64,000 bases of DNA, from the NCBI GenBank assembly GCA_033439255.1, contig CM065885.1:2232001-2296000 (forward strand). The letters run 5' to 3'. Position 1 is the first letter of the stretch. The number at the start of each line of letters is the position of its first letter. Source of the stretch: Hericium rajendrae. Lineage: Eukaryota; Basidiomycota; Agaricomycetes; Russulales; Hericiaceae. The notes beneath the pieces were generated by a model. That model saw nothing but the letters and a program-made list of their open reading frames with translations. It did no database searches and was not told the origin of the DNA. The position numbers were made by a program, and so were the translations under genes. Shown piece by piece: positions 1 to 64,000 of this stretch.

Positions 1-353
1 ATCTTTCTGGCAGCTCGCAGAATTGCTGCAGAATCAGCTGTGCATATTCCCTCGTCGTGAATTGTCGAAATGTTACGATGCAGACGAAGCTATAATAGGC
101 GAGAGTTTCCCAGATTGCTCCGAGACCAAAAGATTACAAGTCTCCTCACGAACCACGATCATCCTTCCCGAGTAACATTCGAGTCGGAGGAGAAGTCAGG
201 CCTGTTCGTATTGAACGATCTTTTGCGTCCAGTTACAAGGGTCGATAGACCTTTACGATCGGTAGGTTTCAAGCTCATTGCACTGTATACGATCACGCTG
301 TTCAGTCGGTGGCTCATACTCTGTCAATCTTTTTCCGTGAAGACTTGTTCAAG
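1..353. other. 5' flank, no gene seen
   Basis: No convincing coding sequence. The frame that leads into the peptidase start at 354 is open back to about 250 but contains no earlier ATG. This stretch is probably the promoter and 5' leader of the next gene. Confidence 0.4.
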
Positions 354-2344
354 ATGGTATATCCAGGTATGTGAACTGGGCTGTCACACTCAGATTGCTA
401 TCATGATGCAATGTATGTAGCCCAAGAGCACGCATCCAAGACTCTCCAGAAGCTGGCAGAGCTGCTCCCCGCTGAGGAGAGGATCAATGTAAGCAAATGT
501 GCTTTACGGCGGTGCATTATATCCCCTTTTCACGCCTTACTATTTTGTGTCTGCAGCCCCAGATTATTCTCGTAGCAGGAGCCATCACGCCCTTTAGGAA
601 CGACACAGACCGTGAACTGCCATTCCGACAAGTATGTCCTATCAGTTGGTCCATGCTTTTGGCCTAATCCAAGCTGTCCAGGAATCAAACTTCAACTATC
701 TGACTGGATGTACAGTACCATCGTCTGTCGCGCTCCTTGTCGCTTCATCTGCGACTTCCACTTCACCTACTCTTGCACTTTTCATTCCCTCAATCGAGCC
801 CGTAGACTTGATGTGGTCCGTCCCACCGCCCACACTAAAGGCTGCGCGAGAGACGCACGATGCCACCACCGTCGCACACACCACTGACTTGTCCAGCGCG
901 ATCGTCACTGCACTCGCCACCCATCCGAATGCCGTCCTTCACACGCTGCCAGGCACTCCGGAATTCCCAACGCTTCCCGCTCAGTACGCTGATCTCGTGC
1001 AATCGAGCCCGGGCACGACGCGGACCGACGCGTATCTGCTTCCCGCACTGCATCGCGCGAGGCTGATCAAGACCTTGGCCGAGATCGACAGGATCCGAAA
1101 GGCAAACCAGATCAGCTCTTGCGCGCACGAGGTCGTCATGCGCGTTCTGGGTAACGGTGTCCGTGGGCTGAAGAAGGAAGCAGGGGCCGGTGTGGACAGA
1201 CCGCTGCTCCCAGGCGAATGGCTAATTGAGAAGGAGGCCGAGGCCGAAGCTATCTTTGTCGCATCGTGCAGGCGTGAAGGGTACGTATCATATCGTATTC
1301 TCTCTGCGATATCGCATGCCTACGCCATGATAGAGCCGTCCACCAGGCCTATCTCCCCATCGTCGCTGCATCCAATCGCGCTTCGACACTTCACTACTGC
1401 TGCAACGATAAGGAGTTTGCATGGGGTCCTGTGAAACCGCATGACCACGAGAACCGGAATGCATTCGCGAATGGTGGTCCACGTGACTTGCTGCCGCAGG
1501 TCCTGCTAATCGACGCAGGTTCTGAGTGGGACTGCTACGCATCGGACAGTAAGTCCTCGTCCTCGTCATAATATCTGATGACTGAGCCCGCATAGTCACC
1601 CGCACCATGCCCGTGGGCAATGGTGGCAAGTTCACTCCCGAAGCTCGCGACATCTACTCGCTGGTCCTCGAAATGCAGAAGGTATATTTCTTCCTTTCCG
1701 ACACACGTAAGTAATCCATCTCATTGTCTCCAGCTCTCCTTGGATATCCTAAAGCCGTCGCTCCACTGGGACGCTGTCCAGCTGCTCTGCCACCGCACGC
1801 TCGTTCGCGGCTTCCAGCGCCTCGGCATCTTCAAGACCCCCAACTCGCCCGGCTCTGGCTCCTGGAACTCAGAGGAGGCGATTCTCGCGTCAGGGGTTAG
1901 CGCCGCGTTCTTCCCACACGGTGTCGGGCACTCGCTGGGTATGGACGTGCATGACGTGCCAAGCGCGAGCAAGCCCGCAGTAAACCCGACGATCGGGAAA
2001 GGACTCGAGCTCGGCAACGAGGTGTTCTACACGTATTTGAGGTTGAGGCTCCCGTTGGAAGAGGGCATGGTTGTGGTATGTTATTGTGTTATGTGCAGTT
2101 AAATTGCTCATCTGATTGATTGCGATGACAGACCGTCGAGCCGGGCATTTACTTCCATCCGCACCTCCTTGCTCCTGTGCGGGATTCAAGGCACATTGAT
2201 CACGAAGTACTCAAGCGGTACGAGAGCGTCGGTGGTGTCCGAATTGAGGACGTCATTCTCATAACGAAGGACGGGTATGAGAACCTGACCACGGTCCGCA
2301 GCGATGTCGATTGGGTGGAGGGCGTCTGCTCCGGGAAACTCTAA
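354..2344 (+). CDS. Xaa-Pro dipeptidase / aminopeptidase P (M24B)
   Basis: Metallopeptidase that cleaves the bond between an N-terminal residue and proline; probably cytosolic, as no leader is visible. Eight exons: 354-366, 421-488, 557-631, 682-1280, 1334-1548, 1596-1681, 1734-2075, 2132-2344. They sum to 1611 nt (536 aa) and remain in frame. The protein opens [13 protein letters not shown], matching the YPAKEHA start of fungal PEPP proteins, followed by the N-terminal domain ([15 protein letters not shown]). The pita-bread metal ligands are all visible: the two Asp of [18 protein letters not shown], the His of [12 protein letters not shown], the Glu of TVEPGIYF and the Glu of GGVRIEDV. The start at 354 was chosen because the first 13-nt exon splices directly into the conserved YPA motif. 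It converges on the F-box gene 155 nt downstream. Prolidase versus aminopeptidase P activity cannot be decided from sequence alone. Confidence 0.93.
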
Positions 2345-2499
2345 TGACGAACGACATTCATATCTGCAGCCCATCAGTACATGAAGATGTAGGTGTACGA
2401 TTAACCGATGAATGAAATTAATAAGTGTATGTACCAGATGCAAAGCAACGAAATTATATCATAGAAGAAGGATGCCCTAGAGGGCCTAGTCTAAATATC

Positions 2500-4125
2500 T
2501 TATCTCGAGCCTTGAACCACGATAGGTCCCTTCCTCAGCAATAGTCCTTCACTCAGCTGGTTCAACAGTTGGACGGAAGCCGCGCCGTCTGCCGTCCCAA
2601 TCAACAAATCCTTCAAACCGGGGAACAGCACCACTTCCGTCTCGGGCTTTTCCGATCGATTTATCTCCGCCTGCTCGCCCTCTTCTTCCTCGACCGCCTT
2701 CACCCATTTGAATGCTTCCAGGAAGCCTGCCAGCGCACCATCCCTCGCCACCAGCGTCTCGACGTGCCGCATCTTCGCGAACACTTCTGCCCAACACGAG
2801 CCATAGTTCAGCATGTTCCCCTCCACGATCAAGGACTTGACTTCGGCGAGCGGCAACAGTGCACAAACGCGCGAAACGAGCAGCTCCGAGTAGAGTACGC
2901 TCGGTGATTCGGGCGGCCACTGGAGCGAGACGCTGATTGCCGGCTGCCAGGTCGTTGTTCCGTCTTGGCATGCACCTTCCAGGCCTGCACTGAGGCAGAC
3001 CTGATCTTCTGCAGAGAGGGATATGGCGAGCTTCGTGAATGACGCTAGCTTGGATGCTGGGCCTTGCGAGGTATTACGGTCTCGAGCGTGCGAAAGGTGC
3101 TGCGCAAGCATGCTTTCAATCTCCGCAACTGGCTGGATTGGTTCGAGCGCGAGGCCCAGCGTGCAATCGACGAACAGCTGCGTGGTAAGGGAAATGGAGA
3201 CGTGTCCGAGGAAGGTGGCGCATTGTGCGGCGGTTCCGGAGAGGTGGAGCTTCATAAGGCTCGGCAGCGGCAAGCGATGCTCTGCGGCCTCCGCGCTTGC
3301 GAGCATGAGCCGGGGCGACTCCACTTGACCCGGCAGCGCATGCACGAGGATCAGCGTCTGCAGACTTGTCATAGTCGCCAGCACGCGCATCATCTCCTCG
3401 ATCTGCGGCCCACCGTCCTCCGCGTGGGTGTTGCGGATCTCGAGGTGCGTCAAGGTCGGACGAAGCAGCGCTGAAGACCACTGTATATCCATCCCATTGA
3501 GCTTCAGCGAGCGCAGCATCGGCGTCTCGCCCTGAAACAGATCGTCCGGCAGCATGCAGGGTAGCACGCCTTGCGCCAGCTCCAACGATTCCAGCAGCGG
3601 CGCCGGCTGATCTCGAAGAGGCTTGATCAGGCGCGAGATGATACTCGCCGAGAGGCGGATCTGGCGGGCGCGCGAAGCCTCCTGCAGCGCAGTCTCGATG
3701 GCATGCATGAGCGGCCGGCCTGAGAACTCGGCGTGGATGGTGATCGGGAGGGGCTTCGAGCGCGCAAGCATCTCGGCGGTCCAATGGCTGTTGGAGAGAT
3801 TGAGGTGGGTCCACAGCTGCGGATAGCCTATTGCGATCGCGCGCCAGCGGCGGCTGACTTGCGAAAGTGCGAGCCAGGTGGGAGATGGCGAGGTGCGCGT
3901 GAATACATGTGCTTCGTCTGCAGCATGAAATGAGAAAATATGGGCCAGAAGCTCTGTGGGAAGGGAAGAAACAGGAGATGAAGAAGTGAGGTTACAAGGA
4001 GGTTGAGAGGCGACGGGCTGGGGTCGAAGCGTTGGTGGTGAGACACTGCGAACCCCGACGGAGTTGGTGATATATGAGCAATGCGAGCTCATGTCTGCAA
4101 AGATACCCTGTAAGTAGGCAGCCAT
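2500..4125 (-). CDS. F-box / leucine-rich repeat-like protein
   Basis: Probable substrate-recognition subunit of an SCF ubiquitin ligase. The start (M of MAAYLQGIFADMSS, 541 aa) is a choice; a further 35 codons are open upstream, and MSSHCSYITN is an alternative. The F-box is at about residues 53-105, with the core LPTELLAHIFSF and a WLALSQVSRRWRAIAIGYPQLWTHL tail typical of large Agaricomycete F-box families. The rest reads as irregular leucine-rich segments (LESLELAQGVLP, LRSLKLNGMDI, LTHLEIRN, LQTLILVHALPG, LKDLLIG) like F-box/LRR proteins. No intron is needed inside the ORF. A transposon-derived 421-bp insertion lies about 240 bp upstream in the promoter. The target cannot be inferred. 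Confidence 0.82.
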   Translation of the reverse strand: MAAYLQGIFADMSSHCSYITNSVGVRSVSPPTLRPQPVASQPPCNLTSSSPVSSLPTELLAHIFSFHAADEAHVFTRTSPSPTWLALSQVSRRWRAIAIGYPQLWTHLNLSNSHWTAEMLARSKPLPITIHAEFSGRPLMHAIETALQEASRARQIRLSASIISRLIKPLRDQPAPLLESLELAQGVLPCMLPDDLFQGETPMLRSLKLNGMDIQWSSALLRPTLTHLEIRNTHAEDGGPQIEEMMRVLATMTSLQTLILVHALPGQVESPRLMLASAEAAEHRLPLPSLMKLHLSGTAAQCATFLGHVSISLTTQLFVDCTLGLALEPIQPVAEIESMLAQHLSHARDRNTSQGPASKLASFTKLAISLSAEDQVCLSAGLEGACQDGTTTWQPAISVSLQWPPESPSVLYSELLVSRVCALLPLAEVKSLIVEGNMLNYGSCWAEVFAKMRHVETLVARDGALAGFLEAFKWVKAVEEEEGEQAEINRSEKPETEVVLFPGLKDLLIGTADGAASVQLLNQLSEGLLLRKGPIVVQGSR

Positions 4126-4359
4126 GGGTATGGATGAAGGGACTGGCGTACTGACCAGAATAATGTCAATAAAGTCAAGGTGGAGGAGCAAAGGGCGTAT
4201 GGGGATATCAGTATAAATGAGACCGCGCAATACATGCCTCGCAATATATACCGCGCCCTAAGGACCGACCCGAGACTCGACAGACGCGGATCGATGGCAA
4301 ACGCCCACCTCGATGCGCGTAGTGTATTGCCGAAAGATTGCAATTGAGTAACATGGTAT

Positions 4360-4796
4360 GTGCTAACAGGCCCCCGGAAGCTCCACCAAGGGTTTGTCTG
4401 GAAAATAGCATATTTGAGGGCAAATTTTGGCAAAACGTCTCCCCAAAGATAGCATTTTCGAGGTCCAATCCATGCGATGTCCCCCCATCCATAGCATATT
4501 TGAGGCGAATGGCATGTTTCCCGACAGGGAGGTCAAGGCCTCCGGCCGCAATGGGTTGGTGATGAGGGGAAATGGTTGGAAAAAGCAACAAATTGTCGTT
4601 GGAAGGCTTCTTTTGCAAGCCAAATTAGACCCTGCAGCACCGCAGGCACAAAAAAGTACGCCGAAAAGCGGTGCTACACGTATAACCCCTCCCCGAGATA
4701 GCATATTTAGGCCTCAAAGCATTGCATATTTGAGGGCAAAATTTGGTCTTCCCGCCGGGGAAACCTTTGGTAGAGCTTCCGGGGGCCTGTGCTAAC
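4360..4796. mobile_element. non-autonomous hAT-like DNA transposon (MITE)
   Basis: A 421-bp element (4368-4788) bounded by an exact 8-bp direct repeat GTGCTAAC at 4360-4367 and 4789-4796. Its ends form a ~28-bp terminal inverted repeat, AGGCCCCCGGAAGCTC then YACCAARGGTTT, with two mismatches. Inside are five subterminal copies of TAGCATATTTGAGG or close variants (4406, 4450, 4492, 4699, 4732), of the kind hAT transposases bind. The 8-bp target duplication and the subterminal repeats suggest the hAT superfamily. It encodes no transposase. It lies in the promoter region of the F-box gene, so it may affect expression. Confidence 0.85.
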
Positions 4797-5660
4797 CCGG
4801 CGCCGTTTCAGTTTCACACAGCATCCACCGCGGCCCTGCATACCTCTGTCCGATTGCCACGCTCTCGTTTATCCTATTCAGGAAGCGCCCCTGCACGCCC
4901 GAGAACTTGAGGTCGAGAAGGTTGGGTTGTCCGGACTGGGCGTCTGGCCTGGAATGATCGTCGTGTCTCCCGTCGGGTCGTGGTCTCCGCACTCGGCGCA
5001 TCTTCACCTTCGAAGATCCCAGGCATTGTATTTTGATACGAGGAAGGCCAAGCACGCACCTTACTAGAGTCTGAAAGAAGGAGGATGGCGCAACGTTTCA
5101 GGTGCGTCGGGAACGTCGAACTGCCAAAAACTGTGTCAACCATGTATACGTAATCCAGGACCATCATTGGACAGTGCAAGCCAAATGCAAGCGCTCATTA
5201 CCTCGGTGTTCCCAGGCCACTTAATATTGCTATCTCTGCACACGTACAGGAAAGCAAGGCCGTTGTGCCAACGGGTGGCAGATAGATCCGCTGGTCAAGG
5301 CTGCTCGAATTTGTATGTTCTATGACGTCGGCTAAGCAGGGTTAAACCATCATCTCCGCGGGCCAGCTCAAAGTTTGATATATTCGATGGTTCATTTGTT
5401 CCGCTACCTAATTATGATTAGTGCGAGTACGACAGACCGATGAAATGAGCAAACGCCGGTAGTTCAGGCGCTTGTCTGGTCGGGAGGCGCCTACGTTCGA
5501 CGGCAGCGCCGCATATCCGTGAGTTCCATGGGAGCTCAGAATTCACCGACACAGAGACTTGGAAATGCAGCAAAATCCACGTATGACTCGTTGTAAGACA
5601 CGAAACGGCCCAGGGTTAGAGATCGCGGATGATAAACCCCAAGACCACTCAAAACCAAAG
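4797..5660. other. intergenic, no gene supported
   Basis: Short ORFs only on both strands. One minus-strand ORF (4874-5179) begins with a hydrophobic stretch and could be a fragment of a membrane-protein gene, but it has no recognisable domain. I see no repeat or RNA gene here. Confidence 0.3.
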
Positions 5661-5950
5661 GCTGCAGTTGGACAAGATTAGAATGTCTGTCTAATAGACA
5701 CGATACAAGTATATTTGTCAAGTCTATAGACTGTGGCCTACTTCCGGCCCCAGTAAAGACATACGACTTTATCTGTACGACGAATACAGGTAAAGTTGTC
5801 ATCTATACGGATCTAATCGTACTATGACCCTTCGGGCCGCGTAAAATAAAGACTTTTCGCGGAGTCGAACCAAAGACCAAAGGGATCAAGAGTACTGGTG
5901 TCCAAGGAGCGTGAACCACTCGGCCATACTGGCTGATATATTGTATTCAC
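5660..5950 (-). repeat. tRNA-like / SINE-like unit, copy 1
   Basis: On the minus strand it starts ATATCAG then CAGTATGGCCGAGTGG. It has a good Pol III A box (TGGCCGAGTGG, complement of 5916-5926) and B box (GGTTCGACTCC, complement of 5861-5871), about 55 nt apart as in class II (Ser/Leu) tRNAs. The acceptor and T stems do not pair well, so it is not a functional tRNA. Around 180 nt of unrelated body follow. A near-identical copy lies inverted at 10610-10890. It is either a tRNA-derived SINE or a tRNA relic copied with the arm. Confidence 0.55.
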
Positions 5951-6074
5951 GTTTATATTATATATACAGCAGTCAAGTCCCCCCGGAGCAATAGTGTATA
6001 CTTGTATACTTGATTATATGTCTTTGTAGATTATATGATTCTCCATTTTCTTTGCTGCATAGGCACTTTCGCGG

Positions 6075-6240
6075 AGATCCGTCCATAGTACGGATACACC
6101 CGTCCATAGTACGGATATACCTGTCCATAGTACGGATACACCCATCCGTACAAACACATCCATCCATACGGCTTCATCTGTACATACGGCTGTATCTGTA
6201 CATACCGTTTGATCTGTACATACAGCTTCACCTGTACTCA
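6075..6240. repeat. short tandem repeats (20-bp and ~24-bp)
   Basis: Three copies of GTCCATAGTACGGATAYACC (about 6083-6145) run into degenerate repeats of CATACGGCTTCATCTGTA type. A related, more diverged tract lies at 10370-10500 in the other arm. Confidence 0.7.
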
Positions 6241-6553
6241 GCTAGCATTACTACAGTAGCGGTATCGCACATGTTACCGATGCCTCGGTACCAGCCCCGC
6301 ACTGTGACTGCTTTGTGGTTCTCGTTGATCGCCTGTTGAGAAGGCGGTCAGTTCCCGAACATGCAAACAACATATCCGCATAGAACGCACTTCAAGACAC
6401 GAAGTAACATTGTAAGGATGAACGAAAGCTGACGAAAACAAAACAAGAAAGCAAAACAGAAATCATCTATGTATATCCCATGCGCATTCTCTTCCCCATT
6501 CGTGAGTCATCCTGGCCGACCTGCTGACTCTCCTCATTGTCCTCACCACAGCC

Positions 6554-6985
6554 TTACTCGTCAACCTCGTCAACTTCCTTGATAACCTGAAGGCCCCACG
6601 GCGTCATCGAAATGATCAGCGGACCGGGGTTCTCAAGCCTGCTGTCGTCAACATACAATCTAGTCATTGGTCAATGACACTCACCCGTCATCAACGCCGT
6701 CCTCCTCGCCGTCCGTGCTGCCTTCGCCATCATCCTCCGCATTGCCCTCATCAACCTCCTCGATGACCTCGAGACCCCAAGGCATTATCGCCATCGGGAC
6801 ACTACCAAAGTTAGCCTCCGCATTTGCCAAACGTCAAGTATAACTCACATCAGTTCTATGTCTACCGGGGCGTTGGGGTTGTTATCTCCGTTGTTGTGGT
6901 ATGGGTGACAAAACATTGCGTGAAGGCAACGTACGAGGGCGAGAATAGAATAGGCGAGAATAGAATAGAGGACTTGGAAGCACAT
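6554..6985 (-). CDS. small acidic protein with PWGL-VIEEV repeats
   Basis: Three exons (6985-6849, 6801-6685, 6638-6554), 339 nt, 112 aa, in frame with GT-AG introns of 47 and 46 nt. The protein begins with a hydrophobic stretch (CFQVLYSILAYSILALV), either a signal peptide or an anchor. It then has a His/Asn-rich linker and two near-repeats, MPWGLEVIEEVDEG and MTPWGLQVIKEVDEVDE, separated by an Asp/Glu/Gly-rich stretch. I do not recognise the family. A second gene at 9735-10095 encodes the same repeat pair, so the motif is under some constraint or was recently duplicated. Function unknown; a secreted or vacuolar acidic peptide is one possibility. Confidence 0.6.
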
Positions 6986-6989
6986 GGTT

Positions 6990-8450
6990 GGGAGTGATTT
7001 ATGGTTTTTAGTGGGTGTTGGTGGTTGTCAATGGCATGGTCAGGCACCGGAAATGGGCTTTCGAATACGACTCACCGAATGAACACAAATGCAGCCCTAG
7101 AACAGTGCTCACCCATTCGCTCATTTCCCCAACCCACTGAAAGCAGCTTCTCTCCGTACCACGTAGTCATTGTATTGTGGTCTTGACCACCTGTTATATT
7201 GTGCGTGCTCCGAGATTTCGATCTTGATCACGGCATTTTCTGCACAAGACCGTGCGGCATACTTTCTGACTTGGTCGATCGTATGCCTCAAACTTGTCCT
7301 ACCCGATCCGCTGCCATGACCCGTCCCACATTCGGTCGCTCGCCCTGCGGAATTGCTACCCAATTATGCCCCAAGTCACCCCGACGCGGCCCCGTGTCTG
7401 TGCTGCACTATCCATCCTCCGTCATTACAAGCCTTCGGACCAGTCCTTGTCGTGCATGCCCGACGACGACCGCATGATGTCCATGGTTGATGCTACGCGC
7501 ACAGGTGGACATGGGCTCACTCGTGGCGATGCAGGGCTAATCCTCCAGCATGCCAGGCCGCACACTTGCGATCCGCAGGGCAGCGACTCCCCGGAATCGT
7601 ATCCCGCTTCCTCAACGATCAAGCTTGATGAGATCAAGGCCAACCCCATGCCCGTCACCAGTGTCCAGACGAGCAATATCGTGGTTTCACGACTACTGCG
7701 ATACTCATCGTGGTCACCATTACCCCGACCGGAGACGAGCACCATCAAGCTCGTCAGCCTGACCGCTCAGACGGACACCGTGACCGACAGGTACAGATGG
7801 CCCTTGCCCCATCACGAAATCCTTGCCGTCGCTCCCGACTTGCTCTGACATGTGTGGCCTGCCTCGCGTGACAACGTGCTACAAGATGGCAGCCACCTTC
7901 TGCCCGAGGATGGCTGCTAGAAATCAAGCACACCATTGCCATCTTCTAGGCTTGCTCTGGGGCTCGCCTTCCTCCATATCTTCTCCATTGTATTGTTGAC
8001 CGACCGCGTGCAGGGCAGACGGTCCTCTGTCAATATGGGATATCTCCTGCAATTTCTCATCGATACACGCCGCTTGGTCTAAGTCTAGTGTGCCCTCGCC
8101 TGTCGCGTGTTCTTCGCTGACACTGTGCGGACAGACTGTGAGTCACTCGCTCCCCTTGGCACAGTGAGACACAGCGTGGCTGACATGCCAGCCAGGAGCG
8201 CATGGAGGAGTGGCACGAGAGCGGGACCACGAGGGAGGGAGCTTTGGCAAATTCGATGGCGGACGCATGCGGTGGAACATTTGTCAGTGCACTTTTGCAC
8301 GCTCTTCATGCGCGAGATAATCATAAATTGGCCAGCCCACCTATGCAAACAATACCTCGGTATCCTGCTAACGCACACCACCACCCATCTATAACGACAT
8401 CACGTCAACTACCGATGTGAATAGCCCGATGCTCTGATCGTAGAGTTGAC
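6990..8450. other. centre of inverted duplication, no clear gene
   Basis: Several ORFs of 60-184 codons occur on both strands (largest 7294-7848, plus) but none shows a recognisable domain or a convincing exon structure. Probably decayed mobile DNA. Confidence 0.3.
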
Positions 8451-8517
8451 GATGGCACCATGCCTGCCTGTTTTTCCCATCACGAGTTAGAAGCACAACC
8501 GTCAATGGCATGTATAC

Positions 8518-8957
8518 TCACTTTCGTGCATATGCCGCCAACGCTGTTTCTCCTGCCTCATCATGACCCTCGGCGCGCCCATGCCAAAGATTCATGAAGT
8601 AATGGAAGTATCGTACAATACGTGCCATTTCCTCTTCCAAAAGGTTGATCTCCTCCCGCCAACGGTTCCTCAGGGCACTGCATCGGAACCAATGCACCTT
8701 GACGCCTGTCCGAGATCCGTTCATTAGTATTTCATCAGCGAGAGAAAATGGGCCGTACGTTCATGGCAAAACTCCTTGAACTTTGGATTCTCCAAGTCCT
8801 CAATAAACTCGAAAGTCAACCATATCCATGACGGTCGAAGCCTACTATCACCAAGTGTCTCTTGCGTGGTGAAAACTTTGAACAGTCGCACGTCGATGGC
8901 GCTCAACGATCGGAATCTTGTGTCCTTGCTCGACAAGTCCAATGCTATCAGTCTCAA
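8518..8957 (-). pseudogene. KDZ-like transposase C-terminal fragment
   Basis: Two exons separated by a short intron near 8725-8757. Read together they give IDVRLFKVFTTQETLGDSRL and later VKVHWFRCSALRNRWREEIN with LLEEEMARIVRYFHYFMNLW. That Trp/Arg-rich, Leu-Leu-x-Glu-Glu-Met pattern is what I know from the C-terminal end of Kyakuja-Dileera-Zisupton-type transposases and relatives in Agaricomycetes. A further intron (donor at the end of AAYARK) would extend it toward 8450. No catalytic N-terminal part is present, so this is a remnant. Confidence 0.5.
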
Positions 8958-9734
8958 CCGTTGATACGCCTCAAGCTGGGTTCAGCAATGTCAGACCTCA
9001 TCTCACCATCTCCCATGCAGTTCCCCTTCACTCCCATCCAGCTTCCAGCTCCTCACCCACCAACCCCGCTCAGAGCAGTGATGTCCCTCATCTCAGGAGT
9101 TGTCAGCTACTGCAGGCCTCACCGAGGTTTCCTCAAGTTCGCTCCAGGTCGTCCTCAGCGGTTTTGGTGAGCCAATCAGGTTGCTGGCATTATGGTACCG
9201 GGTCTGTGTTGTACAGGATGCCTGGATGCCGCCTTTTGATGGTTTTGGACCATAGATGTACCATAGAGCAGCCGAGTCCGAGATCGCCCGAGACCGCCAA
9301 GGGCGAGTTTCTTACTTGTATGGTAGACAGAGTCCCAGCTTCGAATAGAACCCCTCAGTGCACCTTTCCCCCTCAGAGCTCAGACCTCAGAAGTCTCTCT
9401 CACTGTTGTTCTCATCGTTCTCCAGACTTTAGACAAGTCCGCCCTCTTTAGGCTAGTCCGCCCGCAGCGTCGTTCATCAGATTCAGTCATATCAGCCGCT
9501 TTTCAGTCCTTTTCTCTAGGATCAGTCCGTCGTATCGGAGACCCGTGTGTCTCGTCGTTCTCCTTGTCATTCCACAGCCGTTCCTCATCCTTCCCAGCCA
9601 CTTATCACCAGATCGCCTCAGTACCACCCTTAGCGAACCGGTCGCTCCATTGTTCCTGCTGCAGTGACTCTCAGCTGCCCTCACCTCACTCCTCACTTGA
9701 GATACTTGGTCCCCTTGCACCCCCGGTACTCTGT
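8958..9734. other. no gene supported
   Basis: Only short overlapping ORFs in pyrimidine-rich sequence. A first exon for the acidic gene that follows would have to lie here, but I cannot identify one. Confidence 0.3.
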
Positions 9735-10095
9735 TAGTTTTGGTTTTGGACACCATGGGGTCTGGAGGTCATCGAGGAGGTCCACGAGGGCAACAAGGAG
9801 GACGGCAGCGAGGGCAGGGAGGGCGACGGTGAAGGCGGCGAGGACGGCGAGGACGACGAGGACGGCAGTATGGATGATGGCGAGGACAACAGTGAGGGCG
9901 AGGATGGCAGCGAGGACAACGGTGAGGACAGCAGCGAGGACAGCATCGACGACAGCATCGACGAAGGGTGAGTGCCATACATTAACGACCAGATTGCATG
10001 TTGACAACATCAGGGCTGAGAACCCTGGTGCGCTGATTTTGACGACACCGTGGGGCCTCCAGGTTATCGAGGAAGTGGAGGAGGTTGAAGGGTAA
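9735..10095 (+). pseudogene. second copy of acidic PWGL-VIEEV gene (5' end missing)
   Basis: After a CTGTTAG acceptor at about 9735, the frame reads TPWGLEVIEEVHEGNKEDG, a long Glu/Asp/Gly/Ser tract, a donor at 9968, an acceptor at 10013, then AENPGALILTTPWGLQVIEE to a stop at 10093-10095. It matches exons 2-3 of the gene at 6554-6985 in order and intron position, but the acidic tract is about twice as long. I see no counterpart of the hydrophobic first exon, so it may be 5'-truncated or use a different first exon. Confidence 0.5.
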
Positions 10096-10609
10096 GGGGG
10101 CCGCGATGACAATCAGGACACCCAGCAGGTGCATTACATATAAATGCAGGTTCTTGTTTTGTTTTCGTCAGGCTTTCATCAGTACTTTGCAATGCTATCC
10201 CACTTTCTTGTAGTGCATTGTATATGGGCATCTCATTCGCATGTTCGGATACTGAGTGCTTCTCAACAAGCGATCAATGAGATGCACAAGGCAACCACAG
10301 CACGGCGCTGGTACGGGGGGATCGGTAACACACGCAATACCAATAAAGCCGTACTCTGAGTATCGTACAGATGAAGCGGTCTGTACAGGTAACGCCGTAT
10401 GTACAAATGTAGCACTGATATATTCGTGTATATTTATGTAGTCGTATATACCGATACATTCGTATGTACCGATGTATCTGTATGGATAGACGCTGTGTGA
10501 CAGTACCTACTCGTATGCAGCAAAGGACACAAAGATCCGTACAGATCCACCAATGGATCAGTGCTCCTGGAAGACCTTGCTGCTGTTTATGAAATCTACA
10601 ACTGACTCA

Positions 10610-10890
10610 CTAATATCAGTCAGTATGGCCGAGTGGTTCACGCTCCTTGGACACCAGTACTCTTGATCCCTTTGGTCTTTGGTTCGACTCCGCGAAAAGT
10701 CTTTATTTTACGCGGCCCGAAGGGTCATAGTACGATTAGATCCGTATAGATGACAACTTTACCTGTATTCGTCGTACGGATAAAGTCGTATGTCTTTACT
10801 GGGGCCGGAAGTAGGCCACAGTCTATAGACTTGACAAGTATACTCGTATCGTGTCTATTAGACTGACATGTCTACTATGTCCAACTGAAT
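10610..10890 (+). repeat. tRNA-like / SINE-like unit, copy 2
   Basis: A box TGGCCGAGTGG at 10626-10636 and B box GGTTCGACTCC at 10681-10691. The following ~190 bp match copy 1 almost base for base, then similarity stops. It has higher identity than the rest of the arm, which fits either stronger constraint or a later conversion event. Confidence 0.55.
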
Positions 10891-10968
10891 CGCCTCTCAA
10901 AACGCGACCTAGAGCATAGAGATAAAAGGACCGAGGGACAGATGGATGTCAGGTGAGGGAGGCCCTCC

Positions 10969-11333
10969 CCACACTGTGGGCAAAGACCCATAAAAACCTA
11001 GAATATTTGAAGAAGTAATTTTGAATATGTGGTCTAAGACTTGTCAAGGACTGCTGTGAATATTTTGAGAAGTATTTTATAATAAAGCCACAAAACAATT
11101 CACAAGGGCTGCAGCAGATATCAGAGGAATAAAAGAGGAATACATCCTTACACATGGTTTATTCCTATTTTATTCCTCTTATATCTGCAGTAGTCCTTGT
11201 GAATTCTTTTGTGGTTTTATTAGAAAGTACTTCTCAAAATAATCATGGCAGTCCTTGACAAGTCTTAGACCACATATCCAAAATTACTTCATCAAATATT
11301 CTAGATTTTTATAGGTCTTTGCCTGCAGTGCCA
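10969..11333. mobile_element. CACTA-like MITE (foldback)
   Basis: A 359-bp element (10972-11330) whose two halves are long inverted repeats of ~170 bp (roughly 85% identical by eye). Ends read CACTGTGGGCAAAGACC and, inverted, CACTGCAGGCAAAGACC. It is flanked by the 3-bp direct repeat CCA (10969-10971, 11331-11333). The CACTR terminus and 3-bp target duplication are hallmarks of the EnSpm/CACTA superfamily. No coding capacity. Confidence 0.8.
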
Positions 11334-12449
11334 GGAGACTAGGGCAAGACCACGAGATCCCAGCCAAATGGTCACCATCCGGAAATTGAGGACCTTAAAA
11401 CGCCATCGAATAGGGGCACGCTAAAAAAGGAATCCACTCCGGGGCGCTGCAGCATGAGTGATGGATGTTCACGCGTCATGCTGCCACAGGCCAGAGCCTG
11501 GAATACTCTAAACACAGAATGAAGTAAGTAACGTTGGTCGAAGGCGAAACTGACAAACATCAATCAGCTTTGTGCGGATACCAGCTTGATGAGTACACGA
11601 TTCTATTCACAGCGTCGTACAGCCGCTTGATATGATAAAACGCATACGCGCAGGCATAAAGCGTCCGTCTTGATGCTAGAGACCTTGATGATCTGCACTG
11701 TATAGTAAGGAGTATTGTACCTCGTTGATTTCGCAGCGCTCATCAAAGCCACGGAAACGCTGATGTTGAGGTTTTACCGCTCGGAGACTGTAAGATATCA
11801 CATTCATAGAGATGATGGTGATAAACAAGAGAATTACGGAAAGACGAGGCCTGACGAGACGCAGAGGTAACGAAATATGGGCGAAGTGGGTGTTGAGAAG
11901 AGTGTGTTTCCGAAGTTTGCCGGTTCTGCCATCGCACGCAGACTGCCGCTGACTTTGGATCTCCTTCTCAACCTCGACCGACCAGACCTTTTCTTAGTTC
12001 TACACCTCCGTGTTTGCTGCCCGTCACGTCCAGTATTCGCAATACTTTAGCTTTGTATCTCCTGGTCCAAATAACTGACTTCACCTTGATAGGGGTCACT
12101 GTTTGAGCAGATCATGATTGATGCGGGAGATAAAGGTCCTCTCACTGCTGTGCTCTCAGCTGTTCTGCAGCGCCTGTGGCAGTTCTTGTGTTTAGCGCAA
12201 TGATGATTTTTACCGTAAGTTTCTCCGAAAGACTACAGAGGCATACGCCCTATCATACACATTGATACCGCACTTGTTCGATGATCCTTTGTTCCAGGAA
12301 CCATTCATCCCTTGACATAATACGGTCAGAGCAGCGCACTGCACATTCTCCTCGAGGAGTCGACATCAGGCCTCGATCTTAGGTGAGCAGCACCTATAAA
12401 GCAGTAGATCAGTACTCTTTGGACGGTCAATTGCCCTCGCCTCGGCGCA
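11334..12449. repeat. 5' part of tandem unit 1 (membrane-protein cluster)
   Basis: The stretch from about 11560 resembles 14350-14940 upstream of the second paralogue (for example GCGGATAYCARCTTGATGAG, and CGTCAAAGCCACG near the end). The block GAGCAGATCATGATTGATG near 12105 recurs at about 14945 and 16935. This marks the duplicated unit. No separate gene is convincing here. Confidence 0.55.
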
Positions 12450-13753
12450 ATGGCTTTAGCATCCTTCAATCAGACGACGCCGGCAGCAGGAACGAATGCG
12501 CTCCTCCCTCCGCCCGGTACCAATTGGCTTGCAGCGATCGGGCCCTCACTGTCCTTCCTTATGATCGGCTCTACCATGAGCTCGATTTTGATAGCTATGT
12601 TATTTGCATTGCTGTTTTTTTCTACGCCCGGGATCAGGCGTAAGCCTATCTTCATTTGCAACATAATATCTATACTCCTCGGGATTGCTCATGGTATCCT
12701 CAGTGGGTACGAAAATGTGAGTTCCCTGTCAGTTGTTCAAGTGCCATTGTTGCTGATTGATTTATGACAGATCCACGGTATTCTATCCCCTGACCTTCCT
12801 CAAAGGCCCGGAATGCTTATCGTCTATGGTTGCTTTGACTCTTTAACGCCCATCCTCGTCGACACTATCCTCCTTTTGCGATTATACGCAGTTTTTCCTC
12901 CAAGTCAGACACCCCGCATCAAATTTATCGCCATTATGGCATTTCCGGTCCTTCTCAAAATCGGCCGTATCGTCAACATAACGATATACCTCGCAAACTA
13001 TGCACAAAAAATACATGCCTCAGCAGTGTCAAACACGTCGGCAGGTGCCGCCTCGGTGCTCGTCACGTCCAAATTTCCGAATGTGAAGATTGAGTGGTTC
13101 TTCCAGATATTCGACGACGCGTAAGTCGTTCCCCAAATCCAGAAGTACGACGTTGACAATTTGCAATTACTTGATCAGATATTCTTCACTCATATTCCTG
13201 CTCCGCCTGCACATCGGGTCCCCCCGATCTTCACAAGTCGCTTCACAGTCTACCTGTCAGTCTTACCCGCTTATCAATTAGACAACTGATGCTCACGAAG
13301 GCTTAATTGGAACCACCCCCAGCTTCTTTCACTCAGCGCCTCAAAACGCTGTTCTGGATCTCGGTGACGAACTTCGTCTTCCCCGTCATGCTCTCCATTG
13401 CCCAGCTCGTAATCTACATGGCATCGTCGAACTACCTCCTCGCGCTTTATGTGGAGATGGCCAACTTCCACCTCACGATCATTGGGGTCGTCTTCGCGAC
13501 GCTTTGGTCGACTGCGGATGGGCACATGCGCGGGCACAAGTCCAGTGAGCCGACAGAGACGAACATGTCGGCCTTTGTGGTGGCGCGCATGTCGGGGCCC
13601 GACGCTTCTGTAGCGACAAGGCTGGAACTGCAGGAGCCTTGCGAAGGTCGTGCGGAGCGTGATGAAGAAAAGGCGGTAGATGTGCCCCGATCTCCGTATC
13701 GTTTGGAAGCGAGCATGAGTAGCTTGGAGCGGCCACAGGGGCTGGCTGATTAG
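12450..13753 (+). CDS. multi-pass membrane protein, tandem copy A
   Basis: Four exons: 12450-12716, 12771-13120, 13179-13255, 13323-13753 (1125 nt, 374 aa). Introns are 54, 58, 67 nt with GT-AG ends. The N terminus carries PPPGTNWLAAIGPSLSFLMI, then about seven hydrophobic segments; landmark motifs are FFSTPGIRRKPIF, LLLRLYAVFPPSQTPR, VKIEWFFQIFDDA and NYLLALYVEMANFHLTIIGV, with a polar Ser/Glu-rich C-terminal tail. This pattern occurs in unnamed Basidiomycete membrane-protein families that resemble seven-helix receptors. Function not known; receptor-like role is inference. The upstream region ends with a TATAAA-like element about 50 nt before the start. Confidence 0.85.
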
Positions 13754-15284
13754 AAGGATACTTATGGCGGCTTGGGGCCGCAATATGACCGCTATGAAAT
13801 GTATTTGTGCCTTTCGCTCATGTTCTGTGGTGGTAAATTATTTTGTCTATCCAGGCGATACGAAAATGTCGAGCTACAATATACTTACGAGCCATCCACG
13901 TCTCCCTATCGCGTCCATACTTACGACCACATGTCTGCTGCCGGGTGCAAGCTGCCGCTGATTTTGAACTTATTTTGTTCCGTTCGCTGAAGATCGAAGT
14001 CAGTCCCACCGTTTGCCTCATATCGCCAACGTTCATCAAGCTTTTCGATATGGACATCGCATTGAGAGGAGCCCGTTCCGGAGTTCAAGGTGCGTTGATG
14101 AACGACTCGGGATAAAGGGAATGGGGCTATGTATAGATTGCCATCCAACTTCCTCTGCCCACAAAATCGCAGCGCAGCGGCGCAAATGATGAAAGCTTCG
14201 ATACGGCTATCAAGTGGCCAATGAGCAGACGAACACTTGATAATCGGCCTATCATGTTTTGACTTTAATTCTGAGTAAACAGGATTTATTGACTTTGGAA
14301 GGAGGTGAACCTGTTTCTCTGCATCTCGTGGGGCTAGCAGCGAGCGCACAGGACAAAGATCAATCATGTTGCGCGGATATCAACTTGATGAGAACATGAT
14401 TCTGTTCACAGCTTGATTGACACGTTGCAGATGCCTAGGCATAACAAAAATGTCCATCTTGCTGTTGGAGGTCTTGACGCTCTGCCCTGTATAACATTGT
14501 ACCGCGTTAATTATGATACCGCAGCGCTCGTCAAAGCCACGAAGTAGATTATCACGCTGACCAGGGAATTTATCGCAAGCATAAGATGTGTGGTGAGAAA
14601 AAAAGAGCACTAGAGACGAAATGCAGACAGAGGGCCCGGGAGAGATTTGGGCGAAGTATAGATGAGACTCAGTTGAGACTCAGACCGACTTGTTTCCGGA
14701 GAACTCTCACTATCGTCGGAGTCCGCCCGTGTTTTGAGCTCCAAAGGCTCGGAAACTGCGGCTGACTCTGAATGTAATCTATCCTGTGAGGCTGGCAGAG
14801 CTGGCCCCGCCGTCCGAGTCTCACCGTCGACCTTTTTCTTAAGTTCTCCCTGTTCCAAAGTTCAAAGTAGTATGGAATCCTAGTCAAGCTTCGCATTCAT
14901 CCTTTTCGGCCGAATGGACCACATCGAGAGGAGTGACTGCTGGAGCAGATCATGGTTGATGTGCAAACTGAGCGTTCCGCACTGCCATGCACTATGATGC
15001 TTCAATCTAACGTCTCGTCTTCCTGCTCAGGTGATTACTCTCACGTCGAGGCACAACAATGACCTGCAGATACAGATAGCTCATCGAAGTTGATGCTGCA
15101 CTGACTTATCGATCTTTTGCTTCAACGAGAATCAGTCTCTCCCAATATGAATGCAAGTGGTCGACGCGGCCACTTACACTTTGAGGACACGGCGAATTCA
15201 CCTCTTGATCTCCGCAGGCAAGCAGCATCTATAAAGTAACTAAGCCTCATTTCTGTGCTTCACACCCACCCTCATCTTTGCGCA
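13754..15284. repeat. duplicated flank between paralogues A and B
   Basis: The 3' flank (GGTAAATTATTTTGTCTATC and ACGAGCCATCCACGTCTCCC, about 13830-13915) recurs after copies B (about 16640) and C (about 18610). The remainder resembles unit 1 upstream sequence. No independent gene is supported. Confidence 0.6.
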
Positions 15285-16559
15285 ATGACATCAATATCCT
15301 CGAACCAGACGACCCCTTTGGCGGCAGGAGCAAATCTGCTTCTCCCTCCGCCCGGGACCAACTGGCTTGCAGCTATCGGGCCGCCGCTGAACTTCCTTAT
15401 GATTGCCTCCACTATGGGCTCAATTTCGATAGTCATGCTGTTTGCATTGTTGTTTTTCTCGACGCCTGAGATACGACGCACGCCCATTTTCATCGCCAAT
15501 ATCATTGCTCTAGTCCTCGGTATTGGCGATGCGATCATCAACGGTTATGACATGGTATGTTCTTTTTCAATACCTACAGACCTCCCTTGACTGATAATAT
15601 TATGGCAGGTCCACACTATCCTGTTCCCCGAGTCCCCCATCGCGTCGAATGTGCTTATCCTCTTTAGCATCTTGAACCCCATCGTACCCATCTTCGTTGA
15701 TGCTATTCTTCTTCTACGAATTTACGCGGTTTTCCGCCCAAGTCAGACGCCGCGCCTCAAATTCATCGCAATCATGGTATTTCCGGTGCTCGTCAAAATC
15801 GGGCGTATCGTCAACAGCACGATATACATCGTAAACTACTCGCGGAATATACACTCCTACTCCGGGATCGCAAGCGCCGCATCTGTGATAGACAGGTCAA
15901 GCTTACCAAACGTGAAGATCGAGTGGTTTCTACAGATGCTTGATGACGTGTAAGACATACACGAAGTCTAATGTTGTTCGCTTCTGAATTACCCTTTCCA
16001 GGTACTCATCGCTTGTATTCCTGGTCCGCTTACATAGCGGGTCCTCCCAATCATCGCAGACTGCCTCACAAACAACCAGTCAGTTACATCTATTCATTAC
16101 AGGATACTACGCTCATGAAGGCTGAACTCACGCCATCCAGCCACCTTCGGCCAGCGTCTCAAAACCCTCTTCTGGATCTCCGTCAGCAACTTCGTCTTCC
16201 CGGTCATTTTATCTATTGTTCAGATCACAATTTACATGTCCTCTCCGAACTACCTCCTCGCACTCTACGTCGAAGAAATCAATTTTCACTTCACGATCAT
16301 TGGGGTCGTGTTCGCGACACTTTGGTCAAGCGCCGACCGGCACATTTGCAGCGAGCCGACAGAGACAAGCATGTCGGCGTTCGTCGTAGCACGCATGTCG
16401 ATATCCGAAGCTTCTGAAGCGACACGGCTGGAGCTACAGGAGCCTTGCATGGGGCATGTGGGGCGTGATGAAGAAAAGGTGATAGACTTGCCCCGATCTC
16501 CGTATCGTTTGGAGGCGAGCATGAGTAGCTTGGAGGGGGCCGCAGGGCTGGCTGATTAG
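15285..16559 (+). CDS. multi-pass membrane protein, tandem copy B
   Basis: Four exons with the same phases as copy A: 15285-15554, 15609-15949, 16002-16078, 16141-16559 (1107 nt, 368 aa). Exon 3 is 77 nt in all three copies, and its donor is GTCAGT in all three. Shared motifs include LPPPGTNWLAAIGPPLNFLM, FFSTPEIRRTPIF, LLLRIYAVFRPSQTPR, VKIEWFLQMLDDV and NYLLALYVEEINFHFTIIGV. The C-terminal tail (SSLEGAAGLAD) is almost the same as in copy A. The tandem array suggests recent amplification by unequal exchange. Confidence 0.85.
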
Positions 16560-17276
16560 AAGAATGCTCACGGCTGCTCGGAGCCACGATATAGCTGCTA
16601 TGAGATGCGTTTTGATGCATTTCGTTTATGTTCTGTGGCGGTGATTATTCTGTCTATCCAGGCGATACGAAACTTACAAGCTATGATGTACTTACGAGCC
16701 ATCCACGTCTCCCTATCGCATCCATACTTACGACCACCTGTCCGATCTAGCTGCCGGATACAAACTGTCGCTGACTTTAAATTTATCTTATTCCGTTCAC
16801 TGCAGTTCGTGTCTTCTTCCTCTTGTCTCCCTCGAACATCTCATTACATTGCTTCGTATCCCAAGGTGTGCAACTCTCTGGCTTCGCCGTTATCGAGTCG
16901 GAACAACTGATTGAATCATATCGATAGGGATGGTCCGTTGAGCAGATCATGATTGATGTGCGAACTAAGGGTCCCCGCACCGCTATGCCCTGCAGGGCTT
17001 CCAGCGTCTCGCCTGCAGTATAATGATTGCTTTCATTTTGAGGCCTTGCGGTCACACGAGACACCGCTGAGGCGCGCGGCCTATCAGAGAAGCCTTTACT
17101 TCGCTTTCCCGAGGATCCTTCTTTCAGTGATAATACATCTCTTTTGATCTTCGATTCCCTCAGAACATTACAACGTGGACATCACCTCTTGATCATCCCG
17201 AGGATGTAGCACCTATAAAAATAAGAGAGCCTTGCCCCTGGGATGGGGAAAGGCGATTCGCCCCCATCTCGGCGCG
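16560..17276. repeat. duplicated flank between paralogues B and C
   Basis: Contains the shared 3' flank motifs and the GAGCAGATCATGATTGATG block at about 16935. Shorter than the A-B spacer, so the third unit is truncated upstream. TATAAA lies about 60 nt before the copy C start. Confidence 0.55.
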
Positions 17277-18538
17277 ATGGCCTCAGCATCCTCGAACTCG
17301 ACCATCCCGCTGGCAGCAGGAGCAGATGCTCTCTCCCCTCCACCGGGGACCAACTGGCTTGCGGCTATTCGCCCCTCTCTCACCTTCCTCATGATCGAAT
17401 CTACCATGGGCTCGATCTTAATCGCCATGCTATTAGCTCTGCTGTTTTTCTCGACGCCCGAGATCAGGCGAAAGCTGATCTTCATTTTCAATGTGACGGC
17501 TGTAGTCCTCGGGGTTTGCGATTCGATCCTCAACGGTTATAGCACTGTGCGTTTTATTCTCTTTATCCTATATATTTCTGTGAATTGATTATGATAGATC
17601 CACACTATCTTATCCCCCGACCATCCCGAAAAGCCCGGAGTGTTAATCGCCATTGGATGCTTTGACTCCTTCACCCCCATTCTCGTCGACACTATCCTTC
17701 TCTTGCGCCTATACGCGGTCTATCCCCCAAGTCAAACGCCCCGAACCAAGTTCATTGCCATCATGGCCTTTCCGGTTTTCCTCAAAATCGGTCGGGTCGT
17801 CAGTGGAGTGATATATCTTGCAAACTATGCGCAGAACATACGCTCCTTGGTGGGAGTCACTTCTGGGCCGGCCGGCGGGATGGTGCTTGTCACGTCAAAT
17901 TTGCCAAACGTGAAAATCGAGTGGTTTATCCAGATATTCGACGACGCGTAAGCCAATCTAGAGATGTGATATCATTGGTTGAAATGAAGCAACGCCCTCT
18001 TGACCAGATATTGTTCGATTCTATTCCTACTTCGTCTAAAGGTCGACTCTGCCTGGCCGGGACAGCTTTTCACTAGAACACAAAGTCAGTCCCACCATTT
18101 GGTTCAGATCGCCGACGTTCATCACGACTTTCGTACGATGTAGCGTCCTTCGGCCAGCGCCTCAAAACCCTCTTCTGGATCTCGGTCACGAACTTCGTCT
18201 TCCCCTCTATACTGTCCATCGCGCAGCTCGCGATATACATGTCCTCCTCCAACTACCTCCTCGCGCTCTACGTCGAGGAGGTCAATTTCCACCTCACGAT
18301 CGTCGGCGTCGTGTTCGCCACGCTTTGGTCGACCGCGAATGGGCACATGCGAAGCAGGCAGTCTATGGAGGCAGACACGTCAATGTTTGTAGCGTGTGTT
18401 CCAGGGCTTGACACTTCCGGTTCGACGGTATTGGAGCTATCGCAGCCTTGCGAAAGCCGTGCATCTTGTGATGTGGAAAAGGCAAACGCACCGAGTTCGC
18501 CGTATCATCTGGAGGGACCGATGGGACTGGCCTTGTAG
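17277..18538 (+). CDS. multi-pass membrane protein, tandem copy C
   Basis: Four exons: 17277-17546, 17598-17947, 18008-18084, 18144-18538 (1092 nt, 363 aa). Intron 1 uses the donor GTGCGT. Same motifs as A and B: PPPGTNWLAAIRPSLTFLMI, FFSTPEIRRKLIF, LLLRLYAVYPPSQTPR, VKIEWFIQIFDDA, NYLLALYVEEVNFHLTIVGV. The cytoplasmic-type tail is the most diverged part and lacks the SSLE-GLAD ending in full. The ATG is chosen by alignment to the other copies; an upstream in-frame ATG at 17232 would add 15 codons absent from them. Confidence 0.85.
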
Positions 18539-18788
18539 AGGTACTGAATACTAGGGTCATGGCTTGCTTGCTACGAGTTTTGCGACGATGTGCTTATGCC
18601 CCTTCACGTCCTGCGATGGTAAATTATTTTATGTATCAATGCGATAGTACCAAACTACAATGTACTTATGAATCGTCCCCGTCTCCCTAACATATGCATA
18701 CACATTTTCCTCGGTAACTGTACAACAAAGATTCGAAGCAATCATACAATCCACACAATAATGGCACGAATAACACGTCGTCGAAGCC

Positions 18789-19914
18789 TCACTGATCGTA
18801 ATAACTACACCCCCTCAAATAAAACAGCGTCCCCTGCTGCACACGGCCGCCCTTCTCCACCGCCTCCACGAGGCCTTCCTCGTCGCCTTCGCGTGCGCGC
18901 CATACTGTCAGCGACTTCCATGCGTTCCCGTTCGGACGCGCAGCACGCTCGACGCGGCCGTCCACGTCCAGAATCGCGTTCTCGATTTGCGACGGCGAGG
19001 ACGCATCCACCTCGCGCAGGTCGGCGGTGTCGGGCGATAAGGGGAGGTGCGCAGTCGTGCCGGGTGGAAGAAGCAGGGTCATAGAGAAAGACCGGGCGCT
19101 CGACTGCACATCGTCGATCTGCACGCACATAAACACAAGCATCCCAGACCATACGAAGACCGCAACGCACCAACACGTCCTTCTCAACCACGACTCCAAG
19201 CGCCGCGAACCGCCGCCGATACGCAAGCACATCTCCGGCCTTCACAACCCCCGCCCTCACCAGATCCTGCAGGCGCCACTCGCCCGCGTCCCCCGCCCGC
19301 TCGTGCGCCCCGCCCGGCGGCGCCGGCGCGTTGTCCGCGGCCCACGCCTCGTCCTTCCACGGCGCGTGCAGCGTCCCCGCGCGCACGCCCGCCTCGTACG
19401 CGGCGAGCTTGTCCGCGTGCGCGCGCGTGAGCCAGCCCGTGTAGAGGTGGTCCTGCCATGTGCGCAGCGCGGCGAGGGTGTGCGCGTCCGTGAAGACCGC
19501 GGGGTTGAGGTCGGTGGGGTCGGGGCGGGGCGGCGATGGTGGGGAGGGCGCGGGCGGGGCGGCGGGGTGCGCGGGGCCGACGCTGGGGTGGTGTGTGCGG
19601 AAGGCGGTGCGGGGGAGGAGTGCGGCGAGGTGCGTGCGCGCGGCGGGGGAGAGGGCGGTCCAGGTCGTGAGGTTAATGAGGTCCTGCAGGTGGTCAGCTC
19701 GCGCGCGTGGACGGCGCTCGCACGCAATGCGCACCGACATGTCAGCTTTGGTGAGCGCGCTCCGGGGCTCCTCGAGCAGGATGCGGAGCTGCTCGTCCGC
19801 GTCGGGCGCTTTGGGTGCGGCACGGGCGGGCTTGCTGCTGGACGGCTCGGGTGCGTCGCGCCGCGTCACTTGGGCGCGGGCGCGGGTTGAGCGGCGGGGC
19901 TGGTCATCGGACAT
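18789..19914 (-). CDS. Asx-homology / DEUBAD domain protein
   Basis: Two exons (19914-19171 and 19118-18789; intron 52 nt), 357 aa. Basic/Ser-rich N terminus (RRSTRARAQVTRR), then residues ~40-105 with LRILLEEPRSALTKADMSVR and LINLTTWTALSPAARTHLAA. This is the helical pattern of the ASX DEUBAD domain, which in animal ASXL activates a deubiquitinase on chromatin. A second conserved block follows (LRTWQDHLYTGWLTRAHADK, then WKDEAW) and ends EWRLQDLVRAGVVKAGDVLAYRR. The C-terminal exon (ILDVDGRVERAARPNGNAWK) is seen in fungal proteins of this type. Likely nuclear. The middle is very Pro/Ala-rich and GC-rich. Confidence 0.75.
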
Positions 19915-20475
19915 GGCTCAGATAACTGGAAGGAAGACCTGTAGATACGTCGATTAATGGTACATTAGACACGGTATGGGCAAGCCTGGTGGTAGTACGG
20001 GTGTAAGAAGAAGAACGCGTTGACGCCTCGGTTTTTCATTAGAATTGAGTGCAGTCTCACGTTCGATGCAATCATGGCATCAGCTCCTCGTAAGACCTGT
20101 GGTGACTGAAATGTGGAAGTGAACTAATCGAGATTCACTGTATCGATTGTGGACGTGCTCGAGACTATCAAGTAGTTGAAGATGATGAGATTATTGAATT
20201 CGCAGGGCTCAAAGCAAGGTGGCTGCAGAAATTTCGTGCATAGCAAACGGTACATGTGAAAGCACGACTGGTGTGATAAGCCCTTCAGGCGGTATAATAG
20301 TGTACTGCAAGTCGTACGTATGTGTGATGCATAAGGTATATGTACAACGTGTAACAGAACCAATGTGATGATAACGGTATGCAGGAGACGGAGACAGATG
20401 TAATGTAGGAACAAAATCAAGGAACAATTTGACGTTGAAGACGATTTCGAGCACTGTGAGGACCGATCATTGCCC

Positions 20476-21243
20476 TTACGCGGGCAACATGGAGGCGTCG
20501 GCGCGGTAGCATTCGTAGCACGTAGTCGAATCACTATTGCGGTGTCAGCAGTGCACGACACCGTCCGAGAGTCTAGAGACGTACCTCTGTGGGATTTCAA
20601 TGCAGCAGCCCCTGCACACAATCTTCCCGCACCCCGAGATCCATCCCTCTTCGATCTTCGCCTCCGTATCCTTCGGACCATCATCGGCCTCGCGAAACTT
20701 CCTCCGCCCAATGGCAGTGGGCGTGCTCGTGGCATTCATGTTCGTGTTCGAGAGACTGAGAGCGGCGCGGCGGGGCGAAGGCGCTGGGGTCGCAGGCGGG
20801 GTGGGAGAGTTGGAGAGGAGCGGCGTCGGCGGGTACGACGGGGGCGCGGCGCTGCACATGCGCGAGCAGATCGTGCACGTCGGCGCTGAACACCTTTATT
20901 TAGGCACGTTAGCGATGGGTACGCGTGTAATGGGTGATGCGCACCTCGCGCAGGACACCATCTGACCCGACTTGGCGCTCAGAGCACGATGGCACGACGT
21001 ACAGCTGAGCAGTTTCGTTGCCTTGGGGGACATCGGCGGCGTGCTGTTCATCGCCGAAACATCATAAATTGGGGCTGGCGAGGCAGCCGAAATGTCGTCG
21101 ACAGATAGCAGACGACGGCGCTTCAGCGGTGGCTCTTTCGCCGGAGTCGCGCCTGGAATGCCTATGACTTATGGGTGTGTAACGTGCATAGATGCAAGTT
21201 GGTAAAGCGACGTACGCAGAGGGCTAGAGTGCAGAGTGGGCAT
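20476..21243 (-). CDS. conserved cysteine-rich zinc-binding protein
   Basis: Four exons: 21243-21216, 21161-20945, 20893-20585, 20533-20476 (612 nt, 203 aa), all GT-AG introns of 51-54 nt. The protein has a basic patch (PLKRRRLLSVDD) and a Cys cluster CTSCHRALSAKSGQMVSCAR followed by CSAPTCTICSRMC. After a Pro/Ser linker with a second basic region it ends GCGKIVCRGCC then TTCYECYRADASMLPA. The CxxC pairs at both ends suggest two or more zinc sites split by a disordered linker. I cannot name the family; it has the look of a nuclear fungal protein. The start is supported by an exon that splices cleanly into the next one. Confidence 0.65.
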
Positions 21244-21465
21244 TGTAGTCTTGTAGTCTTGTCGTTGTGGTAAGAGACAAGGAAGTTGCTGTGACTGAGC
21301 CCGTAGATGAGGACAAAGCTCCGTGACAAGCCACAACGCGCGGTCCGGTCGAGCGTCAATACTTTCATTCAAGTGCGTGTGCAGTTCCCGCAGACGCAGG
21401 GTCGTGACAATGTATTTAAACATATAAAGAACGAAGAAAAAATGCTGCAGCTCACAAAACTGTGA

Positions 21466-21537
21466 TACGCCGAAGGGGAGTCGAACTCCTGCCGCTTGCT
21501 TGGAAGGCAAGCATGATAACCGCTTCACCATCGGCGT
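21466..21537 (-). tRNA. tRNA-Gly (anticodon TCC)
   Basis: On the minus strand the acceptor stem ACGCCGA pairs exactly with TCGGCGT at the 3' end, followed by A73. The A box is TGGTGAAGCGG, the anticodon stem-loop is CTTGC-CTTCCAA-GCAAG (anticodon TCC, reads GGA) and the T loop is TTCGACT. No intron. 72 nt. Confidence 0.93.
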
Positions 21538-21695
21538 GCATACATTTGTTTACAGCGAAATACTAGATCAACATTTCTGGTAGACGCGCCACGCCCCGCC
21601 CCGGCGAAACCGACTTGTAGCAGACCCAGCTTCGGCATCGACGACGACGACCAGCAACAGCCGTCCCTCTCTTCTTCCTCGCAATTCTTGCGGCC

Positions 21696-23610
21696 ATGTC
21701 GATACAACACTTCGGCAAAGGCGCCCTTCGTGTTGCAAAAAACTACACAAAGGGTTACTCGGATGTCCAGGCCAAGGTCCGCGAAGCCACGTCCAACGAC
21801 CCGTGGGGACCGTCGGGCACACAAATGAACGAGATTGCTCAGATGAGCTACAATCAGTGCGTATTATGACATGCTGAAGTATCTATGATGCAGGGCGGAG
21901 ACTTATCGATGCATGTGTGTGGGGGCGTCGGCGTTGCAGGAATGACTTTGTGGAAATCATGGAGATGCTCGACAAACGGCTCAATGACAAGGGAAAGAAC
22001 TGGCGTCATGTCTTCAAGGTACGTCTACAGGCCTTTTGATCCACCCGAGTTTGCGTTTTCGACTGAAGTCGCTTGTCACGCCAGTCGCTCACCGTTCTCG
22101 ACTACCTCCTCCACGCCGGTTCGGAGAATGTCGTCATCTACTTCCGCGACAACATCTACATCATCAAAACCCTCAAGGAGTTCCAGTACGTTGACGAGTA
22201 CGGCAAGGACCAGGGCGCCAATGTCCGCCAGAAGGCTAAGGACATCACGAACTTGCTCACGGACGAGAACCGCCTGCGCCAGGAGCGCCGGTCGCGCGCT
22301 TCCATGCGCGACCGCATGCTCGGCCAGCCCGAGGGCGATGATGATGGCCCGCTCGAGGGCATAGACGAGAATGTGCAGCGCCGCAGCCGGAGCGAGCCGC
22401 GCCGCGGGCCACGCGATGACGAGGAGCTGCGCCGCGCCATCGAGGAGAGCAAGCGCTCGCTTGCTGCGGAGAAGGCGCGGGCTGGCGAGGACCGCGACCT
22501 CGCTGAGGCGATTCGGCTCAGCAAGGAAGAAGAGGACAGGCGGAGCAGGGCTGTCTTGGACTCTAACTCGTCTGGGATCTTTGACGAGCAAAACCAGCAG
22601 TGCGGTTTATTCGCTTTTGCGGTGAACATGTTGGTCTGATTCGTTTCGGTTGTAGGAACAACAACAACCTGCTCATTGACATGGGGCAGCAGCCCGTCCA
22701 GCCCCAGTTTACGGCTGTGCAACCCCAGTTCACGAACTTCAATCCGTATCAACAGCAGGCCCAGCAGGAGGCCATGCAGGTGCGTCTGTTTTCGCATTCT
22801 GTCCTTTAGTATTGCTGACAGTCACATAGCAAGAATATCTCCGCCAGCAGCAAGAGTGGATGCGGCAGCAACAGGAAGCGCAGGCTCAAGCGCAGGCGCA
22901 AGCCCAGCTTCAAGCGCAACAGGAAGAATGGCTTCGCCAGCAGCAGATGCAGCAGCAATACCAGCAACAGCAGCAACAGCAGCAATACCAGCAGCAGCAG
23001 CATCTGCAGGCGCAGCCGCTTGTGCCACAGCCCACATCTTTCGGGTCAGTCAGTTATGCTATCTTCGTCTAGCTGTCTATCTGATGCATTTCACTCAGTT
23101 CGAACAACCCATTCGCACCCGCAGTTCATTCGTTCTCGCCAGGCGCCTCTACCTCGCCTCCGCCTAGTAACCACACACCCGTTTCTTTCAATCTCCCCTC
23201 GACGTACGAGACGCACTCGCCCAGCACCAATCTTTCTTCTATATCCACGGTCTCTTCTACCAATCCGACCCCCTCGCCCTCTACGCAGTCCTCTTCTTTG
23301 CGCGGCCCATCGCGGGCGGACCAAGAGCACGCAAATCTCGCTGGTCTGTTTGCCGCGCCACGGGAGGACGGCCTGGATACCTTCGGGAACATCGGACAGC
23401 TGCGGTATGGTGCTTATTCCATCGTTTTGACACGGGCGACTGATTTGATCCGCGTTGCATCATAGGTACGGACACACGGATGCCGGCCGCATCGTTGCGC
23501 AGAAGACAGGCGCCTCGGGCCAGCAGCCGAGCTTCAACCCCTTCGCCCAACAGCAGCAGCAGCAGCAGCAGCAGCACCAGAACAACGAACAGCCCTTCTT
23601 CAGCATCTGA
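21696..23610 (+). CDS. epsin (ENTH domain, UIM, NPF), Ent1/2-like
   Basis: Clathrin adaptor for endocytosis that binds PtdIns(4,5)P2 and ubiquitinated cargo. Seven exons: 21696-21856, 21940-22018, 22085-22599, 22656-22779, 22830-23044, 23099-23404, 23466-23610 (1545 nt, 514 aa, in frame). ENTH domain at about residues 15-150 (KVREATSNDPWGPSGTQMNE, LTVLDYLLHAGSENVV). Two ubiquitin-interacting motifs follow (DDEELRRAIEESKRSLA and DRDLAEAIRLSKEEED). Next come a Gln-rich tract with coiled-coil character and two NPF motifs for EH-domain partners (SNNPFAP and FNPFAQ). It ends with a polyglutamine run and FFSI. The C-terminal clathrin box is not obvious. CAG-type repeats in the Q tracts may vary in length between strains. 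Confidence 0.95.
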
Positions 23611-24593
23611 GGTCTCTCTCCTTTATCACGTGCCCAGGATATTCCGGATTCACGAATCACACTCGTTGATTAACGCCTTAATTACCTTCCATCGCCCTTT
23701 TTCCTTTCCTGACAAACCGTATTATTCTCTTTATTCCCGAACGGGCGGTTCTCGATGGTCCTCTCGTTTCTCTATGTCTGCTTGCCGGCCTCCTACTCTA
23801 TACCCGCTCGTTACCACCCTATCCATATGATCGATTGCGGCCCGGTATGTACCTCCAGTGTATAAAGTCTCACAGCTACGAAAGGATTGGATGCTTTCTT
23901 TCTTTGTTGCGCTCGGGTTCGGGATCGCACCTAATAGACGATTGGTGTGGTGTAGTATACATTCATTCCAGAGCACGTCTTTCTTATGGTGGCGGTTGTT
24001 CGCCTTCATTCGGTGTGGATTGAAGCCGCAGCGGCTTGTGTGTCACACGACTTTCGAGCGGTACGTCCCTTCGCGTTGTTTCTTTCCCTGCTTATCGCAA
24101 GTGCAGCCTGTGAGTGTCCACGTCCGCGCTTCGTCGATTGCTAATCCCTTGCATCGATCTCAGTGCCTTTGTATGATTCACCGCTGGCTTGGTCAGGGAG
24201 GAATGAACCTCCTTAAGGCGGCTTCGCGTGTCTATCTTCCCCACACTTCACCAGCTTCGCTATACAATTTCGGCATATCCTTCGGAAATGGAGGAAGCGC
24301 CGCGAATGCAGCTGATACCGTTCCGTCGATCCATGTACTCAGCTGCATGCTCAGCACCCTGCCTCCAGGGTTCTGTGCATCCCTAGAAAAACGAGGTGCG
24401 TGCTACGCCGATAATGCCCCAGATATCGCGCTTCACCCTGGCCGCACCCGCGCGTGTGCGCGCAGCTCCTATAAACGACAACCCTGTACCCCCGGTGCGT
24501 TGTCGGGCTATCCGCTCATGTCGCGTTATTAAAGCGCGTAGGGCCGGGCGGCATTTCATACTACGCACCACTGCCGTGGCCACGGACAGCGAG
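23611..24593. other. intergenic, no gene supported
   Basis: The first ~250 bases are T/C-rich and probably 3' UTR of the epsin gene. A 224-codon plus ORF (23858-24532) has no recognisable domain and overlaps what should be the transporter promoter. I treat it as chance. Confidence 0.35.
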
Positions 24594-27500
24594 ATGAAGC
24601 ACGCAGCACAAGACGAGAGCGTCGAGAAGGGGGACGACGTCGCGCTCGAGGAGGTGCGCGCGGCCGAGGCGGCGAAGCGCAAGGTCAGGCTCGCCGGGAA
24701 CGGTGCGTGCTCCGCGACGTCTCGTTCGCGTGGGTGTAGGCGTGTGCTCATTGGGGTGTGCAGCGGAGTATGCGGCGGCTGTCGAGCTGGGGTACATCGA
24801 CCCTCTCACGCGCTCTGCGTTTGTGCTGTATGCGTGTACGTTCTGCTCTGTTCGTCGTTTTGGTTGCGCGCTGACAGCCGTGTTCGCTTACTAGGCGCGT
24901 CGGTTGCATTTTTGTGCTCGTGTGGGAATGGGTAAGTACTGCTTTGTGTTTGGCGGGGCCGGAATGTCGGGTGCCCATGGGAATCGATATTGCAGCTATG
25001 ATGGGTCGCTGATGACTGCCATCAATGGGATGCCTTTGTGGGTGTTGATTTCTGCGGCATTTTCAGGTTAGACTGACCTCGGTTCTGGAAATGCAGCTAT
25101 GAGAAGAAATTTAACCAAGGTACGTTACAGCTAGCTGTATTCACTCAGCACGCGTGACTTACGGGTAATAGGTTCCCTCGACGTCTCGACGGGGCTCATT
25201 TTCTCTATCTATACCGTACGTAGACCATAACCTTCGAAGGCCGCTTCGGCGACGCAATTTCTTCTCAGGTCGGCCAAATGGCCGGATCGTTGTTCGCAGG
25301 ACATATCTGTGACCGGTGCGCACCAGTTCATCTTAGCCTCCGTCCGAGGAAGTTGAAGATACCTTCTAGGTGGGGCCGCCGTGCCGGGATGTTCATAGGT
25401 AGGTTCGCCGTGAGTCTGCTACCATGTCCAGATTGAGATAAGGCGTCGAAGGATGCCTGATTATCATGGTCGGAAGCGCCATCATCGCGTCCTCCGAGGT
25501 AAAACGCCAGGTGCGTGCACCGTCGTGTGTCCAGGCCCCGCTTGCCTGCTTATACCAACGTGCCCGATAGTTCGTCGCGGGCCGCTTTGTCCTTGGGTTT
25601 GGCATCGCAATTGCTACTATCGGCGCGCCGACCTACACGGTCGAAGTTGCGCCTCCGCAGTGGCGGTGCGTCCTTCATCCGTGATTCACCCTCTAGGCCG
25701 TCCTGATGTGTTTTCTCCAGTGGCCGCCTCACCTCGTTGTATAATACAGGCTGGAACGGTGGCGCTATTCCTGCTGCTGCGATCACGCTTGGGACGCAAA
25801 ACATACCCAGTGATTGGAGCTGGAGGATTCCTTTGATCATCCAGGTATTTGTGGATGGTCCGTCTCGGCGGCGTGTCCGCTAATGCCGCTTCCTCGACAG
25901 GCTGTCCCGGCATGCATAGTGGTGTTGACCGTCTGGTTCCTGGTAGGCCCTATTGTCGTTCATATCAAAGAGTGATGCTGATCGATGGCCTTTTCGTAGC
26001 CTGAGAGTCCGAGGTAAGACCCAATTGTCCTCAAACAAAAGAAATCCAAGTCAAATAATATGATTTTCCCTGAAGATGGTACATGGCCCACGGACGTGAC
26101 CAGGAGGCCTTTGCCTTCTTGACGAAATATCATGGTAAATGAAAATTCTCAATATGAAACTCATATTCTTCCAGACTAATATGGTTTGATCGCAGGAAAC
26201 GGAGACCCAAACCACCCCATCGTCACGCTGCAAATACGAGAGTTCCAAGAGAACATCCGCACGGATGGGTCTGACAAGAGGTGGTGGGACTACCGGTATG
26301 CTTCTGGCCAATAGCAAAGGGGATGCAGCTTTAATTGACCATTCGTCTCTTCCAGAGCTCTCTTTGGTGAGTACGAGCGGAAATGATGGTGCGTCACGTC
26401 TAACACTGTAATTTTTAGCGACTCACAATGCCAGATGGCGGTTCTTGGTATGTGCAAATCAACGGATTCGAGTTGGCGTTTGATTGACGGAATTGCTAGA
26501 TGGTCTTCCTTATGGGATTCTTCGGTGCGCTTGGCGTTTACCTTTGTGCATTTCAGACGCCTAAATTCTGGTCTATCAGGCCAAATGAGTGGAAATGGAC
26601 TAGGTGAGCACATCATCCTATCGAGGACCGCGGTGCTGAACTGGCTATCTGCGTATCTCAGGGTATTTCAATGTACGCCAATAAAACTACTCATTGAAAG
26701 TCCTTGCCATTCTAATGACTTTGGATAGCTGTCCATTTACCAGGAAAGTTGCTGAACCTTTTCCGCCTCTCCGACTTATTTCTGGCTTACCGATATCCAA
26801 CAGAGCTTAGGCTTCGACAGTGAGCACCGAGTTTTACCATCAAATTCGAAAACTAACTGCTTGCAGCGAAAATGCAATTCAACATGAACCTCATCAGTGA
26901 GTCACCAATCCACGCTGCTCTTTTAGACCAATCCGCTCATGGCCGCCGCAGACAGCTGCTGCGCCGCCGTCATCGCATGGATCGCCGTCTCGCTCGAAGG
27001 TAACCTCTCCCTCCCCTCATCCAGCCCAGCTAACCCTTTCCCGCTCTGTTGTTCAGACCGCATGCCCCGCCGCAAAGTACTCATCATCGGGACGTTCCTG
27101 TGCTCCGTGACGCTTGCGCTCAACGCGGGCCTGAGTGCCAAGTGGGCGACGTACGGGGACGGGCCGAAGAACCTCGCCGTCGGCAGCGGCGGCGTCGCGT
27201 TTTTCTTCCTGTTTAACGCCGTGTATGCGTTTACCTACACCCCCCTGCGTGAGCTCGGGTTGTCCTAACGGGAAGGGGTTGGTGGGCTGATTGTGCTGTT
27301 TGCTAGAATCGTTGTATCCCGCGGAGTGCCTTGAGACGACGACGCGGGCGAAGGGGGTGTCTGCGAAGATATTTGTGCGTTCTTACGTCGGCCCGGGGCT
27401 AGGAGTATGTGGAGGTTGCTAATGCTTTATGTCTCATGGTAGATCATTGCCTGCACATCCTTCATCAATCTATTCTGCACACCGTAAGTAGTGTTTCTGC

Positions 27501-28045
27501 ATGCTAGATCCACCCCATCTCATGTCAATCGCAGGATTGCATATGGTCGTATTGGGGTGAGAATTTCTAGATATATACACGCTGTGTGGCCCGTATGCTG
27601 ACCTTGGTTTCAATGCAGTGGAAATACATCCTGGTTTACGTCGCGTGGGATGCCTTCGTAAGTGTATCCTAGTTACGAGATTTTATGGTCGATAATGCTC
27701 CGTCATGATTAGGAAACGATCGTCTGGTACTTCTTCTGTGTCGAGACCCAGGTAAGTTCTTCGCATTCATCGACTCTCATATCCGCGAGTCGCTGACTGT
27801 TACTCTAAACTAAAGGGCTGGACGCTGGAGGTACGTTGAGCAAGAGATTATATGCTCCAGTTTGGCTGAATCTGCATTTGGGTTCAGGAGCTGGACGAGA
27901 TTTTCTCGTCTTCCAACCCAGTGAAAGCATCGACGCAAAAACGCAAGGTAAGCAAAATATGAGATACTTTATACAGTACTAATTTATTCTTCAGGTCGTC
28001 ATCACCGAGAGCGGAGTGGTCGAGCCTGTCGAAGGAAAGGCTTGA
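24594..28045 (+). CDS. MFS sugar transporter (lactose/hexose permease type)
   Basis: Plasma-membrane proton-coupled sugar carrier of the major facilitator superfamily. Very intron-rich: I count close to twenty short exons but did not fix every boundary. Landmarks in order: the acidic N terminus MKHAAQDESVEKGDD; YDGSLMTAINGM (first loop, characteristic of this subfamily); LDVSTGLIFSIYTVGQMAGS; the RWGRRAGMFIG signature between helices 2 and 3; WRGRLTSLYNTGWNGGAIPA; LYPAECLETTTRAKGVSAK; ETIVWYFFCVETQGWTLEEL near the end of helix 12; and a short polar tail ending VEPVEGKA. The G-YDGS and ETQGWTLEE pattern matches fungal lactose permease-like or hexose transporters. Substrate not determined. Confidence 0.85.
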
Positions 28046-28254
28046 ATTGCACATCTCATGGTCTTTTTCACTTTCACAACACAAGGAAGCATGTCAGAGA
28101 CAGCTTCGTCGTAGACCATGGCATTCATATCATGTATTCTCAGCTTCAATGTATATAGCAACAAGATACTCCACCCACGTCCTCGACCGACCCAAACCTA
28201 GTACAACTGGTACAAACGACAACGGGTATGCAATGCAATGTCCAAAAAATTCTG

Positions 28255-29043
28255 TCATGAGCTGCTCTTCGCCTCGGTCTTCGCATTCGCCTGAGCCTCG
28301 GGAGCGCGGGCCGGCTTCTTCCCGGCGTCCTTCTTGCCCGAGTCCCACTCCCTGCTCTGCATCTTCTCCATCTTCCGCCGCGCGTTCTGCTCGCGCGTCT
28401 GGTTGATGTTCTCCTGCAGCTTGCGGAGGTTCGCCTGCCGCTCGCGGTCCTTCGCCTGCGTCTTCTTGAACGCCTCTTCGTCCGCCTGCACGTCCTGCGC
28501 CATGCTGTAAGTGTGAGTCCCGACTGTGCGAAGAGAGGCGGACGTACTGCGCGCCGCTGCTTGATCTTCGCGTTCTGCTCTCGTATCCGGGTCATGCGCT
28601 CCGCCAACTCAGCATCTGTCAGCTTGTCCTGTGCGCGGCGTTAATTGATCCGTCCATACAGCACGCAGTGGCAGACATACTCGAGGTGTACCACCCGTAT
28701 TCACGCGTTCATGATTCACGTATGGCTTCCGTTTCTCCTTCTCCTTCAGTGTCGGACCTTCCTCGTTCGTGTCCGTCTTGTGCTGCCCTTCGATGCTTGC
28801 GCTAGGCTGCTCTGGCTCGGCAGCAGGACCAGCCTGCGCATCTTTGAGCGGTTCAGCGGGCGCCGCGGACGATGTCTCGGCCTTATTCGATACCGAAAGC
28901 TGCTCGAGCTCGAGGCCAAGAGTGTTGACGACAGTTTCTGTGGGAGCCGCCATGGCTAGGCGGAGGTCGGTGGTGGACGGTCTGCGGCGAGGGTCAAGCA
29001 GAGTAAGCGCCTTAGGGCGTTCAGCGATCGAATCCGATGACAT
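28255..29043 (-). CDS. conserved basic coiled-coil protein
   Basis: Three exons: 29043-28681, 28628-28548, 28494-28255 (684 nt, 227 aa). The N-terminal half is disordered and acidic (Ala/Glu/Pro/Ser-rich). The C-terminal half is helical and charged: AELAERMTRIREQNAKIKQR, DVQADEEAFKKTQAKDRERQ, LRKLQENINQTREQNARRKM, then EKMQSREWDSGKK. The SREWDSGK motif and REQNA repeats look strongly conserved, as in an unnamed fungal family; the Lys/Arg-rich helices could bind RNA or ribosomes, but that is a guess. The splice into exon 3 was chosen at GCGCAG because the nearer CTTACAG would break the frame. Confidence 0.65.
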
Positions 29044-29895
29044 AATACCTTAACCTTAAAGTATTAGTTTGTGAATTATACCACGGCCCTTCGGGCATTA
29101 CCTGGACCCAATTTGCAGCTGCCCGTTCACCAGCAGAGTACTAATTATCGACAAAGTAGATATAAGTACGGGGTAGAATGTCTTGCGCGCTCCCAGGGAA
29201 CATAGGATACCGTACGCAGCTGCCCTCTTCTACGCGCATAGCCTTGTCGTACTTGGTAAGATCCCGTACAGGCATGTATGATGAAGATACAGTAACTCGC
29301 TGCCAACGGAAACGATGAATAACAGAGACATTGATGAGCACATTGCTCTGAATGGCGAACAGAGACAAGCATTTTTTTAAGATTAAAATTCAGTAGGCAG
29401 TACGCAGACATGGTATTGCAGACATAACGGTTGGGAAGTAGATAAGGGAAGCACCCGTAAGTGGGCAAGGCAGCGAAATACGCACCCACGCACGGAATGG
29501 TGAAACATGCTTTGCTCCCGCATTCCACTCGTGGCCCGGTGAGGACGAACACAGGGGCGTCCTGTTTCTGTCGCTCAAAAAGGAAATTTGGCCTGCCTAC
29601 TGAATGCGGAAATAACTCTTCTGACAAGACCTGGTCCTATCGGATCCAGGAATTTTGTTCAAGGCTCTAAGTCGCTTATCAGAAGCCTTAGCACCGCAGA
29701 AGCCCCATGGAAGAAAATATCGACTTCAAAGGAATGATGAAGTACCGTACTTACGTCCGAAACACACTAATACTGTAATAATCTAGGCCCACAGCTGATT
29801 AGATCGTATACAGCCGCAACGCACGTCCGTGATGGGGGTATCAAGAAGAGAAGAAAAGAGCGTACAGTGAAGTATATGTCCATTGCAGCAATCCG
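29044..29895. other. intergenic, no gene supported
   Basis: A 160-codon minus ORF (29145-29627) and smaller ones show no domain and unlike codon use. Presumably the 3' region of the DENN-type gene and the 5' region of the coiled-coil gene. Confidence 0.35.
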
Positions 29896-32056
29896 TCACA
29901 GGCCCCCATACCCAAAGAGAAGGCCGAACAGATCCTTCCAGCTCTTCCGCACCGTCACCACCGCGCCGCCGCCGTACTCCAGCGCCAGCCACTCCACGAA
30001 ACGCGCATCCATCGAGCTGAGCGAACAGAGCTCAAACGTGGCGAGGTCTTTTGGCGTGAGCACGACCACATTCTCCGCAGCGTTGGGCGGAGGAAGATAC
30101 GTCTTCAACCGCGCCAGCATGAACGCCGTGTTCCCATGGAACGTCTGCAACAGCGCGAGCGTCGTCAGCACCTGCCTGTTCTTCGCCGCCCTCGCGTCCT
30201 CCGCCTCGCCCTCGCGGTCCTTCGCCATAAGCCCCGTAACCGAATCCGGCGTCGTGCTCGCATGCGACACGTTCGAGCCCTCCGCGCGCGAGCTCCGCCC
30301 GGGGAGCGACCAGAGCGACATGCCGCTCGACCGGCGCATCGCGCGCGCCGTCGGCTCCGCGGCGGGGCGGCCCTCGATGCCGCTGCCGAGGCTGCGCATG
30401 TACGTCCCGCCGACGCTCAGGTCGTCGTCGCCTTCGAGGTGCACGCTGCCCCAGTTCCCGCCCGCGCTCGAGTACGAGAGCGGCGAGTTCGTGCGCCACG
30501 TGCCCATCCACAGGCCTGCGCAGACGAGGCACATGTCCTCGTAGATGCGCCAGGCGTCCGTCCATGCGGGTGCGCTTTTCGGAGGTGGGGCGCCGCAGGT
30601 GTGCGCACCATGCAGAGATGCTTCGATCGCGTCGAGCTGGAGCAATCGGTCGAGTTCGGTCCACTGTGAAGATGTTAGATAGGCATCATCGGGTGTCATG
30701 GGCGCAGGCGTACGAGTTTCACGTCACTCCATGTGAATCGTACAGTAGATAGCTTGTGCGAGGGTACCTTTGGATCAGATTGCAGTCGAGGACGGGATAT
30801 ATGCAATGTCGGTCGTGTTGCTTTCGCAGGGGTCGAGGTCGTCAAGTCAATCACAAGATCATAATACTGTGGTCTCTCGAGAAACAATGCATCAGTTGTA
30901 CCTAGTTGGACATGAGTCGGGCAGCAAAGAAAAATAGAAAAACGAGAAAACAGACATGCAATCCAGCCTCGCCCGTCCTTTGATTCTTCTTCTAATTTCA
31001 GGATGTCGTGCAGTGTCACCATGCCCAGTACCTTGATCCCCTCCTTGTGCTTCCCCGCAAGTCGTCCATTCTGAGGTGTCGGAGGGCGAGGCAGCCCGCT
31101 AGGGCCCGCATCGCTAGACGGTGGTTCTGGCTCAATCTGGTCGTCATAGCACATATCCGCAGCGACCTGACAGAAGTTACATGCAGCCTCGACCGGCGGA
31201 AGGGTGTAGATGAGAATGCGCCGACGACCGAGGACATGCTTGTATAGAGTAAGACAAGATGCGCCCATTAGTCGCAGGAGATGAGGCAGATGGAGAGTCG
31301 GTTCTGATGGCGACAGGTCCGAATCCGGCTGCGGCGTCATAGTGAGAAAGGAAACCAGGTTACAGCGTCACAGAAAACGTACCCCATCGAGTTCATTGCT
31401 CCAGCCCCTCCACTCTCCAGCCCCGCTCAAATCGAGCCTCCGCACCTGACGCTCTTCAAAAAACCTGCGCGCAGGTTCCCAGTCCTCGTCGATCGGGTCG
31501 AGATGGCCGCGGACGTCCATTACGCCGTATATGGTGCTGACAAGCTCCTTGAGGGCTGCGACATGGCGCCAGGGCCGCGGTCTTGACGATGGCGTGAGGA
31601 GGATGCCCATGGAGGAGAGACGGAAACCACGGTGCCCGTGTTCGTCGGTCGCTCTTCGACGAAAGATGCATACACCACGGTGATTACCTTTGGTGAAGAA
31701 GCTATGATCGCATGTTAAACGCCGGTACGGAACATTGGGAGTAGCCAGACGCACACAACGTCTTGCTCGACTAGATGCAGGCCGCTGGGCAGTGCGCTGA
31801 ATTCTACACGGCTCAAATCAAGGTCTGTATGCATTCAAAAAGCAAAAATACACTGTCAAAAGAGACTTCTGGAAAGTAGATCGATAAACTCTTACCGTCG
31901 CTAGCTTTGAGAGACCAATCTACGACATTGCCTTGCGTGGGATGAAAAGAGGCATGGAAAATCGCAACTGCGTCCAAAATTCGCCAAAAATCAGTACAAT
32001 TCCACCCACAGAAACAAAGGATACAACTCACCGACATCCTGAGGTATCTTGGACAT
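29896..32056 (-). CDS. LCHN/Anr2-type DENN-domain protein (DUF4484)
   Basis: Member of the LCHN/Avl9-related DENN family, expected to act in membrane traffic as a Rab exchange factor (family inference). Exon fragments in order: MSKIPQDV; AIFHASFHPTQGNVVDWSLK; VEFSALPSGLHLVEQDVV; a block with VAALKELVSTIYGVMDVRGH; LPHLLRLMGASCLTLYKHVL then RRRILIYTLPPVEAACNFCQ; TTDALFLERPQYYDLVIDLT; WTELDRLLQLDAIEASLHGA. It ends LFGYGGL. GNVVDWS and the RRILIYTxPPVE motif are characteristic of this family. At least eight exons; two first-exon introns are clear (GGTGAGTTG donor near 32031). A disordered Ser/Gly/Arg insertion lies in the last third. Confidence 0.8.
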
Positions 32057-32480
32057 GATGGCCGTCGTGCGCAAGGTGCACAGACAGGACTCCAATGCCG
32101 TAGCTGTGATCCCGACTAAGCTACCGGATATCCGACACGGTAATTCCGGTCCACGTGTATATTTAATTATGTAATTTATCGCGCCGAATGCTCACAATAC
32201 TAAAGTACTATCATAAAAGGCTAACGACTCCCTTCTTTCTGACAACTCTCACTCGTGTGCGTGGGGTGGAGGAGGTGGAGGAGAGGGTCGTGGATGTTGC
32301 GCGGATGTGTGTAGTACTTGCTACGATACAGCGCAGAAACTGCTGGGAATAATATGTACGGATTCTCAAACAAATTATGGTATTTATTTCATGTCCGTCA
32401 CGACCACTGTGACCCCCTAGGACGCGACCGGTCACGCCGTAGGAGCGCGTTTCTTGCTTCTTGACCATCGCGTCGCAAAC
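32057..32480. promoter_or_regulatory. divergent promoter region
   Basis: 424-bp head-to-head intergenic region between the DENN-type gene (-) and Nse3 (+). Both genes probably draw on it. I see no clear shared element. Confidence 0.35.
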
Positions 32481-33954
32481 ATGGCGCGCGCAGGACCCTC
32501 ACGTACGCAACGTGCTTCCCAGTCGCAAGAGCCGACGCAGACGCAGAGGAACGGAAGGACTCGCGGGACGCAACGGACCCAGACACAACGGCGCGACGAG
32601 GACGAAGATGAGGAGGAAGCGGACGAGGACGAGGATGCCGCGGAGGAAGGTGGAGATCACGCAAAACATGTACGAAATTCCCTCTTCAAACACTGTACAC
32701 ATTCTTACATGGTGTTCTGCGCCAGGATATGCTCAAGAAGGTACACGCTTTAGTCCGCCTGGCTCTGTTCCATGAACAGAAACGGATGCCACTGCGTAGA
32801 GACGAAATTTCCAAAATGGGTGGGTCCAGCCATCTCATCTACAAGTCGTACATTTGAGAACAATTGGAACTAGTGATGGGCTCCAAAAGAACTGCATTCG
32901 CCCAGGTCTTTAATAATGCGCAAGACATACTGCGCGAAACTTTTGGCATGGAGCTTGCAGAACTCCCTACACGCGCGGCGATGCAGGATATCAACGCAGG
33001 GAAGGATGCTCAGGATAAGAACAAGAACCCATCCCAGTCTCAAGCTAATGGAAGCACCAACGGCCACGCTGAAGGCAGGCAAACAGTCACCGGATTGAAG
33101 AAAAAGAAGGGTGGGTGTTTCCTATCTCAGTCCCACCAAAAATCCTGACTCTCACTGTTTCGTCCAGCCGCTGCTCCGGGCTCGAAGACATATATACTGC
33201 GTTCGACCCTGCATTCCACCATTATCGAGTATGCTGCGCTTACAGATGAGCACATCATCGAGGAAGAAGCGGGCGATGCGAACTCGGACGACTCGGATGA
33301 CGAAACCGGTACACGCAACTACGGCAGCATTATCGCCTGGAACGGGTCCGACCAGCTCGCGTCGCTCGGGATCCTCTACGTTATCCTCGCCGTCATTCTT
33401 GTCAACGGCAAAGTCATCAGCGACAGTAAATCCCACTTCCCTTCTCGCCTCCTCCACGACCACTGACACTCACCACAGTGGACCTCCGCACGAACCTGCG
33501 CCGCTTGCGTCTCCCCGCAAACGTGTCGATCCCGCTCTCCGCGCAGTCGACGCACCGCACGATCCCGCTCGACGCGTTCCTGTCGCAGCTCGTGCGCCAG
33601 GGCTACCTCGACCGCGCGCGCCTCGGCGCGGGCACGGGCAAGGCCTCGCAGGGCAAGCGCGGGCGCCCGACGCAGTCGCAGGTCGGCGGCGACGACGAGG
33701 CGACGTACGAGTGGCGCTGGGGCCCGCGCGCCGCGAGCGAGGTCGGCGAGGTCAGCATCGCGCGCTTCGTCGCGGAGTTCATGGTCGAGCGCATGGGCGC
33801 GGACCGCGGCGAGAGCGACGATGACGAGGAGGAGCCGCAGGGGAGCAACAGGCGACAGAAGCGCAAGCGGGAGGAGGAGGCGCAGAAGCGGCTGGGTGCG
33901 CTATTGAAGGGCGTGGAGAGGGCAGCGGGCGGGGACTTAGCGGATGTCGTGTGA
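32481..33954 (+). CDS. nse3: Nse3 / MAGE-domain subunit of SMC5-6
   Basis: Subunit of the SMC5-SMC6 DNA-repair complex, partnering Nse1 and Nse4. Five exons: 32481-32669, 32726-32819, 32874-33110, 33168-33425, 33479-33954 (1254 nt, 417 aa). The N terminus is disordered (Arg/Gln/Thr then Asp/Glu-rich). The MAGE homology domain starts at VHALVRLALFHEQKRMPLRR and continues AFAQVFNNAQDILRETFGME, LRSTLHSTIIEYAALTDEHI, ILYVILAVILVNGKVIS and IPLDAFLSQLVRQGYLDRAR, then YEWRWGPRAASEVGE and IARFVAEFM. These are the tandem winged-helix landmarks of MAGE/Nse3. The last exon is notably GC-rich and ends in a basic, acidic-mixed tail. Confidence 0.9.
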
Positions 33955-34590
33955 TGCTGCGGACTCGCTTTACATGGTTCCTCTTTGGTAAATTATGTAT
34001 GCATCCTACTGTTATGTATGCTATCGACTGCCATGGTGCGTCTCGTCCAGATATTATTGTACGGTACTTTCTTGAATTCCCGACTCTTTGCTTCTCATGC
34101 GCTTGTCGATATTTCGTCATTGGTCGTGGGAGGTCGGCTTCGAGCTGTAAACTCGGGGGACGTTCGGTCGGATATCTCCGTGCACGAGGACGGTGATTGC
34201 CGGCCGAATACAGTGAGGGTCGACGTTACGCGTGTCACGGTGCATCGTACAGTATTGGTTCATTAATTGTTCAGCGCTGGTTTCGGATGCTACTCTTGTC
34301 TTGATATCGTGAATACAGTATCGATACACTGGTAAAATCAGTTACTGTAAATTTTCTACACCAAATACAATTCCCCACATGCTTGGAAGCCTGCGCTAGC
34401 AGACAACACTAAGAGACGAGATTACACAAGAACTTGTTATGACCACGGTATATTGTCGAGGACTAGAAAGGAATACAGGAGAGGTGACGGTAAGACTAAA
34501 GGAATGACGGCGTACAGGACAAGACTGTAAGAACATGATCATGTAAGGTTTGAGTGGGGTAATCTGCCGGGCAGGGTTACAATGCTCTTC
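33955..34590. other. intergenic, convergent 3' ends
   Basis: 3' regions of Nse3 (+) and the DUF6533 gene (-). No ORF or repeat stands out. Confidence 0.4.
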
Positions 34591-36136
34591 TCACGGACCC
34601 GGGACCCTCATCATCTCGATGTGCCCACGATTGTCAACCCGTCGGAAGATTCTCACCCGCTTCATCCGTGCGTAAGTCTCCGGCTCACTAAAATCAGATG
34701 CGCGATCTGAATGGTGTGTTTCGGCTTCAGATGCAATGCGGCGCAAGTTCAGGACAAGCCTGCTGAACGTGATGTTCGTCATCGAGAAGACGAAGCTGGG
34801 GGGGGAAGTGTTAGTGAAGTGTGATGGGTATGTTGACGAAGGCAGAAGACTGACTAGAGGCCGAGTAACATTAGCGAAATCTGGATCAAAAGCGTCAGCA
34901 TATGTGCCAACGCGCTGAAATATGCATACTTACGGGGGCGAAAATTGCAAGCAAGAGATTCATGCATCTCAGTGCTATTGAAGAGCCGTGAGGGAAACAA
35001 AGGCGCTGTCACATTACAAGACGCACCTAACAGAACCTGAAAAAAAAGGTAATATCAACCATTCTGGTCGCTGTCAACTGGCAATCACACGCACGACAAA
35101 ATAGGAGACCCCGTCCCTGCACAGCGACTTGGTGAGCAGCTCATCGGCCCCGCGTGGGCGGTCCATGGCATTCCACCATGCAGTCACGAATATCATGCAC
35201 TCAAAGATCACCTGAAAGAAGCGTTTCAAGAACGGTTGCCAACATGAACCTTAGAGACCTACGCCGGGTATCCATAGCCCAGCCATCATCACGCGCAGCA
35301 TCGAGTACGGCGTGATGATGCATACCGGAAATAGGGGATCTCTCTGCACTAACGCTGTAGGGGCATGAGTGAATGGCGACATACCAACGCCAAGAATGGC
35401 CTGGGACCACGCACATTGTACCTTCACGGCGGCCCAGGTTACGAACCCGAAATTCACCAGATGTGTCACTATAAATCCAATGAGCGTCCATAGGACGAGT
35501 TTTCGTCTTCGGCCCCACAGGACCCAGAGACGGAGGAGGACCACAACTACTGAACATCAGCATCACCGAGCACGCGGGATCAATAAATGTACACACAATT
35601 CGCATTTGTGAGGCAGAGTGTCCCGAGGTAAAGCCCAGTTGCCAGCCACGTTTTGCAGCTTGGGATGCCATAATCAGAGGGGCTGTGCTGTGAGGCTCGC
35701 TGGACTCACAACTAGCAAATTTCTCAGCAAGCACCGTATGTGAAGGTGCAACACACTCACAGTATCCGACGGCGGTCCTCCCGATAATCCCGAGGTCCCT
35801 GCGCCCCGAACAGCTCAGACCTCGCCTTCATCAACATTATGCTGTATACTCACCATACGCGCAGACCGTCATCACTGTCGGCACCAAATACCGATTGAAC
35901 AAAAACAAGGTCTTCGAGACATTCATCTTTGCTGGCCACACGTACCGCACCTCGTCATCGAGCGTTAAAAGGTGGTCATAAAGCAACGCGACGAAGCCCG
36001 CCGCTGCATGTTTGGATTTCCGTGTCAATGGAAGGACGGGGGTAGAGAGCACAGGTATAGCGGACGCACCGCTGAGATACTGGCTGGCATGGATGTTGCG
36101 CAAAGTCGTAGCATAGTCCTCCTGGATCGCGGCCAT
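34591..36136 (-). CDS. DUF6533 multi-pass membrane protein
   Basis: Agaricomycete-specific seven-helix-like family. Exon pieces in order: LRNIHASQYLS spliced (62-nt intron) to AAGFVALLYDHLLTLDDEVRYVW, the DUF6533 hallmark; then VSKTLFLFNRYLVPTVMTV; CKTWLATGLYLGTLCLTNAN; VVLLRLWVLWGRRRKLVLWT then VTHLVNFGFVTW; further hydrophobic pieces near 35280; and a last exon with ITFSRLVLNLRRIASEAE and a charged tail ending MMRVPGP. At least six introns; I did not fix all of them. Function of the family is unknown; resemblance to receptors is topological only. It is unrelated in sequence motifs to the three tandem membrane proteins at 12-18 kb. Confidence 0.75.
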
Positions 36137-37855
36137 CGTCGCGCTAGTCGAAGCAACTGCTGCTCCAATGCCCCTCCGTTTTGGACGACGCCGAGTGACG
36201 CAAGCCGTCCGCTGGTATAGGAAAGCAGGGGACCTACAGCGTTATGTAGCACGCCGCTACGTCCTGAAACCGATATATACCCGCGTTACACACAGCAAAT
36301 TAAAGCACTACCAAGAGCGCATGGCGCTCGCCAGAAGCTGCAGCATCAATATTGCCAGTTCCCGCACTCGTGAGACCTGCAGGCGCGTATCACGAGCTGA
36401 AGAAGCCGCCGCCGCATCTGGGCGCAGGATGATAGATCAGCATCAGAGAACAAAGCAGCCACGCCTGTTGAACGAGCGGGAGGCTTACGGCTCTGAGGCC
36501 GTATCACGAAAGACGGACACGGGGCTGAGCCTGGCTGAGCCTTGGCTATGCAGAAGCACGCAGCCGTTGGCCATAACGTCCGCCTTTGTCCCAACTATCG
36601 ATGGGCATCAACAAACAGACGCGCTGTTCGTAAGATCAGTCAAGTGTCCAAGAGCGTCCCGAAACGGAGCCCAAGGTTGAGGCGGACTGATTGATCTTTG
36701 TACTTAACTTGGTTGCATAGCTGGTTATAGACTCGCGAACGGCACGATAGCGCCTGTCAGTCATGAATATGAATCGCAGACGCTGAGACAGCTCCCAGCG
36801 ATCGCTGTGAAACGCGAGCATCCTGATATCATGAGCGGGCCCTTCAAAGCATGTGGAAGGACAAGCCTTGAAGACTGCATCTGTGCTAGGCGGTGTACCT
36901 GCATCACACCATCACGACAGGTGTAACTGAACACATATGGAAAGGAAGCTTGTAAAGCGGGGATGTGCTGATAGTGTCTTTCGGACGGCGGTGATGATAT
37001 GCACGAGGTGTATGCAATGTACGCTGTGTAACCGCATTACGGCACTCCCTATAAACAGTTTTAGCAGCAGCGCGAATCCGCGGGTCATAGAAAAGGAGGT
37101 TCACGTACATTGAGGCCGAGGCCCGAGCATCGTCCTTGTGCGGAATGGAGCTTTCTGAGCTTGAAACGGGGACCTATCATCTGAGAGAGGGCAAAAAATT
37201 GTACATTACCAAGAAAAGCTGAAGGAAAATACACCAGAACCGAACGGCAAGTATCTCATGTTATCGTGTACATTGTAAACGAGCCGGAGACATAACCAAA
37301 GATGCGCATAGAGCAGACGCAGACGAACTAATTAAATAGGAAGAAACAAATTGAAAAGGTATTTTTCGATATAAGGACGGATAAATGTCATGTGAGCCGA
37401 CAAGAGTAAGAACACGAGGCGGTGAACGAAGCCAAGCTAGAGGCTGACATACAGAAATAATGGTGCACGGTCAGCACCACGGCCCAAACCACATCCAAGA
37501 ACATCCGGGACATACATTCCCAAACCAAGCGGAAACAAACCCATACAAGATCGTTCCGACTCAACTCGCCCTCGTCGTCGCAGACTGCAGAGCCGCATAG
37601 CCACTCCACTCGATATGAATGCAATCGCACGAACTGCACGGTCTGCAGTTCGTGCGATTGCATTCGGAGCCACGGGCCGACCTCTGCAGCAATGTCCGGC
37701 TCCGTATCAGGGGTGGGGGACCAGGGATCCCCATCTAATGGTGTAAGACGACCGCAAATCACGTCTGCAACAACCAAGCTCAACCCCCGCCCTCGACATG
37801 AACGCGGACGACAGGACAGACCTGCAAAGCTTGTAATGAAGCATGCGCGCATGAA
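36137..37855. other. 1.7 kb without a supported gene
   Basis: ORFs up to 170 codons (36168-36680, plus; 37388-37852, minus) have no recognisable domain or exon pattern. A perfect hairpin at 37617-37665 is listed separately. Confidence 0.35.
37617..37665. repeat. perfect 22-bp hairpin
   Basis: GAATGCAATCGCACGAACTG (from 37617, continuing CA) pairs base for base with the sequence ending at 37665, around a 5-nt loop CGGTC. Either a recent micro-inversion duplication or an RNA hairpin in the 3' UTR of the PIN gene, 190 nt beyond its stop. Confidence 0.85.
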
Positions 37856-39186
37856 TTATGGCTCGAGCTTCTCGCCGCGGGCGAGCACGCGCACGACCTT
37901 GCTCGGCTGCGCGACTACGTCCATCATCGCCTTGACTGCGGGCGGGCGCTCGACGAGTGGCTTGTCGCGCTCGCCACCGTGCTGGCCGAAGTGCTTGCGC
38001 GGATGATGCACGGGGCCGCGCTTCACGCGCTCGCGGTCCTCTTCTTCGGATGAGCGGCCTGTCGGCTCGGGCATCGGGGCAGCATTGACCTCAAAGATGT
38101 CGATGCCGGCCCGTTTCGCCCACTGCATGACCAATTGTCCCGAAGAGCGCGGCTCGTGCTTGTTTGGGTGCGGGGCGGGGAGGGGGACGGGTGAGGCCGC
38201 GAGGCCGCTGGTGTCCTTGGGAGGTGATGGCGGCGCGAGCGCAGTCTGCGACAGAATGGCAAGGACGACGCGGCGCTTCGGCAAGGCTTGCTGCGCCTCG
38301 GTGACTTGCGTAGACTGTGTCTCTGCAGTGCTATCCACGAGTTCTGCATCCGGATTCTCAACCTGCCATTGGGCGCAGCAGATCGTCCTGCGAAGCCATT
38401 CGGGCGAGCCTAGGTGTGCAGTAGATGGGTCTTCGGGCCCAGATGCCTGGAAGTCGATGCTGTCCATAAGACGAATGCGGAATCGCGCTGCACACGGATA
38501 CGCTTATTAGTGCCGACTTGAGCTTCAAGGATTCGGGACGCGGCCCGTGCTCGCTGGGCGAGGTTGCTGGTGCCCTTCTTCAGAAGGTCAAGGGTGTTGA
38601 GTGCTGCGGATAAGACGAAGTGAGCCAAAATCAGAATAACAAGAAGATGTATGCGCAAAATCAAAATATACGCAAGTAAGAAATATACACACCTTCCAGC
38701 GGAACAATAAGGATTTCCTCGCGACCGTCTCTGCACCACTTCTTGACTTGGCTGAGCGCATGGACGAGCACGCTTGCATCCAAGACCACAATGTCTGCGT
38801 CCTTCCTCTGCTCCTTTCGCATCTGACGCTGTTCCTCGTCCCTCTTCTTAGTCCAAAGCTCCTTGCCTTCCACAGGCGCTCCCTCAACAACGTCCCTTCG
38901 CTTCGGATACTTAGCGCCGAACTGCGCGGGAGAGCGCTTGCCGCCGTTCGGACGGCCATTTGGGACGTTTGAAATGGGATACGCCTTACGTTCCCGCCAG
39001 TTTCGTGAACCAGGACCTGCGGATACTGTCTTCTCGAGTTGTTCGACTTGGTGTGTGAGGAATGCTGCTCCGAGAGCGCGAGACATGGCGAGCTTGTTGC
39101 CGGCAGCAATTGGCCCCTGCAAAGCGAATTGTATAGCCTTCAGTTTCGGTGAAATAGGATAACAAACTTACCTTGGATTCTGCCAT
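37856..39186 (-). CDS. PIN-domain protein
   Basis: Putative RNA-binding or endonuclease protein. First exon MAESK splices (GTAAGT donor, TTTGCAG acceptor) to GPIAAGNKLAMSRALGAAFL. The PIN-like fold follows: ADIVVLDASVLVHALSQVKK, GREEILIVPLEALNTLDLLK, LAQRARAASRILEAQV and RIRVQRDSAFVLWDSI, with the first conserved Asp visible in VVLDAS. The C-terminal third is Pro/Ser-rich, then a second short conserved block AKRAGIDIFEVNAA near the end. Introns: one after MAESK and two short ones near 38470-38690. It is similar to fungal PIN proteins of the Nob1/Smg6/Swt1 type in fold only; no specific orthologue is claimed. Confidence 0.75.
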
Positions 39187-39345
39187 TGTTAACCGGGGGG
39201 AGGGGTAATTGTGGGGAATGTGGTGAGAGCAAGCCGAGTTATAAGGGCTGACCGTGGCTGAGTAGCCTACGACAGACCCCGGACACCGGTTTGGCTGCGG
39301 AGACAATAAGAGTGCCGCAAAGCGTTTCGGGGTTCGCGCTTTGTG

Positions 39346-39374
39346 TCTCGAGATTTATTTAATAAATCTTGAGA
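39346..39374. terminator. AT-rich 14-bp hairpin between genes
   Basis: TCTCGAGATTTATT pairs with AATAAATCTTGAGA around a single T (one G-T pair). It sits upstream of the PIN gene, outside coding sequence. Role unknown; transcription-end function is only a guess. Confidence 0.25.
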
Positions 39375-39489
39375 TAAATTATTATGTAGGTCCATGCGTC
39401 CTTCACCAAAACACATTCACTAGGAATGTGGACCACAGCAAGCTGCAGGATATATTGCATTGAATAGAGGTGCGCTAAAATTGTAGCAT

Positions 39490-40161
39490 AGATACTAGCG
39501 CAGCGTTTTGATGCGCAACGACCCCCCGGACTGCGGTCAAAGCGCGGTCAAGGGGCCCAAGCACGGGATACTTACGGCGACCGTGAACAGAACAATAGAA
39601 GTTATAGAACGAAGGAGCCCATCACTGCTGTTTGAAGTCCGTTCTTCCAAAAATGTATGAGCGACCGAAATTTATTCTACGTCGGTCCAAGCGTCTGTTA
39701 CTACAATATTCGGAATATTCTTCCTTCCTTTTTTCTAGAAATCTGGTTGAACTATTTGAGACGTGTAGGTTATATCCAAGTGGTAGTTTTGCGAGGTAGA
39801 TAGTAGATACGCAGCGCTTTGATGCGCAGCGACCCCAGACCGCGGTCAAAGCGCGGTCAAGGGGCCCAAACACGAGATACGGCGACCATGAACAGAACAA
39901 TAGAACGAACGAGTCCATCACTGCTGTGAAGTTTGTTCTTCCAAAAATGCATGAGCAACCGAAACTTATTCTATGCCGGTCCAAGCACCTGTTACTAAGA
40001 CAGATCGTCTTGAAATCTGATTGAACTATTGAGATGTGTAGGATATATCTGTTGAGTCGAGGTGTGGTAATTTTGCGAGGTAGATACGCAGCGCTTTGAC
40101 GCGCAGCATCCCTGCGGTCAAAGTGTCGAGGGTCAACCATGCACAATAGAACACATCCCCA
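39490..40161. repeat. tandem, decayed copies of the reductase 3' end
   Basis: Two ~300-bp blocks (about 39490-39800 and 39805-40085) repeat each other and the start of the neighbouring gene's 3' end. Each has ATACGCAGCGCTTTGAYGCG, then GCGGTCAAAG, a CAATAGAAC stretch, AARYCCGTKCTTCCAAAAA, and a GGTCCAAGC stretch. In the third, intact copy the CTTCCAAAAACGCACGAGCC part is the C-terminal coding sequence (EARAFLEAR) of the reductase. So the terminal exon end plus 3' flank was duplicated twice and has diverged. Confidence 0.75.
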
Positions 40162-41671
40162 TCAAGCATGCTTTGAAGTCCGTGCTTCCAAAAACGCACG
40201 AGCCTCGTTCCAGTCCATGCGTTCCCGCTCCTTTCCCCGCACCTCGCCCCGGCGCACCTCTTCCGCATCCACAGCCTTCCACTGGCCATATTCCACCACC
40301 TTCCCCTCCTCGATGCCCTCCGCCACCTCCCGCGGCACACTCTCCAAATCCACATCCTCCGGCAACATGTGCGTCTGCGTCTCGACGAACTCGTGCGGCG
40401 CAGCAGGCGACACCGCCATCGTCTCGACGCGCCCCGGGAAGTGATCTGCGAGAATCGTGTCGGCGACCGCATACGCGTCCATCATCGTCGCCGCGAGCAC
40501 GCCGCGCGCGCCCATCGCCGCCCACCCCGACGCGTACACGTTCCGGTACACACGCCCCGCCGCGTCGACGATCCGCCCGGACGCCGTGCGCAGGTGTCCG
40601 AGCGCGGGGTCGTAGAACGGCTGCGCGGGGTCCGAGCGGTAGCCGAGCGACGTGGCGACGAGGTCCGTGTCGAGGCGCGAGGTCGCGCCGGTCGGCACGG
40701 CGCGCGCGGCGGGGTCGAGCATCGTGTGCGCGAGCGTCAGCTGCGCGGGCGGGACGAGGCCTGTCGGCGAGCGGAAGAAGTCGAGCGACCAGGATTTGGG
40801 TGTCGTGCCGGGCTTGTTCGCGGAGCCCTTTTGAAGAAGCTGCAGCGTGCGGGTCTGCTGGCGCGTGAGGGGCGCGTCGGAGGGGGGCTTGAGCAGCGCG
40901 GGGTCGAGGGGGACCATGGATGCGTCGCCGAGGTTCATCATTTCGCGTAGCTCTTTGACGGTGAAGGCGGCCTGCAGCGGGCCGCGACGACCGACGATGG
41001 AGACGTGCTTGACAGCAGACCGCCGCAGGACGTCCAGGACGGACTCGGGCACGTCGTACTTTTCCAGCACGCTGGGGGACGTGAGGAGCATGCGCGCGAT
41101 GTCGAGCGAGACGTTGCCTTGGCCGATGAGAGTGACGTGTGATATCTTCTCAAGTCGAGGCGCTGGAGGGCAGGAAGGATGTCGAGTATACCAGTGTACG
41201 AGCGAGAGCGCAGGCACGACATGGTCGGACGGCGGGAGCGCTGGGTGCAATATCGGCACGCCGCCGCCCGTGGAGAACAGAAGATGCGTGTAGTGCGGGA
41301 GCAGCGACGACATTGGCAGGGCTGTCGCATTCGGCACGACCAAGGGCGACTGCGCGTCCACTTGGACATTGCCAAAGAAGCGGAATCTAGGGTCTTTCGC
41401 GGCCTGGTCGAACTTGTGTGTGCAGTTCTAGACGGGAATGAGAGTCCTAGGGCGAGTGCGGTCGGCTGATTCTTTTGCGTACCTTTACTTCGGGGTGATC
41501 TGGTGCGACGCCGTATCTAACCAAGCCATGCGGTGCCCATAATCGGTCATACACATGGACCTTCAATGCAGAGGACTGTGTGCCATCGCGTGGAAGCAGG
41601 GACAAGAGACGTGAGGCGACATAAAATGACGATGGTCCACCGCCAATAATGGCGAGCTTGATAGGAGGCAT
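40162..41671 (-). CDS. NADPH:adrenodoxin (ferredoxin) reductase, Arh1/FDXR
   Basis: Mitochondrial flavoprotein that passes electrons from NADPH to the [2Fe-2S] ferredoxin for iron-sulphur cluster and haem A synthesis. Two exons: 41671-41483 and 41427-40162 (1455 nt, 484 aa). FAD motif at the N terminus LAIIGGGPSSFYVASRLL; the family hallmark HGLVRYGVAPDHPEVK; NADP motif LIGQGNVSLDIARMLL; VGRRGPLQAAFTVKELREMM; and the C-terminal VYASGWAAMGARGVLAATM. No mitochondrial leader precedes MPPIKLAIIGGG, so an upstream exon is likely missing from this model; a candidate starts at 41928. It has decayed copies of its own 3' end downstream. Conserved and probably essential. Confidence 0.93.
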
Positions 41672-41699
41672 GCAATGGCTATTGCAGCACTAAGCTGAC

Positions 41700-41928
41700 G
41701 CTTACCAGAGGACACAGTGCAGCAGATGTAGGTCTAACGACGATTTGTCGGTGACGGTGCGACGGAAGTCCGAGCGGCGAGGAGGAGGTTGCGTCCAATG
41801 ATTTTGGCCTCTCTGTCAGCATACTTTTGCACCAAAGACGTCCGGATATGGATAGAAATTACCTTTCGGAGAGCATTTAGCCACCGAAAGTTGATTTTGA
41901 CCGCCCAAACATGTCGAACATCAGACAT
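41700..41928 (-). CDS. possible upstream exon or short ORF of the reductase
   Basis: MSDVRHVWAVKINFRWLNAL ends at a GTAATT donor; an acceptor GCTGACAG leads to a readable Arg-rich segment and a stop. The Arg/Trp content and lack of acidic residues would suit a mitochondrial presequence, but I cannot connect it in frame to the reductase. Alternatively it is a uORF. Confidence 0.25.
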
Positions 41929-42206
41929 CTAGCCTCATCCAACGCTGATATGCGACGAATCCCCCACAAAACCTAACGGTACCTACAGTCTACCAACTGA
42001 GGATCGGGGGAAGACACGCATGATAGAAATCCAAACCATTGACTTAAGGAACCGGAAGTATTTACTGAATCAGTATCAGAAAATTCCGTTCAAACTGCCA
42101 GATAGAACATGAAGGAGAAGAGTGTGTATGCCGGACGGTCATACTGCAGTGCAAAATTGATCCTTATGGGACGGAGCAAGGGTGAGGGATTTCGAGATGT
42201 ACAGCT

Positions 42207-42918
42207 CTACCCCCTTCTCACACCAAACCGCTGCTTTGCTGCATACTTCCTCCACCGTTGAATATCGTCGCGTTGAAGGAGAAGCTCCACGGTATAGAAC
42301 TCCCGTGCCAGTTCTTCGTTTTTCGCGACATGATGAACAGCGGAGTGGCAAGGCCTTCGCATCCATCAGTCTATACGAACTGGAAGTCTGAAGCTAGCAG
42401 CATTCAATAAACACTCACCGACACAGCCAGGCAACAGAGTTCAACATCGACTCCGTGTGCCACTTCTTCTTGAGTGCCTTCGCATGTGCCGAACGTGGTA
42501 TGAGATGATGATATGTCAACGGAACCTCCCTCTCGCACAGCTCGCATTCTGTCGTCCGAGTCGAAGACCAGACAGGTGGCGGAGCACAGACGTCCTGGAC
42601 GTACTCCCCCAGAACTCTGCGGAGGAATTCAACCGCTGCATCCCAATCCGCGCAGAGACCGTAAGACGTAAGGTTGTCTGTGAAAGACACGGGTATGTTG
42701 TCTAACTGTAGCACATCGATGTCGGGTACATCGCTGCGGGATTCGTACGATGCATCCCGGATAGATGGAGGGAGGCTTTGCCAGACTTCTGCAGCGAGGT
42801 AGGATGAGAATTCGTCAAGTTCCGTTGCATCGTCGCCTTGGTGGCTCGGCGGTGACTGTGCGATCGTCCGTCGGGCTAGACAGTCTTTGAAAGTGTGATA
42901 TTGGGATGAAAACGTCAT
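42207..42918 (-). CDS. HNH-type zinc-binding protein
   Basis: Two exons: 42918-42419 and 42354-42207 (648 nt, 215 aa; 64-nt intron with a GTGAGT donor and GCGAAG acceptor). The C-terminal half reads CELCEREVPLTYHHLIPRSA, then HTESMLNSVAWLCRPCHSAVHH, a CxxC...HH...H/CxxC...HH pattern typical of fungal HNH-nuclease-like proteins. The tail NEELAREFYTVELLLQRDDI QRW is also conserved in them. The N-terminal half is a helical domain of unknown function. Nuclease activity is plausible from the HH and Asn residues but unproven. Confidence 0.8.
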
Positions 42919-43404
42919 GATGGTATACAGATGAAGAGGTATCAAGGTGAAGAACTGAGTAGGTGTCTGACTGCATGAGACGGAGATAGACGCGCAGTGA
43001 AAGACTTGAATACTTAAGAAAACGTACCGGCGAAGAGCGATCTGGAATTCAGCGGGAAATGTCAGGACAATTGGTGCATTGAAGCATTCATGCCTGCAAG
43101 ATACTTAGACTATACTCACCTTCTGCGTGTTGATGACGTTGATGTCGCACAGACACGCGTTCACTATGATGGTCGTGTACTGAATATTTCAGGAATTTCG
43201 AATGAGCGGCAGGAGCAGGCGCCTGACATGTGCTTGGCTTGCTGACTTCCGAAGTTGAGTACGCACTCAGCCTTTATTCCAAGCCAGCAGCTGCACATCA
43301 ACGCTGTGAGTGTACAAGCTCCCGAGAACAACTCGGACGGCGTACAAATCATTCATACTCTGCGTTTCATGCTTTAATATCTAAGTTATCAATTTCCTGA
43401 CTTC
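42919..43404. other. intergenic, divergent promoters
   Basis: Between the HNH gene (-) and the WD40 gene (+). A 62-codon Cys-rich minus ORF (43164-43352) is not convincing. Confidence 0.35.
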
Positions 43405-45076
43405 ATGGCACCAGCTCCGAGACGCAGAGTCTCGTCCCTCCTCCCACAGATCCCGTTCCAGTCCTCCAATTACCCCCGCTCGGCGCCCAGAGACATGGAA
43501 AGATAGGGCCGCTGCTTCAGCATTCCGAAGGAAGCCCGGATTCGCATGGAACATCGACGCCGAGATGGACGCACTTCACGCGGCATCGTCTCGGGGTCGT
43601 CTCGCTCGCACTCGACACCTCCACACAGCTCGTCGGCAGACCCGCACCCGAGGGTATCCTGTACACAGGCGGACGCGACGGTCTTGTCATCTCCCGGGAC
43701 CTGGGTATACCCATGAAACCGCGGACGCGCAAGTACGGCGCGCCGAGCAGTGACACCATGCGTATGGCGTCTGGGCGGTGGGAGATGATGACGGGCTGGG
43801 CGGACGAGGTGATCGATGAAGAAGTCGAAGACGGCGAGGAGGGTCCGCGAAGCGACGGGGATATCCTAGGCGACGTGAAGGGGAGCGGGAAGCGCAGGCG
43901 GACGAGCGCCGCAGCGGACGCGACTGCCATTCCGCTGGAGCAGCAGTGGGAGACGGACTACGCTGCCTTCGAGGAAGGAAAGGTGCGTGTTCTTGCCATG
44001 GAGCTATGTCTTTTCTGATGCAGTTTTGGTTAGGCATCCCACTTCCGACAGTCCACGCAAATGCACTCGGATTGGGTAAACGACATTCTCCTAGCCAACC
44101 ACAACCAGACCGTCGTGTCTGCCTCCTCCGATGGCTCGGTGAAGGCATGGAGTCCTCATGCCAGCACTGTTTCGGAGCCAAGTACTATCGGCATCCATAA
44201 TGACTATGTACGCTGCCTCGGATATTGGTTCGTACCCATCTTCTCCAGAGCTGCACCATATTGATGTGATAACCAGCCGCGAACAGAACTACGTCGCGTC
44301 TGGCTCGTTTGACCGCACTATCAAGCTATGGGATTTGGGCCAGACCGCATCCAAGGCGAAGCCAGAGCCTCTTATCACTCTGAACCCGCCAGAGTCATCC
44401 GGTCCTAAGTCGTCTGTCTACGCATTGGCATTGGATCCACTTGGCCACACCATTGTATCTGGTGGTCCTGAACGTGTTATCCGAATATGGGATCCACGCG
44501 CAGGTAAGAGAGTAGGGAAGCTGGTCGGACATACCGACAATATCCGCGCAATCCTTGTGTCGGAAGACTCACGATATGTTCGTGTCTTGATTTTGCTCAT
44601 CGATGATGAAGTCTCACCATTTTTTCCCTAGCTGCTTACTGCCTCAGCGGATGGTAAGTTTGCAAAGTAATGATCTTATCTCAAACTGAACACGCTCCTT
44701 AGCCTCTATCAAGTTGTGGTCACTTGCTTCTCACCGATGTCTCCATACCTTCACTCACCATACAGATTCTGTGTGGTCTCTTTTTTCATCTCATCCGTCG
44801 CTTGAGATATTTTATTCTGGTGACAGATCCGGTTTCGTTACCAAAGTCGACGTCGAAGGCTGCGCGGATATGTCGGAAGGCGAGTGTGTCGTAATATGCC
44901 AGGACACCGATGAGATGGGCAATGCCGAAGGCATCAACAAGATGGTCGCTATGGATGACAACTTGGTATGGACCGCATCTGGAAACTCGAGTCAGAGTGC
45001 CGCGCGTCCTCGCTCGCGCCGGCGACGCGGCTCTCGTCGTTCGTCTCGACTCTCCTCAGATCGACACCGCCGATAA
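43405..45076 (+). pseudogene. WDR48/Bun107-like WD40 gene, broken
   Basis: The family binds and activates USP1/USP12-type deubiquitinases. The ATG at 43405 gives [10 protein letters not shown], the family start as I know it, but after about 12 codons the rest of the protein lies in a different frame: 43440 to 43980 is open without an ATG ([20 protein letters not shown], then [20 protein letters not shown]). The WD40 blades follow through introns near 43984, 44230, 44580 and 44656: [75 protein letters not shown]. After that the frame is lost again near 44995 and the C-terminal half (second propeller region, SUMO-like domain) is absent. An array of hairpin modules occupies the position instead. 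The single-base breaks could in principle be assembly errors; the missing C-terminal half could not. Confidence 0.65.
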
Positions 45077-45121
45077 CTCTTCAACTTAGTCGTTTTCTTA
45101 CTATCTAAACCACCAAGGGGA

Positions 45122-45248
45122 GTGCGACTTGGTCGTTTTCACGCCCTCTCCTTTGCAAGTGCGACTTCGCCGTTTTCACGCTGCTCTCGTCTTCGTAAAT
45201 GCGACTTGGTCGTTTTCACCCTTTTGTGAGTTCGACTTGGCCTTTTTT
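45122..45248 (+). repeat. short tandem repeat (~39 bp, four copies)
   Basis: GTGCGACTTGGTCGTTTTCA at 45122 recurs with small changes at 45159, 45199 and 45230, spaced 37, 40 and 31 nt. A weaker half-copy (ACTTAGTCGTTTTC) lies at about 45083. It follows directly on the broken WD40 gene. Confidence 0.75.
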
Positions 45249-45774
45249 CGGTCTTGTTTCTATTTCTACTTGCACGATTTCGCCCTTCGCGCTCAGCCGC
45301 ACTCGTTCCCCGCCTTTTTCAATCTTTCCCGCTCTCCATCGCCCATTCCCCGCGTCGAAAATGCCCTCAAACGCGCCCCATTCCGACGCGAAATGCTGAA
45401 AACGAATCCCCCTGCCGACCGCAAACACGCCCTCTGACGACCGGAAATGGCGATGACCACCGACCGTACGAAGATGACGCGGAATGCGCTCCCCGTCACT
45501 CACTCGAACTTGACGATGACGCCCTTGGGCGTCGGGGCGGGGCCAACAGCAGTGGACGCGGGAAAAGCAAGTCCGTAGGCTAGCCGCGCGAAGCTGGTCA
45601 GCAGCAAGACGATACCGCGCAAGTGCGCATGCGACGACGACCAGCTCCATCGCCGCGATCGCATCCAAGCACCGGGCGCGCCTCGTACTTGACGATGACG
45701 CCCTTGGTGTCGTCCGGTGCACAAGACGTAGATCTGATGTGGCGAAGGGCGGCGACTCGGGACAGGTGAACCAA

Positions 45775-46431
45775 ATGCGAGAAGAACTGCGAGTCAGAGA
45801 AAGTGAGCTTCCACCCATCCTTTCATGTCTGAAAGACTCACCTGCGACATCCCAGAACGGAAAGCGCCAATCCAGCGGACGCGGAGTCATACGCATCTTC
45901 ACGTCGCGTTCGCTCCCTCTGCCGCAGTGTCGGGTCGAGCGCCTTGTCGCAGCGACGGCGGCTCCAGGGCCGGAAAGGCGACTGCGCGGCTGGGATTCGA
46001 CAGAGATGACTGGAGGACGTCGATGGCGATGGCGAGGAGTGGTGAAGACGACGGGAACACGGTGGACACCATGGAAGCGCGGGAACGCTAGGATCCACGA
46101 GGGTAAGTAAAACTACTACCTCAATATCAGCAACGTAGACCTTACATTGACAGGCCGCGAAGACGAGCGCGAGCGCAGTTCACGCTCGGGCGACGACAGC
46201 AATAGGAAGGCCGCCGCAAGACTAGGAAGCAGACGGGAAAGCGACGAACGAGACCGGAATGAAAGGGGGACGAGACGGCGATGGCTCCAGGAGGCTGCGG
46301 CCGACGGCGCGCCCAAGGCACGGCCCAGCGCCCGCCTCGGTGCGGCATTGATCATCACAGGAAAGGGCAGCATGGCGCTCGCCGCGGGGCATTGCAGGGT
46401 GGAAAGACCGCATCGAAGACCGAATTCCTAG
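45775..46431 (+). CDS. hypothetical Arg/Ser/Asp-rich ORF before the array
   Basis: Two exons, 45775-46102 and 46154-46431, joined by a canonical 51-nt intron (GTAAGT ... TTGACAG); 201 aa. Starts MREELRVRESELPPILS, then has Arg-rich and RS/RE-type stretches (EGREDERERSSRSGDDSNRK, RLGSRRESDERDRNERGTRR). The stop at 46429 falls a few bases before the first array intron. In another frame the same bases lead in frame into that intron (GKTASKTEFLVPA), so the true product may run into the array. No homologue recognised; Arg-rich content could be GC bias. Confidence 0.3.
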
Positions 46432-46437
46432 TGCCCG

Positions 46438-48742
46438 CGGTGAGTCCGATTTCTCTTCGGTTAATCGCAAGCTAAGCTGACTTACCGGCAGCTCCAAGAC
46501 CAAGCATAACGCGCGCAACGAAGAACTTCATCGGGCTATGCCCGATGTACGCAGCGCGGGCCGTGAGCATCGACGGGAGCCGTCGACGCTCACATCGAAA
46601 GCCTTGCTCTAATGACGCGCTCGCCGCTCGGCGCGGGCCCTGAATCCTCGAAATTTGGATGCGGAGAAGGGCTTCTCTGGAGGTCACAGTGAGTCCGATT
46701 TGTCCTCGGCTAACCTGAATGTAAACAGACTTACAGGGTTGCCAGAACCACAAAAATCGGGCGTACAGATATCACGGGACATTGCGAACCCGTCCATCCC
46801 ACCCAGATGCAGGCTGAAAGGCTGAAAAAAGCGACGCAACGTCAATGCAGGATCAACGTGTATCGGCCCAATCGCCACGTACCGACAATCGTCATCCATG
46901 AGGCAAAGGCGCGCTGGGCTTCGCCCAGCCGCGCGGTGACGGCGTCAGCGTCGGGTTGACGCTCATGCCGATAGCTCGCCCTTCCAGTGCTCGTTGCCGC
47001 TCGCCGCGGGGGTCTGAGCCTCAGGATTTTGGAGGGACGAGAACCTGTTTTCGAGCGCCTGGGTGAGTGCACATTCGACGCGGCTAACACGCATCGAAAT
47101 AACTCACGAGCACGCGCAGATTCGCGCGCTGGGCTTCGCCCAGCACGCGGCGCCGTGCAATGTCGACTGCGACTCCGCAGCCTTGACCTCCGAGCACGCT
47201 CGCCGCTCGGCGCGGGCCTCGGACTCCTGGAATCCCGGCGCTTAAATGTAGTATTCTGCAAGCCTAGGTGAGCACCAGGAAGCCTCGACTGAATGCCGCC
47301 GAAACGCACTTACCAGGATGCGAAACACGCCCGCAAAGGCGAACGGCGGGCTCCGCCCGCCTCCGTCGCACGCGACGTGAGCGTCGGACCGACGCTCACT
47401 CCGTTTGGCTAGTCCTAGGGACGTGGACGCTGCTCGCCGCGAGGCCTGGGGCCCAGAAATTTGAAGCGAAAAATGCGCTTTCTGGGAACCTGGTGAGTTA
47501 CAGTCTGGTTCGGCTAATATCACAGCAGAAAACTCACCAAACGGTCTCGCACAGGTGCTAAAGCGCGTCCCCAAGACGTGAATCGGCGGGCTGCGCCCGC
47601 TTCTCGCAACCGCGCGACTTCAACGTCGACGGGTCTCCGTCGACGCTGACTTCGCTGCTTTAGCCTATGAGCGTGCTTGCCGCTCGGCGCGGGCCTCGGA
47701 CTCTTGGGTTCCCAGCGTCAAAACGCGAGGTTCTGCAAGCCCAGGTGAGTTCCGGGAAACCTCGGCTGAATGCAGTCGAAACCCACTTACCAAGATGCGA
47801 AACACGCCCGCGAAGGCGAACGGCGGGCTCCGCCCGCCTGCGTCGCGGGCAACGTGAGCGTCGGTCCGACGCTCATGTCGTGTGCTTGGTCCTATGGGCG
47901 TGGACGCTGCTCGCCGCGAGGCCTGGGGCCCAAAATTTTGAAGTGAGAAACCCGCTTTCTGGGAGCCTGGTGAGTTACGTTCTGGCTCGGCTAGTACAAC
48001 GCTAGAAAACTCACCAAATGCGGTCGCACAGGTGCTAGAACGCATCGCCGAGAAGTGAATCGGCGGGCCGCGCGCGCGACTTCAGCGTCGACAGGTCTCC
48101 GTCGGCCCAGACTTCGCAACTTTAGCGTATGAGCGTGGATGCCGCTCGGCGCGGGCCTCGAACTCCTGGAATCTGGGCGCCAAACGCGATGTTCTGCAAG
48201 CGCAGGTGATTGCCAGGGAGTCTCGACTGAAGGCAGCCGAAACGCATGTACAAAGACGCGAACCACGCCCGCGAAAGCGAATGGCGGGCTCCGCCCGCCT
48301 TCGTCGCCCGCGATGTGAGCGTCGATCCAATGCTCATGCCGTATGCCTAATCCTATGGACGTGGACGCTGCTCGCCGCGAGGCCTGAGGCCCAGAATTTT
48401 GAAGCAAAAAAAAAACAATCTCTGGAAGCCTGGTGAGTTACAGTCTGGCTCGGTTAATCTCGCGCTAGAATACTCACCGGACCGTGCCCTATAGGTGCCG
48501 GAATGCGCCAGCGACATCGCCAAGAAGTGGATCGGCGGGCTGCGCCCGCCTCGGGCACGCACGCGACGTCAGTGTCGACGGGCCTCCGTCGATACTGACT
48601 TCGAAGCGTTACGCTATGTGCACGGATACCGCTGGCCGCGGGGCCCTGGATCCTGGAAAATCCACAAGCAAGACTGACTTTTCTGACACCCTGGTAAGTC
48701 CCATTTCGCCTCTGCTGATTGCCCCGGGAATACTCACCATAG
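46438..48742 (+). repeat. array of hairpin-bearing exon-like modules
   Basis: About nine modules at ~235-bp spacing. Each has hairpin 1 (cores at 46529, 46913, 47128, 47345, 47585, 47822, 48062 decayed, 48283, 48534). Most also have hairpin 2 about 20-40 nt on (46563-46593, 46944ff, 47377-47399, 47624-47645, 47854-47876, 48568-48599; weak at 48317 and 48083). A block such as CTGCTCGCCGCGAGGCCTGG and a donor GTGAGT follow. From 47300 modules alternate between two types, giving a ~470-bp higher-order repeat (three copies). Spacers are ~50-60 nt with donor, CTAAT/CTGAAT branch-like motif and CACCAAG/TTACCAG-type end. Some modules are open in one frame (TAGSARLRR..., then LLAARPGAQNFE), others have stops. 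Confidence 0.75.
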
Positions 48743-48951
48743 ATCCATGCCATTTCCAATGCTTCTCGCGACGCAGGAACTCCCGCAAGTGAAGACGATA
48801 GGACGGGCTACGTGCGCGCACGAAATGTCACCGTCGATGAGCCGCACGCACGTTCCGTGCTCGACACAAAGAACCTCCAGTCCGTCAACGTGACGCATGC
48901 CATAGACGACGTGCGAGGCCGGCGCCATTGGAAATCTACGGGTCGTTACAG
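48743..48951 (+). other. open exon-like segment after the array
   Basis: 209 nt open in the frame that continues from the last module (GRGALDPGKSTSKTDFSDTL then IHAISNASRDAGTPASEDD, VRARNVTVDEPHARSVL, NVTHAIDDVRGRRHWKSTGR). Flanked by an acceptor CACCATAG and donor GTGAGC. Unlike the array it is not hairpin-rich. Probably an exon of the same plus-strand transcription unit. A further segment to about 49130 could be the last exon, but its splice sites are ambiguous. Confidence 0.35.
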
Positions 48952-49129
48952 GTGAGCACAGCACATTATGAACTCAAAAACGAAAACGTCGCACCATCAC
49001 CACGTCACGAAGTGCGGTCAGACGACAGAGCGAACATCATCAGACTGGAAGACGGCACCGTGCACTGCTGTGGACAGTCTCGCCTTCAAGCTCGACTCGC
49101 AAGTGGCCCCTTCATCACGCCTCGACTAG

Positions 49130-51278
49130 GTAGGAGGCATCGCTATTATCATCGCTATCTCGCCCGTTGTGGAAAGTCGCAGTGGATTGCGGGGATGAAT
49201 TTAACGGACAGCGGAAACTAGGGGATGGGGGCGAAAAGGCGGAGGTAATTCCCAGAGGCGAGTGCTTATATCGGCACGCACGGAGGAACACCTGTTCCTC
49301 CGCGCATTGTGCCGGGGCCTTGTCTCGGGATCCATCTTCCGCGCTCTCGTCCTGTTTACGTTTGCATTTCTGGTGCCGAATTCCGATCACTTCAGGTACG
49401 TAGATTCTATTTCCGGTCCATTCGAATGCCGCTTTTTGAAGGCTCTACAGACTGAGGCTCACCGGTACATAGATGTTTTGTCGTAGTTATTGAAATCCAA
49501 TGCAATCCTCCTTTCTTGACTTATATAGTGTCCTTCCTTTCTTCAACATTCTTCTGGTAAAATCTCGCAGGTGGAGACAGCTTAAGCACATCGAGGATGG
49601 CCAGGCTTGGTCTCTAAGTCGGGCTCGACAACTGTTCCCAAAACTTCGGGAGATGCTTGAATAATTTGTCAACTTAGATCTTGAGTGCTTGAAAAAATGC
49701 AGAGCCCGGAATACAAGCGGCTGATTTATCCTTCACCGACAGCAGGCAAGACAAGCTCGTTGGAATTAGTGTTGCATCGTGAGAGCGAGAACTGGACGCC
49801 GCGGTACTGAAATCCATATCGGGCGGTCTAACTCAGCTTCGCCGCCTCGCACAGAACACCGCAAACAATGAGGCTCTCGATAGCACTATCAAACTGAGGA
49901 TGAGAAGATCATCTTTATCCTATAGCAAGAGGTCAGTATCTATTTTTTTGCGGACAAGAAACCGGAATATGCAGTCGAGCACACCAAGAAAGTCATCGGA
50001 AGCCTAGCCAATCCGATGCAGCATCAAGCGTAGCCATGATGGCCGATCCACGGCTAGGTGTCCATTTCCTCCGTCGGATGGCCTGACTGATTCCCAGCTA
50101 CAGAAATAGATTGTTGCCAAGCCCTTTGATATTCGGGCCTGTCTAGAAGTTACTACTTCTCAATCCCTACTGATAATATTCCACCTCATACTTTGAAATC
50201 TGCTCAAGGTCTCAAGATGCTTAGCATTCAGATTCTTAATTATTCAAAGCCTGAGTCCCAATTCTCTTAGATGATCAGCCTTCAAGACATGGATACCATG
50301 GAGGGAATCCCCGGTATCAAATTAATGAGTGACATCCTGTCGTCAAGTGTGTGAGAGGCCAAGCCTCGCGTCAGAGGTCCTTACGTTGCATTCTGCTCTA
50401 GCCCGAGAAGTCAGCTTATTTGCCACGTATCCCGGAAGATCTCGATCAGTCCGAGCATTTCAGGGTTGTCGCGGCCATTCACACCGGGCAACTGGTCCGT
50501 GCCATGCCCATCCATTCTGTACTTAATGGTACCCACTGCTGTCCCCCATCTCCATCCTCGTCTGCGAGGCTCCCCCTTCCTCTCTCAGTTTATTTCCTTG
50601 CTCTCATGTACGTTCAAGACAGCAATGGTATGTGATATTTATTTCTGATCTTAGTTTCAGCTTACCTTTGATGCACTTGATAGGGTAATATAAATATTGT
50701 AGTATCCGGCATAGCGTAGCTTTCTGTAGATCTTTACGGACAGATGAGTACTTATATCGGGCAGCGGTGTCAGTGGCCATTGTGCAGGGCTGCTCGTGGT
50801 TGATTCCCAGTGAAAACCCACTCTAGACAGATATAACGAATATCTAGAAAATGTTGTAGTATCGAGTGAAATCGAGATTGTTCGAATTCACGGTTGGAAA
50901 CTGCATTATCGATGTTGATGTCGATTGGGCGCTTGGGCTCGTCCGTGCCCGGTCGAGCTCGACAAAGGGCGCCCAGCCTGCTATTCGAATATGTATGATT
51001 AGATAAGATTCTCACTTCATTTTGTTCTAAGTCGAGTCTGTCAAGATATCGGTGCGTGTTATTGTCGCTAGCACCGTCGCGCTCACGTTCTAAACGGACT
51101 ACTTCCTCGCCGTGTGGCAGACTGGCAATGCTTGGCTGCCTTCAAATTTTATAAACTTTGCGCTGCTTGTAGTCGAGACGTTCTAGCGGCCAGTTTACGG
51201 TTCGTCTAGTATACTACATTTCTTTCGCACTCCTTTCAAATATAACACGTATCCTGCTACAGCAGAATCTGTTCTTCG
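49130..51278. other. 2.1 kb without a supported gene
   Basis: AT-richer than the array; only short ORFs. Presumably the 5' flank of the transposon region and old mobile DNA. The left end of the Tnp2 element should lie here, but I could not identify its terminal repeat. Confidence 0.35.
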
Positions 51279-52320
51279 ATGGCCTCACAGCAGGACCACC
51301 TATGCAATTGCGAGAAATACTGCCGAGGGGTGCCCACTTGTCACGGATCGCTCCATTTCTCTCCGCCTTCTTCTCTGCCATCAAGGCATCGCGTCGGTCA
51401 TGTGCTCCAGCAGCCCCATCACATGTTCACTTCCTCACATGACCTGGGACTATCCTTCACCCATGCCCTTGTTCCCCTTTGGGACATCCTATTGTTCTCC
51501 CTCCCATTGTTCTCCTTTTGGCCACCATTGTTCTCACTCTATTGTTCGACCCGTTATGGTGTCCATTGTTCTTTTCCCATTGTCGTCCCAGTACTTATAG
51601 GCTCCCTGTCGCTCGCCTATTTCCCTAGATTGTCCATTTCGTCTGTACCGTACTGTACCTCCAATACAGGTCACTGCGCTGCTAGTCGCTCTCTGCTCTC
51701 TCACTCCCATCATCGCTGGTGACTTGGGTGGTTCTCTGCTGTCTACGACCGAGTCTTGACACCTGGACAATCTCTCATACACCCGCCTCACCTCCCTACT
51801 ATCGCCCATCATACCTTTCTTCTTTGAACCCTTCACCGCCGACATCTTCACCGAATCCCGACATCCATTCCATCAACCTCATCTCCCCTTTCCCATCGCC
51901 AACACCATCGAGGGCAGTGCACTCATCCCCCTCCTCCGCTATTGTGCTGTGAAGCGTTGGGAAGCCGAAGGAGTTTGGTTTCGATTGAGGTCGTGGAAAC
52001 CACGTGCAGGTGCTATCTCCATTGCCTTATACGTTCGAATTCGAGTTTCCTTTGACGTCGACTTGCAAGAATTCACGTTCGGTGCCTCGGATATCGCTTA
52101 CCACTGTCGCCAACCCAACCGAGGATCCCCTGCAAGTATCCTACCATCGACCTCATTCCCCTTTTGCACACTAGGTCTTTTCACCCCCGAACCCTCGCCT
52201 GAGCCTGTGTGGGCCAGAGAACGCCTCGGCCACCGATTCCTCAGAAACCCGTACTCGGACCCCCTGTACCCTCGTGCTCTTGGTCGTCGCCCAGTCGCGG
52301 CTGACTTCTTCTAGACCTCA

Positions 52321-53990
52321 CCATTGATCCCACCGACCCCCGTTTCCAGACCACAGAACCATACCCACTCGGCGTCTTTGCCTCGCTCGACGAATACTTC
52401 ATCTACACCCTTTCTGGCATCGTTCGAATAGACTTCGTCACTCCGGACGAGGACGAGGACGATCCCGCACAGTGGTACTTCGCTGATCGTGACGACCAGG
52501 CAGACCTCGAGCTTAACGACTTCGACGTCGCAGCTACAGAACACCGCCGCCAACACCCCGCTACCCCGCCACTTCCCACCGTCGCCCTTCCTAGTGCAGA
52601 TTCTCCCCCTGCTCGCACCACCCCACTTGTTGTTCCCCCAGGTATTACCTTCAACCCGGTAACCAACAACTACTACGCATACCGCTCCGACACCAATCGG
52701 CTTGTAGTCAGTTGGAGACCCAGCCTCGTAGAAGAAAGTGACCTGTGGTTTTGGCAGGCCAGTACCCTCTTCTTAACCACTGCAGAACTCGCACTCTCTC
52801 AAGCAGTTATAGAGAATCTCGCTCAGCAACAAGCTACCCGCCTCGATACCCTTCGGGCCCCACTACCACCACCTGTTTCGACGCCTACCCCAGTACCAGT
52901 CCCCTCACCTGCTCCACCCGTTGCCGCTGCTGCATCGACATCCACCGTCAACGTCAAACCAACCATTGCCACAGCTCCCCCTGTTCCGCCGCCCGACGAC
53001 ATGTCCAACCCCGAGATCGGCGTCAAACCTGCTCCCTTTGAGGGAGATCGTTCCAAGTCCAAGGAATTCCAGCTGCGTATTCGCTTATTCCTTCGTGCCA
53101 ACTCTGTCAGGTATAAAGAGGATACCGCCCAGATCTCCCTCTTCCTCGACCTCTGCCAGGGCCCTATTGCCGGCCAGTGGGCCACCCAGCGTGTCGAGGA
53201 GATCCTTGAGGATGACGATCTTGTGGCTGCAGCCACATCTCCAGCCCATGTCCCTCGCTACGCCAACCTCGCTGCCCTTCGAACTCGCTTCAATTTGGAC
53301 TTCTCCCCCCTTGACGACTCCAAGGACACCTCCCATGCCATCCAGACCCTCCAGATGGGCACGCGCCCGGTAGTCGACTACATCACCGAGTTCGAGTCCT
53401 TCGCTCCTCGCACCGGCTACAACGATGTGGCCCTGATCGATTGGTTCCTGCATGGCCTCAACAGCGCCTTGCGAGATGATTGCCAGCGCAGCTACCCCAC
53501 GCCCACCACCCTGGTTGAGTGGAAGGCAAGGGCCCGGGACAGGAATGCTGCCTACCTCATGCGCACCCGGTTCCAGAGTCCCCGCCCTACAACTGGGCGC
53601 GCCCCGGTGAGCACTCGCTCCCCTCAGTCCACATCCACTGGCCGATCCCGCACAGTTGCTGCTACAGGTGCCCCACTGCCCAAACTCTCGGAGCCTGACC
53701 GTGAACGTCTCAGGCGTGAGGGTGGTTGCTTCCGCTGCCGCCAGAAGGGCCATGGCTTCCGCGACTGCCCCCTCAATGCCGACTCCAACCCCCGTGCCCC
53801 AATCCCTCGTGTCCGAGCGCTAGAAACCGGCTCTGCCCCGGGAGTAGCTCCAGAAGATGCAGCCGCCGCCCTCGCTGTCCCCGCCATCAACAGGTCCATC
53901 GCCGACTTATCGTCGCAGTTGAAGGACTTGAGTGAGGAAGAAAGGGAAGAGGCAAAAGCTGCATTAAAGGATATGGTTGAGGGTTTTTAA
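52321..53990 (+). CDS. Gag of the Ty3/Gypsy element
   Basis: Structural protein. Open from about 52321, but the first ATG in frame is at 53001 ([20 protein letters not shown], 329 aa). Upstream the frame continues without ATG through a Pro-rich region; a separate 121-codon ORF (51949-52314) ends in the overlapping -1 position at its 3' end, so a shift or an intron may join them. Visible: capsid-type helix region and one CCHC zinc knuckle, [15 protein letters not shown], near residue 248 of the ATG-started form. Confidence 0.85.
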
Positions 53991-54013
53991 AGCGCCCCCC
54001 GGTCACGTCGTCC

Positions 54014-57000
54014 GTGGGTGGCAAGAAACATTTCTTTGATCCGTCGAATCGCTTCTCTGTACTATCCGACCCCTGTGAGCAATCGTATCCATCGTCTTTG
54101 CGCATGTCCGCTATCACGCCCAACCGTCAGACACCGTCCATTACGCTCCAGGCCAAGATTATCACTACCCCGATCAAGAAACAAATCGACGCTGAGGCAC
54201 TTCTCGATAGTGGTGCAGAAGGCATCATTATGCACCCCGAGTTTGCCAAGAAACACCAGTTCCCCCTCAAGAAACTCCCTAAACCCTTTCCCGTTCGCAA
54301 TGTGGACAACTCCGAAAACATCATGGGCTGGGTCCGCTATTCAGTCAACCAGAACATCCGCATTTACGCCAAGGACTCGACGTCCTTTCATGAGGAGACA
54401 GCTGAGTTCTATCTCGTTGATATTGGTGACTACGACATTATCCTTGGGACCGATTGGTTACAGGAACACAACCCTGAAATTGATTGGGTCTCTCGTCGTG
54501 TCGACATGACTCGCTGCCCTCCCTCTTGCACTCTGAATAAACCCCCAGTCAAGAACCTGTCCACTCGCACTGAACGCCGCCACTCAGCCCCTCGTCCACC
54601 AGTCCTCAGCACTGCTGCAGTACTGCTCCCTCCACCTTGCCTCCCTCCATTGCTCCCACTGCCCCCACCATTTGTTGCTGCTCCCCTTCCCAAATACGTG
54701 ATCCCCGCTCGCCGAGTCCAAGGTGTCCGCCTTCGCCGCATCCACCTGTCCAAAGTCCCTGCACGTCTATTCACTGAGGACGATGACCCCCGACCTAATG
54801 TCGATGACGACTGGGTTGAGGAGGGCCTTCGTCTAGCTGGTGTTCTCCCTGACTGGGACACACCACCCCCACCAGACGACGACCCCGACTATCAACACAC
54901 CATCCGTATCCGTCGCTCTTTCACCAATGCTCAGAAACTGGCGGAGCGCGTGGCCACTCGTGTTGCAGAGAAGTCCTTTGCTGAGATGGTTCCCCCTCAG
55001 TATCAGGATTTCCAACCCGTCTTCGACGAGGAATCCTCCCATCGCCTCCCCGAACGTCGCCCTTGGGATCACGCCATTGACCTGAAAGATGGTTTTGAAC
55101 CCCGTTCATGCAAGGTCTATCCCATGGCTCCTACCGAGCAGGAAGACCTTGATTCATTCCTTGATGACCAGGTCAAGAAAGGCTACATCCGTCCTTCCAA
55201 ATCCCCTATGGCGAGTCCCTTCTTCTTTATCAAGAAAAAGGATGGAAAACTACGCCCCGTCCAGGACTATCGCACCCTCAACAAAGGCACCATCAAGAAT
55301 GAATATCCCCTGCCCCTCATCTCTGAACTCGTTGACAAGCTCAAGGGTGCCAAAGTCTTCTCCAAGATGGACGTTCGTTGGGGTTACAACAACGTTCGCA
55401 TCAAGGAGGGCGACGAATGGAAAGCCGCCTTCAAAACCAACCGCGGTCTCTTTGAACCCCTGGTGATGTTTTTGGTCTTACCAACTCCCCTGCCACGTTC
55501 CAAGGAATGATGAATGAACTTTTCAAGGATCTCATCGACACGGGCAAAGTCGTCATCTACATGGACGATATCCTCATTTTCACCGAAACCCTCGAAGAAC
55601 ATCGCGACCTTGTGCGCAAGGTCCTCCAACGCCTCCAGGACAATGACCTCTTCCTCAAACCAGAGAAGTGCTCGTTCGAGCAGCCCTCAGTTGAGTTCCT
55701 CGGTCTCATCGTCTCCCATAACACGCTCGCCATGGACCCCGTCAAGGTTGCAGGCATTGCTGAATGGCCTGCCCCTCGTAACGTCAAGGACGTCCAGTCC
55801 TTTGTTGGCTTTGGCAACTTCTATCGACGCTTTATCCAGGACTTCTCCAAAGTCGCTCGTCCCATGTTTGACCTTACCAAGAAAGACCATCCTTGGGCCT
55901 GGTCTGCTGAATGTCAACATGCCTTTGAGGCTCTTAAAGCTGCATTCACCTCGTCCCCAGTCCTTATCATGCCTGACCCGTCCAAACCCTACCTGGTTGA
56001 GGTCGATGCCTCAGACTATGCCACAGGAGGTATCCTATCCCAGCGCGGGGAGGACGAGCAATGGCACCCTGTTGCTTACATCTCCAAGGCCTTCACCGCC
56101 CCCGAACGCAACTACGACATCTATGACAAGGAACTCCTGGCCATCATCCGTGCCCTCGAAGCCTGGCGCCACTACCTGGAAGGCTCTCCCCATACTGTGG
56201 AGATCTGGACCGACCATAAGAACCTGGAATACTTCAAGTCTGCCCAAAAGCTGAGTCGTCGTCAGGCTCGCTGGGCTCTCTTCCTCACTCGTTTCGACTT
56301 CACCCTGATCCACAAACCCGGTATTCATCACCGGCCAGATGCCATGTCGAGACGACCTGACCATAGAGAGGGGGTGGACGACGACAACTCTGATCGTGTC
56401 CTCCTCGACCCCAAGTACTTCCAGATCCGTGCTACACGTCCAGCTGCTGTCAAGTCCATTGGCAATGCTGATCTTCGCCAACGCATTCGCAATGCCAAGA
56501 CCAAGGACATTGAGGTTGTTCAAGCCCTTGATGTGATCCTGAACAATGGTCCTCGTTCCCTCGTCAAGAACCTCCAAGAATGGAACTACGAGGATGGCCT
56601 CATCCTCTTTCGTGGCAAAGTCTACATCCCCACTGACAAGGACCTTCGTCGGGACATCGTCAAGCTGCATCATGACACCCCCATGGCTGGTCACCCAGGA
56701 CGCTACAAGACCTATGAGCTCCTCAGTCGCAACTACTGGTGGCCCGGTATGTCTGTCTTCGTCCGTGATTATGTTGATGGCTGTGCTACCTGCCAGGCCA
56801 CCAAGGTTCAAAATCACCGCCCTCATGTTGAAACAATTCCCAATGCCATCCCTACCCGTCCCTTCCAAGACATTACCTCGGACTTCATCGTCAAACTCCC
56901 AGAATGCCAAGGCTATGACTCCATCAATGTGGTCGTCGACCGTTTTACAAAGCATGTCTCCTTCACTCCTTGTAAAGAGACTATTACCAGTGATGGCACA

Positions 57001-58119
57001 GTCGACATCCTTTTTGACAGGATTTATCGGAACTACGGCCTCTGGGAACGCCTCATCTCTGATCGTGGCCCACAGTATGCAGGCAAAGTCATGCGTGGCG
57101 TCTTCGACAAACTTGGTATCAAGTCCTCCCTCAGCACCGCCTATCATCCACAGACCGACGGCGAGTCAGAACGCGTCAATCAAGAACTCGAGCAGTTCCT
57201 TCGTACCTTCTGCAACTACCGTCAGGATGATTGGGTCCAATGGCTCCCTTATGCTGAGTTCTCGCACAACCACCGTATCCACAGCGCCACTAACCGAGCT
57301 CCATTTGAAATGCTCCTCGGCTATATTCCCACTGCCATCCCCACTGTCAACCCCACATCGTCTACACCCACCGTTGAGGATCGTTTCCGTCACCTCGAAC
57401 AACTTCGCACTGAGGTCCAGGCCAGCCTTCAAACAGCTGCTGATCTCATGAAGCGCAACAACCAGGACCATATGCATGACACCATCCACTTCCAGGTTGG
57501 TGACAAGGTCTGGCTCGATGGCAAGAACATCAAAACCACGCGACCCAAAGCTAAGCTTGCTGATCGACGCCTGGGACCTTTCGAAATCACTGACGTCCTG
57601 GGCCCAGTCTCTTATCGACTGAAGCTACCGTCCACCTGGCGTATCCACCCGGTGTTCCACACATCCCTGTTGTCCCCTTACAAGGAAACCGACGCTCATG
57701 GTCCCAACTTCCCTGCACCACCACCTGACCTGGTGGAGGGCGAGGAAGAGTACGAAGTTGAGTCTGTCCTCGATGCTCGTCTCACCCAGAACAAACGCGG
57801 CATTGAATATCTCGTCAAATGGGCAGGCTACCCTGATTCGGAAAATCAGTGGCTTTCACGTACCTCCCTTTCCAATGCCCATGGTGCAATCACCGACTTC
57901 TACACCCGCCATCCGCATGCACTCAAGGCTCCCAATCTTCGTGGACTCATCTACCTCGACCCCGTCCATGCTCATCACGCACTCCAGGCGAAAGTGCGTC
58001 TTAGAGAGGGGGTGATGTCACGGATCGCTCCATTTCTCTCCGCCTTCTTCTCTGCCATCAAGGCATCGCGTCGGTCATGTGCTCCAGCAGCCCCATCACA
58101 TGTTCACTTCCTCACATGA
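54014..58119 (+). pseudogene. Pol of the Ty3/Gypsy element, frame broken once
   Basis: Two ORFs, 54014-55510 and 55507-58119, together cover protease (LLDSGAEG at about 54200), reverse transcriptase, RNase H, integrase and chromodomain. The RT is split at about 55469-55473, where a run of five Ts sits in the conserved stretch before the YMDD motif (55558-55569): the frame shifts there, so RT is not continuous. RNase H lies about 56000-56350, the HHCC zinc domain with [20 protein letters not shown] at about 56690, and the DDE core after it. The chromodomain EEEYEVESVLDARLTQNKRG with WAGYPDSENQW is at 57745-57860. Pol runs about 100 nt into the 3' LTR. The break may be a real mutation or a homopolymer assembly error. 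Confidence 0.8.
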
Positions 58120-61100
58120 CCTGGGACTATCCTTCACCCATGCCCTTGTTCCCCTTTGGGACATCCTATTGTTCTCCCTCCCATTGTTCTCCTTTTGGCC
58201 ACCATTGTTCTCACTCTATTGTTCGACCCGTTATGGTGTCCATTGTTCTTTTCCCATTGTCGTCCCAGTACTTATAGGCTCCCTGTCGCTCGCCTATTTC
58301 CCTAGATTGTCCATTTCGTCTGTACCGTACTGTACCTCCAATACAGGTCACTGCGCTGCTAGTCGCTCTCTGCTCTCTCACTCCCATCATCGCTGGTGAC
58401 TTGGGTGGTTCTCTGCTGTCTACGACCGAGTCTTGACACCACTCCCGTCACTCGCCGTACTTTCAACCTACATGCACCGCATCATAACTCAGTCACGCCT
58501 TTGGCCGAGTTTCTCGCTGCTCGAGGAGAGTTGGTGCCTTCCGCGAGCTCTTCCCGATTGGGCGCTGTGCCCAGCTCGCGAAAACATTCAAGGCTACCAG
58601 GCGATGCGGGCGAGGAGGGTGCTGATAAAGCGTTGAGTGGCTCGAAGCAGTGGAGGCTGGATGTTGAAGAGGACTCCGGTCCAGACATGGTGCATGCTTC
58701 TCCCATGTCCTTCTGTCCATGTCAATGCTGATGCTTCCGTAGGGCCCTCAATCGCCAACATTAGATGTGGATCTCGCTGCGCGTAGCCGCCCTGGTACTC
58801 CCCATTCCCCCGGTCCAACGTCCTCTGTTATCGCGGGCCCTGGCACTCGCTCCAACTCCCCGTTTCCCACACCTGATACTGAGACAGGTCCGCAGGCTGC
58901 TGATGATCCTGGGCCTGACGTCGAAGAGCCTGGAGACGGCCCCGTTCAGCGGACAAACTTGGATCCTGGCAGCATTGCTGACCTCGATGCACCGCGGGCT
59001 CCCTTAATAGTTCCACCCGCACCTGCACCCATGGCACCTGATGTGCGCGACGACACTTCTTTGCTAGAGCTGGATGCTCGCGGCCAGTCCATGGAGGATA
59101 TCCCTTCGAGAATTGAAGATGTTCGGACCGCTCAGGAGTTCATATGTCTGATGCAGACGGCATCACTCAAAGACGACAATCTACCGCCGGATACCCTCAA
59201 ACGTCTGCAAAACCCACTGCGCGACCCCCCCAACCTTGACGATGATCCCGTTCTCCGCTTCTCTATCTGCATTTTCCTTGCGTTGAGCAATGCTTCCCAG
59301 GACTCATACAATCGGATCCGTGCTGCATTTGCAGTCTTTGCTCAATGCTTCACCCATGCTGGACCAGCTGGACTTCAGCTTCTTTCCTATGACCAGGTCA
59401 AGCGTCGCATAGCCGAACTTAGTGGCGTAGTGCCTATTGTCCATCATATGTGTATCAATAGTTGCGTGGCGTATACAGGTCCCTTTCAAGACAAGGACAC
59501 CTGTCCCATTTGTGGCGAGTTGCATTACGACCAGAACAAGCTGCGTGCAAATGGGGCAAAGGTCGCACGTCAGCAATTTCATACTATTCCTCTCGGCCCA
59601 CAGCTCCAGGCTCGATGGCGTACGCCAGAAATGGCTCATAACATGCAGTATCGACATCATCGCATGACAGATATCTTGGACGAGATTCACCGCACGCAGC
59701 GAATAGCTGTCTACAACGATCTGTGTCATGGTACAGATTTGCTGCGAGCAATGCAGAAGGGTCGAATCATGTCTGATAACACCGTGCTGTACTTCTCAAT
59801 TGATGGTGCTCAGCTGTATCAGAGCAAGCAGTCTGACTGCTGGATTTACATCTGGATTCTTCTTGACCTTTCTCCTGATCTCCGCTACAAAAAACAACAC
59901 ATCCTTCCAGGTGGATTTATTCCTGGACCTCACAAACCCAAGAATCTTGATTCCTTCATCTTTCCAGGGCTCCGTCATCTGGCAGCACTTCAGAGGGAGG
60001 GTTTGCAGGTCTGGGATGCAGCAAAAGGCAGACAGATCATAGATCGTCCATTTCTTGCATATGCTAGTGCCGATACTCCTGCTATGTCAATGCTAGCTGG
60101 TCGAGTGGGACATCTTGGAGGCATGGGTTGCAGATACTATTGTCCACTTCAAGGTCGTCGTAAACCCCAAGGATCACAATACTATCCTGTTCATCTCAAG
60201 CCTGACAACTATGCTGTGGAAGGATGTTCTCATCCTGATGTAACATTGCACTCATTCAATGAGACTCCTGAGGAGATTTCCAAGCGGTACAGATTTATTT
60301 AATTCTGATATGATTAGATGCTTATAATTTCTCTGTTAGCTACAAGGACAATTTGAAAAATGTGGTGGCTTCATTTGATCTGCGCGAGTTTCGCCGCCGT
60401 CGTCTTGAGTCGGGTATCTGCAAGCCTACCATTTTTAGTGGCCTCTCTGATGATCACAGACTGGAAATTCCTATTCTTTTTTGTGGAGACTCAATGCATT
60501 TACCCACTCTCAACATTCCTGACTTGAAGATAGCTTTGTGGCGAGGAACCCTGGAATGTGATCGTAATGATGACAAATCAACTTGGGATTGGGTTGTTTT
60601 GACAGGAGATACTTGGATCACTCATGGGAAAGCAGTAGAAGATGCCACACCTTATCTTCCTGGATCCTTTGAGCGACCTCCACGAAATCCTGCTGACAAG
60701 ATACACAGTGGTTATAAGGCTTGGGAGTTTCAAACCTATATCTATGGCTACTGCCCTGCCATGCTCTATAAAATCCTTCCCGACAAGTATTGGTGCAACT
60801 TCTGCAAGCTTGTTCTTGGTGTTCGACTTCTTCTCCAGCATTCCATTATCCCTGAAGAGCTTGCCTTGGCCAAAAAAGTACTTCTTGAGTACTGTGATGA
60901 ATCTGAGCTTCTTTATTATCAGCGCTTGACTTCTCGCATTCACTTCTGTTGTCAAAGCATTCATCAGATGCGTCATGCTGTGCCTGAGAGTATCCATGTG
61001 GGATTACTTGCTTTGACTAGCCAATGGCCCATGGAGCGCGTTATTGGAGACTTGGGACGAGAAATTCGACAATCTTCCAATCCATTTGCCAATCTTTCTC

Positions 61101-61832
61101 AACGAGGTATCATTCGAGCTCAGGTCAATGCACTTCATGCTATGATACCCAATTTGGAGCCACAAAAGTCACCTTTTCCTCAAGGTTCAGAGCCATTGCC
61201 TAACAACTTTGTTCTTCTTTGAGCTCGAGACAAGGCCCCACGCAAGGTGGATGGATATGAGGCTGAGGCTCATTTGGCCTATTTGGAGCAATTGCAGGCA
61301 GATGAACATTTAGATGTGATTATTCCTCAACAGATTTATCACATGAAGTGGGCTCGTCTTCGTCTTCCTAATGGACAAGTGGCCCGTTCTCTGTGGAAGG
61401 AACAGAAACTTGAGCAGCGCAAACTTAGAATGGCTAGAAATGTCAAAGTAAGATCTCATTTTTTTTTATCATTGATTTCTTTCTCAGCTAATTATAATTG
61501 TTTAGACTTATCTAGATGGACATTGGCGTTTTGGTGAAGTGCAATATTATTATCAATGGAAAATTGGTCAAGAGATGAAAACTTTAGCCATGGTTTCTCT
61601 TTATACTTTACCAGATGCTAATTTACTTGAAGCTTCTTTTGGAACAGTCTGGTCTTGCCAGTATCAAGGTGCTGAGGCTATGAGAGTTATTGATGTACAG
61701 ACAATAGCATCAGTTGTAGGCATGGTGCCTCATACCAGTGAACCAACTTGGCAGAACAGATATTTTGTAGTAGAACGAATGGGCTTAGATATTGTATATA
61801 AAGTCAGAGGGGAAGATGTTCCAGAGGAATAA

Positions 61833-62053
61833 ACATATTTTTTGCAATATATACTAGCCTATTTTAAGGTCATCAAACATCTGATCTATGTTCTTATCAT
61901 TTGACCAGAACAACACTTATAACAGCTCTCTAATTTATCTATTTAGTTGCTAAACTCACAGTGTGACAGTATATAAAAGCATAGCATAAATATGACAAGA
62001 AAGGACAAGAAAGCTATGAGGGTAACATATCTAATATAAGATCATAAGCAAAT
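61833..62053. other. convergent 3' region of transposase and oxygenase
   Basis: 221 bp between the two stops. AT-rich, no feature beyond likely polyadenylation signals. Confidence 0.4.
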
Positions 62054-63789
62054 TTAACTAACACCAAAGACCTGACGACGATCAGCAACAAGATCATCAT
62101 ACTTGGAAAAAAAGTTCAAACACTTCCGTCGACGTGCATCCTTTGGTCCATCAATTTGCTCCTTCTGAGCTGCAGTAAGGTCCTTTACTGGACGATAGCC
62201 ACAGCGCACCCACTGGATCAATGGGCCAGGACAATATTGAGTAAAAGAATATCTAGTCTCCCCTGGTTGGATTGCTGTGTTTCCGTGCCGTACACAAGCA
62301 GATGGAACTAGGATGGAGGATCCAGGGGGGAACTCTATGGCGAAGCCAAGGTCCCAAAAAATAAAATGGCCACCCTGTTTGGGATCGTAGTCACCGAGAG
62401 CAGTAATCTGACAGAATCCATAAGGAACATTGCGAGATATCCGCGTGTATAACAGTGCAGGCTTGCGGGCCCAGATTGAAGTTGGCAGATGGAAAAATAC
62501 TGCCTTCATATAACAGATGAAGGCCGTAACGTTGGTAGAGTGGCTCCAAGTTATCTGCATAATGTTTGTAGACCTTGGGGGCGCAATAGGCCAGGGATGC
62601 TAACAAGTATGCTGAATTAGATGTGAGAAATGTGATATATTGGATGAAACACACCACTTCCGAAGCTGGCTATCCGCGACAAAGATGGACTCTTGACAAG
62701 ACGATCAATGATCTCTTGATTCTTGGGGGTGTTGGCACGATATCCTGGTTCCTGTATGCTATCAGCACCGAGCTTCTGCGTCGCATGCAAGGGGCTCACC
62801 TTTTTATTCTTCCACCCCGAGTGCGTGACACCTGCAACTAGAGCAGGGAATTGACCGCGCTTGGATTGTCCTCCTGACTTGAAGTCCCCATCATGACGGG
62901 CCTGTTCTAGCTCTCGTTTCGCGTCTTCAATGACAGCGGGCCAGTCGGGATCATCTGGCTGGCCTAAGAGGTATGAGATGCCGAACTTCTCGAGGTCCCG
63001 CACCATGCGCCTTGACCTAAGACATGTATGATGTGAGTTTCGGTATGAAAGCAAGTAAATCGTACACTCACCTGCCATCCCACGGCTTAATTTCCAAGCC
63101 TAGAGCCACCAGCTGTTGGACAGTGAGTACCTCTTCGCCACGTTCCTGCGGCGTGGCCACATAAGTGTTTTGCGTCACGGGGAACTGGCTTGCTGAGGCC
63201 GCGACATCGATAACTTCCGGCGGTCCATGCTTTCTGCACATGTCGGCCTTTGGCTTGTAGCCAAATGGCCCCTTTTCGCCCGCCATCGAGCAGCTGTCCC
63301 GGCCTTGCTGGCATCCGTGGTAGGTTTCCTGGTTCTCATCTCAGGCTTGTCTTGCGGCGCGACCATATCCTTGCCGTCTGGTGAATTGTCATCAACATGC
63401 CCTGCGGCAGCGACTGGGTTGTCAGATAAATGGGTGTCGGCAGGGGGTGCACGTCCAGGGGAATCAGGGTAAGCGGCCAGCTCATCAGAAAGACATGCGG
63501 GTGATGGCGAAGGCCTGTTAGCAGAGGATGCGGGCAACGCAGGACCCCCGCGGGGTAGGGACAGAGGCCAGGGGGACGGCGCCGAGCTAAACTGCATGTA
63601 GGCGTAAAGCAAAGTAGGCTGATCGTCGTCGAGGTGGGGCGCAGGCTCATCCGGGCTGGAGGAGCTGTGGCTGTTAGGAGTGGCTTCCTGGATGTCGACG
63701 GTGGAGACCTCGTCAGCACATGCTTCTTCCACGTCCAGCGCACGATTAAGGAGGGGCCAAATCGCAACTTGGGTTTGAATTGAATCCAT
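62054..63789 (-). pseudogene. TET/JBP-like 2OG-Fe(II) oxygenase gene, frame broken
   Basis: Fungal relative of TET/JBP 5-methylcytosine dioxygenases, a family known to be linked to DNA transposons in basidiomycetes (Iyer and colleagues). The N-terminal region is disordered (starts MDSIQTQVAIWPLLNRALDV). Then conserved blocks: KPKADMCRKHGPPEVIDV; RRMVRDLEKFGISYLLGQPD; VAGVTHSGWKNKK; RIASFGSG; SLAYCAPKVYKHYADNLEPL. The catalytic double-stranded beta-helix shows HADIS (H-x-D), SACVRHGNTAI (distal His) and GETRYSFTQY (Arg for 2-oxoglutarate). Introns: three clear ones near 63010-63070, 62750-62795 and 62595-62650. Two frame breaks: near 63285-63310 (no GT donor available) and one extra base directly after HADIS, near 62427. 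So probably a pseudogene. Confidence 0.65.
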
Positions 63790-64000
63790 TCTGTGCGCGG
63801 ACGCGTGGTGCCGGAAAGACCGTGAGTCAGAGGCGAGGATTCAGAGCGTGAAGCCTACCCGTGAAGCTGCTTCAAGTGGATGTGAGTGACTTTCAGTAAG
63901 GACCTGTGGGCAAGTGGTTAGGAAAGGCGTAGTCCCCCGATAACGTGAATCCGTGGGCGGGGCGTTGAATGGATCCACGCAGCCATCATCGGCTCGCTGC
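63790..64000. other. 5' flank of the oxygenase gene
   Basis: No coding sequence recognised. Contains the presumed promoter; window ends here. Confidence 0.35.

Follow-up and report, generated by a model that had tools for sequence, protein, structure and literature searches.

Foldback and Galileo-type elements carry long inverted repeats made of subrepeats; their ends are expected to be fixed and their target duplication short. In yeast, the promoter E-pro is bidirectional. In the yeast rDNA spacer, a fork-arresting site lies near this regulatory promoter (PMC11760980). ODIRA, one of the replication template-switch copy-number variants, produces inverted triplications (PMC10766183), and the internally symmetrical stwintrons of Hypoxylaceae are introns (PMC8469720).

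We analysed a window of 64,000 nucleotides (C8:2232001-2296000) of the Hericium rajendrae genome, which comprises 46.8 Mb in 19 contigs. An adrenodoxin-reductase-like frame in the window shares 94% identity with a Hericium alpestre protein and 66-71% with the next matches, as befits a basidiomycete near Hericium. Its array of hairpin modules proved to be one arm of a larger, dispersed, non-coding element, E, which lies beyond what a sequence-only reading of this DNA had seen. Like Foldback and Galileo elements, E is dispersed, apparently non-coding and equipped with two inverted arms of tandem GC-rich subrepeats, long inverted arrays being found at C4a, C8 and C11; unlike them, it showed neither a terminal motif nor a short target duplication, lies amid direct duplications of host genes that span kilobases and carries a conserved core, P1, at five loci. 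The comparison with the yeast rDNA spacer concerns how the system might work and draws on layout alone: E forms part of tandem gene+spacer units, in which a possible promoter core adjoins a possible fork-stalling structure, whereas it occurs with many different host genes, at low copy number and with no rRNA, and its barrier is putative. As in ODIRA, short inverted repeats accompany local duplication, although the copies in ODIRA are inverted and the gene copies beside E (G) are direct. The modules share with the Hypoxylaceae stwintrons a donor-like start, inverted symmetry and their nature as a fungal repeat; in contrast to stwintrons, their symmetric ends vary independently, their acceptor is unconserved and they form long arrays. 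A literature search that mostly covered sources other than subscription journals returned no description of an element like E.

Covarying palindromes in the module array

The array in the window consists of nine modules and a partial tenth, with an insertion in module 2 and with later modules alternating between two related types (Table 1). A typical module carries three short palindromes, and most modules are approximately 180-290 bp long. All eight positions that the sequence-only reading gave for hairpin 1 match the window, although at 47585, where perfect arms had been claimed, the 3′ arm is GCCCGCT, leaving six Watson-Crick pairs and one G.T. The two variants proposed for hairpin 2, GTGAGC..GCTCAC and GTCAGT..ACTGAC, were both found, and hairpin 1 has lost its 3′ arm in the module that starts at 47970. 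Between 46438 and 48742 there are 12 perfect hairpins (arms of at least 7, loop of 3-4), whereas 200 dinucleotide shuffles gave 0.45 on average and never more than 4, confirming that the hairpins are real and non-random.

Table 1 Coordinates of features in the window
Feature	Position	Strand	Details
G: 5′ part of WDR48/UAF1-like WD40 gene and start of divergent neighbour frame	42734..44996	+	Truncated copy 1 of 3; WD40 matches
Start of non-coding element E	44997..45260	+	Tandem GTGCGACTTGGTCGTTTTCAC-type repeats; TRF 45121-45219, period 40; relatives in C4a and second C8 unit
Conserved pre-array region	45480..46160	+	Inverted at E's other side in C8
Module array	46440..48842	+	Module starts 46440, 46689, 47063, 47268, 47493, 47745, 47970, 48206, 48433, 48694 (tenth partial)
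Hairpin 1 copies	46529, 46913, 47128, 47345, 47585, 47822, 48283, 48534 (span 46529..48550)	.	Triloop TNC on + / GNA on -; exception 46529 (TAT)
Hairpin 2, clearest copy	47377..47399	.	10 bp, 3-nt loop; variants in other modules, e.g. 48568-48599
Hairpin 3 core GCYGCTCGSCGCGRGSC	46623, 47202, 47429, 47679, 47906, 48141, 48367 (span 46623..48383)	.	One pair switches G-C to C-G
P1, conserved quasi-palindromic core	49202..49388	.	TATA-like motif; stem CGGAGGAACA/TGTTCCTCCG
P2, second conserved core stretch	49917..50469	.	Found only at C8 and C4a
Later insertion, not part of E	50806..61123	.	Transposon-like DNA interrupted by LTR retrotransposon at 51339-58440

A module profile gave 224 matches in eight stretches (the window and seven further stretches of the same genome), of which 130 were near full length with a score above 60; removal of those at least 92% identical left 79 non-redundant modules. 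The claim of covariation held against a phylogenetic null of 60 alignments simulated with GTR+G on the maximum-likelihood tree: stem pairs accounted for four of the top five column pairs, and two were never matched in the 60 simulations. The leading pairs were columns 100-114 of hairpin 1 (E 0.00; Watson-Crick in 74/76) and columns 194-201 of hairpin 3 (E 0.00; 74/78), followed by columns 134-155 of hairpin 2 (E 0.13; 62/71) and columns 101-113 of hairpin 1 (E 0.33; 70/76); columns 41-45, which do not pair, were yet among the top five (E 0.30), and since the simulation used a single tree without gene conversion, all these E-values are to be taken with that reserve.

Further comparisons used an alignment, A3, of 69 of the 79 modules, from which two crossing a locus boundary (77 left) and eight more, mostly short and dropped by eye, had been excluded. 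Of the cells in this alignment 88.8% paired, a share that was 78.7% in shuffles and never above 44.1% when partners were slid; the covariation score was 0.296 against 0.141 and at most 0.100, respectively, and double-change cells numbered 135 against 53 in shuffles. There was no excess over shuffles in the pairs with any double change (12/20, reached by 196/500) or in further pair types (34, reached by 128/500) in the same 69 rows. For hairpin 1, only copies with GGGC-NNN-GCCC were counted (n=60; unique flanks n=49). Anchored on the inner stem only, its sixth pair was Watson-Crick in 49/49 unique cases, with three pair types, where independence predicts 21.4. Its outer three pairs fell into seven fully complementary types that together account for 48/60 copies, the commonest being GGC/GCC in six and GCT/AGC in five of the eight stretches; because types are common to different loci, the hairpin variants are either old or spread by conversion. 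The triloop read TNC on the + strand, equivalent to GNA on the - strand, in 54/60 copies, with the middle base free.

Part of the covariation may have been spread by gene conversion among modules, which may recombine, the very case that the sequence-only reading had named as capable of refuting it. Carried to its end, this argument dispenses with selection: template switching in quasi-palindromes and gene conversion would copy arm onto arm and spread whole hairpins, as the sharing of GGC/GCC and GCT/AGC by several loci and the many double changes without an inferred intermediate (37 events) would lead one to expect. We nevertheless judge it improbable, as the loop keeps its first T and its third C/T around a free middle base, which arm-copying leaves unexplained, and hairpin 2 retains many one-sided mismatches. 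The palindromes are under pairing constraint or subject to pairing-preserving mutation.

Module starts include a stretch of approximately 45 bp (for example, window 47493-47542) whose ends, GTRAGT and RCTYAC, are each splice-donor-like on their own strand. Their independent variation is left unexplained by every reading considered here. As an extra hairpin these ends were rejected and not counted as a stem, since the third pair behaves as if its two sides were independent (GC 31, GT 22, AC 8, AT 7; n=68).

Recurring inverted plan and dispersal of E

E is organized as a pre-region, a module array (+), the P1 core, inverted modules (-) and two repeats, R and T, within roughly 10.5-11.5 kb (10.7 kb at C9, 10.9 kb at C4b and 11.6 kb at C8, where both edges are known). 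The order of array, P1 and inverted modules is common to C4a, C4b, C8 and C9, with pre-region matches preceding the first array. The inverted side is a true array at C4a and C8; in each C4b unit it comes down to a single weak module match, and at C9 to two partial ones. The two arms at C4a are 88-89% identical over approximately 975 bp. P1 is about 190 bp long, matches its own reverse complement and contains a ten-pair stem in the window copy, and its TTATA motif is invariant in 10/10 aligned copies. It was found at C1, C4a, C4b, C8 and C9 and was absent from the C11 and C2 stretches examined, with exact P1 cores further at C9:745088 and C11:1775669. C11 has both arrays with no P1 found in that stretch, and C1 has P1 and one array, the inverted array not being found there. 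R and T follow the inverted modules at C4a and C9, T does so at C4b, and both occur at C1. T, a tandem repeat of approximately 290 bp distinct from the modules, occupies the far end of several elements (L009:2240-3160, L035:6274-7289 and relatives); at C4a, C9 and C4b, 430-575 bp separate it from the gene copy.

A genome search with a two-module query, of the kind that the sequence-only reading had called for, found relatives at 75 places on six contigs. The exact hairpin-3-type pattern matched 41 times on 12/19 contigs, counted as pattern matches rather than by inspection of each site, and its reversed control matched 0 times. E copies of different loci are mostly 65-83% identical in their matching parts. 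The recurring inverted plan and the dispersal of E are thus directly observed. A virus origin was rejected, as viral contigs had no match to the exact P1-core pattern, and so was a prokaryote origin, the longer hairpin-3 pattern having one Burkholderia match in genome contigs that we took as chance.

Dispersal on this scale, with long inverted arms built of subrepeats, also fits a non-autonomous transposon of the foldback or CACTA kind, in which the modules would be subterminal transposase-binding repeats and the kilobase duplications would be secondary. We consider this unlikely. By eye, no common terminal motif was seen at element/gene boundaries, and a short constant target-site duplication, looked for at E junctions, was not found; instead, C9, C4b and C8, the loci with both edges known, have host duplications of approximately 1.6-3.2 kb. 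Nor was a coding part recognised in the E copies read, for which few frames were scanned: six-frame matches between E loci fall in frames of both strands within the 60 of 271 matches listed, and three open frames of E had no Pfam match.

Other mobile DNA lies nearby. The large open frames of the later insertion at 50806-61123 presumably belong to a Plavaka/CACTA transposon. Minus its retrotransposon, the insertion recurs as an inverted copy, approximately 99.3% identical, at C8:2336001-2339213, and from C8:2339214 onwards the remainder of the window's E copy follows; that copy of E is therefore split by 56 kb of DNA with inverted transposon-like copies at its two ends. Beside the C2 array, too, there is DNA related to 58439-64000. 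The LTR retrotransposon has two 425-bp end repeats that are 100% identical, indicating recent insertion, and gag-pol-like open frames by eye. A second LTR element, with 820-bp end repeats that are 99.8% identical, lies inside the second C11 tandem unit (L025:1840-6943). Far from the array, window 10972-11330 is a 359-bp imperfect self-palindrome (87%).

Protein, RNA or DNA as the substrate

The sequence-only reading had held that structure, in RNA or DNA, is selected rather than protein. Protein selection is indeed unlikely. Stops occur in all three + frames of 58/79 modules and in all three - frames of 61/79, and module lengths are spread evenly modulo 3 (30/23/26), and coding exons were rejected; no protein homologue at E ≤0.01 was found for one module frame among 34 candidates. 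Repeated exons of a spliced gene would account for the GTRAGT at the module start, present in donor-like form (GTGAGT, GTGAGC or GTAAGT) in 67/79 modules, and for a CTAAT branch-like motif, found within the first 60 bases of 28/79, with CTRAY at offset 20-21 in 30. An AG immediately after CTYACN occurs in 18/79, however, so that the acceptor is unconserved, which speaks against spliced introns, and together with the stops, the lengths and the lack of a homologue for that frame this makes the exon reading extremely improbable.

Covariation above a phylogenetic null fits a structured RNA and is equally expected of a DNA palindrome. Raw mismatches on the + strand were A.C in 76 cases and G.T in 50, A.C corresponding to G.U in the minus sense, and the minus sense folded more stably in 58/79 modules. 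A structured non-coding RNA would explain this leaning of raw counts and folding energy to the module-minus strand: P1 would serve as a bidirectional promoter that drives transcription outward through both arrays, yielding a chain of hairpins selected as RNA. Because P1 lies between arrays at C4a, C4b, C8 and C9, transcripts running outward from it would be of the module-minus sense in either array, and the invariance of TTATA is in keeping with a promoter, although P1 was read as a putative promoter by eye. Once corrected for the tree, mismatch events numbered 46 for A.C and 41 for G.T (34 and 24 in hairpin 2 alone, p 0.24), and the case for a minus-strand RNA from wobble, suggestive in the raw counts, was gone. 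Wobble tolerance on one strand is expected of an RNA; none is clear after tree correction, so the counts do not establish an RNA, and a choice for RNA within the earlier claim is left unsupported by them. In Rfam 15, the sole match at gathering threshold in the window was a tRNA at 21466-21537, with none in the array, and the two matches up to E 5 in 46400-49450 (22.2 and 15.2 bits) lay below their gathering score of 45. We therefore regard selection as RNA as somewhat unlikely.

Wobble without strand bias after tree correction is what constraint at the DNA level predicts. GNA loops reportedly form extraordinarily stable DNA minihairpins (Hirao 1994; Yoshizawa 1997; both cited in PMC6479982). 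A C-G closing pair belongs to this class. With a loop of this kind and no strand bias in wobble, we lean towards DNA structure over RNA. The case carries a warning: covariation alone is no proof of RNA, since here the RNA test passes and the wobble test picks no strand.

Host gene copies around E and a possible mechanism

At 6/7 loci read, E has on either side a direct copy of a host gene, or of part of one, in the arrangement G-(E-G)n with n from 1 to 6. The gene is a squalene epoxidase at C4b (G:E = 3:2), part of a heavy-metal ATPase at C4a (5:4, in a stretch that stops short of the outer left edge), an AA9 gene at C1 (7:6, a count made ambiguous by a T-repeat remnant outside the first G), a WDR48-like gene at C8 (3:2), a gene with a weak, below-cutoff GAT match at C11 (3:2, with the third gene copy and the far part of the second element placed by coordinates only) and one with a weak, below-cutoff DUF1275 match at C9 (2:1). 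At the seventh locus, C2, 20 kb of sequence showed no flanking duplication. Gene copies within a locus are approximately 83-98% identical. Units are spaced 12.3-13.0 kb apart at C1, C4a, C4b, C9 and the first C11 interval, and 13.7 kb (later insertion subtracted) and 14.9 kb apart at C8, where the orientation of E relative to the gene is opposite to that at C4a, C4b and C1. Packaging as the reason for a constant unit length was dropped, because the units fit an element of similar size plus a duplicated flank. Three 66-bp matches 13.52 kb apart (C8:2078935, 2092455 and 2105977) hint at a further tandem gene+element array.

The window array follows a truncated WDR48-like copy, the first of three, with the full-length copy approximately 85 kb away; copies two and three lie at C8:2344860-2347143 and, split, at C8:2359769-2360303 and 2362377-2364136. 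The leftmost copy begins inside, and keeps, a left-neighbour frame at 42415-42945 (no Pfam match), and its homology to the full-length copy ends exactly at 44996. The rightmost copy, which reaches the C-terminal domain PF11816 at C8:2366096-2366727, is called full-length from its domains rather than exon by exon, its first domain stretch being read through two TGA. Copy 2 extends approximately 0.9 kb further into the gene, to C8:2348033 (c8b position 12033), and this extension is 94.7% identical to the full-length copy over the 431 bp comparable. As copy 2 is longer than copy 1, copy 1 has a deletion. We had considered 44996 as the element boundary in every WDR48-like copy, and copy 2 running on into the gene contradicts this. 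Direct host duplications are nonetheless present at most loci read.

Filler copied from nearby at a junction is a trace of template switching. At the C4a boundary there are 70 bp of filler, 87% identical to sequence upstream within that gene, and at the C8 boundary 168 bp, 92% identical to the left flank; the direction of copying, from these places into the junction, is one that we infer. C4b has a weak 62-bp match only, to DNA just past the duplicated piece, and the stretches tested at C9, C11 and C1 yielded no similar filler.

As to mechanism, like expression and mobility something that we infer, we tentatively propose that E is a dispersed element of foldback-like kind, with palindromes that are retained as DNA structure and favour local duplication through replication, a reading that we consider possible rather than probable. 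The palindromes would be kept because the DNA itself folds into a hairpin or cruciform, which either is bound or makes replication stall. At such sites, template switching together with unequal exchange would then have placed or left E amid direct duplications, kilobases in size, of the adjoining gene DNA, and G+E units would have been amplified locally, with one outer gene copy staying whole. The excess of one G over E can equally arise from classical insertion and unequal crossing-over, without any role for hairpins.

A bolder version, which we think very doubtful, would make E a portable gene-amplification cassette, with P1 as a bidirectional promoter between two arrays of replication-barrier hairpins. 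It would insert at unrelated genes, duplicate a gene-sized flank while leaving a whole copy and drive rDNA-spacer-like tandem amplification of gene+E units. If true, the squalene epoxidase, AA9 monooxygenase and heavy-metal ATPase loci would have been multiplied by it, the ATPase copies being truncated.

Our data suggest that structured DNA is linked to local gene duplication. If the foldback-like reading is right, short covarying DNA palindromes would be tied, within a single genome, to unrelated genes being duplicated repeatedly, locally and in direct orientation, and loci of different copy number would be natural replicates in which the start of tandem gene duplication could be tested in a mushroom.
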